From: Neofusicoccum parvum
Lineage: Eukaryota; Ascomycota; Dothideomycetes; Botryosphaeriales; Botryosphaeriaceae
Assembly (NCBI GenBank): GCA_020912385.1
Contig: CP087214.1
Coordinates: 1-64,000 of the forward strand
Length of the DNA stretch: 64,000 nt
Reading direction: 5' to 3'
Shown here piece after piece: positions 1 to 64,000 of the stretch (position 1 is the stretch's first letter; every line of letters starts with the position of its first letter). A program made the position numbers and the translations under genes. The notes below the pieces were generated by a model, which was not told the DNA's origin, searched no databases, and saw only the letters and a program-made list of their open reading frames with translations.

Positions 1-147
1 CCCCTCTCCCAACCCTAACCCTAACCCTAACCCTAACCCTAACCCTAACCCTAACCCTAACCCTAACCCTAACCCTAACCCTAACCCTAACCCTAACCCT
101 AACCCTAACCCTAACCCTAACCCTAACCCTAACCCTAACCCTAACCC
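1..147. repeat. Terminal telomere array (CCCTAA)n
   Basis: About 22 near-perfect CCCTAA hexamers run from roughly base 10 to 147, after a short irregular leader (CCCCTCTCCCAA) that may be assembly noise at the contig tip. The C-rich strand reads 5' to 3' on the + strand, so this is a left chromosome end with the TTAGGG strand on the minus strand. TTAGGG is the usual repeat of filamentous ascomycetes. Confidence 0.97.
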
Positions 148-215
148 AAATTACTAACCCTCACCCTAATCTAAAATTACTAACCCTCACCCTAGTCTAA
201 AATTATCAACTCTTA
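148..215. repeat. Degenerate telomere-like repeats
   Basis: The perfect array decays into two or three copies of a longer unit of the form CTAACCCTCACCCTA followed by an AT-rich spacer (TCTAAAATTA). The same unit recurs at 2151-2290, so it belongs to the subtelomeric TLH repeat unit rather than being random decay. Confidence 0.8.
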
Positions 216-890
216 TTCTACTTTTACTACCTCTATTTCTATTATATCTTTTACTTTCTTTCTATTTAATTTCTTCTCTTTTATACTCTTCTTCTTCTTC
301 TTCTTCTACCTTCCTTTATTTAGTTCTAGTTCTTCTAGTTCTTCTAAAATTCTACTTCTATTTCTAGTTCTAACTTTTAATTCTAGTTACTTCTACTTCT
401 TTCTAGTTCTTCTAGTTCTTCTAGTTCTTCTAATTTTATTTCTACTTCTACTTCTACTTCTACTTCTACTTCTACTTCTACTTCTACTTCTGGTTTTAAC
501 TCTAGTTTTAACTCTAGTTTTAATTCTAGTTCTAGCTTTAATTCTAGTTCTAGTTCTAGTTCTAGTTCTAGTTTTTTTTTTAAAATCCATCTTTTACCTC
601 TTCTATATATATTACTTAATATTCGTATTTAATTCCACTCAATTCTATTTATATAGTAATACTTATCCAGCTATTATTATTTCTAAAATAAACTGGTACT
701 TACTATTTATTTATTTGTTTATTTATTTATTCATTTATTCTTTTTAAATCCATCTTTCTTATTTATTTCTACCTACTCTTTTTCAACTATTACTTCTTTC
801 TCTATTAGTTCTAAAATTTTACTAGCTCTCTCTACCTACTAGCTAGTCCTATCCATCTATTTCCATTAGCTCTATTACTTTCCTACCCCT
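216..890. repeat. Pyrimidine-rich simple-sequence tract, 3' flank of TLH copy T1
   Basis: No gene. The + strand is almost pure C/T with TTCTAC and TTCTAG repeats (best at 280-580), then about 300 bases of AT-rich DNA homologous to the sequence beside TLH copies T2 (2950-3150) and T3 (16445-16660). It is the downstream flank of the minus-strand TLH fragment that follows. All purines lie on the strand that carries the telomeric G strand. Confidence 0.75.
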
Positions 891-894
891 CTTC

Positions 895-1800
895 CTACTC
901 CTCTATTAAGCTCTCCACCCTTCCTGTCAGCCATAAAAACTCTCGAGCCAAGTTATTGCTCTCAAGCTCGTCCTTCCTCCATGCCTGTCCAAGATATCCT
1001 AGTAGTCTATCTTTATCTTCATCTCCATCTCCATCTCCATCTCCATCTCCATCCTCTACCGCTGCCGCCACTGCCGCCGCTACCACTCCTCCTACTACTT
1101 CCTTCTCTCCTAGCCGTAACAACCACCTCTTCCACACCCTTTGATACCCGTGCTTGATCCCGTACAACGTACCAATCATCACCCCGAAGAACTGGCACTC
1201 GCTGCCCTGAACCTGCCGCCACCCCTGCCTACCATTACTCTCCCACCTGTTGCAGATTGCCTGTGGTACCCCGCAGCGAAAGCAGCCCGAGTACCTCTCA
1301 AACCTGATTCTTCCCTGCATCTCGCGCCTCTCCCCATCTGCCTGCCTACCCCGCTCTGTTGGACAGTGGCTAACACTGTGCTGGTCTTCCCTACCCGCTG
1401 CCTTGCACACTAAACACACCCTCTTCCACCTCTGCAGCTTTCTCTGAAGCAGTTCTGCATCTGTATACACCTATTATGTCTGCCTGGCCTGCCTTACCCT
1501 TATTCCTACCTGCTGCTGCTGCTGCTGCCTTCGAAACTCCTACCTGTCTAATTCTCTTTATTACGTACTCTGCTCTTCCTTCCAACTTCCCTGCCGACTT
1601 TCCTGCTGATTTTCCTGCTGTATTCTCTACTGCTCTTCTTACTACGTCCTCTGCTGCTCTCTTTACTACTGCTCCTACTACTACTGCTGCTTTCTTTACT
1701 GCTCTCTTTGCTGCTACTGCTCCTACTGCTACTACTGCTTTCTTTACTACTCCCTTTGCTGCGTCCTCTCCTGCTCTCTTTGCTGCTGCTGCTGCTCCCT

Positions 1801-1832
<32 letters not shown>

Positions 1833-2150
1833 AGTAGTGCTCCCTCTGCTGCTACTGCTACTGGTGCTCCCTCTACTGCTCCCTCTGCTACTCCCTCTAC
1901 TACGTCCTCTCCTACTCCCTTTCCTACTGTAGTTGCTACTGCTCCCTCTGCTACATCCTCTCCTACTCCCTTTGCTATTACTGCTGCTAGTGCTTCCTCT
2001 ACTACTAGTCCTGCTGCTATCCTAGCTGCTACTACTACCATCGTTGCCCTAAGCTGCTGCTAGTCCTACTACTATCCTGGCTACTACTACTACTGCTGCT
2101 GCCGCTGCTGCCGCCACTGCTGCCACCGCCACTACCACCACTACCACTAT
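895..2150 (-). pseudogene. TLH copy T1: C-terminal fragment of a telomere-linked helicase
   Basis: Minus-strand 895-1470 matches the C-terminal tail of TLH T3: a C-x2-C...H-x4-C zinc-knuckle-like stretch beginning CLVCKAAGRED, then a CFRCG...C motif, then an acidic tract. Two adjacent nonsense codons sit just upstream, where T3 has CAA CAG (threonine-Q-Q); both are C-to-T changes in CpA context. From about 1476 to 2150 the glutamine-rich linker survives as expanded CTG/CTA-type trinucleotide repeats. The helicase domain is absent: the unit breaks off into telomere-like repeats at about 2150. It is a terminal truncated TLH unit and not functional. Confidence 0.8.
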
Positions 2151-2290
2151 ATACATCACCCTCACTCTACTTAAAATTACTAACCCTCACCCTACTCAAA
2201 ATTACTAACCCTTACCCTACTTAAAATTGCTAACCCTCATCCTACTTAAAATTACTATCCCTCACCCTACTCTTACTAACTGTTAAAAAC
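2151..2290. repeat. Interstitial degenerate telomeric tract
   Basis: Four or five copies of CTAACCCTCACCCTACT with ACTTAAAATTA spacers, in the same orientation as the terminal telomere. The tract separates TLH copies T1 and T2. That resembles the telomeric sequence found between tandem Y' elements of yeast and suggests T2 was once the chromosome end. Confidence 0.75.
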
Positions 2291-2960
2291 TCCTATATTA
2301 AATTATTACTCTCTACTTTTAAATCTATTATTCTTCTTCTAGTTCTTTTAGTTCTAGTTTTAGTTCTACCTCTAGTTTTAACTCTAGTTCTAGTTCTAGT
2401 TCTAGTTCTAGTTCTAGTTCTAGTTCTAGTTCTAGTTCTAGTCTTAGTTTCTAATTCTAGTTTTAGTTCTAGTTCTTCTAATTCTAGTTCTACTTCTTCT
2501 AGTTCCTTCTAGTTTTTTTTTTTTTTTTTTTTTTTTTCTTTTTTAATTCTTCTAGTTCTTCTAGTTCCTTTAGTTCTACCTCTAGTTCTAGTCTTAATTT
2601 CTAATTCTAGTTTTAGTTTTAGTCCTTCTAATTCTTTTTTAATTCTTTTAGTTCTTCTAGTTCTTTTAATTCTAGTTCTACTTCTTCTAGTCCTTCTAGT
2701 TTTTTTTATTTTTTTTTTTTTTGTTTTTTTTAATTCTTCTAGTTCTTCTAGTTCTTCTAGTTCTTCTAGTTCTTCTAGTTCTTCTAGTTCTTCTAGTTCT
2801 TCTAGTTCTTCTAGTTCTTCTAGTTCTTCTAGTTCTTCTAATTCTACTTCTACTTCTAGTTTTAATTCAAGTTTTAATTCTAGTTCTACCTCTAGTTTCA
2901 ACTCTAGTTTTAATTCTAGTCCTAGCTTTAATTCTAGTTCTAGTTCTTTTAAATCCATCT
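2291..2960. repeat. TTCTAGTTC simple-repeat arrays
   Basis: Pyrimidine-strand microsatellites. TTCTAG hexamers dominate 2335-2480 and a 9-bp TTCTAGTTC unit is tandemly repeated about a dozen times at 2735-2845, with T-runs at 2515-2545 and 2700-2730. The open frames across it (Leu/Glu homopolymers) are artefacts. The tail end (from about 2867) is identical to the left edge of T3 at 16374, so this tract is part of the TLH repeat unit. Confidence 0.8.
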
Positions 2961-3154
2961 TTCACCTCTTTTATATATCACTTTATATCTGTATTCAATT
3001 CCATTTAATTCTACTCATATAGTACATCCAGTTATTATTATTCCTAAAAATCTATCTTTCTTGTTTATTCCCACTCTTTTCAACTATTACTCCTCTATTA
3101 GTTCCATCTTACTAGCTCTACCTACTAGCTAGCCCTATCTATCTATTAGCTTTA

Positions 3155-6100
3155 TTATCTCCCTACTCCTCTCTCCTCTATTAAGCTCTCCACCCTTCCT
3201 ATCAGCCATAAAAACTCCCGAGCCAAGTTATTACTCTCGAGCTCGTCCTTCCTCCATACCTGTCTAAGATATCCTAGCAGTCTATCTTTATCTTCATCTC
3301 TATCCTCTACCGCCGCCGCCGCTACTCCCGCTCCTACTACTTCCTCTCCTAGCCGTAATAACCACCTCTTCCACACCGTCTTATACCCGTGCTTGATCCC
3401 GTATAATATACCAATTATCACCCCGAAGAACTGGTACTCGCTGCCCTGAACCTACCGCCACCCCTGCCTACCATTACTCTCCCATCTATTGCAGATTGCC
3501 TGTGGTACCCCGCAGCGAAAGCAGCCCGAGTACCTCTCAAACCTGATTCTTCCCTGCATCTCGCGCCTCTCCCCATCCGCCTGCCTACCCCGCTCTGTTG
3601 GACAGTGGCTGACGCTGTGCTGGTCTTCCCTACCTGCTGCCTTACATACTAAACATACCCCCTTCCACCTCTGCAGCTTTCTCTGAAGTAGTTCTGCATC
3701 TGCATACACCTGTTGTGTCTGCCTGGCCTGCCTTGCCCTTATTCCTACCTGCTGCTGCTGCTGCCTTTAAAACTCCTGCCTGTCTGATTCTCTTTGTTGC
3801 GCATTCTGCTCTTCCTCCTGCTGTCTTTCCTGCTGACTTTCCTGCCGACTTTCCCGCTGATTTTCCTGCTGCTTCTCTCTTTGCTGCTGTCGTATCCTCT
3901 GCTGCTGCTCTCTTTGCTGCTGATTTTCCTGCTGCCGCATCCTCTACTGCTGCTCTCTTTGCTGCTGCTCCCTCCACTGCTGCCCCTGCTGCCGCTGCTG
4001 GTACTGGTCTACCCTCTGTTCTTCCTCTACCTCCCTGTCTACCTCTTCCACCTCATCTACCTCTTCCACCTCATCTACCTCCTCTACCTCCTCCTCCTCA
4101 TTATTATCATTATTATCATCATCCGTGATCTCTCGCCTAGACTCCCTGCTCCTTCTACAAAAATCACACTTTTCTTCCCCCTCCTCCTGCCTGCATTCTA
4201 TCCGCCTAAAACTACCATCTAAAAACTCGTCCATCACCGTTCTCCTACACAGTCCCCCATCTAGATACTGCCTTACCAGCCGGTCATCGCTCTTCTCCCC
4301 CCCCTGAACCATCACTGCTCTGCTGGCCAGTCCATCCCTTCCCGCCCTGCCGCTCTCCTGCGCGTAGTCCAGAAAATCCCGCGGCTCATCCGTGTGGATG
4401 ATGAGCCTGATGCCTGGAATGTCAATCCCCATGCCCAGCGCGCTGGTGGCCACCACTACACGCACCACTCCCGCCTTGAAGTCCTCTAGCACCTCCTTCT
4501 TCCTAGCTTCTGATATCTTGCTGTAAAATGCCTCGCACTGGAACAGCCCTGCGTCCACCAAGCTCTTCACCCTGGTCACTGTGTTGCAGTAGATGACCAC
4601 CTTTCCTTCTACCGTTGCCTGTAGTTCCTCTTCCACCATCTCTTCTATTTTCCTATTCTGCGCCTCCTTCCCTCCTTGTCTTCCTCGCCATCCTCCCCCT
4701 CTCCCTCCTCCCCCCTCCTCCCCCTCCTCTCCCTCCTCTCCCTCCTCTCCCTCCTCCATTCTCCACCTCCACCTCCAACTCCACCCCCACCACCTGGTAG
4801 CTGATGTTTCTGCGGGTAGTAACCGCCCTGAACACCACCACCTCGGCCGCAGTCCAGCCCATCCTGCGCCACAGCTCAGCCTCTTTGCTGGGTGGTAGCG
4901 TTGCTGTGAGCAGAACCATCTGCGTTTCTGCCGCCATAAGCTTCCCCAGCTGCTGCAGCTGCTTACGGAAGTCCACCTGGTCGTTCAGCACCACGTGGCA
5001 CTCGTCGATGATGATCCTGTCCAGCTGCCTCATCGCCCTGAGCCGGTTTAAAAACGTCATGAACTCGTCGCTCAGTGCTGCCTCTGGCGTGACCAGCACG
5101 ATGGACTCCGCGTCTGGTGGCCGCCTCGCCTCCTATTCTGCACAGCTAATGCCCAGCTTGCTGCAGCGCTCTTTCATGTCCGCTCGCAGCGCGATGAGTG
5201 GTACTACCACTACCGTCGTTCCTCCTGGCTCCGTCCAAGCTGGCAGCATGAACAAGATGCTTTTCCCAGCTCCGGTTGGCATCACTGCCACCACCGGGCT
5301 CACTCCAGCCTAGATGGCGGTCACTGCCTCTTCCTAGACGCTGCGGAACTCGGCTTTCTTTCCCATCAACCTTTGCAGCTGCTCCTTCGCGTTGGCCCTC
5401 TTCAGCCTCGCCCAGCGGTCTAGCCGCTCCTCGTCCGCGTCGTCCTCAAACGGGCAGCGCTTTCTCTTCCTAGAAGCCGGTTCCTGGCTTTTAAATGCCG
5501 ACTAGAAGCCTAAGAAGCGGTGCTAGTCGGTGCTGGAAGCGCGGAACAGCAGCCTCTTCTCCGCCACCACGCCCGCCTGCTCCATCATCCCACGCGCGTA
5601 GATCAAGCCCGCGGTGTGGGATGTGTGTCCTGCCTAGGCGTCTGCAATGGCTGCTGCTGCCCGGTCTTCTCCCTCCACCTCCATCTGCTGCTGCTGCTCC
5701 TGCTCATTCCCATTCTCTCCTCCCCCCTCCTCATCTACCCTGAACGCGCTGGAGCCGCGCATGAACCGCCTGCTGATGCCGATGGCGACGTCCCTGTACG
5801 CTCTGACCGTCAGCTCCTGGCCTAAGCCGATCCTGCTCTCCTTCTTCATCGCCTCCCTCATGCGCTCCGTCGTCCACCTCTTCTCCCCCGCCTCCGCCGG
5901 CCACATGTGGGCCGAGATCTGCTGGCTCCCACCTCGCACCGCTGCCAGCATGCGCTGGTGGAATGGCAAGACTAGCCACAGATACCACACCACCAGCTCC
6001 CCCACCTCCCTGGGCAGATACCTGTGGATCACCTTGACATCCCCGGACATGGCGTAGCCCTTGTGGTAGCGCGTGACGAACACGACTAGCCCGTCCTCCA

Positions 6101-8508
6101 CGAAGATGTTGCGGTGCCCTCCCTTGGCCGTGTTGCTGTGCCTGATGCTGAGAATCTCCGGCCCTCTCGCCGGCTGCCCACCGGTGATGTGCATCAGCAG
6201 CAGCAGCTTCTCCCTAAACTCGGCCACCTGCGCTGCATATGCATCCACCGCCTGCCTGCTGATGCCTGAGCTCGTGTTTTTCCTGGTGAACCTCTTCCTC
6301 ACAGCAGTGATTCCTATGATCCTGTTGAACAGCCAAGTGTTCCCGTCTGCTAGCAGCCTGGTGCGCTGGTCCCGCAGAAAGCTCCACCCTCTGCGCTCCT
6401 CGGCTGGGTTGTCCCTGATGGAATGCCACGGCACTGCTGGCACGTCCATTTCCCCATGCTCTTTCTTGTGGCTGCTGTGGCCGCCAAACAGCAGCTCCTG
6501 GAGCAGCAGCTGGCGACTGTCGTTCAGCAAGCCGTGCACCATGCCCCTGAACTTGGCCATGGTGAACTGGATGCCCTGGTACAGCAGCTGCTCCCGCCCA
6601 TTCCATCCCACATGGCCCTTGGTGGTGGTGTTGTAGTGGATCTTCATCCCATAAGTGCGCAGATCCAGTATCCACTGCATGGGACTGTGGCTGCCTCGGA
6701 TCATGAAGCTGTCCATCATCTTGGTCACCAGCTCCAAGCAGCTCATCTTCATCTGGCTGCGCTGGCTGCGCTGGCTGCGCTGGCTGCGCTTGCTGCGCCC
6801 ACTGCTGTCCCTGGCGCTGCCCTGGCCGCTGTTCCTGCTGCTGCCCTGGCCGCTGCTGGTCCTGCTGCTGGCGCTGTCCTGGCCACTGCTGCTCTGGCCG
6901 GCGCTGCTCTGGCTGCTGCTGCTCCTGCCGCCCTGGCTGCGCCCGCTGCGCCCACTGCTGTCCCTGGCGCTGCCCTGGCCGCTGTTCCTGCTGCTGTCCT
7001 GGCCACTGCTGCTCTGGCCGGCGCTGCCCTGGCCGGCGCTGCCCTGGCCGGCGCTGCTCCTGCTGCCCTGGCTGCTGCTGCTGCTCCTGCCGCCCTGGCT
7101 GCGGCTGCTGCTACTGCTGCTGCCAGCATCGCCTCCACCATAACCGCCAGCGCCGTCCTCCTCCTCCTCCTCCTCCTCCTCCTCCTCCTCCTCCTCCTCC
7201 TCCTCCTCCTCCTCCTCAAAGTCCCATGCGCTGCCCCCACTGCTGAACTCCTCCCCACCATCCTCCTCCCCTTCTGCTGCTGCTGCTGCTGCTGCTGGAC
7301 CCACCATCTCCAGCGCCTTCTGCACCACCATGAAGCGCCCCACCTTGATGATGGCCGACAGAATCGCAGTGTACAGACCCGGCTCCCTCCAGCCGGTGGG
7401 CGTGACCCCCTGCACCGCCAGAGCGCAGACCAGAGCGCTGTCGTACTCGCGCTGCGTGATCCTCTGGTTCAGCAGTTCAATGCAAAAGTCCAAGCACGCC
7501 TTCTGGATCCCGGACAGCTTTGGTGGCAGCTGCTGCTGCTGCTGCTCTTCTGAATCAGCTCCTTCTTCTTCATTATCATCATTATCACTTCTTCCTCCCT
7601 CTTCTTCCTCGCTTCCTTCATCTCTTCCTCCCCCTTCTTCTTGCTTTGCAGCTTGCTCCGCCTCCTCCATCAGCCTAGTGAACGCCCTGGACTGCCTGCG
7701 GGTGAACCTGTACTCTGGCCTTCTCCAGTCATGCTCTTCCTGCTGCTGCCCCTGCTGCTGCTGCCGCTGCTGCTGCGTCCTGACGAAGAACATCAGCACC
7801 TGCTTCCACGCCCTCGACCTGTCCGCGACCGCGTTTTCCTCCATGTACGGCTGCAGCGGGTGGTACCGGTTCTGGTGCTTCTCCGTCCTCATCAGCTCCA
7901 TGCGGATGAATATGCCGACCTGCTGGGTCACCGCCTGCTGGCCGATGCGCGCAACCTCGTCCATGGCTTTCCAGATGGCCGCTGCCGCCGGCTCCTCCTC
8001 CTCCTCTGGCCTGTCCGGGTTGGCGTTGGGCTCCTCAACCGACGCTAGCAGATCGTCGCGGTCCAGCCGCGCCAGATACGGCAGCCACTGCGTCCTGTCC
8101 AGCCACGGGCTGACCTCGTCCTTCTCTCCTTCCTCGATGGTGGCCCGGGCCCGCTTCTCCAGCTCCTCCCAGTTCTGGTTCGCCTTGTTCCACGCCTGCT
8201 GCCACAGCTGCTCCCCTCCTCCCTCCCCTCTCTCCCCTCCCTCCTGGGCGGGCTGCGCCTGGTCCTCCTGCTGCGCTTGCTCCTCTGGCTGGCACACTTC
8301 AAAGTACTGCGAGCCGTGGAAGGTGGGGAAGAAGCGCTGGCAGTAGACCTGCTTTACCGCCTCTTGGAACCTCTTATTCAACCCCTCTTCCACCATCCTG
8401 CTCTGCCGGCCTTTGCCTCCTCCAATCGACCATCCGTGCTCGGTGCGCCAGTGCTCTTTCATCATCCTTTCATTCCTGCAGACGTACTGGCAGCTGCTAC
8501 TATTACTG

Positions 8509-8554
<46 letters not shown>

Positions 8555-8825
8555 GGTCCTTCTGGCACAGCAGCCCGTCCTTGAACAGTGGCAGCTCTGT
8601 GACGGGCCGTTGCACCCGGGCTGGCACTTCCAGCTCGCTCGAGAATGCAATCAAGCCATGCCAGCTTCTAACCTCACCACCGACCAGCTCCGCCTGCTTC
8701 CGGCCCATCCGGTGGTGTTTCCCCCGCAGATGGCCTTCCACCTGGTCCGGCCAGACGGCGTGCCGGCACTCCCTGCAGATCGCGAGCCGGTATTCCGCCT
8801 GGTGATAAAAGTACGCTGTCGCCAT
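3155..8825 (-). pseudogene. TLH copy T2: telomere-linked RecQ helicase, inactivated
   Basis: Nearly collinear with T3. The N-terminal 1063 codons (5634-8825) are open and hold the zinc fingers, the recombinase-like block and Ser/Glu/SGQ-rich linkers; helicase motifs follow at 3944-5099. It is broken by in-frame stops at 5634, two near 5490-5502, 5334, 5310, 5133, 3944, about 3768 and 3452, plus a frameshift in the Gly/Arg-coding GGA/CTC repeat at about 4650-4760. Each stop lies where T3 has CAG, CAA or TGG, so all fit CpA-to-TpA change on one strand or the other. Trinucleotide tracts (CTC at 7155-7215, CTG at 8515-8550) differ in length from T3. The first break removes the last recombinase-like residues and the whole helicase. 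Confidence 0.85.
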
Positions 8826-9126
8826 TTGGTGCGCTAGCTAGTATTGTCTTGCTAATACTGAAAGTTGCTAGAGAGAATGATGCTGGTGTGAGAAAGCTCG
8901 TAAATGCTGCTGCTACTACTACTGCTACCGCCGCTGCTGCCGCCGCCGCCGCACGGATCACCCTTACCCCATCAAAAAACCTCAACCCTAACCCTACTCT
9001 TACCCCAAGTGGCTGGTTTTCTCACGACGCAGCGGTCGGATTTTAAGGTGGCTCATATAAAAAGTGGTCGCAGAGCCACGCTTGGAAATCTGACCGAGTG
9101 TAGACTCGATCCGAGCACCTCGCTCC
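8826..9126. other. 5' flank of TLH T2 with short internal telomeric motif
   Basis: Upstream region of the minus-strand TLH, near-identical to 22344-22644 beside T3. It contains a GCC/GCT trinucleotide tract (8905-8955), two perfect CCCTAA units at about 8981-8994 in telomere orientation, and AT-rich TATATAA-like sequence near 9050. A promoter for TLH is expected here but no element can be assigned with confidence. Confidence 0.5.
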
Positions 9127-9237
9127 AAATCCAGTGCGGTAAATCCAGTGCGGTGCGCGTCCAGCCCACCCGACGATTCTTTCCCACACAATCTAAATCC
9201 AGCGCGGTCGCGCTGGATTTGCGTCTTTCAGTTAGGG
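9127..9237. promoter_or_regulatory. TLH terminal iterons, palindrome and TTAGGG terminus (T2)
   Basis: Two tandem copies of AAATCCAGTGCGGT (9127-9140, 9141-9154) are followed by a third, variant copy that forms one arm of a perfect 12-bp inverted repeat: AAATCCAGCGCG at 9195-9206 and its complement at 9209-9220, with a 2-bp centre. The unit ends CTTTCAGTTAGGG at 9225-9237. The set is conserved beside T3 and, in diverged form, T4. This layout fits a protein-binding or recombination site at the element end; that function is inference. Confidence 0.6.
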
Positions 9238-9618
9238 TTTACCTTGAGGACAAGAGTGGGTAAGGATAAGCGAGAAGAGAAGTGGGATGTTCACGTGCGG
9301 ACTGGAATGCACGCGATAAGACTCGTTACCAGCAATGAGTGAGATTGCTACTTTGAGTTGACCACAAAGGGTCAAGTATCTAGCTAAGTGAGTGTGCTTA
9401 TATACTGTAGGAAAGCTATGACAATCTGGATGTCCCTCATGGATATGAGGGTTGGATGGCCCTCATGGATTTGAGGGTTGGATCTGTTCTGATCCAATGT
9501 GGGTCCTTGTGGAGCCGCACGTGGTGTAGCACGTGATGTCTTCCTTGGCGTTTGTTCTTGCGCCCGTTGTCCGCGCTTCCCGTCTTCCCTCATCTTAGTC
9601 GGACTGGGGTTCGTAACA
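9235..9618 (-). repeat. 3' LTR of chromovirus
   Basis: 384 bp, identical by eye to the copy at 15989-16372. On the minus strand it begins TGTTACGAAC. The other end is ambiguous by up to four bases because the flanking telomeric AGGG matches the LTR edge. It contains two tandem GAGGGTTGGAT-type repeats near 9445-9485. Confidence 0.93.
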
Positions 9619-9630
9619 CTACCTCCCCCC
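9619..9630 (-). other. Polypurine tract of chromovirus
   Basis: On the minus strand the bases directly before the 3' LTR read GGGGGGAGGTAG. This is the expected position and composition of the plus-strand primer of a retrotransposon. Confidence 0.75.
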
Positions 9631-9722
9631 TTAAGGATCGTCGGCCCGACGATTTCCCCGTGGGATTATATCTTTCTGTCCGTGGGTTTCTTCCTTCCTC
9701 TTACTCCCTATGTTCCTTCGCC

Positions 9723-10496
9723 ATGTCCAAGCGTAAGCGTATTGACCAGAAGGCTGAGCGAGAGTCTTTAGCTGCGAAGATCGATCTTTTTGGTGAAGTA
9801 ATGCCGGTTCCCTGTAGTGCTTGCCTCCTCGCGAATGCGAAGCGTAAGGCAGGTACGCCCGAGGTTGTTTGCCGGATGGATCTTGGTTATGACCGTTGTG
9901 GCGAGTGTGCTCGTAGGGGTTTAACCGCCTGTGATGGGAGCGGTTTGGAGGATTCGGACTGTTTGTTTCTCTCCTCTTTTTGGTTGGCCTTTTTATTGAC
10001 TTCCCTAGTTTCCCGATTGAAGCGCGCCATCGACAAGGCTGAGGCCGAGGAGCAGATGGTTCTCGACCTGCTTCAGAGGAATATGAGTCGATTACAGCGT
10101 GTACGGAAACAACGGGAATTACTAAAGCGGCGTGGTAGCTTGATGATTTCCAAGAAGGCTCAGACCGTCGAGGAGTTAGAAGAGTTGGCTCGGTTAGAGG
10201 ACGCTGCGGAGGCTGGGGATGTTATTGACCCTGAGGGCGCTGAGGAGGGGCGATCGCCAAAGCGTTTACGTGGCGCGTCCTCAGCTGATACCGTTGCGGG
10301 TCCGTCCCGGTCCGTTGGGTCTCCTGGGGCTGGTTCTGGTGCTGTGCCGCCCGAGGGTTCCGAGCTGGTTGATCAGGCGCGGCAGTCTCCGCTTCCTGAG
10401 TATAGTCCCGCCTTTTTCGAGGGTTACGTTCCCTTCGAGTATTCTGAGACGGCGGCAGTGGGCGTTCTGGGTTTCGACGGTGGAACTCATCAATGA
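9723..10496 (+). CDS. Antisense ORF of the chromovirus, Cys-rich protein
   Basis: Lies on the strand opposite gag-pol and overlaps the last 275 bases of pol. From the ATG at 9723 it gives 257 codons: a basic start (MSKRKRIDQKAE), a cysteine cluster (CSAC ... VCR ... CGEC ... AC, residues about 36-78) that could bind zinc, a basic coiled-coil-like stretch, and an acidic Pro/Ser-rich tail. Bases 9960-10007 have the form of a 48-bp fungal intron (GTTTGT ... TTGAC ... CTAG) of length divisible by three; read through, it encodes an odd hydrophobic stretch, so splicing is likely. Antisense ORFs are known in some Ty3/gypsy lineages, but I do not recognise this protein. Transcription from the LTR on the opposite strand would be needed. 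Confidence 0.5.
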   Translation: MSKRKRIDQKAERESLAAKIDLFGEVMPVPCSACLLANAKRKAGTPEVVCRMDLGYDRCGECARRGLTACDGSGLEDSDCLFLSSFWLAFLLTSLVSRLKRAIDKAEAEEQMVLDLLQRNMSRLQRVRKQRELLKRRGSLMISKKAQTVEELEELARLEDAAEAGDVIDPEGAEEGRSPKRLRGASSADTVAGPSRSVGSPGAGSGAVPPEGSELVDQARQSPLPEYSPAFFEGYVPFEYSETAAVGVLGFDGGTHQ

Positions 10497-13400
10497 GTTC
10501 CCTGCATCCGTCGCAGTTTTCTGGTGGTTCCCAGGTATTGTCCCAATCTCCTTCCCACTGGAGGAGGTATCTGAACTGACCGTTGATGTAGCCACTGTCG
10601 AGTACCTTTTCCACGACCCAGTCTTGGTTTTCGTCGGCGTCGGGATTCTCTGGTCTCATTTCTTCTGTTTGGCGCAACGGGGTGGCGTTGGCTGGTGCGG
10701 GTTCGAGTAGTGCTACATGGAAGACTGGGTGTATCCGCATTGTTTTTGGCAATTTAAGGCGGAAGTTTAATTTTCCTAGTTTCTCTGCGATCTCGAATGG
10801 CCCGATTTTCTTGAAATCCAGCTTGTTGTTTGGTCGTTTGGTCTTGATGTTTTTCCTGAGGAGGTAGACCTTATCCCCCTTCTTAAGCTTTGGTGCCTCC
10901 TGGTGCCGTCTGTCGTAGTACCTTGACATGAGGTATCTGTTGAATTCGAGGTCGAGCTGGAGTTGCTGATGGAGCGCTTTTAGTTGGTCGGCTTTAAGGA
11001 TTCCTTTCTGGGCGAGGCTTTGGCTCGGGATTGGCTCTTGGTAGGCGGTTGGTTCGAATCCGTAGTTGGCGTAGAACGGAGACTCCTGTATGGCTGATGC
11101 CTTTGCGCTGTTGTACGCGAACTGAGCCAGTGGGAGTAGTTCAACCCAATTGTCTTGGCTGTAGTTCAGGTAGCAGCGGAGGTATTGCTCTAGAGTCTGA
11201 TTCGTTCGTTCCGTCTGGCCGTCTGTTTGCGGGTGTGCCGTTGTTGAGAGCTTGTGTTTGCTTCCGAGTTGCCGTGTGAGGGTTTGCCAGAAGTGAGAGG
11301 TGAACAGGCGATCCCTATCCGATACCAGCTCGTCTGGTAGCCCGTGATTGCCGAGGATTGTCCTGAGGAATGTATATGCCAATTCCTCTGCGTTTGCCGA
11401 TTTGAGGTAGGGTAGGTAGTAGGCGTACTTCGTGAGTCTGTCTACTATCACGAGGATGGAGTCGTATTTGATCTTCGTAAGCGGTTCTTCTGACCAGGGT
11501 AGATCCGTAATGAAGTCGAGGGTTATCGACTGCCATGGCCTTTCTGGCGCCGCTAGGGGCTGGAGGTTTCCATATGGGGCGTGTCTCGAGGCCTTGCTAC
11601 GTAAGCATAGGTCGCACTGTGAGATTACTGCCTTGACGGTTCTTCTCAGTCCTGGGAAGTAGAAGTTTCTCGTGATTCGCTCGATCGTTTTTTCGATGCC
11701 TTGGTGTCCGTGTGCTGGAGCTTCGTGGAGGTCCTTGACGAGTGTTTCACGGAGTTTAGTAGGTACGTAGACCAGTCCTAGGAATAGGAGGGTTCCTTCT
11801 TCGTCCCTAGTAATCCGAGGGTCGTCTTCCTGTTTTCCAAGTTCTTCTGCACCGGTATCTCCTTCGTAGGCTTCTCGAATTTGTTGTGTCCAGGCATTGC
11901 CTTCTCGGCGTATTGCTGGCGCTAGGGCCCTTATAGGGGTGAGCGTACCGTCTGCCGCTTCTTCCAATACCGCGGGTTGATGCCCGGGTTTTCCTGTACT
12001 ATGGTCTGCCCTTCTGCTTAGCGCGTCTGCGCGAGCATTCTCTGATCCCTTTCTGTAGGTAATCTTCATGTCGTAGGATGCTAGCTCTTCTGCCCATCTC
12101 ACCTGTCTCCTTGTGAGTTCCTTGGTGGTGGTGAAGTAAGAAAGGTTCTTGTGGTCGCAATAGACCATGACCTGGTGCGTAGCTCCTTCTAGATAGTGTC
12201 TCCATTCCTTGAACGCGGTAACGATGGCTAGGAGTTCCTTATCGTGGACGTCGTAATTGAGCTCTGGGGGCGTCATTTTCCGAGAGTAGTACGCGATCGG
12301 GTGGAGGCGACCTTGTTTGTCTGGTTGACTAATACAGGCGCCAATGGCGTAATCCGATGCGTCAGTTTCAAGGGTAATGGGTAGGTCTGGGTTATAGATG
12401 CCCAAGATAGGCGCCTCGCAGAACATTCTCTTAAGCGAGTCGAACGCCTCTTGCTGTACTTGTTCCCATTTAAACCCATGTTCCTTTCGGGTGAGCCTGG
12501 TTAAGGGTTCCGTCACCTTGGAGTAGTTCATGATGAACTTACGGTAAAAGTTAGTAAATCCAAGGAAGGACTGCACTTCTTTAACCGTCTTAGGTACGGG
12601 CCAATCCCTTATTGCGTCGAGTTTGGTTTCGTCCATGCCAATATGTCCAGGGGTGATGATAAACCCTAGGAACTCTGTCCGTTGTGTGTACCATTCGCAT
12701 TTTTCTGGCGCGATTTGGAGATCCTTTTCCTGTAGTGCCTTTAGGACTTGATGGATATGCTTGGTATGTTCTTCAAGCGTGTCTGAGTAGATGATGATGT
12801 CGTCCAGGTAAGCCGTACAAAATACATCCAAATACGGACGTAGGGTATCGTTGACTAGGCTCTGGAATGTGCCTGGGGCGTTGGTAAGCCCAAAAGGCAT
12901 GACGGTATACTCGAAGTGTCCTAGGCGTGTTCTAAACGCGGTTTTCCATTCTTCTCCTTCCTTCATGCGGACTAGGTAGTATCCTTCACGGAGGTCGAAC
13001 TTCGTAAAGTATTTTGCCGTCCTGAACTTGTCCTGTAGTTCGTCTATCCTTGGGAGTGGATACCGGTTCTTCACCGTGATGTCGTTTAGCTGCCGGTAGT
13101 CGACGCAGAGTCGTAGCTTGCCGTTTTTCTTCGGGACGAATAGAATAGGGTATCCTGCCGGTGATGATGACGGGCGGATGTATCCTCTTTCTAAATTCTT
13201 GTCGATGTATTCCCTTAAAGCCTCGAGCTCCTTTCCTGATAGGGAGTAGATTGGCTTGAACGCTGGCTGCGTTCCTGGGATAAGGGGTATCTCGTGGTCC
13301 CATGGCTTATGCTCTGGTAGCTGTCCTTTGCCTCGTTCTTGGAAGATCCTTGGATATTTCCAGAATTCCTGAGGTACCGTTTCTAGCTCTGGTATCGGTG

Positions 13401-14349
13401 CTGATTCTTTCTTAGTAGGCCTTATAAATCCGTCCTGGTCGCCGTGCCTGACTGCCGAAATGCCTTTCCCTAGGGAGCCTGCCTTCCTGTAGGCATTCCT
13501 TATGGCGTATCCCTGGTTGATCCTCTGGGGGCAGTCCCCTCCGACTGGCTTTGGGTTGTTATTCTCTTCTGGTGAGACCCCGTTGTGGGAGCTTCGTTGC
13601 ATCTGTGCGACGATTCTTTGCTCCATTTCTCGGCTAGGCTTAACGTAAACCACGTACGCTTTCTCACCTCTGTGCCTCATACGCCTTAGCGCCGCAGCGG
13701 ATATTTCCCTTATTTCGACCGGGTCTTTCTGCCTCTGGCGGCTCAGGCCTTCTTGGCCCTGGCGGCTCTCGGTGGCGGGTTTCCCTGTGCTACGTTTCGT
13801 GCTTGCTAAGTGGCGCTTGCATGCTTCGTTTGGGAACGTAATCTCGTTCGTTCCCCAGCGGATATGGGGCTCGTGTGTCCTGAGCCATGGTATGCCTAGG
13901 ATGATATCGTGTCCTGGCATCTTCGTGATGTCGAGGTTGATTCTTTCTCGGTGGTTGTTGATGGTGACCGTTGACTGGTCTGTTTCCATCCTAACCCATC
14001 CATCGCCGTAGTCTGCGGCTGATCCATCTACGGTTGAGAGGCGATAGGGCTCGCTCTTAGTAGCGTAGTGTAGGCCGTGCTTAATGACGAAGGTGTGGCT
14101 GATGAGGTTTGCACTTGCTCCACTATCGATCATAGCTCTAGCTGGCTTATTGTTGATTCGTACAGGGACTACAAGTTGTCTCCATAGATCTGGTCCGGTG
14201 AGTGATGTGCCGTTCGCTGTGCGTGATACCTGGTTGAGGGACCTAGTTCCCGGCCCCTCCTGTGGGTCCTGACATTCAGGGAGGCCGTCTAGTTTTTTGA
14301 CTGCTGGGAGTCTTGAGCTGGGTACTCGCCTTCTGGGACTTGGATCCAT
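10222..14349 (-). CDS. pol: Chromovirus Pol polyprotein
   Basis: 1375 aa from an ATG at 14349. Order: aspartic protease with DSGA at residues 75-78; reverse transcriptase with YLDD at about 514-517; RNase H (TDAS at about 660); integrase with an H-x-H...C-x2-C zinc domain (GHQGIEKT ... CDLCLRSK, about 890-930) and D,D,E catalytic residues near 945, 1010 and 1047; a GPF module (KIGPFEI); and a C-terminal chromodomain (about 1243-1300, DWVVEKVLDSGY ... WEGDWDNTWEP). The chromodomain identifies a chromovirus, a group whose integrase can be guided by histone marks. It overlaps gag by 61 bases in the -1 frame, so it may be expressed by -1 frameshifting or from its own ATG. All catalytic residues I could check are present. 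Confidence 0.95.
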   Translation of the reverse strand: MDPSPRRRVPSSRLPAVKKLDGLPECQDPQEGPGTRSLNQVSRTANGTSLTGPDLWRQLVVPVRINNKPARAMIDSGASANLISHTFVIKHGLHYATKSEPYRLSTVDGSAADYGDGWVRMETDQSTVTINNHRERINLDITKMPGHDIILGIPWLRTHEPHIRWGTNEITFPNEACKRHLASTKRSTGKPATESRQGQEGLSRQRQKDPVEIREISAAALRRMRHRGEKAYVVYVKPSREMEQRIVAQMQRSSHNGVSPEENNNPKPVGGDCPQRINQGYAIRNAYRKAGSLGKGISAVRHGDQDGFIRPTKKESAPIPELETVPQEFWKYPRIFQERGKGQLPEHKPWDHEIPLIPGTQPAFKPIYSLSGKELEALREYIDKNLERGYIRPSSSPAGYPILFVPKKNGKLRLCVDYRQLNDITVKNRYPLPRIDELQDKFRTAKYFTKFDLREGYYLVRMKEGEEWKTAFRTRLGHFEYTVMPFGLTNAPGTFQSLVNDTLRPYLDVFCTAYLDDIIIYSDTLEEHTKHIHQVLKALQEKDLQIAPEKCEWYTQRTEFLGFIITPGHIGMDETKLDAIRDWPVPKTVKEVQSFLGFTNFYRKFIMNYSKVTEPLTRLTRKEHGFKWEQVQQEAFDSLKRMFCEAPILGIYNPDLPITLETDASDYAIGACISQPDKQGRLHPIAYYSRKMTPPELNYDVHDKELLAIVTAFKEWRHYLEGATHQVMVYCDHKNLSYFTTTKELTRRQVRWAEELASYDMKITYRKGSENARADALSRRADHSTGKPGHQPAVLEEAADGTLTPIRALAPAIRREGNAWTQQIREAYEGDTGAEELGKQEDDPRITRDEEGTLLFLGLVYVPTKLRETLVKDLHEAPAHGHQGIEKTIERITRNFYFPGLRRTVKAVISQCDLCLRSKASRHAPYGNLQPLAAPERPWQSITLDFITDLPWSEEPLTKIKYDSILVIVDRLTKYAYYLPYLKSANAEELAYTFLRTILGNHGLPDELVSDRDRLFTSHFWQTLTRQLGSKHKLSTTAHPQTDGQTERTNQTLEQYLRCYLNYSQDNWVELLPLAQFAYNSAKASAIQESPFYANYGFEPTAYQEPIPSQSLAQKGILKADQLKALHQQLQLDLEFNRYLMSRYYDRRHQEAPKLKKGDKVYLLRKNIKTKRPNNKLDFKKIGPFEIAEKLGKLNFRLKLPKTMRIHPVFHVALLEPAPANATPLRQTEEMRPENPDADENQDWVVEKVLDSGYINGQFRYLLQWEGDWDNTWEPPENCDGCRELIDEFHRRNPERPLPPSQNTRRERNPRKRRDYTQEAETAAPDQPARNPRAAQHQNQPQETQRTGTDPQRYQLRTRHVNALAIAPPQRPQGQ

Positions 14350-15800
14350 TCAGTACGCGTGCCATCTTGGTGGGAGCGCCGTTCGTAGGGCTTGTTATCC
14401 CGGATTTCCCATTCGACCATGTAACAGTCTTTGATGTCGATGCCTGGGATCCATATTCCTTTGGCTGGGTTGCCATTTTCGGCGGGGAGCTTCCACGTGA
14501 GGCCTCGGTTGCTGGCTTGGCTAAGCATCGTATCGAGGAGCTCTTCTTCCTGTAGGGGCTCCTTCTGTTCCTCGGTTCCTAGATTTTCCTCTGGTTCCGG
14601 GGTGCTGTCGTATATTTCCCCTGTATCGCTGTTGACCAGTTCCTCGTCCTTTGGGAAGTCGTCGATAAAGTCATCGATCTCTATTACTTCCTCATTTCGG
14701 GTTGCTGGCGCGATTTGCCGCTTCCTAGGCTTCTTTGGGTACCACCCTGTGGCGTCTTTATCGCTTTGGTGGGTTCGACAGTTGTCGTTGTAGCACGCTG
14801 TCCAGCTTAGGGAGTCGTGGTTGTTCAGCTGTCGTGCTGTTACCGCAGTTTCTCGGTTTACCGCGGAGGAGTTCTTCTCCTTTCGGTTACGCGGGTTTTG
14901 CGGGCAGTTGTGGCCGTATTTCCAGTCTTTACCGCAGTGGATGCAGAGCTTATCCTTGAAGCGCTGCTTCTGTTCTTCTGTCCACTCTGGGCGTGGGCCT
15001 CGGCTTTTATTGTTCCTGTCCTTGCCTCGGCGTGGGTTCTGGTTGTTTCCTCGGTTGACGTTATCAATTTCCATGGCGTCTCCTCCTTCCTGCGTATGTC
15101 TTGGGCGTGCTGGCCGCGTTGTGTTGGCTGGGTAGTGCTCGGAGCGTCTTTCCCAGAAGCGGTCGTCGAGTCGCCTAGCGAGTTCGATCATGTCGTCGAG
15201 TTTTTCAGGGTAGGAATGGAAGGCCATGGCGTCTTTGATATTGGGCTTGAGTCCCTTGTAGAAGTGGTCCCTTTGTGCTTGATCTGACCATCCTTCAAGG
15301 AAGGCGGCTGCCTGCCTAAAGTTGGAGGTATAGTCGGCCACTGACCCCTTCTGTTGGATTCCCATGATCTTCTGGGTTGCTTGTCGGACTTCATCGACGT
15401 CGTTGAATGCCCGTTTTAACTGAGCCACGAATTTGCCGTAGTCGTTAAACATATCCTTAGTAGTCTGGGACTGTGCCGTCTTGGGTTTGTGGAGATGTTC
15501 GTTGAGATAGGGTTCGAACCATCGTTCTGCCGTTCCGCGTAGGTAGGTTGAGGCGAAGAGGACCTTGTCTTCTTCATACTCGAATTGGTCGCTATAGATC
15601 CTGATATACCGTTCGAGCTGGGATACGAAGCCTTGTAGCTTCTGACGGTTCCCGTCGAAGGTATCGGGGTTTCTGATTTTGACCTTGCGTGCCCTTGGTG
15701 TTGCCTGTTCTTCTTGGAGCTCCTGGAGCTGTTCGAGGCGGCCTTCGAGAGCCTTGATCGTGGCGACGAGATGCTCCATTGTTGGCTGTGGGGCTGTCAT
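14289..15800 (-). CDS. gag: Chromovirus Gag
   Basis: The start is placed at the ATG at 15800 (MTAPQPTMEHLV); the open frame extends further upstream but without another ATG. About 503 aa. A heptad-like leucine/glutamine stretch (about residues 10-35) is followed by a retrotransposon capsid domain (residues about 60-215, containing YLRGTAERWFEPYL), then a single zinc knuckle of the C-x2-C...GH-x-C type (CIHCGKDWKYGHNC, about 287), and an acidic C-terminus. Gag forms the virus-like particle and binds element RNA. It ends inside the start of pol, giving a 61-base overlap. Confidence 0.92.
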   Translation of the reverse strand: MTAPQPTMEHLVATIKALEGRLEQLQELQEEQATPRARKVKIRNPDTFDGNRQKLQGFVSQLERYIRIYSDQFEYEEDKVLFASTYLRGTAERWFEPYLNEHLHKPKTAQSQTTKDMFNDYGKFVAQLKRAFNDVDEVRQATQKIMGIQQKGSVADYTSNFRQAAAFLEGWSDQAQRDHFYKGLKPNIKDAMAFHSYPEKLDDMIELARRLDDRFWERRSEHYPANTTRPARPRHTQEGGDAMEIDNVNRGNNQNPRRGKDRNNKSRGPRPEWTEEQKQRFKDKLCIHCGKDWKYGHNCPQNPRNRKEKNSSAVNRETAVTARQLNNHDSLSWTACYNDNCRTHQSDKDATGWYPKKPRKRQIAPATRNEEVIEIDDFIDDFPKDEELVNSDTGEIYDSTPEPEENLGTEEQKEPLQEEELLDTMLSQASNRGLTWKLPAENGNPAKGIWIPGIDIKDCYMVEWEIRDNKPYERRSHQDGTRTEWIQVPEGEYPAQDSQQSKN

Positions 15801-15988
15801 GTTGTCGTCCTGCTTGTCAGTTCGCTTTTGCAGGGATATACTTCTCTTTCCTTCTCGGCGGACCTTCTTGGCGGAACTTGAGCGCCAAGACGGTCTGTCC
15901 TTCTCTTGCAAGGAGGGTGGTCAAAGTGTAACGGAGTGCCTTCTACTACACGACTTCGGAGTCGTCGGGTAGGAGTTGGGTAACCGAA
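15801..15988 (-). other. Chromovirus leader between 5' LTR and gag
   Basis: 188 bases containing the untranslated leader. The bases right after the LTR (minus strand TTCGGTTACCCAACTCC) are where a tRNA primer-binding site should be. They do not start with TGG and I cannot match a tRNA 3' end, so the priming mode (tRNA or self-priming) is undecided. Confidence 0.5.
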
Positions 15989-16372
15989 GGGTTTACCTTG
16001 AGGACAAGAGTGGGTAAGGATAAGCGAGAAGAGAAGTGGGATGTTCACGTGCGGACTGGAATGCACGCGATAAGACTCGTTACCAGCAATGAGTGAGATT
16101 GCTACTTTGAGTTGACCACAAAGGGTCAAGTATCTAGCTAAGTGAGTGTGCTTATATACTGTAGGAAAGCTATGACAATCTGGATGTCCCTCATGGATAT
16201 GAGGGTTGGATGGCCCTCATGGATTTGAGGGTTGGATCTGTTCTGATCCAATGTGGGTCCTTGTGGAGCCGCACGTGGTGTAGCACGTGATGTCTTCCTT
16301 GGCGTTTGTTCTTGCGCCCGTTGTCCGCGCTTCCCGTCTTCCCTCATCTTAGTCGGACTGGGGTTCGTAACA
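15989..16372 (-). repeat. 5' LTR of chromovirus
   Basis: Same 384-bp sequence as 9235-9618. On the minus strand it runs from TGTTACGAAC at 16372 to the leader at 15988. Right flank is TTCAAGTTTTA, the interior of the TLH simple-repeat tract. Confidence 0.93.
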
Positions 16373-16661
16373 TTCAAGTTTTAATTCTAGTTCTACCTCT
16401 AGTTTCAACTCTAGTTTTAATTCTAGTCCTAGCTTTAATTCTAGTTCTAGTTCTTTTAAATCCATCTTTCACCTCTTTTATATATCACTTTATATCTGTA
16501 TTCAATTCCATTTAATTCTACTCATATAGTACATCCAGTTATTATTATTCCTAAAAATCTATCTTTCTTGTTTATTCCTACTCTTTTCAACTATTACTCC
16601 TCTATTAGTTCCATCTTACTAGCTCTACCTACTAGCTAGCCCTATCTATCTATTAGCTTTA
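16373..16661. other. 3' flank of TLH T3
   Basis: Simple-repeat remnant and AT-rich DNA matching 2867-3154 beside T2 almost base for base. The telomere-ward part of the unit (telomeric tract and most of the TTCTAG array) is missing in T3, cut precisely at the LTR edge. No gene. Confidence 0.7.
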
Positions 16662-17177
16662 TTATCTCCCTACTCCTCTCTCCTCTATTAAGCTCTCCAC
16701 CCTTCCTATCAGCCATAAAAACTCCCGAGCCAAGTTATTACTCTCGAGCTCGTCCTTCCTCCATACCTGTCCAAGATATCCTAGTAGTCTATCTTTATCT
16801 TCATCTCTATCCTCTACCGCCGCCGCCGCTACTCCCGCTCCTACTACTTCCTCTCCTAGCCGTAATAACCACCTCTTCCACACCGTCTTATACCCGTGCT
16901 TGATCCCGTATAATATACCAATCATCACCCCGAAGAACTGGCACTCGCTGCCATGAACCTGCCGCCACCCCTGCCTACCATTACTCTCCCACCTGTTGCA
17001 GATTGCCTGTGGTACCCCGCAGCGAAAGCAGCCCGAGTACCTCTCAAACCTGATTCTTCCCTGCATCTCGCGCCTCTCCCCATCCGCCTGCCTACCCCGC
17101 TCTGTTGGACAGTGGCTAACACTGTGCTGGTCTTCCCTGCCCGCTGCCTTGCACACCAAACACACCCCCTTCCACCT
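16662..17177 (-). pseudogene. C-terminal tail of TLH T3, beyond a premature TAG
   Basis: In frame with the 17178-22343 ORF and separated from it by a single TAG at 17178-17180, where the T1 and T2 copies have CAG. The tail carries a zinc-knuckle-like CLVCKAAG...H-x4-C motif, a CFRCGVPQ...C motif, and ends VESLIEERGVGR. Similar Cys-His tails are found on fungal telomere-linked RecQ proteins. If the TAG is a sequencing error or is read through, the full protein would be 1893 aa. Confidence 0.8.
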
Positions 17178-20100
17178 CTACAGCTTTCTCTGAAGCAGTT
17201 CTGCATCCGCATACACCTGTTGTGTCTGCCTGGCCTGCCTTACCCTTATTCCTACCTGCTGCTGCTGCTGCCTTTGAAACTCCTGCCTATCTAATTCTCT
17301 TTGTTGCGTACTCTGCTCTTCCTCCTGCTGTCTTTCCTGCCGACTTTCCTGCCGACTTTCCCGCTGATTTTCCTGCTGCTTCTCTCTTTGCTGCTGTCGT
17401 ATCCTCTGCTGCTGCTCTCTTTGCTGCTGATTTTCCTGCTGCTGCATCCTCTGCTGCTGCTCTCTTTGCTGCTGCTCCCTCCACTGCTGCCCCTGCTGCC
17501 GCTGCTGGTACTGGTCTACCCTCTGTTCTTCCTCTACCTCCCTGTCTACCTCTTCCACCTCATCTACCTCTTCCATCTCATCTACCTCCTCTACCTCCTC
17601 CTCCTTATTATTATCATCATTATCATCATCCGTGATCTCTCGCCTAGACTCCCTGCTCCTTCTACAAAAATCACACTTTTCTTCCCCCTCCTCCTGCCTG
17701 CATTCTATCCGCCTAAAACTACCATCTAAAAACTCGTCCATCACCGTTCTCCTACACAGTCCCCCATCCAGATACTGCCTTACCAGCCGGTCATCGCTCT
17801 TCTCCCCCCCCTGAACCATCACTGCTCTGCTGGCCAGTCCATCCCTTCCCGCCCTGCCGCTCTCCTGCGCGTAGTCCAGAAAATCCCGCGGCTCATCCGT
17901 GTGGATGATGAGCCTGATGCCTGGAATGTCAATCCCCATGCCCAGCGCGCTGGTGGCCACCACTACACGCACCACTCCCGCCTTGAAGTCCTCTAGCACC
18001 TCCTTCTTCCTAGCTTCTGACATCTTGCTGTAAAATGCCTCGCACTGGAACAGCCCTGCGTCCACCAAGCTCTTCACCCTGGTCACTGTGTTGCAGTAGA
18101 TGACCACCTTTCCTTCCACCGTTGCCTGTAGTTCCTCTTCCACCATCTCTTCTATTTTCCTATTCTGCGCCTCCTTCCCTCCTTGTCTTCCTCGCCATCC
18201 TCCCCCTCTCCCTCCTCCCCCTCCTCTCCCTCCTCTCCCTCCTCTCCCTCCTCTCCCTCCTCTCCCTCCTCTCCCTCCTCCATTCTCCACCTCCACCTCC
18301 AACTCCACCCCCACCACCTGGTAGCTGATGTTTCTGCGGGTAGTGACCGCCCTGAACACCACCACCTCGGCCGCAGTCCAGCCCATCCTGCGCCACAGCT
18401 CCGCCTCTTTGCTGGGTGGCAGCGTCGCTGTGAGCAGAACCATCTGCGTTTCTGCCGCCATGAGCTTCCCCAGCTGCTGCAGCTGCTTGCGGAAGTCCAC
18501 CTGGTCGTTCAGCACCACGTGGCACTCGTCGATGATGATCCTGTCCAGCTGCCTCATCGCCCTGAGCCGGTTCAAAAACGTCATGAACTCGTCGCTCAGT
18601 GCTGCCTCTGGCGTGACCAGCACGATGGACTCCGCGTCTGGTGGCCGCCTCGCCTCCCATTCTGCACAGCTGATGCCCAGCTTGCTGCAGCGCTCTTTCA
18701 TGTCCGCTCGCAGCGCGATGAGCGGTACCACCACCACCGTTGTTCCTCCTGGCTCCGTCCAAGCCGGCAGCATGAACAAGATGCTTTTCCCAGCCCCAGT
18801 CGGCATCACTGCCACCACCGGGCTCACTCCAGCCTGGATGGCGGTCACCGCCTCTTCCTGGATGCTGCGGAACTCGGCTTCCTTTCCCATCAATCTTTGC
18901 AGCTGCTCCTTCACGTTGGCCCTCTTCAGCCTTGCCCAGCGGTCCAGCCGCTCCTCGTCAGCGTCATCCTCAAACGGGCAGCGCTTCCTCTTCCTGGAAG
19001 CAGCCGGTTCCTGGCTTTTAAATGCCGACTGGAAGCCCAAGAAGCGGTGCCAGTCGGTACTGGAAGCACGGAACAGCAGCCTCTTCTCCGCCACCACACC
19101 TGCCTGCTCCATCATCCCACGCGCGTAGATCAAGCCTGCAGTGTGGGAAGTATGTCCTGCCTGGGCGTCTGCAATGGCTGCTGCTGCCCGGTCTTCTCCC
19201 ACCTCCATCTGCTGCTGCTCCTGCTCATTCCCATTCTCTCCCCCCTCCTCGTCTACCCTGAACGCGCTGGAGCCGCGCATGAACCGCCTGCTGATGCCGA
19301 TAGCGACGTCCCTGTACGCCCTGACCGTCAGCTCCTGGCCTAAGCCGATCCTGCTCTCCTTCTTCATCGCCTCCCTCATGCGCTCCGTCGTCCACCTCTT
19401 CTCCCCCGCCTCCGCCGGCCACATGTGGGCTGAGATCTGCTCGCTCCCACGTACTGCTGCCAGCATGCGCTGGTGGAATGGCAAGACTAGCCATAGATAC
19501 CACACCACCAGCTCGCCCACCTCCCTGGGCAGATACCTGTGGATCACCTTGACATCCCCGGACATGGCGTAGCCCTTGTGGTAGCGCGTGACGAACACAA
19601 CCAGCCCATCCTCCACGAAGATGTTGCGGTGCCCTCCCTTGGCCGTATTGCTATGCCTGATGCTGAGAATCTCCGGCCCTCTTGCCGGCTGTCCACCGGT
19701 AATGTGCATCAGCAGTAGCAGCTTCTCCCTAAACTCGGCCACCTGCGCTGCATATGCATCTACCGCCTGCCTGCTGATGCCTGAGCTCGCGTTTTCCCTG
19801 GTGAACCTCTTCCTCGCAGCAGTGATTCCCATGATCCTGTTGAACAACCAAGTGTTCCCGTCTGCTGGCAGCCTGGTGCGCTGGTCCTGCAGAAAGCTCC
19901 ACCCTCTGCGCTCCTCAGCTGGGTTGTCCCTGATGGAATGCCACGGCACTGCTAGCACGTCCATTTCCCTATGCTCTTTCTTGTGGCTGCTGTAGCCGCC
20001 AAACAGCAGCTCCTGGAGCAGCAGCTGGCGAGTGTCGTTCAGCAAGCCGTGCACCATGCCCCTGAACTTGGCCATGGTGAACTGGATGCCCTGGTACAGC

Positions 20101-22026
20101 AGCTGCTCCCGCCCATTCCATCCCACATGGCCCTTGGTGGTGGTGTTGTAGTGGATCTTCATCCCGTAAGTGCGCAGATCCAGTATCCACTGCATGGGAC
20201 TGTGGCTGCCTCGGATCATGAAGCTGTCCATCATCTTGGTCACCAGCTCTAAGCAGCTCATCTTCATCTGGCTGCGCTGGCTGCGCTGGCTGCGCTGGCT
20301 GCGCTGGCTGCGCCCACTGCTGTCCCTGGCGCTGCCCTGGCCGCTGTTCCTGCTGCTGCCCTGGCCGCTGCTGGTCCTGCTGCTGGCGCTATCCTGGCCA
20401 CTGCTGTCCTGGCCACTGCTGCTCTGGCCGGCGCTGCCCTGGCTGCTACTGCTCCTGCCGCCCTGGCTGCGCCCGCTGCGCCCACTGCTGTCCCTGGCGC
20501 TGCCCTGGCCGCTGTTCCTGCTGCTGTCCTGGCCACTGCTGCTCTGGCCGGCGCTGCCCTGGCCGGCGCTGCCCTGGCCGGCGCTGCTCCTGCCGCCCTG
20601 GCTGCTGCTGCTCCTGCCGCCCTGGCTGCTACTGCTGCTGCTACTGCTGCTGCCGCCAGCATCGCCTCCACCATAACCGCCAGCGCCGTCCTCCTCCTCC
20701 TCCTCCTCCTCCTCCTCCTCCTCCTCCTCCTCCTCCTTCTCAAAGTCCCATGCGCTGCCCCCACTGCTAAACTCCTCCCTACCATCCTCCTCCCCTTCTG
20801 CTGCTGCTGCTGCTGCTGCTGCTGGACCCGCCATCTCCAGCGCCTTCTGCACCACCATGAAGCGCCCCACCTTGATGATGGCCGACAGAATCGCCGTGTA
20901 CAGACCCGGCTCCCTCCAGCCGGTGGGCGTGACCCCCTGCACCGCCAGAGCGCAGACCAGAGCGCTGTCGTACTCGCGCTGCGTGATCCTCTGGTTCAGC
21001 AGTTCAATGCAAAAGTCCAAGCACGCCTTCTGGATCCCGGACAGCTTTGGTGGCAGCTGCTGCTGCTGCTGCTCTTCTAAACCAGCTCCTTCTTCTTCTT
21101 CATTATCATCATCATCATCACCATCACTTCTTCCTCCCTCTTCTTCCTCGCTTTCTTCTTTATCTCTTCCTCCCCCTTTCCCTTCTTCTTGCTTCTTTAC
21201 AGCTTGCTCTGCCTCCTCCATCAGCCTGGTGAATGCCCTGGACTGCCTGCGGGTGAACCTGTACTCTGGGCTTCTCCAGTCATGCTCCTGCTGCGTCCTG
21301 ACGAAGAACATCAGCACCTGCTTCCACGCCCTCGACCTGTCCGCGACCGCGTTTTCCTCCATGTACGGCTGCAGCGGGTGGTACCGGTTCTGGTGCTTCT
21401 CCGTCCTCATCAGCTCCATGCGGATGAATATGCCGACCTGCTGGGTCACCGCCTGCTGGCCGATGCGCGCAACCTCGTCCATGGCTTTCCAGATGGCCGC
21501 TGCCGCCGGCTCCTCCTCCTCCTCTGGCCTGTCCGGGTTGGCGTTGGGCTCCTCAACCGACGCTAGCAGATCGTCGCGGTCCAGCCGCGCCAGATACGGC
21601 AGCCACTGCGTCCTGTCCAGCCACGGGCTGACCTCGTCCTTCTCTCCTTCCTCGATGGTGGCCCGGGCCCGCTTCTCCAGCTCCTCCCAGTTCTGGTTCG
21701 CCTTGTTCCACGCCTGCTGCCACAGCTGCTCCCCTCCTCCCTCCCCTCTCTCCCCTCCCTCCTGGGCGGGCTGCGCCTGGTCCTCCTGCTGCGCTTGCTC
21801 CTCTGGCTGGCACACTTCAAAGTACTGCGAGCCGTGGAAGGTGGGGAAGAAGCGCTGGCAGTAGACCTGCTTTACCGCCTCTTGGAACCTCTTATTCAAC
21901 CCCTCTTCCACCATCCTGCTCTGCCGGCCTTTGCCTCCTCCAATCGACCATCCGTGCTCGGTGCGCCAGTGCTCTTTCATCATCCTTTCATTCCTGCAGA
22001 CGTACTGGCAGCTGCTACTATTACTG

Positions 22027-22072
<46 letters not shown>

Positions 22073-22343
22073 GGTCCTTCTGGCACAGCAGCCCGTCCTT
22101 GAACAGTGGCAGCTCTGTGACGGGCCGTTGCACCCGGGCTGGCACTTCCAGCTCGCTCGAGAATGCAATCAAGCCATGCCAGCTTCTAACCTCACCACCG
22201 ACCAGCTCCGCCTGCTTCCGGCCCATCCGGTGGTGTTTCCCCCGCAGATGGCCTTCCACCTGGTCCGGCCAGACGGCGTGCCGGCACTCCCTGCAGATCG
22301 CGAGCCGGTATTCCGCCTGGTGATAAAAGTACGCTGTCGCCAT
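17178..22343 (-). CDS. TLH T3: telomere-linked RecQ helicase with zinc-finger and recombinase-like N-terminal half
   Basis: 1721-aa open frame. Domains: C2H2-like finger (C17, C20, H32, H37/38); second finger after a poly-Ser run (about 112-130); low-complexity Glu, Ser/Gly/Gln and Arg-rich linkers (about 380-720); a block with tyrosine-recombinase-like residues R888, K923, R1011 (in RAYRD), H1064 and Y1073; then a RecQ helicase with Walker A PTGAGKS (K1186), DECH at 1272-1275, LTATLPP, ATSALGMGIDIPG and QESGRAGRDG (R1500), a RecQ-type four-Cys zinc site (about 1525-1560) and a Gln/Arg-rich tail. TLH genes are known multicopy subtelomeric genes in fungi, thought to act in telomere maintenance by recombination. 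RecQ proteins unwind DNA 3' to 5' using ATP. The recombinase reading is my inference. A TAG removes the last 172 residues but leaves the helicase whole. Confidence 0.9.
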
Positions 22344-22644
22344 TTGGTGCGCTAGCTAGTATTGTCTTGCTAATACTGAAAGTTGCTAGAGAGAATGATG
22401 CTGGTGTGAGAAAGCTCGTAAATGCTGCTGCTACTACTACTGCTACCGCCGCTGCTGCCGCCGCCGCCGCACGGATCACCCTTACCCCATCAAAAAACCT
22501 CAACCCTAACCCTACTCTTACCCCAAGTGGCTGGTTTTCTCACGACGCAGCGGTCGGATTTTAAGGTGGCTCATATAAAAAGTGGTCGCAGAGCCACGCT
22601 TGGAAATCTGACCGAGTGTAGACTCGATCCGAGCACCTCGCTCC
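22344..22644. other. 5' flank of TLH T3
   Basis: Near-identical copy of 8826-9126, including the GCC/GCT tract and two CCCTAA units (about 22499-22512). Presumed promoter region of T3; no clear core element on the minus strand. Confidence 0.5.
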
Positions 22645-22754
22645 AAATCCAGTGCGGTAAATCCAGTGCGGTGCGCGTCCAGCCCACCCGACGATTCTTT
22701 CCCACACAATCTAAATCCAGCGCGGTCGCGCTGGATTTGCGTCTTTCGGTTAGG
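22645..22754. promoter_or_regulatory. TLH terminal iterons, palindrome and TTTCGGTTAGG terminus (T3)
   Basis: Same arrangement as at T2: tandem AAATCCAGTGCGGT at 22645-22658 and 22659-22672, a 12-bp perfect inverted repeat at 22713-22738, and the terminus TCTTTCGGTTAGG at 22742-22754. The terminus is repeated at 23106-23118 on the far side of a LINE fragment, so it is also a target-site duplication. Confidence 0.65.
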
Positions 22755-23105
22755 GGAGAGATGGGGGGATGTTTCCTTTTTATTAGGTGGATGGAGCGGA
22801 TGGGAGGACCGGCACACTGGGAAACCAGTAGACGGTCCAAAGGAGAAGTGGAAGCCTAACTATACAGTAGTCAAGGCAGCCATTCAGTTCCTACAAAGAA
22901 CCGGGCGGTTCCGAGATGAACATGGGGAGGCTTACACATCGAACCCACCACAAGAGATGTAATGGCAGCGAAGGAAGTAAACAGATTGGACTAAGAAGTG
23001 AGAAGAGGCTAAAGAACAGGATAATGTAAGGCTAAAGAGAGGGACGGCTCTTATACTACCTAGAATGTATCGTAGCCTGACAGAATCAATCAATCAATCA
23101 ATCAA
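22755..23105 (+). mobile_element. LINE-C1: 5'-truncated LINE 3' end
   Basis: About 350 bases homologous to the end of LINE-C2 (25540-25892): the last codons of ORF2 (GERWGDV...FLLGGW type, as in LINE-B), a short 3' UTR with TCGTAGCCTG at 23070-23079, and a (CAAT)n tail. It is bracketed by a 13-bp duplication TCTTTCGGTTAGG. The strong 5' truncation is typical of LINE insertion by target-primed reverse transcription. Confidence 0.8.
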
Positions 23106-23118
23106 TCTTTCGGTTAGG

Positions 23119-24483
23119 CGTGACCCCCTACACCGCCAGAGCGCAGACCAGAGCGCTGTCGTACTCGCGCTGCGTGATCCTCTGGTTCAGCAGTTCAATG
23201 CAAAAGTCCAAGCACGCCTTCTAGATCCCGGACAGCTTTAGTGGTAGCTGCTGCTGCTGCTGCTCTTCTAAACCAGCTCCTTCTTCTTCTTCATTATCAT
23301 CATTATCATCATCATCACCATCACTTCTTCCTCCCTCTTCTTCCTCGCTTTCTTTATCTCTTCCTCCCCCTTCTTCTTCTTGCTTTACAGCTTGCTCCGC
23401 CTCCTCCATCAGCCTGGTGAATGCCCTAGACTGCCTGCGGGTGAACCTGTACTCTAGGCTTCTCCAGTCATGCTCCTGCTGCGTCCTGACGAAGAACATC
23501 AGCACCTACTTCCACGCCCTCGACCTGTCCGCGACCGCGTTTTCCTCCATGTACGGCTGCAGCGGGTGGTACCGGTTCTGGTACTTCTCCGTCCTCATCA
23601 GCTCCATGCGGATGAATATGCCGACCCGCTGGGTCACCGCCTGCTGGCCGATGCGCGCAACCTCGTCCATGGCTTTCTAGATGGCTGCCGCCGCCGCCTC
23701 CTCCTCCTCTGGCCTGTCCGGGTTGTTGGTGGTGTTGGGCTCCTTAACCGACGCTAGCAGATCGTCACGGTCCAGCCGCGCCAGGTACGGCAGCCACTGC
23801 GTCCTATCCAGCCACGGGCTGACCTCGTCCTTCTCCCCTTCCTCGATGGTCGCCCGCGCCCGCTTCTCCAGCTCCTCCCAGTTCTGGTTTGCCTTGTTCC
23901 ACGCCCGCTGCCACAGCTACTCCCCTCCTCCCTCCCCTCCCTCCCCTCCCTCCTGGGCGGGCTGCGCCTGGTCCTCCTCCTGCGGCGCTGGATCCGCCGG
24001 CTGGCAGACTTCAAAGTACTACGAGCCGTGGAAGGTGGGGGAGAAGCGCTGGCAGCGCACCCGCTTCGCTACCTTCCAAAACCTCTCCTCCAGACTCTCC
24101 TCCACCCTTCTGGCCAACCTGCCTTTACCACCTCCAAGCGACCACCCGTGCTCTTCGCGCCAGTGATCCTTCATGATCCTCTTGCTCCTACAGATATACT
24201 AGCAGCTGTTGGGCTCTCTTTGGCATAGCAGTCCATCCTCAAACAACGGTAGCTCCGCGATGGGCTGCTACACCCGGGCTGGCACCTGCAGCTCGCTTGG
24301 GGATATGATCAAGCCATACCAGCCTCCAACCTCATTTCCAACGAGTTCCGCCTACTTCCGGCCTATCCGGTGATGCTTCCCTCGTAAGTGACCTTCTACC
24401 TAGTCTAGCCACACCGCATACCTGCACTCCTTGCAGATCACGAGCTGGTATTCTACCTGGTGATGAAAGTAAGCTGACGCTAT
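23119..24483 (-). pseudogene. TLH copy T4: diverged N-terminal fragment
   Basis: Homologous to T3 20931-22343, that is the N-terminal ~470 codons with both zinc-finger regions and the start of the linker. It is cut off on the C-terminal side, so the recombinase-like block and helicase are missing. Many stops (for example at 23221, 23658 and in the first finger) come from CpA-to-TpA type changes, and the start codon itself is ATA instead of ATG at 24481-24483. It is clearly more diverged than T2 or T3 and is dead. Confidence 0.8.
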
Positions 24484-24892
24484 TTAGTACGCCAGTTAGT
24501 ATTTACCTAGCTGATGCTGAAAGTTGCTGGAGAGAATGGTGCTGGTATGAGAAAACTCGTAAATACTGCTAACTACTACTATTACCACTACTACTGCCCG
24601 CCGCCGCCGCCGCCGCCGCCGCCGCACGGATCACTCTTACCCCATCAAAAACCCTCAACCCTAACCCTACTGTTACCCTAAGTGGCTGGTTTCTCACGAT
24701 GCAGCGGTCGGATTTTAAGATGGCTTATATAAAAAGTAATCGCAGTGACGTGCTCTACAACTTGACCGAGTCTCGGCTATTTCTCTAAATCACGCCGCGG
24801 TAAATCACGCCGCGGTGAGCCGCCAACGTCCGACCCGGCGATTCCCCATACAAATTAAATGCCGCTGCGGTCGCGGCGGATTTGCACCTTTC
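24484..24892. promoter_or_regulatory. 5' flank and terminus of TLH T4 with variant iterons
   Basis: Diverged version of the TLH flank. It has a GCC trinucleotide tract (24598-24626) and short CCCTAA sequence (about 24658). The iterons are AAATCACGCCGCGGT in tandem at 24787-24801 and 24802-24816, and an imperfect palindrome lies at 24857-24883. Sequence has changed but layout, spacing and the GATTTGCACCTTTCGGTTAGG end are kept, which argues for selection on the arrangement. Confidence 0.55.
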
Positions 24893-25014
24893 GGTTAGGA
24901 TACCTTCAGGCCTTTAGGGTAGGATACCTTTAGGCCTTTAGGTTAGGATACCTTCAGGCCTTTGGGTTAGGATACCTTCAGGCCTTTGGGTTAGGATTTG
25001 CACCTTTCGGTTAG
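24893..25014. repeat. 24-bp tandem repeat with telomere-like core
   Basis: Four units of 24 bases (24893-24916, 24917-24940, 24941-24964, 24965-24988), each containing GGTTAGGATACC and AGGCCTTT, then a partial fifth that runs into GATTTGCACCTTTCGGTTAGG. That 21-bp end is the same as the one immediately left of the array (24879-24899), so the array sits between two copies of the TLH terminus. No spacer structure, so not a CRISPR array. Confidence 0.85.
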
Positions 25015-25016
25015 GG

Positions 25017-25892
25017 GCAGTACATCCTACAAGACATCTACAAGGTAATGGATAAGATTGTAGCCCGAGGTGTTACCCCCTGGCTCATCTGGGTGCCAGC
25101 CCACTCAGGGGTGAAGGGGAATGAGGCAGCAGATAGAGCAGCAAAGAGGGCAGTTAAACCAGGCCAGAGACCGGACCGAGACTCCCAGGACCGTCGGAGG
25201 CTGGTCAAAACAGTCACGCAGGCAGTGCTTATAAGGGTGCAAGAGGAAGAGAAGGAAAACGCGAAGCAGAGAAAGAGGTACGGAAGATATACGTAGGAGC
25301 TGGATGGTGCTACACCAGACAAACACACTATCAACCTCTATAACAGACTGGACTCGGAGCAGGCAGCAGTCCTGATTCAGTACCGCTTAAACCACTGCCG
25401 ACTTAAGCCCTATCTTCACAGAGTAGGTCGAGAGGAGTCAGATAAGTACAAGTGTAGCATGAGCCAGGAGATAGTCAAACATGTACTACTAGAGTGTCCG
25501 CAATGGCGGGACCTCAGACGAGAGCTAGTGGTAGCAGCAGGGGAGAGATGGGGGGATGTTTCCTTTTTGTTAGGTGGATGGAGCGGATGGGAGGACCGGC
25601 ACACTGGGAAACCAGTAGACGGTCCAAAGGAGAAGTGGAAGCCTAACTATGCAGTAGTCAAGGCAGCCATTCAGTTCCTACAAAGAACCGGGCGGTTCCG
25701 AGATGAACATGGGGAGGCTTACACATCGAACCCACCATAAGAGATGTAAGGGTAGCAAAGGGAGTAAACAGATTAGACTAAGAAGTGAGAAGAGGCTAAA
25801 GAACAGGACAATATAAGGCTAAAGAGAGGGACGGCTCTTATACTACCTAGAATGTATCGTAGCCTGATAGAATCAATCAATCAATCAATCAA
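25017..25892 (+). mobile_element. LINE-C2: 5'-truncated LINE 3' end
   Basis: Starts inside the RNase H region (WVPAHSGVKGNEAADRAAK at about 25090-25146) and runs through a C-terminal Cys-His motif (K-x-SMSQEIVKHVLLECPQW) to the stop near 25740. The 3' UTR holds TCGTAGCCTG at 25857-25866, followed by a (TCAA)n tail at about 25871-25892. Two internal stops (for example TAG near 25295) show decay. Related to LINE-B at 39746-43942. Confidence 0.82.
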
Positions 25893-26144
25893 CCGGACGA
25901 ATCAATCAATCGAATCCAGGACCTCCCCCGAGAAAGGGATCTTACTAACCAAGGCTCGGCCCGTGACCAAACCACTACCAAAAGAAAGCGCACAGCGGCC
26001 ACACCACTTCAACTTAGTAGCAAAGCCTGCACCGCCAAAGCGCGGCCGCTAGGCTAGGCTATCGTACAGCGCCATCCACACTCACCAGACGCAAAATTCT
26101 CCCTCTACTGGTCAAAGCTCAGGCTCGGCACTCTACATGAAACC

Positions 26145-27413
26145 ATGTTTCCCAATCCAGGCCCCCTGCAACGCGGACGGCGCAAGTCAACTACTGCTCC
26201 ACCCAACAGCCAAATCATTACTAGATCCAAGTCAGCCGCTCCTAGCGGAAAAATCAGAGAGAAACGACGTACCGCCAGTTATAGAAACAATCAAGACACA
26301 GAAGACGAAACCCACACGAGCTCCACAGAAGACGACCCCCCTAGTAGCCAGACCATACAATCCACGCAAGCAACCCTCCAAGTAGAGACAAACCCGAACA
26401 CCGAAACACTAGCCCTACTAGTATCCCAGCAGCAAAAGACAATCCAACTCCTCCAAAAGGAAAGAGAGGAGGCCAAGAAAGAGCACCAGGAACTAACCAA
26501 GCTTATCAGCAACCTGGCTGAGCAAGTCCAGAAACTCGAGAGCAAGCTCCAACCAGCAGCCACCAGTCCCCCGCAAAGCCAAAGCTGGGCAACAGTTGCA
26601 GCCCGCGGAGCACTCCAAACGCCCCCAACCTACAACAGGCAATCCGGAAACAACCCTACGACGATACTCATCGACGTTCCACCACCAGGCCCTGACCAGA
26701 CACCAGCAAACGGCTTCACCCGGAACCTGCCTACCCCAACCGCAGTGAACCTCGTATCCCGAGCACTTAAAAGCCAAGAGCCAACCAAACAAGCGGAAGT
26801 CCTAGGAGCAAAGGCAACAAAGCGAGGATACCTCATCCGCTTTAAGAATAAAGAAGCCAAACAGCTTGCAATTCAGAATCAAGAATGGACCACGGTGCTA
26901 GGAAAAGACACGAAAATCAATCGCCCAAGATTTGGAGTGGTAGCCCACCGCACGCCAACAGGCGAAGTCCAGATAGAAGAAAAGGAAAACGCAATCCAGA
27001 AGATCACTCTTGAGAACAAGCTCTTAGAGACAGACACGCAGATTGAGGATATAGCCTGGATGAAGAAGAAAGATAACCCCTTCGGCCAACACGCGTCCCT
27101 GGGGATATGGTTCAACACTGAAGAAGCAGCCCAAAATGCAGTTCAGAATGGGCTTCTCTTTGGACAGGAAATTGTCAACCGTGTTGAATTCTACCGCATG
27201 GAAAGAAAGAGGTGTTATAGATGCCAGGGATTTGGACACCTCGCTAGTAACTGTAGGGAAAAGGAAAGATGCGGAAACTGCAACGGAGGACACAACACGA
27301 GGAACTGCCCACCAGGCAGCTCTCCCCAGTGTGCAGACTGCCGCGGCAGCCACCCAACAGGAGACAGCCAGTGCAGAGCCCAGATCCTCCCCCATATTAG
27401 CTTCCAATGCTAG
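26145..27413 (+). CDS. LINE-A1 ORF1, gag-like nucleic-acid-binding protein
   Basis: 422 aa from ACCATG at 26145. Low-complexity Ser/Thr/Lys-rich N-terminus, a coiled-coil stretch (about residues 95-145, heptads of Leu/Glu/Lys), a central domain (about 190-330) shared with the A2 ORF1 (GYLIRFKNKEAKQLA, SLGIWFNTEEAAQNA), and three zinc knuckles at about 357-410: CYRC...H....C, CGNC...H....C and CADC...H......C. Such ORF1 proteins coat LINE RNA in the ribonucleoprotein used for retrotransposition. Its stop TAG overlaps the ORF2 start as ATGCTAG, so ORF2 may be translated by termination-reinitiation. Confidence 0.92.
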   Translation: MFPNPGPLQRGRRKSTTAPPNSQIITRSKSAAPSGKIREKRRTASYRNNQDTEDETHTSSTEDDPPSSQTIQSTQATLQVETNPNTETLALLVSQQQKTIQLLQKEREEAKKEHQELTKLISNLAEQVQKLESKLQPAATSPPQSQSWATVAARGALQTPPTYNRQSGNNPTTILIDVPPPGPDQTPANGFTRNLPTPTAVNLVSRALKSQEPTKQAEVLGAKATKRGYLIRFKNKEAKQLAIQNQEWTTVLGKDTKINRPRFGVVAHRTPTGEVQIEEKENAIQKITLENKLLETDTQIEDIAWMKKKDNPFGQHASLGIWFNTEEAAQNAVQNGLLFGQEIVNRVEFYRMERKRCYRCQGFGHLASNCREKERCGNCNGGHNTRNCPPGSSPQCADCRGSHPTGDSQCRAQILPHISFQC

Positions 27414-30400
27414 AGCCCCTACGAATTGTCCAATTGAACATCTGGAAAACAAACGAATGCATGGAAGCCTTAATCAACGACCCAGACACGGAAAAACTCG
27501 ACATCCTTCTTATTCAAGAACCACCAGTCTCTTTCTTTAAAAACCTACCACAACACCGCTCATGGCACCTATACACCCCAACCTACACTGGAACTCAGAA
27601 AAAACGATCCGCCATCTACGTTAATAAACGAATCTCCTCCTCTGCACAGCAGCAAGTTCCATGCAATAGCCGAGACCTTACAGCTGTTCAAATTCAGACA
27701 CCAAACCAGCCAATCCTCATCTTCTCAGTCTACATACCGCCAATGGGAGGAACCCAACAGTCGGCAGAGAACGAAATGCTTGCAGCTCTCCAAGCAATCC
27801 GCCAGTCCATAGCAAAGCAGACAACATGCAACACCCTAGGCCTGATCCTCGGAGGAGACTTCAACAGACAAGACCCGCTATGGGGCGGAGACAATATTAA
27901 ACCATATCTGGTAGGAAGCGCAGCATCCTTAATCTCGTTTATGGAAGAACATCACCTTCAGAGCCACCTCTATCGTGGCACACCAACCTGCTACGCCAGT
28001 AACAAAGCCGACAGTAGAACGACACTAGACCTTACTCTTAGCAACATTCCAAACCAGCTAGTTAAGTGTGAGCTTCTAGACCAAAACTACGGGTCCGACC
28101 ACAGAGCCATCTTCTCTGAATGGAACATGGAGGTCGAACAGGCCAATACACGACCACCACGCAAGCTCTATGAGCGAACAGACTGGACAAAGACAGGACA
28201 GGCTATTCAGCGCGCCCTTGGGCAGGCAAGGCAGATTGCCACATGTGGACAGCTCGACAAAGCAGTCGAGCAGCTTATTAGTACAACCACAGCTATAACA
28301 AATGAGTTTACGCCAACTGCCAAGCCATGTCCATACTCGAAGCAGTGGTTTAACCCAGAACTCAAAGATCACCAATCTAAATATAACAAGCACCGCCGGC
28401 TCTGGCAAACCTTTAGCGCAAGCCTTGGAAGAGACAACCCAGACACAGTGGACCAATACAGCGCAATGAAGATGGCCCGTAGAGAATGGGTAAAAGCAAT
28501 AGCACATGCAAAGAGCAGCCACTGGAAGGACTTTCTAGATAATGCAGGGAAAGGCAACCAGCTATGGAAGGCAGCTAAATACGCTAGCCCAAGCGATAAC
28601 TACAGCAACATTCCCCCACTCTCTACAGGCAACAACAAAGCCACAGAAAATGCAGAGAAGGCACAACTTCTACTAGACACCTTCTTTCCAAAGCCAACCA
28701 GCCCACAACCACCAGCTCAATCTACTATGGCAACTCCTATAGGGTGGGAACCGATCACAGAAGCCGAAATCCACCAGAGTCTAAGCTCTACCAAACCCAA
28801 CTCTGCCCCTGGAGATGATGGCCTTCCTATGCTTGTCTGGCAGAAGCTTTGGCCCTACATTACTACATATATCCACCACATCTTCTCTGCATCTATCAAC
28901 CTTGGCCACCATCCTAAAGCCTGGCGTACAGCAGCAATCATTGTCCTCCGGAAAGCTGGCAAGCCTGACTACACAATTCCCAAAGCATACCGCCCAATCT
29001 CACTACTCAACACACTCGGAAAGTTGCTAGAAGCAGTAATGGCAAAGAGGCTATCCTACTATGCTGAGAAGCACAATCTCTTGCCAGCCACCCAGTTTGG
29101 GGCAAGACCAGGTAGATCAACAGAGCAAGCTCTCCTTATCCTAGTTGATGCTATATGGAAGGCTTGGAAAGAACACAAAGTGGTCACGCTTATGGCATTC
29201 GACCTGAAAGGTGCCTTTAATGCAGTTGGCAAGGAGGTACTAGACCACTGCCTGGCTAAGAGAGGGATTCCAACTGAAGCAAGGTGCTGGATCAAGAGCT
29301 TTATGGAGAACAGAACAGCTTCAATATCGTTTGATAACTACACCAAGCCAGCTGCAGCTCTCAACCACCCTGGTCTCCCTCAAGGCTCACCTCTCTCACC
29401 AATTCTCTTTGCCTTCTACAACGCCGACCTAGTTGACCAGCCAGTTGACTTCACTGGAGGATCATCTGCCTACATTGATGATTACTGCCGGTGGCGAACA
29501 AGCCTATCTGCAAGCAAAAACCTTGCAGCTTTGCAAAGGGAGGACATACCAAGAATGCAGCGCTGGGCAGAGCAAACTGGATCAAGCTTTGAAGCAGACA
29601 AGACAGAGCTCATACACTTTACAAGAAGTCCAGACCAGAACTGCTCAGGAGCAATAGTCATGGGCAACCATGTAATTGAGCCTAGGCAAGAAGTGAAGCT
29701 GTTAGGAGTTATCTTTGACCAGCAACTCCGGTGGAGAGCCCACGTTCAGAGAGCTGCCACACGAGCAACCAAGACCTGCCTGGCCATAGGTAGACTGAGG
29801 CACCTCCGACCAAAGCAGATGCGCCAGCTCTATCAAGCATGCGTGATTCCTCAACTGGACTACGCCTCAACCGTCTGGCACTCCCCAAAGAGATGCAAAT
29901 GGCAAGTGGCAGTACTCTCCAGGATTCAGCGGCTGGCAACAACCAAGGCTATTTCAGCCTTCCAAACCGTTTCAACTGAAGCACTAGACTACGAGAACTT
30001 TCTCCTACCAACAAAGCTACGCCTACAGGCTAGGGCAGAGAGGGTCATTACTAACCTCAAAACACTCCCCACCTCTCATCCATGCAAGACGCTTGTCAAC
30101 AAAACAATATCAACACTCAATCTGGCAGTCAGCTTCCTGAGCCCACTGAATGCAACCCTCAAATTACAAAGCCCAGGCCAGGCTGAGGAGACTGAAGTAA
30201 TTGATACATGCCCCCTTCCACCATGGAAACCCCTGCTACTAGACAACATCCAACTGCAGCTACCCAAATCTCAGACCCTAGAGGTTTTCAAGGAAGAGCT
30301 TAAACGAGACGGGGCTAAGAGGATCTTCACGGACGCATCTCAAGTAAAAGGACAACTTGGAGCAGCTGCAGTGATCCTCAACCAGGAGCAGAGAATCCAT

Positions 30401-31279
30401 AGACAAGCCCAGAAAGGGGTTGGCTCCAGCAAGTTTTACAGCATCACGGCCGCTGAGCTTATCGCTATTAACACCGGCATGGAGCTAGCAGTGGAGCAGA
30501 ACCTCGAAGAAGGCAACTCAAATCCAGTAATATATACAATCTACAGCGACTCAAAGGCAGCCCTACAAGCACTAGCAGACCCACACAAGCGACGATCAGG
30601 TCAAGGCATAGTACGGTCAATTACAGAAACAGCCAAGCATATCAAGGATAGCTATCAAATCAGCTTCTCTCTCCAATGGGTGCCAAGCCACAGTGGGATC
30701 AGAGGGAATGATGAAGCGGACAGGCTCGCTAAAGCTGCAACCACACGCCTTAGAGAACACAGCTTTGGACCACTAGCATCACTTCAGGCCCAGGCAGCCA
30801 AGGAAACAGCACACGCAACCTGGGCAGCACAATGGGAAATCTCAGACAAAGGCCAGCACCTCCGAGGCATCGACACAGCCCCACCAGGCCCTCACACCCG
30901 GCACCTATACGACAAGCTCCCACGGAGCCTGGCTGGTCTCCTTGCCCAGCTTCGGACAGGCCACTGCTGGCTTAACCAACACCGTAAGCGGATGGGCCGC
31001 ATCAACAATGAGCAGTGTGAATGTGGAGAAGTTGAATCAGTGTCACATGTCCTTCTTGACTGTTACCTGCTTCAGCAAGGCCGTCAGAAGATGCTTCAAG
31101 AAAGTGGCTTACAAAAGAACAGCCTATCAGCCTTGCTAGGTGGAAAGCCACCAAGTAACACAGTAGCCACGCAGAGCAAAGAAAATAAGTGGAGGATAAC
31201 AACGTCACAGCTACAGGCTGTTCTCAGCTTTGCGCAAGACACACAGCGGTTCATAAACAGAGATGAACCTATAGCGTAA
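27407..31279 (+). CDS. LINE-A1 ORF2: endonuclease, reverse transcriptase, RNase H
   Basis: 1290 aa. Apurinic-type endonuclease at residues 1-240 (RIVQLNIWK, QEPP, GGDFNRQDPLW, SDHRAIF); reverse transcriptase at about 440-740 (PGDDGLP, YRPISLL, AFDLKGAFNAV, QGSPLSPILF, YIDD at about 688); RNase H at about 970-1110 (FTDAS, AAELIAI, YSDSKAAL, HSGIRGNDEADRLAK); C-terminal CCHC-like motif CECGEVESVSHVLLDC at about 1204. It nicks target DNA and copies the LINE RNA into it. The ATG at 27407 overlaps the ORF1 stop. No internal stop or frameshift. I infer target choice at TTAGG-like sites from its neighbours, not from the endonuclease itself. Confidence 0.95.
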   Translation: MLEPLRIVQLNIWKTNECMEALINDPDTEKLDILLIQEPPVSFFKNLPQHRSWHLYTPTYTGTQKKRSAIYVNKRISSSAQQQVPCNSRDLTAVQIQTPNQPILIFSVYIPPMGGTQQSAENEMLAALQAIRQSIAKQTTCNTLGLILGGDFNRQDPLWGGDNIKPYLVGSAASLISFMEEHHLQSHLYRGTPTCYASNKADSRTTLDLTLSNIPNQLVKCELLDQNYGSDHRAIFSEWNMEVEQANTRPPRKLYERTDWTKTGQAIQRALGQARQIATCGQLDKAVEQLISTTTAITNEFTPTAKPCPYSKQWFNPELKDHQSKYNKHRRLWQTFSASLGRDNPDTVDQYSAMKMARREWVKAIAHAKSSHWKDFLDNAGKGNQLWKAAKYASPSDNYSNIPPLSTGNNKATENAEKAQLLLDTFFPKPTSPQPPAQSTMATPIGWEPITEAEIHQSLSSTKPNSAPGDDGLPMLVWQKLWPYITTYIHHIFSASINLGHHPKAWRTAAIIVLRKAGKPDYTIPKAYRPISLLNTLGKLLEAVMAKRLSYYAEKHNLLPATQFGARPGRSTEQALLILVDAIWKAWKEHKVVTLMAFDLKGAFNAVGKEVLDHCLAKRGIPTEARCWIKSFMENRTASISFDNYTKPAAALNHPGLPQGSPLSPILFAFYNADLVDQPVDFTGGSSAYIDDYCRWRTSLSASKNLAALQREDIPRMQRWAEQTGSSFEADKTELIHFTRSPDQNCSGAIVMGNHVIEPRQEVKLLGVIFDQQLRWRAHVQRAATRATKTCLAIGRLRHLRPKQMRQLYQACVIPQLDYASTVWHSPKRCKWQVAVLSRIQRLATTKAISAFQTVSTEALDYENFLLPTKLRLQARAERVITNLKTLPTSHPCKTLVNKTISTLNLAVSFLSPLNATLKLQSPGQAEETEVIDTCPLPPWKPLLLDNIQLQLPKSQTLEVFKEELKRDGAKRIFTDASQVKGQLGAAAVILNQEQRIHRQAQKGVGSSKFYSITAAELIAINTGMELAVEQNLEEGNSNPVIYTIYSDSKAALQALADPHKRRSGQGIVRSITETAKHIKDSYQISFSLQWVPSHSGIRGNDEADRLAKAATTRLREHSFGPLASLQAQAAKETAHATWAAQWEISDKGQHLRGIDTAPPGPHTRHLYDKLPRSLAGLLAQLRTGHCWLNQHRKRMGRINNEQCECGEVESVSHVLLDCYLLQQGRQKMLQESGLQKNSLSALLGGKPPSNTVATQSKENKWRITTSQLQAVLSFAQDTQRFINRDEPIA

Positions 31280-31465
31280 AACACTCTTTACACCACACAC
31301 CTAACACCTCACTCTCCGCCTCTCTTTACCTTCTCCTTCTCTCAAATTGACACACAACATGTATACTAGCATTGAAATTCTTTGAATAGTCGTAGCCTGC
31401 ATATCGCTCAGGGCGATGGGTCAGGGTAAATGAATTCAACTCAACTCAACTCAACTCAATCAACC

Positions 31466-33267
31466 GGACACAATCCGGCCACGAGTTTCGCACCCATAGA
31501 AAACGCCCAAACAAAAGGCCCGCGGGGCCAGGACCACCTTCAAAAGATAGCGCGCAACGAGGCTTCTATCTCAGTCAAAGAAGAGACCTTGCAGTGTCTC
31601 TAATGGGCCGCTGGCCGAAGGTCTCTTTCCGCCTCATACCGGTCCCTCGCCAGTCGAGATTTTCACTCCCGTGGCCATAGCGCAGTCTTGGCACTATACG
31701 TGCAACAATGGCTCCAAACGCGGCATCCTTAGCGCAAGAAGATCGGCAAACTGGAACCCGAGCCCCGTTAGAAAACCAAAGAGTAACTAGACAGCAATCT
31801 GCCATGAGACCCCAAGTAGAAAACATCAGCCAAGACACAATCCATGTCCAACTAGCACCGGAAGCCACTCCACCAAGAACACGACGAGTAGCATTTAACG
31901 AAACCCACCGCAGTAAAATCTGGGATCATGAGGCTCAAATTGGATACCTACAAAGAAAGGAACAGTTTTCAAGCGAGAACTTCCTAAAGATCGAGGAAAA
32001 GTTCACACTGCTAGCCGAGCAAAACCGGCAGCTAGAGGAAAGAGTCGCACAGCTAGCCGAGCAGAACCAAAAGCTTGAAGAGAAAGTTGAGCAACTTACT
32101 ACACAAAACCAGAAGTTCGACCAGGAGATCGAAAGACTATTCGAAAACGAAGAGCACCAAGAGAACCATAACAAAAGCCTGGAGAAGAGGATTGAAGAAT
32201 CGACCATACAGGCCCATCAGACAGAGACTCTAACCAGACAAGTCCAACAGCTTACGGAAAGACTGGACACGATGTCTTCAACTCCTCAGGTCAACAACCA
32301 ATGCTGGGCAGCAGTGGCAGCACGCCCGATGCCCAATTTCCCCCCAACGTACAACACCCAATCTGGAAACAGCCCTGCAACTCTACGGATTACCACCGCG
32401 CTACCCTCTACCCAGAATACCTTCTCGAGGTACATGCCAACCAAGACTGCAGCAGAGCACATCTCGCAGGCCCTTAAGAAGCACGACAGGACAAGAGACG
32501 CATCAGTTCTCGGTATAGGAACAACGAAGCTAGGATACCTTATCCGCTTCAAGGACGAGGAAGCAAAGAAACTTGCGACGAGTAACACCGAATGGACTAA
32601 GACGCTTGGAAACGATACAGCGATCACCCAACCCCAGTTTGGTGTTGTAGTCCACCGGGCACCAACATCAGAAGTCGACATCGAGAAGAAAACCGACGCT
32701 ACCCAAAAGATTCTCCAGGAGAACAGCCTTGTAGACGCACAAATTAAGAACATAGCCTGGATGAAGAAAAGAGACTCGCCGCTAGGACAACATGCCTCCC
32801 TAGGCATCTGGTTTAGCACGCAAGAAGCAGCCCAAAACGCCATCCAGAACGGACTTGTATTCGGCCAGAGCTACACTAACCGTGTTGAGCCCTACCGAAT
32901 GGAGAGGAAGAGGTGCCACCGGTGCCTTCAGTTTGGACATCTAGCATGGAACTGTAAAAAGAAGGAAAGGTGTGGGCACTGCTTAGCGGAGCACAACAAG
33001 AAGGACTGTAGCTCAGATACCCCCCTAAAGTGCGCAGACTGCAATCAAGACCACCCGACAGGAGCAGCCCAATGTAAAGGAGTAATGCCTTACCCTCTTC
33101 TAAGGAGAGGATAATTGTGTATTACCTCCTACTTTCCTTTGTTATCTCTTAGTGTATACTACCTAGTAGCACATTCCCTTGAATAGTCTGTAGCCTGCAT
33201 ATCGCTTAGAGCGATGGGTCGGGGTAAATGATATCAACTCAACTCAACTCAACTCAATCAATCAACC
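31466..33267 (+). mobile_element. LINE-A2: ORF1-only, non-autonomous LINE
   Basis: Begins CCGGAC like A1 and ends with the same 3' module (TGTAGCCTG, hairpin at 33201-33215, CAACT tail). Between these is one intact gag-like ORF (31708-33114) and only about 70 bases of unique 3' UTR. There is no endonuclease or reverse transcriptase at all. It looks like a natural half-LINE, comparable in design to mammalian HAL1, that must borrow the ORF2 of an A-type LINE through the shared 3' end. Confidence 0.82.
31708..33114 (+). CDS. LINE-A2 ORF1, gag-like protein with long coiled coil
   Basis: 468 aa from CAACAATGG. A strong coiled coil at about residues 80-185 (repeated LAEQNRQLEERV / LAEQNQKLEEKV type heptads) is longer than in A1. 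The central domain is shared with A1 ORF1 but clearly diverged (GYLIRFKDEEAKKLA, SLGIWFSTQEAAQNA). Three zinc knuckles lie at about 403-455 (CHRC...C, CGHC...H....C, CADC...H......C). The intact frame in an element without ORF2 implies the protein is useful to the element's own RNA. Confidence 0.9.
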   Translation: MAPNAASLAQEDRQTGTRAPLENQRVTRQQSAMRPQVENISQDTIHVQLAPEATPPRTRRVAFNETHRSKIWDHEAQIGYLQRKEQFSSENFLKIEEKFTLLAEQNRQLEERVAQLAEQNQKLEEKVEQLTTQNQKFDQEIERLFENEEHQENHNKSLEKRIEESTIQAHQTETLTRQVQQLTERLDTMSSTPQVNNQCWAAVAARPMPNFPPTYNTQSGNSPATLRITTALPSTQNTFSRYMPTKTAAEHISQALKKHDRTRDASVLGIGTTKLGYLIRFKDEEAKKLATSNTEWTKTLGNDTAITQPQFGVVVHRAPTSEVDIEKKTDATQKILQENSLVDAQIKNIAWMKKRDSPLGQHASLGIWFSTQEAAQNAIQNGLVFGQSYTNRVEPYRMERKRCHRCLQFGHLAWNCKKKERCGHCLAEHNKKDCSSDTPLKCADCNQDHPTGAAQCKGVMPYPLLRRG

Positions 33268-33926
33268 TTTCCACGCAACCTGGGCAGCACAATGGGAAAT
33301 CTCAGACAAAGGCCAGCACCTCCGAGGCATCGACACAGCCCCACCAGGCCCTCATACCCGGCACCTATACGACAAGCTCCCACGGAGCCAGACAGGCCTT
33401 CTTACCCAGCTGCGAACTGGACACTGCTGGCTCAATCAGCACCGCACTCGAATGGGCCGCATCAACAATGAGCAGTGTGAATGTGGAGAAGTTGAATCAG
33501 TGTCACATGTCCTTCTTAACTGTTACCTGCTTTAGCAAGGCCGTCAGAAGATGCTTCAAGAAAGTGGCTTATAAAAGAACAGCCTATCAGCCTTGCTAGG
33601 TGGAAAGCCACCAAGTAACATAGCAACCACGCAGAGCAAAGAAAATAAGTAGAGGATAACAACGTCACAGCTACAGGCTGTTCTCAGCTTTACACAAGAC
33701 ACACAGCGGTTTATAAACAGAGATGAACCCATAGCGTAGAACACTCTTTACACCACACACCTAACACCTCACTCTCCGCCTCCCTTTACCTTCTCCTTCT
33801 CTCAAATTGACACACAACATGTATACTAGCATTGAAATTCTTTGAATAGTCGTAGCCTGCATATCGCTCAGGGCGATGGGTCAGGGTAAATGAATTCAAC
33901 TCAACTCAACTCAACTCAATCAACCT
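33268..33926 (+). mobile_element. LINE-A3: 5'-truncated LINE-A fragment
   Basis: Starts at the equivalent of A1 position about 30803, inside the RNase H to C-terminal region, and runs to the CAACT/TCAA tail. It has RIP-type stops (CAG to TAG near 33533, TGG to TAG near 33651). Its left neighbour is CCTTTC, the first bases of the CCTTTCGGTTAGGG site found just right of its tail, so it split such a site. Confidence 0.8.
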
Positions 33927-33941
33927 TTCGGTTAGGGTTAT
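33927..33941. repeat. Interstitial CCTTTCGGTTAGGG junction
   Basis: The LINE-A3 tail is followed directly by CCTTTCGGTTAGGGT and then LINE-A4. TTTCGG plus TTAGGG can be read as a variant and a canonical telomeric hexamer. The orientation is opposite to the terminal telomere at base 1. Confidence 0.75.
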
Positions 33942-35347
33942 CTGCAATCTTAAAACACTTCCAACCTCACACCCATGCAAGGTGCTGGTTAAAGGAACCT
34001 GAAAGCTCGACCTAGCCATTAGCTTTCTTAGCCCCCTCAATATAACTCTCAAGCTACAAAGCCCAAGCCTAGTAGAAGACATTAAAGTAATCGACACCTA
34101 CCCCCTTCCACCATGGAAACCTCTACCTCTGGATGATATTCAACTACAGCTTCCGGAATCTCAGACTCTAGAGGACTTTAAAGAAATGCTCTATTCGAAC
34201 CAGTCTAGAAGAGTCTTCACAGACGCATCCAAAATAGAAGGACAACTTAGAGCAGCTGCAGTAATCCTCAATCAGACGCAAAAAATCTACAGGCAAGCCC
34301 AGAAAGGAGTTGGCTCTAGTAGGTTCTATAGCATCACAGCTGCGGAGCTTGTTGCTATCAGTACCGGCATAGAACTGGCAGTAGAACAAAACCTTAAAGA
34401 AGGCAATTCAAACCCGGTATCCTACACAATCTACAGCGATTCGAAGGCAGCCTTACAAGCATTAGCAAACCCACACAAACAGCGATCAGGTCAAGGCATA
34501 GTGCGGTCCATCACAGAAACAGCCCAGAAGATTAGAGACAGCCATCAGATTAGCTTTTCCCTTTAATAGGTCCCAAGCCACAGCAAAATCAGAGGAAACG
34601 AAGAAGTAGATAAGCTTGCTAAAGCTGCAACTACACGTCTTAGAGAACACAGCTTTAAACCACTAGCATCGCTCCAGATCCAGGCATCCAAAGAAGCAGC
34701 ACATGCATCCTAGACAGCAGAGTGGAAGAACTCAGACAAAGGCCAACACCTTCGAAACATTGATACAGCACCACCAGGCCTTCACACCCGACACTTATAC
34801 GACAAGCTTCCAAGGAGCCTGGCTGGTCTCCTTGCCCAGCTACGAACAGGCCATTGCTGGCTCAACCAACACCGCAAGCGGATGGGCCGAATCAATGATG
34901 AGCAGTGTAAATATGGAGAAGTTGAATTAGTCTCACATGTCCTTCTTGATTGCCACCTGCTCCAGCAAAGCCGTCAAAAGATGCTCCAAGATAGTGGACT
35001 CCAACAGAACAGCCTACCGGCCTTGCTAGGTGGAAAGCCACCAAGCAACACAGCAGCCACCCAAAGCAAAGACAATTAGAGGATAACAGCATCACAGCTA
35101 CAGGCTGTACTCAGCTTTGCGCAAGACACACAGCGGTTTATAAACAGAGATAAACCCATAGCGTAAAACACTCTTTACACCACACACCTAACACCTTACT
35201 CTCTGCCTCCCTTTACCTTCTCCTTCTCTCAAATTGACACACAACATGTATACTAGCATTGAAATTCTTTGAATAGTCGTAGCCTGCATATCGCTCAGGG
35301 CGATGGGTTAGGGTAAATGAATTCAACTCAACTCAACTCAACTCAAT
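33942..35347 (+). mobile_element. LINE-A4: 5'-truncated, RIP-damaged LINE-A copy
   Basis: Corresponds to A1 from about 30045 to the end: linker after the reverse transcriptase, RNase H (FTDAS, AAELVAIS, YSDSKAAL), C-terminal Cys-His motif, 3' UTR and tail. Stops at 34566, 34712 and elsewhere are mostly CAA/CAG to TAA/TAG and TGG to TAG. It is bracketed by CCTTTCGGTTAGGGT (33927) and CCTTCTCGGTTAGGGT (about 35349), an imperfect target-site duplication on a telomere-like site. Confidence 0.82.
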
Positions 35348-35363
35348 CAAACCTTCTCGGTTA

Positions 35364-35898
35364 GGGTGAGAGAGAACGAAGTGATGAATACACGTATCTG
35401 AGCACTACGTACGAAGGCCGTATTACTAATCAATAATGTAGATTGATTATCGAAGTAAATTGACCACGAAGGTCAAAGCTATGCTAATAAGTATGGTTTA
35501 TATACGTAGGAGAGTCTATACAATCTGATAGTTTATAGGTTCATTCCGCCAAGCGGTTGAACGTCTGAACTCCTGCGGTTCAGGAGTTCAGAGTGCCAAG
35601 GCTTCGAACGGCTGAACCGGGAGTCACGTGACTTCCCGCCGGTGGATCTTCTTTTTACGGGCGTGTAGGCGCCCCGCTTGTCCTTCTAATGGAAAATGAG
35701 CTCAATCACCTCCGTTATCTGTTATTGGATAGTATATTAGCTTAGTCATTCATTCTGAGACGTCTTGGGGATCAAGACCACAAGCGCCTCAGCAACCAGG
35801 CAATCAAGCCATTCATTCATCGCTTCCGACCGATCAAGCGCGAATTCCATCACCTTCCTTTCCTTCTACCCAGGTTCTGTATAGGCTGCGCCGTAACA
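35364..35898 (-). repeat. Solo LTR, relative of the chromovirus LTR
   Basis: Aligned by eye with 9235-9618: TTGACCAC(G/A)AAGG(G)TCAA, then TATATAC(T)GTAGGA(A/G), then ACAATCTG occur in the same order. On the minus strand it starts TGTTACGGCG at 35898. Flanks are GGTTAG on the left and ATTAG on the right, so a TTAG duplication is possible. It contains long inverted repeats near 35565-35600 (CTCCTGCGG TTCAGGAG). No internal retrotransposon sequence adjoins it. Confidence 0.6.
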
Positions 35899-36050
35899 AT
35901 TAGACGCTTCTCTTTAGCGCTCTAAAGCGAATCTAAATCAATTTAGCTTAGCGCGTGCACGGTTGAAGAGTGAGTAGATAGCTATAAAAGGGCCTCCTCC
36001 CCTCCCCTCCCTTCTCTTTTCCCCCCTTTCCACGCCCGCTTTCCTCGCAG
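35899..36050 (+). promoter_or_regulatory. TATA box and C/T-rich stretch
   Basis: TATAAAAG at 35983-35990 is followed by about 50 bases of almost pure C/T (35993-36050), a layout common in promoters of filamentous fungi. It points rightwards, toward the tRNA-like and structured segments at 36055-36618. Confidence 0.4.
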
Positions 36051-36289
36051 GATTCTTATCCAAAGGTCACGAGTTCGATTCCTGCCCGCTCCGCGCCGCC
36101 TAAATCTTCGAAATTGAATAACTCCTCGCCCGACGCGCGGAAAGATACGAAAAATACGTCAAAATACTCGGTTTTCCCTCCTCTATCACATGTCCCAATT
36201 TCAGCCTCATTCGACCACGTTGACTTATTTTTACTTGGTATATGTATTCAATCCTCCAACCTTATCTCATCAAACGGCTGCCTGGTGCA

Positions 36290-36618
36290 GTCGGAAAACA
36301 GCTTGGCTGACGGCGCCTGTCGACCCTTGGGTCGGCACAGGATGGTTGTTCCCGGTGATTCGGGGACTGATTGCCTACTGCTGGTCTCACGACCAGTGCG
36401 TCTATTGAGGGCCCCCCTAGTCGACCACCGGTCGGCTGGGGTGGGAGCAGGGTTGCCCGGCACGGTGAGGTCCCTCGGACCGCGTTATCCGTGTTGTAAT
36501 TCTCTGGCCAGGTATCATCGAGTTAAATTCCCCCATTGGTTGCGGGTAACCAACGACGTGATGCCTGGTTAGACTTAGCCTCGCCCTTCGGGGCGGGGCT
36601 AAACCGCTTGCCTTTTTA
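36290..36618 (+). ncRNA. Possible structured RNA, identity unknown
   Basis: GC-rich island with six successive strong hairpins: 36316-36341 (11 bp with a 2-base bulge), 36381-36396 (6 bp), 36422-36434 (5 bp), 36469-36481 (5 bp), 36536-36553 (6 bp), and 36575-36602 (12 bp closed by a TTCG loop). A T5 run follows at 36613-36617, as in a Pol III terminator. A tRNA 3'-half-like piece with a B-box-like GAGTTCGATTCC lies upstream at 36055-36090. No protein frame is convincing. It is not a tRNA, 5S rRNA or group I intron that I recognise. Confidence 0.35.
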
Positions 36619-36760
36619 CCTACTACCATCTCTCCTCACTACTTCTTTTCTTTTTCGTCTTCTATAATCGCTTAATTAGACCTATACGCCTCTATAAAGT
36701 AGACACCTATAAAACCCGATTAGGAAAAAGAAAAATAATACAATCCTAAAAGAAAACAGT

Positions 36761-39412
36761 TTACCATCCCAAGCAGGCCCTCTTTGATACTCCGTCTCCT
36801 AGACTTTCATCTTCTATTAGCGGGCGCTTCCGAGCCCCAAGATACACCCGAAACCCAAGAAAACTATGCCACTCCCGACTAGTAGCCCGGTATTCTATTC
36901 TTCGTGCCTCCACATGTCCAGGCGCCTCCTGGAGACCTCTCGCGTACACTGTGCCCGCAATCCAAGAGCCGTGAGTTGCCTGCTCATCTGCCAGCTTCTT
37001 GTCCATTCCATAGTCCCGTTTAAAACCCCCACATTTCAGATGCTGGCGTGAGATTGCAATAGCAATATGCCTGTACGTCATGATATTAAGCGTCGTGCCT
37101 AGATGCATGCTCGTTTCCCTTGCCAGAACAGCTCCTAGCCTACTACTATCCCAGCCGCCAGCTCCCTTCGGCCACAGAAAGGATGACGATTGTTCTAGCC
37201 GTTGAAAAGCCAAGGTCTCGAGTTTCTGCCAGAATGGCAGGACTAGCCAGAGGTAATACACTAGCAACTCGCTAACCTCCCTCGGGAGATATCGGTGGAT
37301 GATTTTTGTTGAGCCAGTAACGTTGTATCCCTTATGGTAGGACGTAACCGTGCCGACGAGGCCATTCTCAATGAAAATACTCCGGTGGTGGCCCTGCCGG
37401 GTGTTACAATGCTGTAGGCTCACCAGTTCGGTGCCACGTGCGGGTTGTCCAGACGTCAAGTGGACTAGAAGTAGTAGGCGCTCAAGAAAGCGGTCGACCT
37501 TAGCGAGGTACTGGCTTACAGCCGGTTTCTTCCAACGTAGCTCCCTCTTTTTTCCAAGAGACACGAGCTCATCCCGGAGCCAGTCATTGTCGAGTACACG
37601 GTTGATCAGCCAGTTTCCACTTCCACCAGGTAGTTCAAACTGGGCCGCATTTCTAGCGTCCTTGAGGAAACTCCAACCATTTTGACCATTACTATGGTCG
37701 TCCTGTAGACGGTGAAGGACGAGAGCAGGTACAACCTCTTCATGCTTCTCCTCCGGATGGATTAGAAGTAGATCTCGTAGCTCCTGTTGGGCCAGACCCA
37801 TCTCAAGGCTGATAAAGGACTTAAGCTGCTCCATGCTAACGGTCGCCTGCTTGTAGGTCACTGTGCTGATATCGTCCGACCAGATGATATGGCCAGTAAC
37901 CGTAGTATTGCTCACCACCTTCTTTGCGTAGGCGCGGAGCCTGCATACCCAGTCGAAAGCTGAGCGAGACCCTCGGACCATAAAGCGCTGTCTCATCTCG
38001 TCGAGCAAGTCGGAGGGGTATTCAATAGCCCCTTCATCTGCAGCAAGCACGGCCCGCTCGATAACGAGCATCTGTGCGATCTTGATGAATTTGGACAGCT
38101 GGGGCGAGTATGTGAGCGGCCTGTGGAAGCCGCAATCCTTTTTCTCGTCAATGCCGAGGACGGCGAGGAAGCTAAGCACGGGGCTTTCAAAATGGCTACC
38201 CCTGATATTGTGGTCTAGAAGGGAGATACAGAGGAGGAGGCACGCCCTATCTAGAGCGGCCTCTACTTGCTTCTGAGCGCTCGCTGCTTCGCCGGAAATA
38301 CCGCTGCTGCTGCTGTCCGAGATAAGAGCCCGCAGGTCACTAGATAGTGACAGTACAGCCTCAATATGGGACAACTGAGAAGGAGTGAACCGGTGTGCAA
38401 GTTGAATTAGCTGGTCCACCCGGCTCGTCCGGCAGGTAAAGCAGAGAAGGCGCTTCCACAGATACTTGTAGCTCCGGAAAGTGTTCTTCTGCAGCTTGAT
38501 CATGAGTAGCCGCTCCGTGCCCGAGGGCTCGCCGGCCATAAAGCTGTTGATGCGGGCCTGGTCAAACACGCTGATCTTGTCCTCGCAGATAGACTGGTAC
38601 GCCCGCTCGACAAGCCGATCCAGGCTCTCGGAGAGTAGAGTAAGCAACGGCTCTTCGGTAGGGTCGGCCGCGTAGGCGAGCGTGGAGACCTCAGAGAGGT
38701 TAAGACGGTTGAAAAAGGACGGCCAGCGGGTCATCTCTAGCCACGGAGAGACCTCGGTTTTAGTAGTTTCATCGTAGTAGATATGGCGTGCGTCGGAGAG
38801 CACGCGATCGCGCTCCTGAAGGTCTCTCTCGACAAGCCTTCTAATAAGGTCGCTCGCTTGGTGGACGCCTAACGCGCCGATATCCATCTCCTCCTCCTCC
38901 TCTCCCTTATTACTAGTATCTACCTGCTCAACTTGGAAGTACTGCGAGCCGTAGGTTTGGATGAAAAATCTCTGGCAGAAGACTTCTTTTCTTCTAGTTT
39001 GTAGACGGGTTTGGATCTGCTTCTCCTTTTGTTTACTGGGTCTACCCCTAGTACTTAGAGACCATTGGTGGGCTTCGCGCCAATGGGTTTTGAGAACGTT
39101 CATCTTCCGGCAGATATAGTGACACTGCTGAGGCTCGAGCTGGCAAAGTAATCCGTCCTTGTATAGAGGTAGGTAGGCGATAGGCTGGGTTACCTTGGCT
39201 GGAATGAAGACGTCGCGCGCGTTCTGAGCTTGATCCGGCCATCTACGCTGCACATCGGCTAAGACTGCGGCGGTTTCTTTTAGGGGCAACTCGTGGTACT
39301 TGCCCCGTAGATGGCTTCGAATTTGGTCTAGACAGACAGCGTACCCGCAGCTCTTACAGACCAGTAAGTGGTATTCAGAAAGATAGTGAAAATACTCGGT
39401 TGATTGCGACAT
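36761..39412 (-). CDS. Stand-alone zinc-finger / recombinase-like protein, paralogue of the TLH N-terminal half
   Basis: 883 aa from an ATG at 39412, fully open. It is collinear with TLH residues 1 to about 1110: finger 1 (C19, C22, H34, H40), finger 2 (about 92-112), a central helical region, then the recombinase-like block with R659 (SGQPARGTE), K694 (YHKG), R781 (MTYRH), H814 and Y823, ending AGTVYARGLQEAPG... and a short basic tail. It stops where TLH goes on into RecQ. R-to-K (35 residues) and H-to-Y (9) spacings equal those in TLH. The fungal orsD-like family (orsellinic-acid cluster protein D, DUF3505) has this kind of N-terminus, as far as I recall. Intact in a RIP-damaged neighbourhood, which suggests recent arrival or selection. 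Function not established. Confidence 0.8.
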   Translation of the reverse strand: MSQSTEYFHYLSEYHLLVCKSCGYAVCLDQIRSHLRGKYHELPLKETAAVLADVQRRWPDQAQNARDVFIPAKVTQPIAYLPLYKDGLLCQLEPQQCHYICRKMNVLKTHWREAHQWSLSTRGRPSKQKEKQIQTRLQTRRKEVFCQRFFIQTYGSQYFQVEQVDTSNKGEEEEEMDIGALGVHQASDLIRRLVERDLQERDRVLSDARHIYYDETTKTEVSPWLEMTRWPSFFNRLNLSEVSTLAYAADPTEEPLLTLLSESLDRLVERAYQSICEDKISVFDQARINSFMAGEPSGTERLLMIKLQKNTFRSYKYLWKRLLCFTCRTSRVDQLIQLAHRFTPSQLSHIEAVLSLSSDLRALISDSSSSGISGEAASAQKQVEAALDRACLLLCISLLDHNIRGSHFESPVLSFLAVLGIDEKKDCGFHRPLTYSPQLSKFIKIAQMLVIERAVLAADEGAIEYPSDLLDEMRQRFMVRGSRSAFDWVCRLRAYAKKVVSNTTVTGHIIWSDDISTVTYKQATVSMEQLKSFISLEMGLAQQELRDLLLIHPEEKHEEVVPALVLHRLQDDHSNGQNGWSFLKDARNAAQFELPGGSGNWLINRVLDNDWLRDELVSLGKKRELRWKKPAVSQYLAKVDRFLERLLLLVHLTSGQPARGTELVSLQHCNTRQGHHRSIFIENGLVGTVTSYHKGYNVTGSTKIIHRYLPREVSELLVYYLWLVLPFWQKLETLAFQRLEQSSSFLWPKGAGGWDSSRLGAVLARETSMHLGTTLNIMTYRHIAIAISRQHLKCGGFKRDYGMDKKLADEQATHGSWIAGTVYARGLQEAPGHVEARRIEYRATSREWHSFLGFRVYLGARKRPLIEDESLGDGVSKRACLGW

Positions 39413-39745
39413 AGTTGCTTTTGTAGCGATGATTACGGCAAACTTAGCTGTTTTCTAACGATGGGAGAAGTACTAGATTAACGAGTGGAGGAAGCCAGCT
39501 TATTAGACGCGTGTACCATCTTTTTTTTTTTACGCCTGTATCGAAGCGCGATCCAAGCGCGTTCCAATTACGAGATACTAATCTATTTTAACTACTTAAT
39601 CGTCCGAGATAAGCTGGGGCGAAAGATGCTGGCAGAATTTTGATGAGGCGCGGAGGCGGTGAGGTGCGGGAAGGCTTATACGAAAACGGAAAGACCCCTG
39701 CGCAGTGGATTTAAAGAGCGCGGTGGATTTGAGCATATATCTTAG
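39413..39745. promoter_or_regulatory. 5' flank of the 883-aa gene with inverted iterons and ATATCTTAG terminus
   Basis: Contains GCGCAGTGGATTT (39701-39713) and GCGCGGTGGATTT (39718-39730), close to the reverse complement of the TLH iteron AAATCCAGTGCG. It ends GAGCATATATCTTAG at 39745. A homologous but eroded flank at 58285-58404 ends GAGCATAGGTCTTAGG. The shared right edge marks an element boundary. Confidence 0.5.
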
Positions 39746-41835
39746 TCACCTCGCCCCTATCACCTATCCTCTATATCCTGTACAATGCAGACCTCGTAGA
39801 GGCCCAAATCAGCCAGAAGGGCGGGTCTCTAGGCTTCGTTGACGACTTCACAGCGTGGGTTACTGGCCCAACCGTCAGCTATAACGTCCAGAGACTACAA
39901 CAAGAAGTAATTCCAAAGGCTGAAAACTGGGCCGTAGAGAGCGGAGCAACGTTCGAAGCAGAAAAGACGAAGTTGATCCACTTTACACGGCTTAGCAGAC
40001 GAAGGGATTCGCCAGAGGCGCCGTTAGTATTCCAGGGTACACAGATACCGGATAGTGAACAAGTAAAAGTGCTTGGGGTCCTACTCGACAACCAGCTTAC
40101 CATGGTACCTCATATCACTAAGGTTACGAGCAAGGCGATCACGCAATGCCTGGCGATCAAGAGACTTAAAGGTGTTAGCCCAAGAGGAATGAGACAACTA
40201 TACCAGGCGACGGTTACCCCAATAACCGACTACGCGGCGTCAACGTGGTACGGTCCAGGGCGACTAGGAGTAGGAAAGCTAGTACGGCATCTAGAAAGAG
40301 TCCAGCGATTAGGAGCACAGGCGATCACAGGCGCCTTCCGTACAGTCGCCCTCCCTACTGCCGAAGGAGAGGCGTGCCTAATACCAGTAGATCTTCGGTT
40401 ACGCGCAAAAGTATCGAAGTATCTAGTAAGGCTATACACGCTACCAGCGGATAACCCAGTAGTAGACTGCGTCAAGCGTTTTCCTAAGCAGGGAGAGGTA
40501 TATCCCTCCCCACTAAGAAAGACTTGGGACTATTACGGAAGCATCATTGCTCCAGAAAGGACAGCCCCTATAGAGACTATTGTACCATGGACGCTCCCAC
40601 CGTGGGAGCGCGATATCCAGCCAAATATCGTTATTACCAACCGGGACAGTGCGACAGCTAAGGTGCAGACCCTACCGACCGCGGATACTATCTTTACCGA
40701 TGGGTCAAGCAGGCACGGGCTCTGTGGCGCGGCAGCAGTACGCTGGACTAGAATTAAAGGCTTCACGGTAATCAGGCAAGAGACAGTAGAACGGAGCCAA
40801 AATTCAACAGTGGTAATGGCGGAATTACAAGCTATGGTGTTTGCACTGGAATGGCTAGCCCAGCGCCCGCGGCAGATAAATGCACCAATACCGGGCCGCA
40901 TCGTGCACACTTTCTGGATAGTTACGGACAGTATAAAGGCACTCCAGCGGGTAGGGACGTCACAAGCAAGCCTGTCAGGCCAGTATCTGGTTAAGAGAAT
41001 ACGGGAGCTTATAGTTAGGATCGAGGTTAAGGGCGCAGCAGTCATGTTTATGTGGGTTCCAGCCCATAGTGGAGTCGCCGGGAACGAGGCGGCACACCAA
41101 GCCGCGCAAGAGACAACAGTACCTGGGCTACGACCAACGATCGATAGGCGAAACAGGCGGCGAGCAAGGGAAACAGTTGAGGCGCTGGTAAGGCAGCGGC
41201 TACGCCAGGAACGAGAGGACGCAGCAGTAAAGCCAAGCCCGTGGGGGAAATACACGCGCAAGCTGGATGGAGCCTTCCCAGGACAACACACACTACGGCT
41301 ATATAATAGCCTCGACGCGGAAAGTGCAGCAATCCTCATCCAGTGTCGGACTAATCATAGCTTCCTTCGGGAATTTCTCTACCAGCTACGGAGAGAGGAA
41401 TCAGGACAGTGCGAGTGTGGACATGGGCTGGAGACAGTACAGCATGTCCTTTTGGTCTGCCCGCAGTGGCAGCAGGCCCGTAAAGATTTAGCAAGTAGCG
41501 TGGGGGAAAGGTGGGGTGACGTTTCATACATGCTTGGAGGGTGGAGTAGGAGGCAGGACTGGCGGACTGGGCAACCGGTCGATGGGCCAAAGGAACGATG
41601 GAGGCCGGACATACGGGTAGTGAAGGCGGTGATTCAATTCCTAAAATCAACTGCACGGCTGTCTGGCCTAGATAGGACTAGCGGGGCGACGCAGCCGCCG
41701 CACGATCACTAAACGGAGTTGGGCTGAGAAGTGAGGCAAGGCAATGACGAATGAAAGGCGCGGTAATGTATATAGGATGGCTCTTATGTCTCCACAGAAG
41801 ACATCGTAGCCTGATTAGACCAATCCAATCCAATC
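39746..41835 (+). mobile_element. LINE-B1: 5'-truncated LINE, first of two tandem copies
   Basis: Begins inside the reverse transcriptase (PLSPILYILYNADLV, FVDD at about 39835) and continues open through RNase H (FTDGSS, AELQAM, HSGVAGNEAAHQAAQ) and a CECGHGLETVQHVLLVC motif to a stop at 41712. The 3' UTR has a stem (ATGTCT...AGACAT), TCGTAGCCTG at 41804-41813, and a (CCAAT)3 tail. It is flanked by CATATATCTTAG on both sides. There is no start of its own: protein expression would need read-in from outside. Confidence 0.88.
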
Positions 41836-41847
41836 CATATATCTTAG

Positions 41848-43942
41848 TCACCTCGCCCCTATCACCTATCCTCTATATCCTGTACAATGCAGACCTCGTA
41901 GAGGCCCAAATCAGCCAGAAGGGCGGGTCTCTAGGCTTCGTTGACGACTTCACAGCGTGGGTTACTGGCCCAACCGTCAGCTATAACGTCCAGAGACTAC
42001 AACAAGAAGTAATTCCAAAGGCTGAAAACTGGGCCGTAGAGAGCGGAGCAACGTTCGAAGCAGAAAAGACGAAGTTGATCCACTTTACACGGCTTAGCAG
42101 ACGAAGGGATTCGCCAGAGGCGCCGTTAGTATTCCAGGGTACACAGATACCGGATAGTGAACAAGTAAAAGTGCTTGGGGTCCTACTCGACAACCAGCTT
42201 ACCATGGTACCTCATATCACTAAGGTTACGAGCAAGGCGATCACGCAATGCCTGGCGATCAAGAGACTTAAAGGTGTTAGCCCAAGAGGAATGAGACAAC
42301 TATACCAGGCGACGGTTACCCCAATAACCGACTACGCGGCGTCAACGTGGTACGGTCCAGGGCGACTAGGAGTAGGAAAGCTAGTACGGCATCTAGAAAG
42401 AGTCCAGCGATTAGGAGCACAGGCGATCACAGGCGCCTTCCGTACAGTCGCCCTCCCTACTGCCGAAGGAGAGGCGTGCCTAATACCAGTAGATCTTCGG
42501 TTACGCGCAAAAGTATCGAAGTATCTAGTAAGGCTATACACGCTACCAGCGGATAACCCAGTAGTAGACTGCGTCAAGCGTTTTCCTAAGCAGGGAGAGG
42601 TATATCCCTCCCCACTAAGAAAGACTTGGGACTATTACGGAAGCATCATTGCTCCAGAAAGGACAGCCCCTATAGAGACTATTGTACCATGGACGCTCCC
42701 ACCGTGGGAGCGCGATATCCAGCCAAATATCGTTATTACCAACCGGGACAGTGCGACAGCTAAGGTGCAGACCCTACCGACCGCGGATACTATCTTTACC
42801 GATGGGTCAAGCAGGCACGGGCTCTGTGGCGCGGCAGCAGTACGCTGGACTAGAATTAAAGGCTTCACGGTAATCAGGCAAGAGACAGTAGAACGGAGCC
42901 AAAATTCAACAGTGGTAATGGCGGAATTACAAGCTATGGTGTTTGCACTGGAATGGCTAGCCCAGCGCCCGCGGCAGATAAATGCACCAATACCGGGCCG
43001 CATCGTGCACACTTTCTGGATAGTTACGGACAGTATAAAGGCACTCCAGCGGGTAGGGACGTCACAAGCAAGCCTGTCAGGCCAGTATCTGGTTAAGAGA
43101 ATACGGGAGCTTATAGTTAGGATCGAGGTTAAGGGCGCAGCAGTCATGTTTATGTGGGTTCCAGCCCATAGTGGAGTCGCCGGGAACGAGGCGGCACACC
43201 AAGCCGCGCAAGAGACAACAGTACCTGGGCTACGACCAACGATCGATAGGCGAAACAGGCGGCGAGCAAGGGAAACAGTTGAGGCGCTGGTAAGGCAGCG
43301 GCTACGCCAGGAACGAGAGGACGCAGCAGTAAAGCCAAGCCCGTGGGGGAAATACACGCGCAAGCTGGATGGAGCCTTCCCAGGACAACACACACTACGG
43401 CTATATAATAGCCTCGACGCGGAAAGTGCAGCAATCCTCATCCAGTGTCGGACTAATCATAGCTTCCTTCGGGAATTTCTCTACCAGCTACGGAGAGAGG
43501 AATCAGGACAGTGCGAGTGTGGACATGGGCTGGAGACAGTACAGCATGTCCTTTTGGTCTGCCCGCAGTGGCAGCAGGCCCGTAAAGATTTAGCAAGTAG
43601 CGTGGGGGAAAGGTGGGGTGACGTTTCATACATGCTTGGAGGGTGGAGTAGGAGGCAGGACTGGCGGACTGGGCAACCGGTCGATGGGCCAAAGGAACGA
43701 TGGAGGCCGGACATACGGGTAGTGAAGGCGGTGATTCAATTCCTAAAATCAACTGCACGGCTGTCTGGCCTAGATAGGACTAGCGGGGCGACGCAGCCGC
43801 CGCACGATCACTAAACGGAGTTGGGCTGAGAAGTGAGGCAAGGCAATGACGAATGAAAGGCGCGGTAATGTATATAGGATGGCTCTTATGTCTCCACAGA
43901 AGACATCGTAGCCTGATTAGACCAATCCAATCCAATCCAATC
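41848..43942 (+). mobile_element. LINE-B2: tandem copy with the same 5' truncation
   Basis: Near-identical to LINE-B1 at a spacing of 2102 bases, starting at the same base (TCACCTCGCCCC). The tail has four CCAAT units instead of three. It is again followed by CATATATCTTAG (43943-43954). The long frame 41751-43814 that joins the B1 3' UTR to B2 is a fusion artefact, not a gene. Confidence 0.88.
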
Positions 43943-43954
43943 CATATATCTTAG

Positions 43955-46079
43955 GTTTTTACAGCTTAACCTTGTACCGCTAGTAGTATTCTAGGTCTAG
44001 TGTATTCTCCACTTAGCAGAAGCAATACCAAACTAATTATTATAGGCTATATTAGAGCACTTATCCTTTAGAGACTTTACTAGCCCGCTAATTGAAACTT
44101 TAAATAGTATCCTATAAGGATCTATATTATCTCTAATTCTCTACCTCTTCTTTGCCTTCATAGCCTGAGTCGGAGAGAGCGTGTGTTTGGAGATAATTAT
44201 TAATAGTATAAGGAAGTAGTAGGTAGGGTTCGCGTGAAGAAGTAGGTACGTCTAGCTATAGACTTGTAAAGCTGATATTAATACTTATTGGTTAACCTTT
44301 AGGCTAAGGCTCCTAGGCGGGACTTTACTTAGGGCTAGTTAGTTTTCCTTATTGTTAGTAGTATGTTGATTCTCCTCTATACTAGTAGTATTCAACTTGA
44401 TAAACGAGCCGTTATTGCGACGTTGAGGATACTAAGCTCTACGATTATCGGCGGCGCCGTAGTTAATATAGATACTAGTCTAGAGACGCTACTAGTATTG
44501 CTCCTAAGTAATATAACGAGGCTTCGAGGGAATAGGACGTGTACTGATTACTAAGGGATCCATAGGCTCGCCGCCTGAGGTGGGCGCTAGAGCTAGAACC
44601 AGAGCTACTAGAGTTGACGTTATAGGAGTTAGTTGTAGTGATGGCTACGACGATGATTCTAATAGATATATATAGCGAGTAGGGCGGCGTTCAGCCTATA
44701 AGCGCTCGTTGTTAATCTACTAAATGTGGCTTACTATTTAGTGGAAAGGTATAGCTCTAATTATTATTACTACTACGAAGAGGCCTTTCTTAAGCTCCTA
44801 TAAGAGTCTATACTAAAACTCTGCCCTATAGCCTTCTAGAGACATGTCGAGTTTGGTGTAAAGGCGCTAGTACTTCGCGGTATACTAGCTGAAAGGCTTA
44901 TTAATCTGCTTAAGCTTATAGAGTTCTCGAAGTACCGTCTTACGATAATTAGGATCGCTAAACGCCTGTTTAAGTGACTATAAAAGGTCCTTAAAGTCTC
45001 CTATAGTCGATAAAGGATCGTGAGGTGGGATATTACTAAGGCCGCGTTCCTTAACGTATCCTTATACTTGAGCACTTGCTTCGCCTTTAAGGCGCGATAT
45101 GACGTACTAGAGACGAGCTTAAGGTGTGAGGAAACGGTCCTTATTTACTAAAAGCTTAATGCGTACTGTAGTTTACTAATTAAGATATTCCTTCTTATCG
45201 CCCTTAAAGATTAATATGTTAGGAAGCTTCTCGCTAAGCTTTACCTTATATTATAATGTCTGATCCTGATGCTGGCTTATAGCGAAGCTATTTCCTAGCC
45301 TTGCTAATAGTAGTATATAGCTGAATCCTCTAGCGGGTGGCTGCTATCTCTTATAGGTATTTAATTATCCTCTTAGTGTTTCTTATATTACGCGCGCGGT
45401 GTTTAACTCGTTGGTAAGGCTGTTGATACTATTCTAAGCGGACTAGAGCCGAGCCTTAAGGGTTACTATATGTTTATACTATTCTCTTAACCAGGTGAGG
45501 AAGCGCTAGGCCTGGTCGCTACCTATAGTAACGTAATTAACGAGTGTCTAGGCGTTAGTAATATTAATAGGATTAAGGCTAAGCCAACTAAAGCTAAAGG
45601 TGTTATAGCTCTATTAGTGTATAGTTACTAGGCTCTCGCTCTCAAGTAGTAGGACGTGCGATGAAGGTCTTATAGGTGATAAATCGTATAGGTGATAGTG
45701 TAACTCTCTCTAGGCGTCGTCGCCTATAACGTCTAGGTGTATTCCTAATATAATAGAGGACGGTAGCGGTTGCTATAGGCTTTAGACACCTAGCGTAGCT
45801 CCGACTTACTATGAAACGGTAAGGCTCTACGCGAGACTCGATAACGGTAATAGTAATAGTAACGGTAACAGTAGCGCGAGCTATTCTAAGCCTACTTATA
45901 GCTATAAGTAAGATAGGCGGTGCGATCTAATATAATAAGACTCGATACTACTATAGAGAGATTGTATAAAGTGTAAGAGTCTACGTATAAACGAGAGCTA
46001 TAAAACTACAAAGTATATAACGTTACTATATACCTACGCATCTACTACCTACGTGTTATTACGTGCTTCACCTTAACAC
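43955..46079 (-). pseudogene. Heavily RIP-eroded Ty3/gypsy gag relic
   Basis: TA-rich, very few CpA dinucleotides, no long ORF. Reading the minus strand through the stops at about 45240-44780 gives recognisable retrotransposon capsid sequence, with pieces such as LSEKLPN, VISRLKGEASAQV, AFSDPNYRKTVLREL and YTKLDMSLEGYRAEF. Stops stand mostly where Gln or Trp would be expected. It belongs to a different gypsy family from the element at 9235-16372. Bases 45250-46079 and 43955-44750 are probably the rest of the same relic, but I cannot assign them. Confidence 0.6.
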
Positions 46080-48263
46080 CAGTCTTTACTCAGCTATTAT
46101 ATACGCCGAGAAACACAGCCTCCTCCTAGATATCCAATTTAGCGCTAGGCCTAGTAGGTCAACGGAACAAGCACTTCTCATCTTAGTCGATATAATCTAG
46201 AACGCCTAGAAAGAGTATAAGGTGGTTGTACTAATAGCTTTTAATCTAAAGGACGCTTTCAACGTAGTTAATAAGAATATTTTAGACTATATCCTAGGAG
46301 AATGGAGAATCCCAGCCGAGATAAGAAGATAGGTCCTAAGCTTTATAGATAATAGGACTACTTCAGTGTCTTTTAATAGCTACACTAAACCGGCTGTGAC
46401 TCTAAAGCATCTAGGACTTCTATAAGGCTTACCTCTCTCCTCTATCTTATTCGCTTTCTACAACGCCGACCTCGTAGACCAGCCAGTCAATTTTACTAGA
46501 GGAGCATCTACCTACATTAATAACTATTTTAGATAGAGGACAAGCCTATCAGCCCGTAAGAACCTCGCTGCACTATAAAGAGAAGATATACCAAGGATAC
46601 AACGATAGGTAGAGTAGATAGGGTCGTGTTTTAAGGCTGATAAAACAGAGCTCATCTACTTTACGAGAAATACGAATTAGACATGCCCGGTAACATTAAT
46701 AATAGGCGGCTACGAAGTAAAGCCTAAGAGCGAGGTAAAGCTCTTAGGAGTAATCTTTAACCAACAACTCCAGTAGAAGGCCCACGTCTAAAGAGCAGTT
46801 AAGCAAGCCACTAAGACCTACCTAGCTATAGGTAGGCTAAGACACCTCAGACTAAAACAAATACGCTAACTCTACCAAGCCTATATAATCCCCTAGATAG
46901 ACTATACCTCGCTGGTCTAGCACTCTCCTACGAGGTGTAAATAGCAAGTAGTAGTACTCTTAAGGATCTAAAGAATTATAATAACCAAGGCTATTTCAGT
47001 ATTCCGAATAGTAGCAATAGAAACGCTAGACTATAAGAACTTCCTTCTTCCGATACAGCTACGTCTCTAGACTAGAGCAGTAAGAGTAGTAATAAATCTT
47101 TAAACACTTCTAGCCTTATATCCGTATAGGAAGCTAGTTAATAAGATAGCTATAATACTTAGTCCAGTAGTAAGATCCCTAAGCCCTCTAAACATAACTC
47201 TCAAGTAAGACTTAAATCAACCTAAGGAGGTAGAGACAATCGATACCTATCTACTACCACTATAGTTACCGCTCGTACTAGAAAGTATTTAACTAGAGCC
47301 TCCCTATACGAACGACATAGTAGCTCTCAATCAAGAGCTATAGAAGGACCCTACTATAAAAGTATTCACGGACGCGTTAAAGGTTTTCCAGCATTATAGC
47401 TGTAGAACTTATTACTATTAATACCAGTATAGAACTAGCAGCCGAACAACAACTTAAGAAGAACAGCTAAGGACCAAGCGCCTATACAATCTACAGTGAC
47501 TCTAGAGCAGCGCTCTAAGCGTTAGCCAGCCCCTATAAGCGAAAGATAGGACAAGGCCTAATTAGGTCTATCCTAATAATAGCTTAGTCCCTAAAAGAGA
47601 GCCTTTAAATTACCTTCTCCCTCTAATAGATACCTAGCCACACCGGAATTCGAGGAAATAAAGAAGCAGACAAGCTAGCTAAAGCTATAACTATACGCCT
47701 TAGAGAACACGACCACCAACCGCTAGTACATCTCTAAGTCCAGGCGGCCAAGGAAAGGGCACATAGACAATAGGCAACATAGTAGAAGAACTTAGAGAAA
47801 GACCTATACCTCCGTAATATTAATATAGCACAGCTAGGACTACACGTCCATCATCTCTATAATAAGCTCCTACGGAACCAAGCCGGCCTTCTTGCCTAAC
47901 TACGCACCAGCCACTACTGGCTCAATAAACACCATAGGCAGATGGGCCGGATAGACAACGATAAGTATGAATATAGAGAAGTCGAATCAGTCTCTCATAT
48001 TCTACTTGAATACCGGTTGCTACAACAAGGCCGATAAAAGATATACGAAGATAGTAGACTTAAGAAGAATAGTTTATCAGCCTTACTAGATGGAAAACCT
48101 CCAAATAAGACTAATCCTAGACAAGGAAAAGAAAAGAAGTAGAAGATATCTAGTAAATAACTATAGGCCGTACTAAGCTTTACAAAAGAAACACACCAGT
48201 TTATAAATAGAGATAAAGCTATAGAGTAGAGAACTCCCTATAAATAATCCCTTCTACCTACTA
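46080..48263 (+). pseudogene. LINE-A5: RIP-eroded LINE-A, left part
   Basis: Follows A1 ORF2 from about 29058 (YAEKH) through the reverse transcriptase, RNase H and Cys-His region to the 3' UTR, with dozens of stops and high TA content. Matching landmarks: GRPSRSTEQALLILVD-like stretch at about 46140-46190, YNADLVDQPV at 46459-46488, HSGIRGN-like at about 47640. Interrupted by a mariner at 48264; the remaining 3' end resumes at 49577. Confidence 0.8.
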
Positions 48264-49576
48264 TACGGTGTTAAAAGTATTCGGCCAAATCTATATAATC
48301 TTATTTTATAGCATTCCTCTCTTTTCTTTATCATCCCTTTTTGTCAATATATAAAACCAAATAGCTAGAAATATATAAATTACTAGTATATTTTTTAATA
48401 CCCTTTCGCATTATATATAGCTTAAAGCCTCTATAGTATTAAATCCGCTAATGTCTTCAAATCAGGCTTCTCACTTTGTTTCCAAGTAATAGGAAGCCAG
48501 TGTCTTAGTTCAGCCTTAATCTTTTCCTCTTCCATATTTATAAGCTTAATTTGGGGTGCTATCTCTTATAGCTTGGCCTTAAGAGGGAACCAGAGGTACT
48601 CGTCTAGATTGAGGTCCGGTGAGTAAGGTGGATGATCTAAAATCTTAACTCGCTTTTCTTAAAGATACCGTAGAGAGACTTTAGCCTTATAGATAGGTGT
48701 ATTGTCTTATAGGAACCAAATTCTGCGGTTAATGCAATTGGATACTATATATTCCAGGACCTTTAAGTATAACTGAGCAGTATATCTGTTTCTCTTAGAG
48801 GTCGGATCTCTTTCTATAGGAATAAGCTTTGATTTCCCTCTTTTCATACTGAACCCTCCCCATACCATGCACCTAACTCCCTTTCCAAGCCTATGTGTTT
48901 GTAGACACCTGTTCTTCCACTTAGAAGCTCCAGGCGTACGAAAAACCCACTTAGGAGAGTGCCCTGTGCCTTGCTCAACTGAGCATTCATTACAAAAGAA
49001 TACGCTATGCCAAAAGGACTTAGGTTTATCCTTATATTTGCGGGCATAGATAAAGCGAATTGTAGCTGTCTTTTAAGAAATAAATGGCCTTTTTTTTGCT
49101 CTCTATTTGATTACATTGTGCTTCTTAAGAATGCGGTAAATTGTTGACCGAGAGATAGAAAGTCGATAGAGGCATAGGAGTGCTTTATAGGTAATCTTTA
49201 GCGTGTTATTGATAATCTGGACGAGATGTCTTTCGAGTCTTAAATCTGCCTTCGGAGGTCTGCCGGACCGTAGGAGAGATTTACTCTGGTCTCTTTGTTT
49301 TTCCATATAAACCGTGCTCTTAATTGTGGAGATAGGCACCCCAGTTTTCTCGTGAATTGCCTTGAATGTTAAGCCAGCTTTCCGCATACCAATTAGCTCC
49401 CCCCTTTGAGCAGGGGAGAGCTCGTGGCCCTTTCGATTGCCGCTGATTTCTCTTAGAGGTGGTCGCTCCATGGTTGTTGTTGTAGTTGTGGTGAAAAAAG
49501 GGGTAGGAAGTTGCATAAGAATGCTGCGAAATGAGATCACGTGGATTTGGCCGAATACTTTTGACACCGTGTGGTA
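48264..49576 (-). mobile_element. Tc1/mariner element inserted in LINE-A5
   Basis: 1.31 kb. Terminal inverted repeats: left 48264-48291 and right 49544-49576 share ACGGTGT(C/T)AAAAGTATTCGGCCAAATC apart from a few changes, and both outer ends begin TA, the usual target. The transposase is on the minus strand. The size and the HTH plus DDE layout fit the Tc1/mariner superfamily. The element carries RIP-type stops, so it is inactive as it stands. Confidence 0.9.
48420..49471 (-). pseudogene. Tc1/mariner transposase, interrupted
   Basis: The ATG at 49471 (MERPPLREISG) opens a 122-codon frame to a TAG at 49103. It contains two helix-turn-helix regions (ELIGMRKAGLTFKAIHEKTGVP; LSISRSTIYRILKKHNV). 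Downstream, the DDE catalytic region can be followed in fragments: VWGG-type sequence near 48860, then (Q to stop)DNTPIYKAK near 48700, and HPPYSPDLNLDEYLWF near 48610-48640, each broken by TAA/TAG where CAA/CAG is expected. The DNA-binding half could still be made as a truncated protein. Confidence 0.82.
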
Positions 49577-49723
49577 CTATCCGCCCCCCCTATCCATCCT
49601 TCCATCCTCCCAATTTGTCACACACCAATGTACTACTAGAGAATCACTTTGAATAGTCTGTAGCCTGCATATCGCTCAGGGCGACGGGTCAGGGTAAATG
49701 AATTCAACTCAACTCAACTCAAT
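49577..49723 (+). mobile_element. LINE-A5: 3' end right of the mariner
   Basis: Contains the A-type 3' module: TCTGTAGCCTG (49660-49670), hairpin ATCGC...GCGAC with one mismatch relative to other copies, and CAACT tail to about 49723. Much less eroded than the left part. Confidence 0.75.
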
Positions 49724-50660
49724 CCCAGCAACATACACAATCTACAGCGACTCAAAGGCAGCCCTACAAGCACTAGCAGACCCACACAAGCGACGATCAG
49801 GTCAAGGCATAGCACGGCCAATTACAGAAACAGCCAAGCATATCAAGGATAGCCATCAAATCAGCTTCTCTCTCCAATGGGTGCCAAGCCACAGTGGGAT
49901 CAGAGGGAATGATGAAGCGGATAGGCTCGCTAAAGCTGCAACCACACGCCTTAGAGAACACAGCTTTAGACCACTAGCATCACTTCAGGCCCAGGCAGCC
50001 AAGGAAACAGCACACGCAACCTGGGCAGCACAATAGGAAATCTCAGACAAAGGCCAGCACCTCCGAGGCATCGACACAGCCCCACCAGGCCCTCATACCC
50101 GGCACCTATACGACAAGCTCCCACGGAGCCTGGCTGGTCTCCTTGCCCAGCTTCGGACAGGCCACTGCTGGCTTAACCAACACCGTAAGCGGATGGGCCG
50201 CATCAGCAATGAGCAGTGTGAATGTGGAGAAGTTGAATCAGTGTCACATGTCCTTCTTGACTGTTACCTGCTTCAGCAAGGCCGTCAGAAGATGCTTCAA
50301 GAAAGTGGCTTACAAAAGAACAGCCTATCAGCCTTACTAGGTGGAAAGCCACCAAGTAACACAGCAGCCACGCAGAGTAAAGAAAATAAGTGGAGGATAA
50401 CAACGTCACAGCTACAGGCTGTTCTCAGCTTCGCACAAGACACACAGCGGTTTATAAACAGAGATGAACCCATAGCGTAGAACACTCTTTACACCACACA
50501 CCTAACACCTTACTCTCCGCCTCCCTTTACCTTCTCCTTCTCTCAAATTGACACACAACATGTATACTAGCATTGAAATTCTTTGAATAGTCGTAGCCTG
50601 CATATCGCTCAGGGCGATGGGTCAGGGTAAATGAATTCAACTCAACTCAACTCAATTAAT
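49724..50660 (+). mobile_element. LINE-A6: 5'-truncated LINE-A fragment
   Basis: Begins within RNase H (A1 position about 30525; YTIYSDSKAALQAL) and is nearly identical to A1 to the end, apart from a TGG to TAG stop at 50035 and the shortened tail CAACTCAACTCAATTAATTAA. The low divergence from A1 indicates a young insertion. Confidence 0.85.
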
Positions 50661-51158
50661 TAAGGTAAACCCTACACGGCTTACCACCCTCTTTGGTGTT
50701 TGGATCCTTAGAGGCCGAGGCCCGCCGTTACACTTTACTCCCTCGTAAAAGCGTCCCTCCGTCCTCTCGTCCTTGCTCTTACCCGACCCCCCTCCCTTCG
50801 TGTTGCCGACTACAGACCACTGATGTTTTACGCGCCAGTGCTTCTTCATCCTTGTTATGTCCCTGCAGATGTACCGGCAGTTGTCGGGCTTCTTCTGGCA
50901 TAGCAGCCCATCGTCGAACAGCGGCAGCTCGGTGACAGGCTGCTGCACCCGGGCCGACACTTCCAGCTCGCTGGGAGCTATGATTAAGCCTTGCCAGCTT
51001 CTAACATCGTTACCAATCTGTTCCGCCTGCTTCTGGCCTAGCCGGTGGTGTTTACCTTGTAAATAGCCCTCTACCTGGTCGGGCCACACCGCGTGCCTGC
51101 ACTCGTTGCAGATTGCGAGCTGATACTCTGTCTGATGATAGAAATAAGCGGTAGCCAT
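50661..51158 (-). pseudogene. TLH copy T5: N-terminal scrap
   Basis: Codons 1 to about 140 of the TLH family: finger 1 (CNECRHAVWPDQVEGYLQGKHH) and finger 2 (CRYICRDITRMKKHWRVKHQW), without the poly-Ser run. Homology ends near 50735, followed by about 70 bases of unrelated sequence and then the LINE-A6 tail. The start is the ATG at 51158. It is intact as far as it goes, but without linker, recombinase-like block or helicase. Confidence 0.8.
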
Positions 51159-51286
51159 TGGTGCGCTTATTAATAGTAAATGATCAATGGTGTGCTTTCA
51201 AGCGTCTGCAGCTAATAGTAACCCGGGCTGGAGCTTCGCCTGTAGTAGCCCCGATTGCAGTCTTCTATTCTCCACGCCTTGTATGT
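51159..51286. other. 5' flank of T5, no gene
   Basis: Short remnant of TLH upstream sequence (TTGGTGCGCTTATTAATAG resembles the T3 flank), then unassigned DNA. The iterons and the TTAGG terminus are not present here. Confidence 0.4.
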
Positions 51287-51442
51287 TGTTGGAGGAAAGT
51301 GAATGTGCAGCGTGTAAAGGTCTGTTAAGGAATGAATTGACTTGATTAATTTGCTATTGAATGAATTTGAGTGGTATATATATACCTACAAATGAGTGTT
51401 CGTGTTACATTGAGGTCATTCTTGATGCGGTGATGATACACT
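51287..51442 (+). repeat. 156-bp LTR-like repeat, copy 1
   Basis: Starts TGTTGGAGGAAAGT and ends GATGATACACT; a direct copy of the same length lies at 54184-54339 with about ten differences. The TGTTGG start is common in copia-type LTRs. The sequence between the two copies does not resemble retrotransposon coding sequence. Confidence 0.65.
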
Positions 51443-54183
51443 TCCCACATAACAGCGATACACTACTAACATATCAATGATACAAAAATAGAACGCTTGT
51501 TGACGCAGCAAGGTTGCTTACGCTAACATATGTCTAAGATGCTCGTATGTCCATATTAAAGTGTCCTGTGTGGTGTTGCTCCTCCGTAAGGTCTCGGCCA
51601 CCTTGCGTACGTCCACCGGCATCATGAAGAGCGTTACTACATCCGCTAACTCACTCTCCGGCCGACATTATACATCATTGCCGCGCGACCACCTCACGCC
51701 CTTCCTTGCCGCGGCACCCCGTGCTAACCAGACGCCCCATGCCCTTCATTCCCGGCCGTACTCAAGCCTCGGCCGTGCTTCCAGCTCCAGCCACCAGTCT
51801 TCCGCAGACCATTCCCCACATCCTGCCCGGACAAGGACAGCTCCGCCTCACAGTCGCGGCCACGCTTCGCGCTCTACCGTACGGCGCACAACTTTGAGCC
51901 TAAGAGCCATTGCCAGCCTCTCGCTCCAGTAGTGGGAACCTTCCGCCCACCCGCAAGCCTTCAGCTGACCAGATTAGTAGTCCCCCCGCCTTACAGCCCG
52001 GCCACCACTCCGCGTCGCGCCTTCGAGTCGTGCCGTTGGCCTGCGTCGGGATGCGCGGCCCTACGTCGCACTGAGTACGAACAGCCACGTCTGTTCCGAC
52101 CCGCATCCCCTCCCGTCCCCGCTTTCCGCCTGGTTCTCAGCAGGAGGGATTGGGCTGGAAGAGAGGGATGAGACACCGCTAGCGTCCGCTGCTGTCCTAC
52201 ACCTCGGCGCCCGCCCGCCGCCTTGGTCGGGTGGTGGATGGACCAGTCGTCTAGACCTGGATCTAAATCAGGAAGTTGGTGGGGGCTGTGATAGGCTCCG
52301 CTCCGTATCCTACCGTATTGGTTTCGGGTCTTATGCTTGTACAACGGCCGCCCCACCTCATCGAATCGGGAAGGCAAATGTAGTCTAGCGGGCGCACGCA
52401 TAAAAGAAAACTAGAAGTTTACCCGCATGCATTGCGCCTCGAGAAAACAGTACAAGAAAAATAAAAGATATAACGCCCTGTATAAGGATCGAACTTATAG
52501 CGTAGGCTGAACAGCGGCGAGGAGCGTGTAGGCGCGGTAGCGAGGCTACAGTGGTCTGTCCTACGTGTTACCTCGTATCTCTAATCTCGGCTGAGGAGCG
52601 TCAAGGGCGCGGCCTAAACGGGGCTACGCCACCGCCACTAAGTAACACATTACTGCGGATAATACCGGACCCTCCAAGGGTAATACTTTCACCCGTACGC
52701 TGCAGCCTTTCCTATGAACGATATTAATAGCTGTCTTGTATAACAAGCACGCTTATTTGCGAGCGCTAGCTGACGGGCACTACGTGAGCTAAGGGGCGCC
52801 TAACCTACCTGCGTAAACCTAGCAAGGCTCGCGGCCGCTCGCATGTTAAATAAGCTGCATACACGAAACACTTCCACGCTAGCTTTAATATTCTATTAGT
52901 AGCAGCCTAAATGCCTTTGCCCAAAGAGCACAGCATCGATAAAAATTAAGGGTGCTCAATCAGCAGCCCGCAGCTATTGGAGCAGTACTTTAGGTGTGAG
53001 GAGCAGTGTGGCGTAGCGCCAGCCCAGCTTCGCCTCCACAGATTTCGGCACGGTCGCATGCCATAGGATCATATACGTTGGGCGCTTATACTGGTACGTC
53101 GAGGCGCCGACCTGCGAGGCAGGCTTAGTAGCAGCTATCCAGCCTTAGACTAAGCTCCTAATTACTATAGAGCACCGATTGCGAAAATTATTAAGTAAAG
53201 TTTTAGCCTACGCCTCAAATCGCGGACCATCTAAGAAGCTAATTACTCTACCAACGTCACTCTCGCATGAATCGCACAGGCCATAACGATAGCCTGTGAA
53301 AAGTTATACAAGAAGCCCCTAATATACTGTATACACGGCCAGCCCGTCTTTACTCGTCATGAGGTCCACCGCGGAGACGGGACTAACATGCACGTACGAC
53401 GTGCGGTGAACGGATTTGTTAACTTTCTGTGGGTGTATGCAATCTAGAGCGAATGTAAAAAATAGCTCAATGCTGCATAGCCCATGCAGTGAAACATTGG
53501 ATGCGGTGGGGTAAATACGGAGTGCGAGATGGAGTCGAGCTTAGCCGGAACCAACTAGAGACAACTGCTGCACTACTTAACGTTGCCACCCATTAGCCAC
53601 GTGCATCCTATGCTTATCTTTGAAGTAACACAGCAGTGATTGGCGTGGCCTGGCCTCATGGCTGTTGCGGAGTTGTCCGATCAGGCATCTTATCAGTGCG
53701 AAAGCCTACTTATTTATTGCTATTTGCCCCTCCTAAATTCTGTTGACCTTTCTCTACCAAGCACAATATTCCAAACATTGCAAAACTTCACATCATTTCC
53801 AAAATACTACCGGGAAATACTTTCATCCCACGCGAAATGCATCAATCAATGGAAAGTCAGGATGTGATGGTCAACTATTGCGCTACTGGTGTCCCGGTAA
53901 TTCGTTTCCCAACTGTACACCACACTACACAAAGTGACGAGCCTTAACCGTATACTGACTTTATAATTTTAACCCACAGTGTTCCGTTTGTAGCGGATGC
54001 CGCAAACTGCAATGCCAGTGTTCATGCCGTCGCTAAGGGATCTCAACAGAGACTTTATCTGTAAGCTCATCTCTTGCCCAGAGTATTTTTTCTGACTTTT
54101 GTTTCGAATTGAAGTTAGTGGCCACATACTGTCTGCCACAAATAGTAGTTGGTCAGTAGAATAGATACGGAGAAATACAAAGA
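51443..54183. other. 2.7 kb without identifiable genes
   Basis: Between the two 156-bp direct repeats. Composition changes: GC-rich at 51560-52420 and mixed with stops thereafter. The small ORFs (51561-51932, 53640-53867) lack any recognisable motif. A few tRNA-like stretches occur (about 52478-52502 and 53200-53275 on the minus strand) but do not fold into a proper cloverleaf by hand. I see no function. Confidence 0.4.
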
Positions 54184-54339
54184 TGTTGGAGGAAAGTAAA
54201 TGTGCAGCGTGCAAAGGTCTGTTGAGGAACGAATTGACTTGATTGATTTGCTATTGAATGAATGTGAGTGGTATATATATACCTTTAAATGAGTGTTCAT
54301 GTTACATTGAGGTCATTCTTGATGCGGTGATGATACACT
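54184..54339 (+). repeat. 156-bp LTR-like repeat, copy 2
   Basis: Direct copy of 51287-51442, same orientation and same end point (GATACACT). Flanking bases differ. Confidence 0.65.
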
Positions 54340-54446
54340 GCTGTTAACCAGAATCCCCTTATTTCTCAGGCAACATGTTTGGAGTAATTCTTTCGGCACT
54401 ATACTTTCTCGAATGTTCTACCGGAGAAGAGGAGGGCATCACTTTA

Positions 54447-54735
54447 TGTCGAACGGCGCGAGAAAGTAAGACACCGCTGTCCTCTTAGATTACTACTATC
54501 GAGTGCTATATAAATATCTGTCGAACGGCGCGAGAAAGTAAGACACCGCTGGTTTTCTTATTGTTGCTACAGAATCTTGCTATATAGGTGTAATGATCGG
54601 ATTTACGGAAATACGCATAACTAGGGTGAATGAATTGTGCAGGGGTAGGTGTATGGTGTAGTAACAAGGCAAGTAGTAAAACGCGTGTGGAACAAGGAGG
54701 TAAAACACGTGATTGCGGGCCAATGTGGTTGACAC
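54447..54735 (+). repeat. LTR-like repeat TGTCGAACGGCGCGAG, with partial tandem duplication
   Basis: A 72-base partial copy (54447-54518) is followed by a longer copy (54519-54735) that begins with the same TGTCGAACGGCGCGAGAAAG and ends near AATGTGGTTGACAC. A third copy lies at 63355-63564. Consistent with solo LTRs of one family; no coding region is attached. Confidence 0.6.
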
Positions 54736-55189
54736 TTTACCACCATTCATGCCCAACATCCTCAGATATCACATCCTCGGGTATTCTCATTCCCTCGGTT
54801 ATATCACTTCAGATCTATGTATTTAAGCACATTCATTCTCCTTCATTCAGGAGGACGTTAACCTCTCCGTCCAGCTCGAGTCCGACCCAGGAATTCGAGC
54901 ACAACACGCCCAAATCGACTCCCCCACGGCTGAAGCTACCACCAAACGCTCCCACGCGCTCTTGCGCACCCGTGCATCCTACACACGACTACCTCCCGCC
55001 ATGCCGCCGCCAGACGTAATGGAGGTGGATGAAGGACGCCCAGCAAAGCGCCCCCTCCTAGAACCGCACCGGCCGACCACTCCGCCGGCCACCCGGGCTC
55101 CCAGAGAGCCCATCACACTCAGCTCGTCTATGTCCTTTACTGGCCTCTTCGAGCCCGTCCTCCGTAAGGCAAAGAGGACTACTAAAGAC
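54736..55189 (+). other. Possible 5' fragment of a retroelement gag ORF
   Basis: Follows the LTR-like repeat directly. An ATG at 55001 opens a Pro/Arg-rich reading frame (MPPPDVMEVDEGRPAKRPLL...) preceded by an open upstream frame. It is cut at 55190 by a solo LTR. Position and composition suggest the N-terminus of a retroelement gag, but I cannot confirm a family. Confidence 0.3.
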
Positions 55190-55456
55190 TGTCACGACTC
55201 AGGAAGATCAAGTCAATTCCTGTATTTGACGAAAGTTTCTAAGCTAGAGAAAGAAGAAAAGAAAAAGAAGAAGGAAAAGAAAGGCAAGTTTATATACATA
55301 GACCGTGCGCTAGTTCGGAGTTGAATTGCCGGGCCCGAACTTCCTTGGCTAAAATGTTAGCCCAGCCTTCGTTCCCGAGATACTGTTCGTCCAGTTCAAA
55401 GTCCAATCAAGGAGGAACACGTGACCTCCGAGATGCTGACGGTCTGGATCGTCACA
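55190..55456. repeat. Solo LTR, 267 bp
   Basis: Ends form an imperfect inverted repeat, TGTCACGA at the left and TCGTCACA at the right, i.e. TG...CA, as is common for fungal gypsy LTRs. It sits immediately beside the eroded 883-aa-type gene. No matching 5-bp flank duplication is visible. Confidence 0.6.
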
Positions 55457-55461
55457 AGCAG

Positions 55462-58091
55462 ACTCTCTTTGATGCTCCGTCTCCTAGGCTTTGATCTTCT
55501 ATTAGCGGGCGCTTTCGAGCCCTAAGGTATACCCGAAACCTAAGAAAACTATGCCACTCCCGACTAATAGCCCGATAACCCATTCTCCTTACCTCTACAT
55601 GCCCCGGCGCCTCCTGAAGACCCCTCACATACACCGTGCCTGCTACCTAAGAGCCGTAAGTTGCCTGCTCATCCGCCAGCTTCTTGTCCATTCCATAGTC
55701 CCGTTTAAAACCCCTACATTTTAGATACTGGCGTGAGATTGCAATAGCAATATGCCTGTACGTTATGATGTTAAGCGTCGTGCCTAGATACATGCTCGTT
55801 TCCCTTGCTAGAATAGCTCCTAACCTACTACTATCCCAGCCCCCAGATCCCTTCGGCCATAAGAAAGACGATGACTGTTCTAGCCTTTTAAAGGCCAATA
55901 TTTCCAGCTTCTGCCAGAATGGTAGGACCAGCCAAAGGTAATACACCAACAGTTCGCTGACCTCCCTTGGTAGATAGCGGTGGATGATTTTTGTTAAGCC
56001 AGTAACGTTGTATCCCTTATAGTAGGACGTAACAGTGCCGACGAGGCCGTTCTCAATAAAGATACTCCGGTGGTGGCCCTGTCGTGTATTGCTGTGTTGC
56101 AGGCTCACCAGTTCAGTACCACGCGCAGGCTGTCCAGACGTTAGATGGACTAGGAGTAGTAGACGCTCGAGAAAGCGGTCAACCTTAGCCAGATATTAGC
56201 TAACGGCTGATTTCTTCTAACGTAGCTCCCTCTTCTTGTCAAGACACACGAGCTCGTCCCGTAGCCAGTTATTGTCGAGGACGCGGTTCAGTAGCCAGCT
56301 ACTACTTCCGCCAGGCAGGTCAAACTCCGTAGCATTTCTGGGATCCTGCAAGAAGCTCCACCTATTTTGATCGTTACTGTGGTCATCTTGAAGACGATGT
56401 AGGTGGAAAGTGGGTACGATTTCCTCGTGGACCTCCTCAGGGTGGACTAGCAGTAGATCCCGCAGTTCTTGTTAGGCTTGACGTACTTGGTCACTAACGA
56501 ACGATTTCAAACGCTCCATACTAAGAGTTGTCTGCTTGTAGGTGACTGTATCGTAATCCTCGGACCAGATGATGTAGCCAGTAATGGTAGTATTACTGAC
56601 AACCTTCTTTGCGTAGGCGCGAAGCCGGCATGCCCAATCAAAAGCTAAGCGAGATCCTCGGACCATAAAACGCTATCTCATCTCATTAAGTAGATCTGAC
56701 GGGTATTCGATAGCCCCTTCATCGGCAGCAAGCACAGCCCGCTCAATTACGAGCATCTGTGCGATCTTGATGAATTTAGACAGCTGGGGCGAGTATGTGA
56801 GCGGCCTGTGGAAGCCGCAATCTTTTTTCTCGTCAATACCGAGGACGGCAAGGAAGCTGAGCACGGGGCTTTCAAAGTGGCTGCCCCTAATGTTGTGGTC
56901 TAGGAGGGAGATACAGAGTAAAAGACACGCCCTATCCAAAGAGATTTCGGCTTGCTTTTGTGCGCGAGTTACTTCGCTAGTCCTGCTACCGCTACCATCA
57001 CCATCTAAGATAAGCGCGCGGAGCTCACTTGATAGTGATAGTACAGACTCGATGTGGGAGAGTTGGGGTGGAGTAAAGCGGTGTGTAAGTTGAATTGGCT
57101 GGTCGACCCGGCTCGTGCGGCAGGTAAAACAGAGGAGGCACTTCTAGAGATGCTTGTAGTTGCGGAAGGTACTTTTTTGCAGTTTAACCATGAGCAGCCG
57201 CTCCGTGCCTGAGGGCTCGCCGGCCATGAAGCTATTGATGCGGGCCTGGTCAAACACGCTGATCTTGTCCTCGCAGATAGACTCGTATGCGCGCTCAACG
57301 AGACGGTCCAGGCTCTGGGATAGTAGGACTAGCAGGGGCTCTGTTGCCGGGTCTGCCGCGTGGGCAAGTGGAGAGATATTGGAAAGATCGAGGCCGTTGA
57401 AGAGGGATGGCCAGCGAGTCATCTCTAGCCAGGGAGAGACTTCGGTCTTGGTGGTTTGGTCGCGGTAGATATGTTGTGCTTGGGAGAGCTCGCGGTCGCG
57501 CTCTGCGAGGTCTTTCTTTACTAGCTCCCTAATAAGGTCGCTTTCCTGGCTGACGCTTAACGGGCTGGTACTTTCATCCTTAGTTTCGTTGTCCTCGCGA
57601 ACCTGGCCAACCTGAAAGAACTGCGAGCCATGGCTATGTGTGAAAAATCTTTAGTAGTACACTTCTTTCCTTCCAATCTGTAGACGGGTCTGGACCCGTT
57701 CCTCCTTTTGCTTTCCAGATCCCCCTGAGGTGCTGAGGGACCAATGGTGCACCTTACGCCAATGTTTCTTTAGAGACTTCAAATCCCGGCAGATATAGTG
57801 GCAATTTTGGGAGTTAAGCAGGTATAATAGTCCATCCTTATATAGCGGCAACTGGGCAATAGGATGATCAATGTACGTTAGAACCACTAGCTCGTAGGCG
57901 TTCTTAATTGAATCTGCCCATTTCTGCTGTGTATCGGCTAAGGCCGTGGCCGTCTCTTTTAGGCCCAATTCGTGGTGCTTACCCCGTAGGTGAATCCGGA
58001 CCTGGCTAAGGTAAACGGCATGCTTGCAGCTCTTGCAAATAAGTAGGCGGTATTTAGAGAGAAAGAAGAAATATCTATTTGATAGCGTCAT
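55462..58091 (-). pseudogene. Eroded copy of the 883-aa zinc-finger / recombinase-like gene
   Basis: Collinear with 36761-39412 over its whole length, start at 58091 (MTLSNRYFFFLSKYRLL). Open pieces at 57651-58091 (both fingers), 57144-57422, 56673-56939, 56472-56666, 55647-56108 (recombinase-like YYKGYN and IITYRHIAIAIS) and 55452-55634 are separated by stops, most of which fit CAG/CAA to TAG/TAA or TGG to TAG. K and R of the recombinase-like block are still readable. Together with the intact copy it shows this is a repeated gene family at this chromosome end. Confidence 0.85.
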
Positions 58092-58404
58092 ATTGCCATC
58101 AGATAGATAGTCAAGGGTGAAGAATCTGGTTTAGTTTATGTCCGCTGCGAGAAGATATAGTAGAGAAGGATTAGGAGAAAGAGCCCTACTTGACACGTCT
58201 AGATTGTTTTCTTACCCTTGCAAAAGCGCGTACGTGTCGCGTTTAAATAAGGTTTAACTACGGGATGTTATATCTTCACTTGATAAAGAAATGGCAGAAT
58301 TTTGATGAGGCGAAAAGGCGGCGAGAGCGGGAAGGCTTGTATAAAATAGGAAGGATCCATGTAGGGTGGACTGAAAAAGTACGGTGCACTCGAGCATAGG
58401 TCTT
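58092..58404. other. 5' flank of the eroded gene, ending in CTTAGG
   Basis: Shares GCAGAATTTTGATGAGGCG and following sequence with 39630-39745, up to GAGCATAGGTCTTAGG at about 58389-58404, where homology stops. Iterons are degraded. Confidence 0.55.
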
Positions 58405-58557
58405 AGGCTCCGTAGCAGAAATTAATTTGTCTACGAACTTCACGATCACATTGTTGAAGATCGCAGGGCCGCACATAGTATTAACCTAATTGAGAAGGCC
58501 TAGTTACACCTGCGTGTACATAGTCTCTGCCAGTCGTCAAGCCCCTCAGAGGGTCAA

Positions 58558-59415
58558 TCAATCAAACTCCACCTTCTTCATGCTGATCTCGACTTTCTCG
58601 CCGCGTGATTCCGTCCACACCTGTAGGTCTTTGTTTGAACTTATCTCTCCCCAAAAGTTGTAATGCCCCTTTCTTTTGGACAACTTGAACTCAGTCGGCT
58701 TATCCGGTCCGGCATCCTGGAGGATAAGAGTGCCACGCGTATGGTCCGATCTGTTCGCTACGCCTGAATCGTCCTCTTTCCATTTCCAAAAGAATATGCA
58801 CCCTGCTCCGTTCTGGAAGCCGTTCGGTAAGTGAAGCCAAATGTCCACACCATCATCGCTAGTATAGGGTGGAGCATTCAACTTCCCTTCGAAGGTAGTC
58901 CCCCAGAAGTGGTGGACGCCTTTAGAGAGGCCACTGAAGGTCGCTTCCTCATTGCTGTCTGTCGACGGCTCCCCCGTTGGACTGTCGTTGGCCACGATGA
59001 AGTAGTGGTGGTCTTTCTCTGGCTGCTGCTTAAGCTTCTGGAATTTGGCCTCATCTTTGACTTCGACTCTGCGCGGCGTTTTGTCGGGGGTGAAGACGTC
59101 GAACAGTGTGTCGGTCAGACTTTCGGCCATCGTATGGAAGAGGACAATCGGCGCAATTTCTTCCGTCCCACTGAAAAGAATGACATCCCGGATAGCGCTC
59201 TCCGTAGCGTTAGCTACTGATTGCCAGTAGGCCTTTTGGTCATCTTCATGCGCGGCGATGCTGATGCGTTTGACAGAATACACTGTCCCAACATATGGAA
59301 TGTACTCAACAACTGAGTAGGTGATCCTTTCGAGCTTTGTGAACCACTGTATTTATTATTAGTACGTGTACACATTTTCAAGAGGCTATAGGGGCTCACT
59401 AACGGTGCCAGGCAT
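58558..59415 (-). CDS. Uncharacterised protein, two exons
   Basis: The simple ORF starts at a GTG. A better model is ATG at 59415, exon 1 59404-59415 (MPGT), a 57-bp intron 59347-59403 (GTTAGT, branch-like TACTAATAA, ATACAG), and exon 2 58558-59346, giving 266 aa in frame. The N-terminal part (WFTKLERITYSVVEYIPYVGTVYSV..., then an ESAIRDVILF segment) is alpha-helical in look; the C-terminal ~130 residues are rich in Trp, Gly and alternating polar residues (HHFWGTTFEGKL, DVWLHLPNGFQ, HYNFWGEISS), as in beta-sandwich or lectin-like folds. No signal peptide. First gene centromere-ward of the repeats with normal codon use. Family and function not recognised. Confidence 0.7.
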
Positions 59416-60310
59416 GTTGCTGATTTGAGTAGTTGGATGGAGAGGTAGAGTGTAAGCATCCCGAAATGGATGAGGGCTAACTGATTCTAATGCCACTCGG
59501 ATGAGACAAGAGTTCTTATAGATCCGCTATGTGGACCGCACGTCCTTCACGTGAAATGAATTGGTTCTCGCTTGTTTCTAAATGTGCAGGGATCGGAATT
59601 TGCATGCGTCCCTAACGATACTCAATAAATCGATAATCGTATCCTGTCCCTTGGTTTGGCCGAGCTGCAGATTTACCTAATACTCAATTTTTCGAGCCAT
59701 ATTTTCGGGCAGCTTTTTTTGTCGCTGAGCTTCCGAGCTGGATCAAATCGGCCGATCACAATGACATGGACGGAGCGGGGTAACTATGACATACTTAGAT
59801 AGTTAGTAAAATGAACAATCAGCTAACGAGCAGCCTGGAAGAGGATTGTCACGAACATGCCCTGACATGATTTTATTAACTGACCACACATGAATGATTG
59901 CTAATGCGTTCATTCCAGTACCTCCTTTGTCCTCGAGAAGGTCAACACTGATGCGCGGTGTGGTGGGTTAGGGGACCACTCCTAACAAGGATTATATTCC
60001 GACGGGGACTGTGGCACCTACTAACACAGTATTGGTTTTCTGGCCGAAGTTGGCTTAGTGCATGGACTGCATTGAGTAATGCAATGCACCGAGAACTAAC
60101 GATATGTGAGCTAAACGTGCTCTTTTGAATAGCTTGAGGTGTCTACAACTCGCCTTCTTCGCTTGCAACTCGCCTATACAGTCTTCCCGCCTGGACACGT
60201 GCACTTCATGCGGTCATTCAACGATCCCTTAAGCTATATGTACTCGTGTACGACCTGAAAGAGGCGTTTAGCGACAAATAGCTGGATAGTCAGTGAATGA
60301 GGGGAGAGGA
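59416..60310. other. Intergenic, no feature seen
   Basis: About 0.9 kb of mixed composition without long ORFs, repeats or RNA motifs that I can identify. The first 200 bases probably hold the promoter of the 58558-59415 gene. Confidence 0.5.
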
Positions 60311-60754
60311 TTATTCTGTAGTCGCCGCGTCATTACGCGCAGGCTCTACGCCAGAGTTTAGCACAAAGGGAACATTGTACAGTGCGTCGTACAACATGCC
60401 CTGCAGAGTATATTTAGTAGTACCTCCAATAGCGTGAATCCTAGTGGCCAACTCAACACAGAGCACCCCGCCCCTGTCCCCTTCCCCCCGCTTTGATTCA
60501 AATTGATTTATTGCCGCGTGAAACCCTAGGGGGGATAGGTTAGTGATGCTGAAGCAGTGCGACGCGATCGATGGCTGTCTTGATGATAAGACCGGGATGA
60601 TAACGATACTAGACACGGTGAGCCTCGTTGTCCACGACACGGAGATGAATAGATTTTTCAACAAGCTTGAGAAATGGGCTAACAAGTGAGCTCTGAGATC
60701 ATGGTCGAGAATAGGGCTGCCAATGAATGATATGCAAAGGGGATAGAGAGCCAA
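60311..60754 (-). other. Doubtful ORF
   Basis: A 147-codon open frame without an ATG at its upstream end. The last ~40 residues (IGGTTKYTLQGMLYDALYNVPFVLNSG) look protein-like and could be the terminal exon of a gene whose other exons I cannot place. It may equally be chance. Confidence 0.2.
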
Positions 60755-61163
60755 TCAGGCTGTTCACCATTCAACCTACCGAAGGCACCCCGGGCCGTTC
60801 GCTAGGATTCGCAGCTCGTTCTGCATCTTGGCACGGAAAAGGCGATGGGGGGCCTTGTTTCGGATAGTATGGGTCGGGTGGTGTACTACCGTGATCTAAT
60901 GCATATCTTTTATTGGCGTGCTCCACTCTGACAAGGGTCAAGCCAATAGGATGCTACGAGTACCCTAGAAGCAATTATCTATGCCGAACTCACGCTTAAA
61001 AAAGCCAGATACGCTTTACACTACAGGATGCAAGGTTACTGCGCACAGAGCTGTATGTAGTGTTCGGGCCGTTGGAGCGCGGGGTACTTCGAGGCAGGTT
61101 CAAAATGTAGCGTGTTCTCGATATGATGATTGTTGACCAGGCTTTCCATAGACAGGCGATATC

Positions 61164-61376
61164 TGAATTGAGTACGTGGGCTCATCGGAGCTCATCAAGG
61201 GCGTGGTGTTGCGCCCGTTTCTTGCCCGAGGTCATAGCTGTTCGGATGCGATGGCGCTAGCAGGACAACTCATGAGCGCTTTTGATAAGTGCCTGATTCG
61301 AGCTGACAACGCTTTGGCCGGGTTGAGCCTTCTGCCTGCTGGTACCATGAATCAAGAGTTCAACGTTTCCTGACAC
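61164..61376 (+). other. Doubtful short ORF
   Basis: About 65 codons with a protein-like composition (SSELIKGVVLRPFLARG ... GQLMSAFDKCLIRADNALAG) but no ATG at the start and a TGA just upstream. It may be a degenerate exon. No family recognised. Confidence 0.2.
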
Positions 61377-61551
61377 AACTCACTTCACTCTCTCCTTAGA
61401 GGCGGCTGTTGACAACAAAGGGGCTACGCATTAGACCATTCCCGCTATATTGCCTAATACAGCTTAGCCAGCGCGACCGTAGAAACGTTTAGCTTGTTGA
61501 TTCTCAGCCTCGCCACGTGCAGGTGTGCACAGATACATCCATCAAGCTCCG

Positions 61552-61850
61552 CATGTCCCACACAGATGGGGCGCAGCCGCATGAGAAGATAAATATGGCA
61601 TTTTCCTCCAGCTTTACGCTATCTTAAGCACGATATTCCAAGCGTTCTGAGTCAGTGCGTTACGAGCAGCGGCTCGAAGTGTCTCTCTGCCTCAGGCCCT
61701 CCCCAAGTCATGTATGTCCCACACAGATAGGGCGCGGCAGCACAAGAGGATGTTGTTATTAAGAGTATGAGATTCCAAGTCATGAAATCATTCTGGAGTA
61801 GTTGCATTACGAGCAGTGGTTCAGAGTGTCGCTCAGCCTCAGACCCTCAG
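61552..61850. repeat. Diverged ~150-bp tandem duplication
   Basis: 61552-61700 and 61714-61850 share ATGTCCCACACAGAT(G/A)GGGCGC, GATTCCAAG-like, GTTACGAGCAG(C/T)GG and CCTCAG(G/A)CCCT in the same order. Differences are mostly transitions. Confidence 0.6.
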
Positions 61851-62157
61851 GCCATGGCCGTAAGGCGTCATGGCCTCAATAACAGCTCCCGAGTTTGAGT
61901 CACATCTCAAGCGCGCTCAAGGCCATCAATGTGGGAAAAAAGGAAGGCAAAAAGTTAAAACCATAGGCATCCCTTATTTCATGAGCCTACCGAAACAAGC
62001 TCTGAGCTAAATACATCGGAACTCTGAAGTCTGACAAGTAAGCTCCTCCTTCCCAGATGCAAAGAAAGGTTGTCCCCCTAGGGACAGACGCAAACAGATC
62101 ATGATGTGACGATCCTATAGAGTCGTAGCCCCATCCCCACTCGTTGGCACAGCATAT

Positions 62158-62521
62158 TCACTTTCCGACGATGGTCCATACCGCCCTGTTTCCAACAGCA
62201 TCGGAAGCTTCAACAGTATTGTCGGATTCTCCTCCTCCTACCAGGTATTAGTATATAATTTGACCAGTAGAAGATAGACTTACCCGTGACTGTCACATGT
62301 GCACCCTTCGGAAAGTTGACTTGCGCGGTGACAGTGAAAGTTCTTGGGGGCGGGTTGCCGTTCTTGTACATCACGACCACCTCTTCAGAAGAGCCAGATA
62401 CCTTCTGGGTAGTCGTCTGGTTTTTCACATCAGCGCACTCGGGAAACCCGAGGTTGATGGACGTGGTCGCTGCATTGGTCTTGACAATGATGAAATCATC
62501 GGTGAATTTGACTGAAGCCAT
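62158..62521 (-). CDS. Small uncharacterised protein, two exons
   Basis: ATG at 62521 (MASVKFTDDFIIVKTNA). Exon 1 is 62284-62521, a 46-bp intron lies at 62238-62283 (GTAAGT ... TACTAAT ... GGTAG), and exon 2 is 62158-62237; the spliced product is 105 aa ending AVWTIVGK. Without splicing the frame runs into a basic artefact tail. The protein has no signal peptide, alternating hydrophobic residues and a Gly-rich turn (VTGGGESDN) at the splice site, suggesting a small beta-sandwich. Function unknown. A TATTTATACTTATAAG-type AT-rich stretch at about 62615 may be its promoter. Confidence 0.72.
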
Positions 62522-63354
62522 TGTTTGAGACGATTCGATCGATGGTCAACAACTTAGTTAAGTAAGAGGTTTGATAGTTCTAATGTTGAAATCCAAAACA
62601 GAATTTTCCTCAATATTTATACTTATAAGCGGACTCCGGCAGCATCAGAAGGCGAATACATTGAAGCCGCGAATAAGCGGTCTCTGGCTTGGCTACATGT
62701 AAGGCTATACCCTATAAAGGAGCTCGGATTGAATATTTGACGTCAGAGACTTTATGATCACTTTTATCTGCATTGATATTACACGAAAGTATTGGTATTA
62801 TCAGCCACGCTAGGGCATAAGCTGCACCTCAATATCAAACGGGGTATTGGGCAGCGACCTGCATCGGGTGCTCGAGAACTTAGGGCTTGATAAGAGTGCT
62901 TGCTCAGCTTAGAATGCACATCACTTCAGCTTCTAGATTCGTTGTATAACATACGAAGCAGTTTCGGAATAGCCTTGTCGATCAAGTAGCACTCCTAAGT
63001 TACTTTGCCACTCTTGACAGTTCTGCTACGCTTTTAAGCTAGTTGTATTTAAGCACAGGTTGTGCTGGGCCGTTCCTTTTCTGAAACGACGGTCTTAGGG
63101 ACGAAATTTACGGGGAATGTTGAAGGGATGTACTGTGTACCACTCGCTCACCCTTGTTACTATAGTTCTTCTAATAGATGTACGCGTAGTGCGTACACTC
63201 CACGTATTCATGCAGATTTCTGCAAGGCTGAAGCATGAAGGTCTGCTGCAGCTTTATTGATAGAAGCTGAAACATACATGCCTCGTGCAGCCGGGCGCTT
63301 AGTGACGTGGACATTTTTTTTTTGGCAAATCGATGCTCACTTACAAATCCCTCC
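62522..63354. other. Intergenic, no gene seen
   Basis: Upstream region of the small gene and further DNA without a convincing ORF. Confidence 0.45.
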
Positions 63355-63564
63355 TGTCGAACGGTGCGAGAAAAGAAGACGCCGCTCTCTTGTAAATTAA
63401 AGCTATCTAAGCTGACTATATACTACGCATTCGGAAGAATACGGGAGCCATTATAATAACCTCGGTTGTAGTAAGAAGGTAAAAAAAAGGGGTAGTATGG
63501 AGGCTAGTGTAATAGCGTTGGGCTAATAGTAAAACACGTGATTGCGGGCTAATGTGGTTGACAC
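63355..63564 (+). repeat. LTR-like repeat, third copy of the TGTCGAACGG family
   Basis: TGTCGAACGGTGCGAGAAAAG at the left and TAAAACACGTGATTGCGGGC near the right match 54519-54735 with substitutions and indels. No attached coding sequence. Confidence 0.6.
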
Positions 63565-64000
63565 CTCCCTTTTGCTTATCAATACTCCGCGTACTATCAT
63601 GCTAAGTAAATATTTGGGTAACTTCTCCAGAACGACAAAGGAGCAAAAGGTCCAGTATAAGGGAAATCCAAATCGAATGTTTTAGAACCTTTGCAATGGG
63701 GTCTTACAACAAAACTGGACTAACAACACCTATGCTTGATACCATAGTAAGTGTCTCCACCATATTCGTTCGTTTAAGAACGAGTGAGGGGCACCATATT
63801 GTTGCGCACTCCGGGGTGTGCGGATAATCGGCAAAACCGGCAAGTGGCAAGCTCGTATGTACCAATTCGGATCGGCGTATGCAGCTAATCACTGAATTTG
63901 TCAACCTACATACATAAAGTCGACGCGGTAGTGCATAATGCATTATTGGATGACGTATTTCCAGCATACGGCGATCCTGGATGACCTGCGTGCAGCATAT
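63565..64000. other. No feature seen
   Basis: Unassigned sequence to the window end. The minus-strand frame 63704-63967 shows no motif. Confidence 0.4.

Follow-up and report, generated by a model that had tools for sequence, protein, structure and literature searches.

Organization of the locus

The 64-kb window, which is the whole stretch of Neofusicoccum parvum DNA that was analysed, carries the telomere-linked helicase (TLH) gene T3 together with other elements of related and unrelated type (Table 1). A RecQ-type helicase gene beside telomeres, as expected of a TLH, is found here, and the solved structures closest to the T3 RecQ part are those of RecQ1 and RecQ5, followed by BLM and WRN (PDB profile search, best 60 of 261 matches). 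DUF3505 is the name given to a relative of the OrsD domain.

Table 1. Positions of genes, domains, residues and element ends in the window
Feature	Positions	Strand	Evidence
T2 cassette, which forms the present chromosome end and includes telomere (13-169), 3′ region and broken TLH T2	1..9236	-	
First ORF of broken TLH T2	5634-8825	-	
T2 5′ end, CCT followed by AACTGAAAG, joined to Ty3 LTR	9225-9236	-	
Ty3-type LTR retrotransposon at the T3 3′ region; it ends at the T2 junction	9234..16372	-	
TLH T3 gene (OrsD zinc finger, tyrosine-recombinase-like domain, RecQ helicase)	17178..22343	-	ORF, 1721 aa
RecQ helicase core (DEAD + Helicase_C), residues 1160-1502	17838..18866	-	Pfam
Tyrosine-recombinase-like domain, residues about 737-1105	19029..20135	-	
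Y1073 codon (proposed nucleophile)	19125..19127	-	
H1064 codon	19152..19154	-	
R1011 codon (Arg of HxxR; first HxxR position is Arg in T3)	19311..19313	-	
K923 codon (beta-hairpin Lys)	19575..19577	-	
R888 codon (first Arg)	19680..19682	-	
OrsD domain (PF12013), residues 6-131	21951..22328	-	Pfam, E 7e-18
Two tandem 14-bp direct repeats ACCGCACTGGATTT, resembling the palindrome arms	22645..22672	-	
26-bp palindrome AAATCCAGCGCG-AC-CGCGCTGGATTT	22713..22738	-	
Exact 5′ end of T3 cassette, CCT (target triplet) followed by AACCGAAAG	22743..22754	-	
364-bp 3′-truncated start of another element type, CCTAACCGAAAGATTGATTG...	22755..23118	-	
T4, divergent 3′-truncated TLH; own 5′ end (24888-24899) with variant repeat set	23119..24899	-	
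P0123, OrsD + tyrosine-recombinase-like gene without RecQ, 883 aa	36761..39412	-	
P0123 element 5′ end, CTAAGATATATGCTC at 39731-39745, with two repeats AAATCCAC(C/T)GCGC	39699..39745	-	
Second OrsD and recombinase-like copy, broken (7 internal stops); 5′ end about 58392-58406	55455..58406	-	

The two LTRs of the Ty3 element (9234-9618 and 15988-16372) are 100% identical. Its insertion between T2 and T3 was considered and dropped, since no target duplication was found and the empty-site test described below puts the T2 junction at the CCT of the LTR. The region 22756-23106 was likewise rejected as a SINE with a target duplication, because comparison with other copies shows it to be the start of a 3′-truncated element with the shared CCTAACCGAAAG terminus. 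The segment 746-1730 is not a separate TLH copy, as it falls inside the 9.2 kb of the terminal cassette.

The recombinase-like domain

The first-pass annotation had assigned a tyrosine-recombinase signature to R888, K923, R1011, H1064 and Y1073 of T3, and all five residues are found at these positions in the translated ORF. In two separate models, the fold predicted for the domain ranks among the fold matches with tyrosine recombinases and topoisomerase IB, and not with an unrelated fold, which agrees with the earlier proposal. The models thus predict the catalytic-domain fold of the tyrosine recombinase/topoisomerase IB superfamily. The Foldseek matches are weak on their own (E-values above 0.001), and the segments around the Lys and the His/Tyr pair are poorly modelled, with low pLDDT at K, H and Y.

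Family libraries gave no recombinase: scans of Pfam, PHROGs and NCBIfam returned none for P0001 or for five to nine queries, and no Pfam tyrosine-recombinase family was matched by P0001 and nine related queries at E-values up to 10. A PDB profile search with the P0123 alignment produced 8 matches, none of them a recombinase. With the alignment of the T3 fragment, the best 60 of 261 matches were all helicases; as only these 60 were listed, this search excludes no recombinase. Profiles were also compared with one built from 156 recombinases, namely those from 152 of 160 loci and four named enzymes, segments with internal stops or shorter than 120 aa being excluded; the lambda Int scan yielded near-identical copies only and was kept out. 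The profile led by RecQ-less proteins placed all five residues on R148, K172, R247, H270 and Y279 of XerD. This pairing is more than chance, because none of 200 column shuffles paired four or more of the five residues, although the alignment score itself lacked significance, 100 of the 200 shuffles doing as well. The T3-led profile paired only R888 and R1011 correctly (hhalign), the one from all rows without sparse columns paired R, R, H and Y with K three residues off, and the TLH-only one left R1011 unpaired with recombinases.

A deep alignment had been proposed as a test of the signature, and the five residues turned out to be conserved. The TLH set comprised the best 120 of 419 database matches and the window's own P0001 (n = 121, including P0094, a member without the RecQ part), and the RecQ-less set the best 120 of 352 matches and the window's own P0123 (n = 121). 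Each residue is kept in 119-121 of the 121 TLH sequences: R888, K923 and R1011 in all 121, H1064 in 119 (one Y, one gap) and Y1073 in 120 (one gap). The corresponding range in the RecQ-less set is 108-119, with the first R in 119 (one Q, one gap), K in 119 (one R, one gap), the second R in 113 (8 gaps), H in 108 (13 gaps) and Y in 108 (12 gaps, one P). Moreover, the recombinase-like domain is under constraint equal to that of the helicase. The order R, K, R, H/W, Y and the 9-residue spacing before Tyr are those of tyrosine recombinases. This H-to-Y distance, for which lambda Int had been cited as the parallel, is indeed common to TLH, XerD, lambda Int, HP1 Int and TelN, and Cre has W at the same distance, in what we take to be the catalytic residues of these enzymes. 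The R-x-x-E context at the first Arg had been misattributed to lambda Int, which has R-x-x-D; R-x-x-E is that of XerD and HP1 Int. The replacement of the HxxR His by Arg applies to T3 itself but not to most TLHs, in which the position is Ala or Gln (108/121) and His occurs in only 3/121. It is varied in the RecQ-less set (His in 1/121), so that both protein sets depart here from tyrosine recombinases; N15 TelN likewise has no His at this position.

By prediction and conservation, the TLH protein consists of an OrsD zinc finger, a domain of predicted tyrosine-recombinase/topoisomerase IB fold bearing R-K-R-H-Y, and RecQ. That the domain is not a recombinase at all, its residues and fold match being coincidental, would suit the missing library matches and the Foldseek E-values, but is very improbable in view of the two separate models, the ranking of fold matches and five near-invariant residues in the right order.

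The cassette 5′ end and its target

At least 27 TLH loci lie at contig ends of this genome; the list is a lower bound, as the window's T2 is absent from it and further pieces exist. Internal stops are lacking in 10 of the 27. All 27 begin with one 5′ end, (CCT)AACCGAAAG with small variants, and are joined to 23 different flanks, both counts covering these loci only. The cassette is about 9.2 kb long and oriented toward the telomere, and its 3′ end passes directly into CCCTAA telomere repeats in 9/9 contig ends examined. In the loci compared, the 3′ side is either telomere (9 ends) or truncated; of the two ends the 5′ one alone is exact, and neither a second such end nor a direct repeat was found. 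Underlying older elements end at the CCT where the next cassette begins.

In the empty-site test, the junction triplet was read from 21 unoccupied target sequences, being CCT in 18, CCC in 2 and TCT in 1. These are 21 distinct sites out of 41 junctions, satellite flanks (AAGGTAT) and junctions without an intact relative of ≥90% identity over ≥100 bases having been dropped; L283 and L286 (2 of the 21) represent one target, present in two element copies. The earlier suggestion that the TLH unit is a candidate self-mobilising subtelomeric element is directly supported, because the exact cassette 5′ end joins many unrelated flanks at CCT. A cassette of 9 kb with one exact end, attached nearly always at CCT, makes chromosome ends look like parts of mobile elements.

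The fold comes from modelling, and the conservation and junctions are read from sequence; the recombinase-like domain itself probably makes the cassette junction. It is rather unlikely that the fold is real but belongs to a retired recombinase which only binds DNA, in which case the junctions would arise at CCT, with the help of RecQ, through end joining or through break-induced replication primed by microhomology. The 3-base overlap suits microhomology priming, chromosome-end copies are homogenised (13/27 loci are 100% identical after rounding), and the mostly absent HxxR His and the poorly modelled Lys and His/Tyr segments point the same way. However, the near-invariance of the five residues and a constraint like that of the helicase speak against retirement, a single fixed terminus in 27/27 loci with 23 flanks is unexpected from general repair, and RecQ-less relatives likewise have exact ends (alignment of copies).

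The palindrome lies about 16 bp from the T3 cassette terminus, and the repeats behind the 5′ end vary between subtypes in step with the OrsD domain. Sequence comparison supports OrsD as the proposed reader of the end repeats, which would bind the palindrome and the tandem repeats. We consider it improbable that the protein joins an activity of topoisomerase IB type to RecQ in order to serve host telomere metabolism (torsion relief or junction resolution) and not mobility. Topoisomerase IB is among the fold matches; unlike the poxvirus-type enzyme, the TLH element has an end with candidate recognition repeats. There is similarly little likelihood that the junctions are made by a different activity, encoded by an element or by the host, which recognises the palindrome and for which TLH is a passenger or helper; rolling-circle/Helitron-like nicking and a retrotransposon machinery targeted to telomeres would be examples. 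Helitron ends have a palindrome near the terminus, and Helitrons a helicase, which the TLH arrangement resembles. Subtelomeric units of Colletotrichum with helicase and DUF3505 have been classed among transposable element families (DHX, DTX-chim; PMC5576322). Against this, no HUH/Rep domain of the Helitron kind was matched by Pfam in P0001 or nine related queries. LINE-like insertions are usually 3′-exact and 5′-truncated, the opposite of the TLH cassette.

Proposed mechanism and significance

On balance, we judge it likely that TLH serves as recombinase-helicase to a mobile cassette which is one-ended and forms telomeres. The recombinase would cleave the target at YCT, keeping the 3′ phosphate on Y1073, and would transfer this phosphate onto the AACC end of a TLH cassette, at its 5′ hydroxyl. 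The old distal chromosome end would be lost and the cassette's telomere would become the new one, while RecQ, at a guess, may open the end or assist donor copying. Chances are about even that TLH cassettes form a new class of mobile elements, in which a tyrosine recombinase-RecQ fusion, directed to its own end repeats by a diversifying OrsD zinc finger, cuts the chromosome at CCT and replaces all beyond with a cassette bearing its own telomere; most chromosome ends of a fungus of this kind would then be parts of a selfish element.

To our knowledge, TLH genes have no agreed role. They have been in print from fungal telomeres since 1998 (reference list of PMC5576322). The TLH helicase gene family at chromosome ends of many fungi now looks, from the models, to carry a domain resembling a tyrosine recombinase. 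This domain, the exact cassette end, the triplet at the target and the candidate binding repeats together recast the 'subtelomeric helicase' as a testable mobile-element hypothesis, and they offer a direct route that could cut and rebuild chromosome ends, the home of the fast-evolving genes of fungi.

Comparison with known systems

The TLHs of Magnaporthe, Fusarium oxysporum, Ustilago and Metarhizium are RecQ helicase genes within about 10 kb of telomeres, and the DHX_G198-type units of Colletotrichum higginsianum carry DUF3505 and lie in one orientation between telomere and unique sequence, according to passages of the sources (PMC5576322, PMC12857005, PMC11499160). With T3 they share the RecQ gene near telomeres and, in C. 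higginsianum, the OrsD relative; they are set apart by their descriptions, which in the same passages mention neither a recombinase domain nor an exact 5′ end, and neither a target at CCT nor repeats at the end.

Xer and Cre share with TLH the catalytic-domain fold, as modelled, the R-K-R-H-Y order, in which Cre has W in place of H, and the 9-residue spacing. TLH differs from them in the mostly absent HxxR His, the fusion to OrsD and RecQ, the R-K gap (35 versus 24-28) and the 3-base target. Telomere resolvases (N15 TelN, TelK, TelA) make hairpin telomeres at the centre of a palindrome, whereas the TLH junction lies about 16 bp off the palindrome and the telomeres are ordinary CCCTAA repeats. 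Crypton and Starship, like the proposed TLH element, are eukaryotic elements of tyrosine-recombinase type with the recombinase gene adjoining one end. They have two exact ends and a short direct repeat, where the 3′ side of TLH is telomere or truncated in the loci compared; moreover, TLH contains RecQ, and P0001 and nine related queries gave no DUF3435 or Phage_integrase match in Pfam. Finally, MoTeR and FoTeR are chromosome-end elements with many truncated copies (PMC12857005), which is also true of TLH; those are reverse-transcriptase elements, whereas TLH has no reverse transcriptase and its exact end is the 5′ one.

Results

The region ahead of the RecQ helicase in the telomere-linked helicase (TLH) T3 had been read in the first-pass annotation as a tyrosine-recombinase-like domain with five key residues, R888, K923, R1011, H1064 and Y1073. 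All five were confirmed at these positions in the T3 protein, and in a deep alignment they were near-invariant across both the TLH set and a RecQ-less set. Pfam placed OrsD at residues 6-131, DEAD at 1160-1312 and Helicase_C at 1399-1502, and at E values up to 10 no model beyond these three was matched. With residues 700-1120 as the query, 419 protein matches were obtained; helicase domains were found in most of the best 120, for which the sources named were nearly all filamentous fungi. The second gene kind within the window, P0123, carries OrsD and the recombinase-like part without RecQ, and its residues 130-883 gave 352 relatives (candidates of about 490-1545 aa, the 7996 with most shared words being scored). 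The RecQ part, sought by BLASTP, was present in 120/121 sequences of the TLH set versus 0/121 of the RecQ-less set (the best 120 of the 352 and P0123). Columns with at least 95% identity made up 67 of 252 in the catalytic part, 93 of 358 in the helicase and 8 of 80 in OrsD; the catalytic part of the recombinase-like domain is under as much constraint as the helicase. In a FastTree phylogeny built from 236 sequences, parsimony requires three changes in RecQ presence, and the fusion has therefore seldom changed.

Three records from the searches deserve mention. P0047, a plant record (Tanacetum cinerariifolium), is a TLH with 59% identity in the recombinase-like region and is perhaps a fungal contamination. 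P0190 (Didymella keratinophila) is an OrsD-recombinase relative with several extra Pfam domains, presumably ankyrin-repeat models, and represents a fusion or a gene-model error. The XerD-like gene at L123, in a 'Halobacteria archaeon' MAG, has 58% identity to the E. coli one and perhaps lies on a contaminant contig.

Features of the window
Feature	Position	Strand	Remarks
CCCTAA array	13-169		at window start
T2, terminal cassette	joined at 9236 to LTR of Ty3 element		TLH broken; first ORF 5634-8825 (-) ends after residue 1063, directly ahead of the H/Y box
Ty3 element	3' region of T3		LTR joined to T2
TLH T3 ORF	17178-22343	(-)	1721 residues
Truncated 364-bp element start	inward of T3
T4, truncated TLH	inward of the 364-bp element start
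24-bp satellite CCTTTAGGTTAGGATACCTTCAGG	24887-24997		adjoins T4 start; related flanks at further TLH starts (L253, L262, L265, L274)
P0123	36761-39412	(-)	OrsD and recombinase-like gene without RecQ, 883 aa
Tandem duplication, 2104 bp	39734-43939		100% identical; RNase H / reverse-transcriptase ORFs

The genome comprises 18 contigs and 44 Mb, the window being positions 1-64000 of C9. At least 27 TLH places were found (a lower bound, T2 being missing from the list), all no more than about 22 kb from a contig end, with the gene directed toward it. Thirteen of the 27 were 100% identical to T3 after rounding and ten had no internal stops; other copies contained up to 11 TAG/TAA stops, which look like repeat-induced C-to-T mutation. 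When the loci were compared with 1.5 kb per side, a common start was seen in 27/27. The triplet at this start was CCT in 24, TCT in two and CTT in one. The bases after the triplet were AACCGAAAGAC at 24 loci and slight variants of this at the other three, and upstream of the start stood 23 distinct 16-base flanks. The pattern CCTAACCGAAAG occurred 84 times in the genome versus 7 for its reversed control; 79 occurrences lay no farther than 50 kb from a contig end, 78 of them directed toward it. An end-directed copy was present within 60 kb at 32/36 contig ends, the outermost lying 9165-9280 bp from the end at 22 of these, and two of the four other ends, C7 left (L276) and C10 left (L268), have TLHs with variant starts. 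On the distal side, AAATTACTAACCCTCACCCTA passed directly into telomere repeats at 9/9 left contig ends examined. The TLH unit is thus a cassette about 9.2 kb long, exact at one end and carrying a telomere. Non-telomeric sequence, short and C/T-rich or other, lies beyond the terminal CCCTAA array at L291, L296, L297 and window positions 1-12, perhaps as an assembly artefact. Subtelomeric units with a helicase and DUF3505 are described as single copies in one orientation (PMC5576322).

To look for unoccupied counterparts, the 120 bases preceding each junction were compared with the window and the fetched loci. At a threshold of at least 90% identity over at least 100 bases, 41 junctions led to 21 distinct intact empty sites, with CCT in 18, TCT in one and CCC in two; none of the neighbouring bases exceeded 11/21 sites. 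The binomial P for the CCT excess was about 2e-27 (CCT 0.022 per position; two sites are the same target with two element copies). At three junctions whose relatives matched at lower identity (80-83%), the triplets read CCT, TCT and AAC. Because L264, within the recombinase region of another TLH, has a TCT junction at a TCT empty site, the sequences suggest that the triplet is supplied by the target and that the element starts at AAC. Moreover, one CCT behind three OrsD-recombinase copies (L283, L286 and L289, the last reading TCT) hosts three element types, distinguished by their first 14 bases, as if cassettes were exchangeable at the junction.

At least 12 RecQ-less OrsD-recombinase places (L278-L289, fetched with flanks), plus partial ones, were found in the same genome. 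Eight of the 12 start with CTAAGATATATGCTC or CTAAGACCTATGCTC (L278-L281, L283, L285, L286, L288), and their flanks are common to L280 and L281 and otherwise different. L282 and L284 have shifted variants, L287 has no leader, and the start region of L289 is alignable only to closer relatives. Several of these elements are cut off where the next CCTAACCGAAAG starts. At RecQ-less junctions having an unoccupied relative, no clear CCT overlap was found (0-1 bp). Hence OrsD and the recombinase, the parts common to both gene kinds, accompany the exact CTAA-beginning ends, and an exact end of this sort does not require RecQ.

The leader behind the TLH 5' end holds one palindrome and two tandem direct repeats of the pattern ACCGC-core-ATT(T), and an identical or near-identical core occurs in the palindrome arms. 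The core varies among leader types and is constant inside each (T3, ACTGG/GCTGG; T4, GGCGTG/AGCGGC; L266, ACAGC; L276, GGTCG); the T4 palindrome is imperfect and was missed by the script, and the L266 arms lack ATTT. In the P0123 leader, a comparable position is taken by two AAATCCAC(C/T)GCGC repeats. A further leader type, with palindrome GCTGTGCGATCGCACAGC, was seen at L259, L266 and L270, all three truncated at the same point. Copies with different cores diverge from T3 chiefly at the N-terminus: L266 is 91.5% identical in residues 1-135, 94.1% in 136-350 and 100% in recombinase and RecQ; L276 is 80.2%, 89.5%, 97.7% (recombinase) and 98.6% (RecQ); and T4 is 71.7% and 88.6%, its recombinase part being absent. 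Three copies with the T3 core (L263, L264, L268) are 99-100% identical in OrsD. Co-evolution between a DNA-binding domain and the sites it binds would produce this pattern, but a block swap of the leader together with OrsD would look the same, since the two adjoin.

Discussion

The original TLH papers are reportedly Gao 2002, Inglis 2005, Sanchez-Alonso 1998 and Salimi 2024. No description of TLH as a tyrosine recombinase was found among the listed titles and abstract beginnings of the open-access literature, subscription papers and bioRxiv preprints being mostly outside this coverage, and the novelty of the recombinase reading is provisional. The main rival explanation for the junctions is microhomology-primed repair at CCT. 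For a cassette that brings a telomere with it, a second junction is unnecessary. Tyrosine recombinases and topo IB generate 3'-phosphotyrosine and 5'-OH products, and the joining of a YCT (CCT or TCT) 3' end to an AACC 5' end is compatible with this chemistry; the site of the poxvirus topo IB is (C/T)CCTT.
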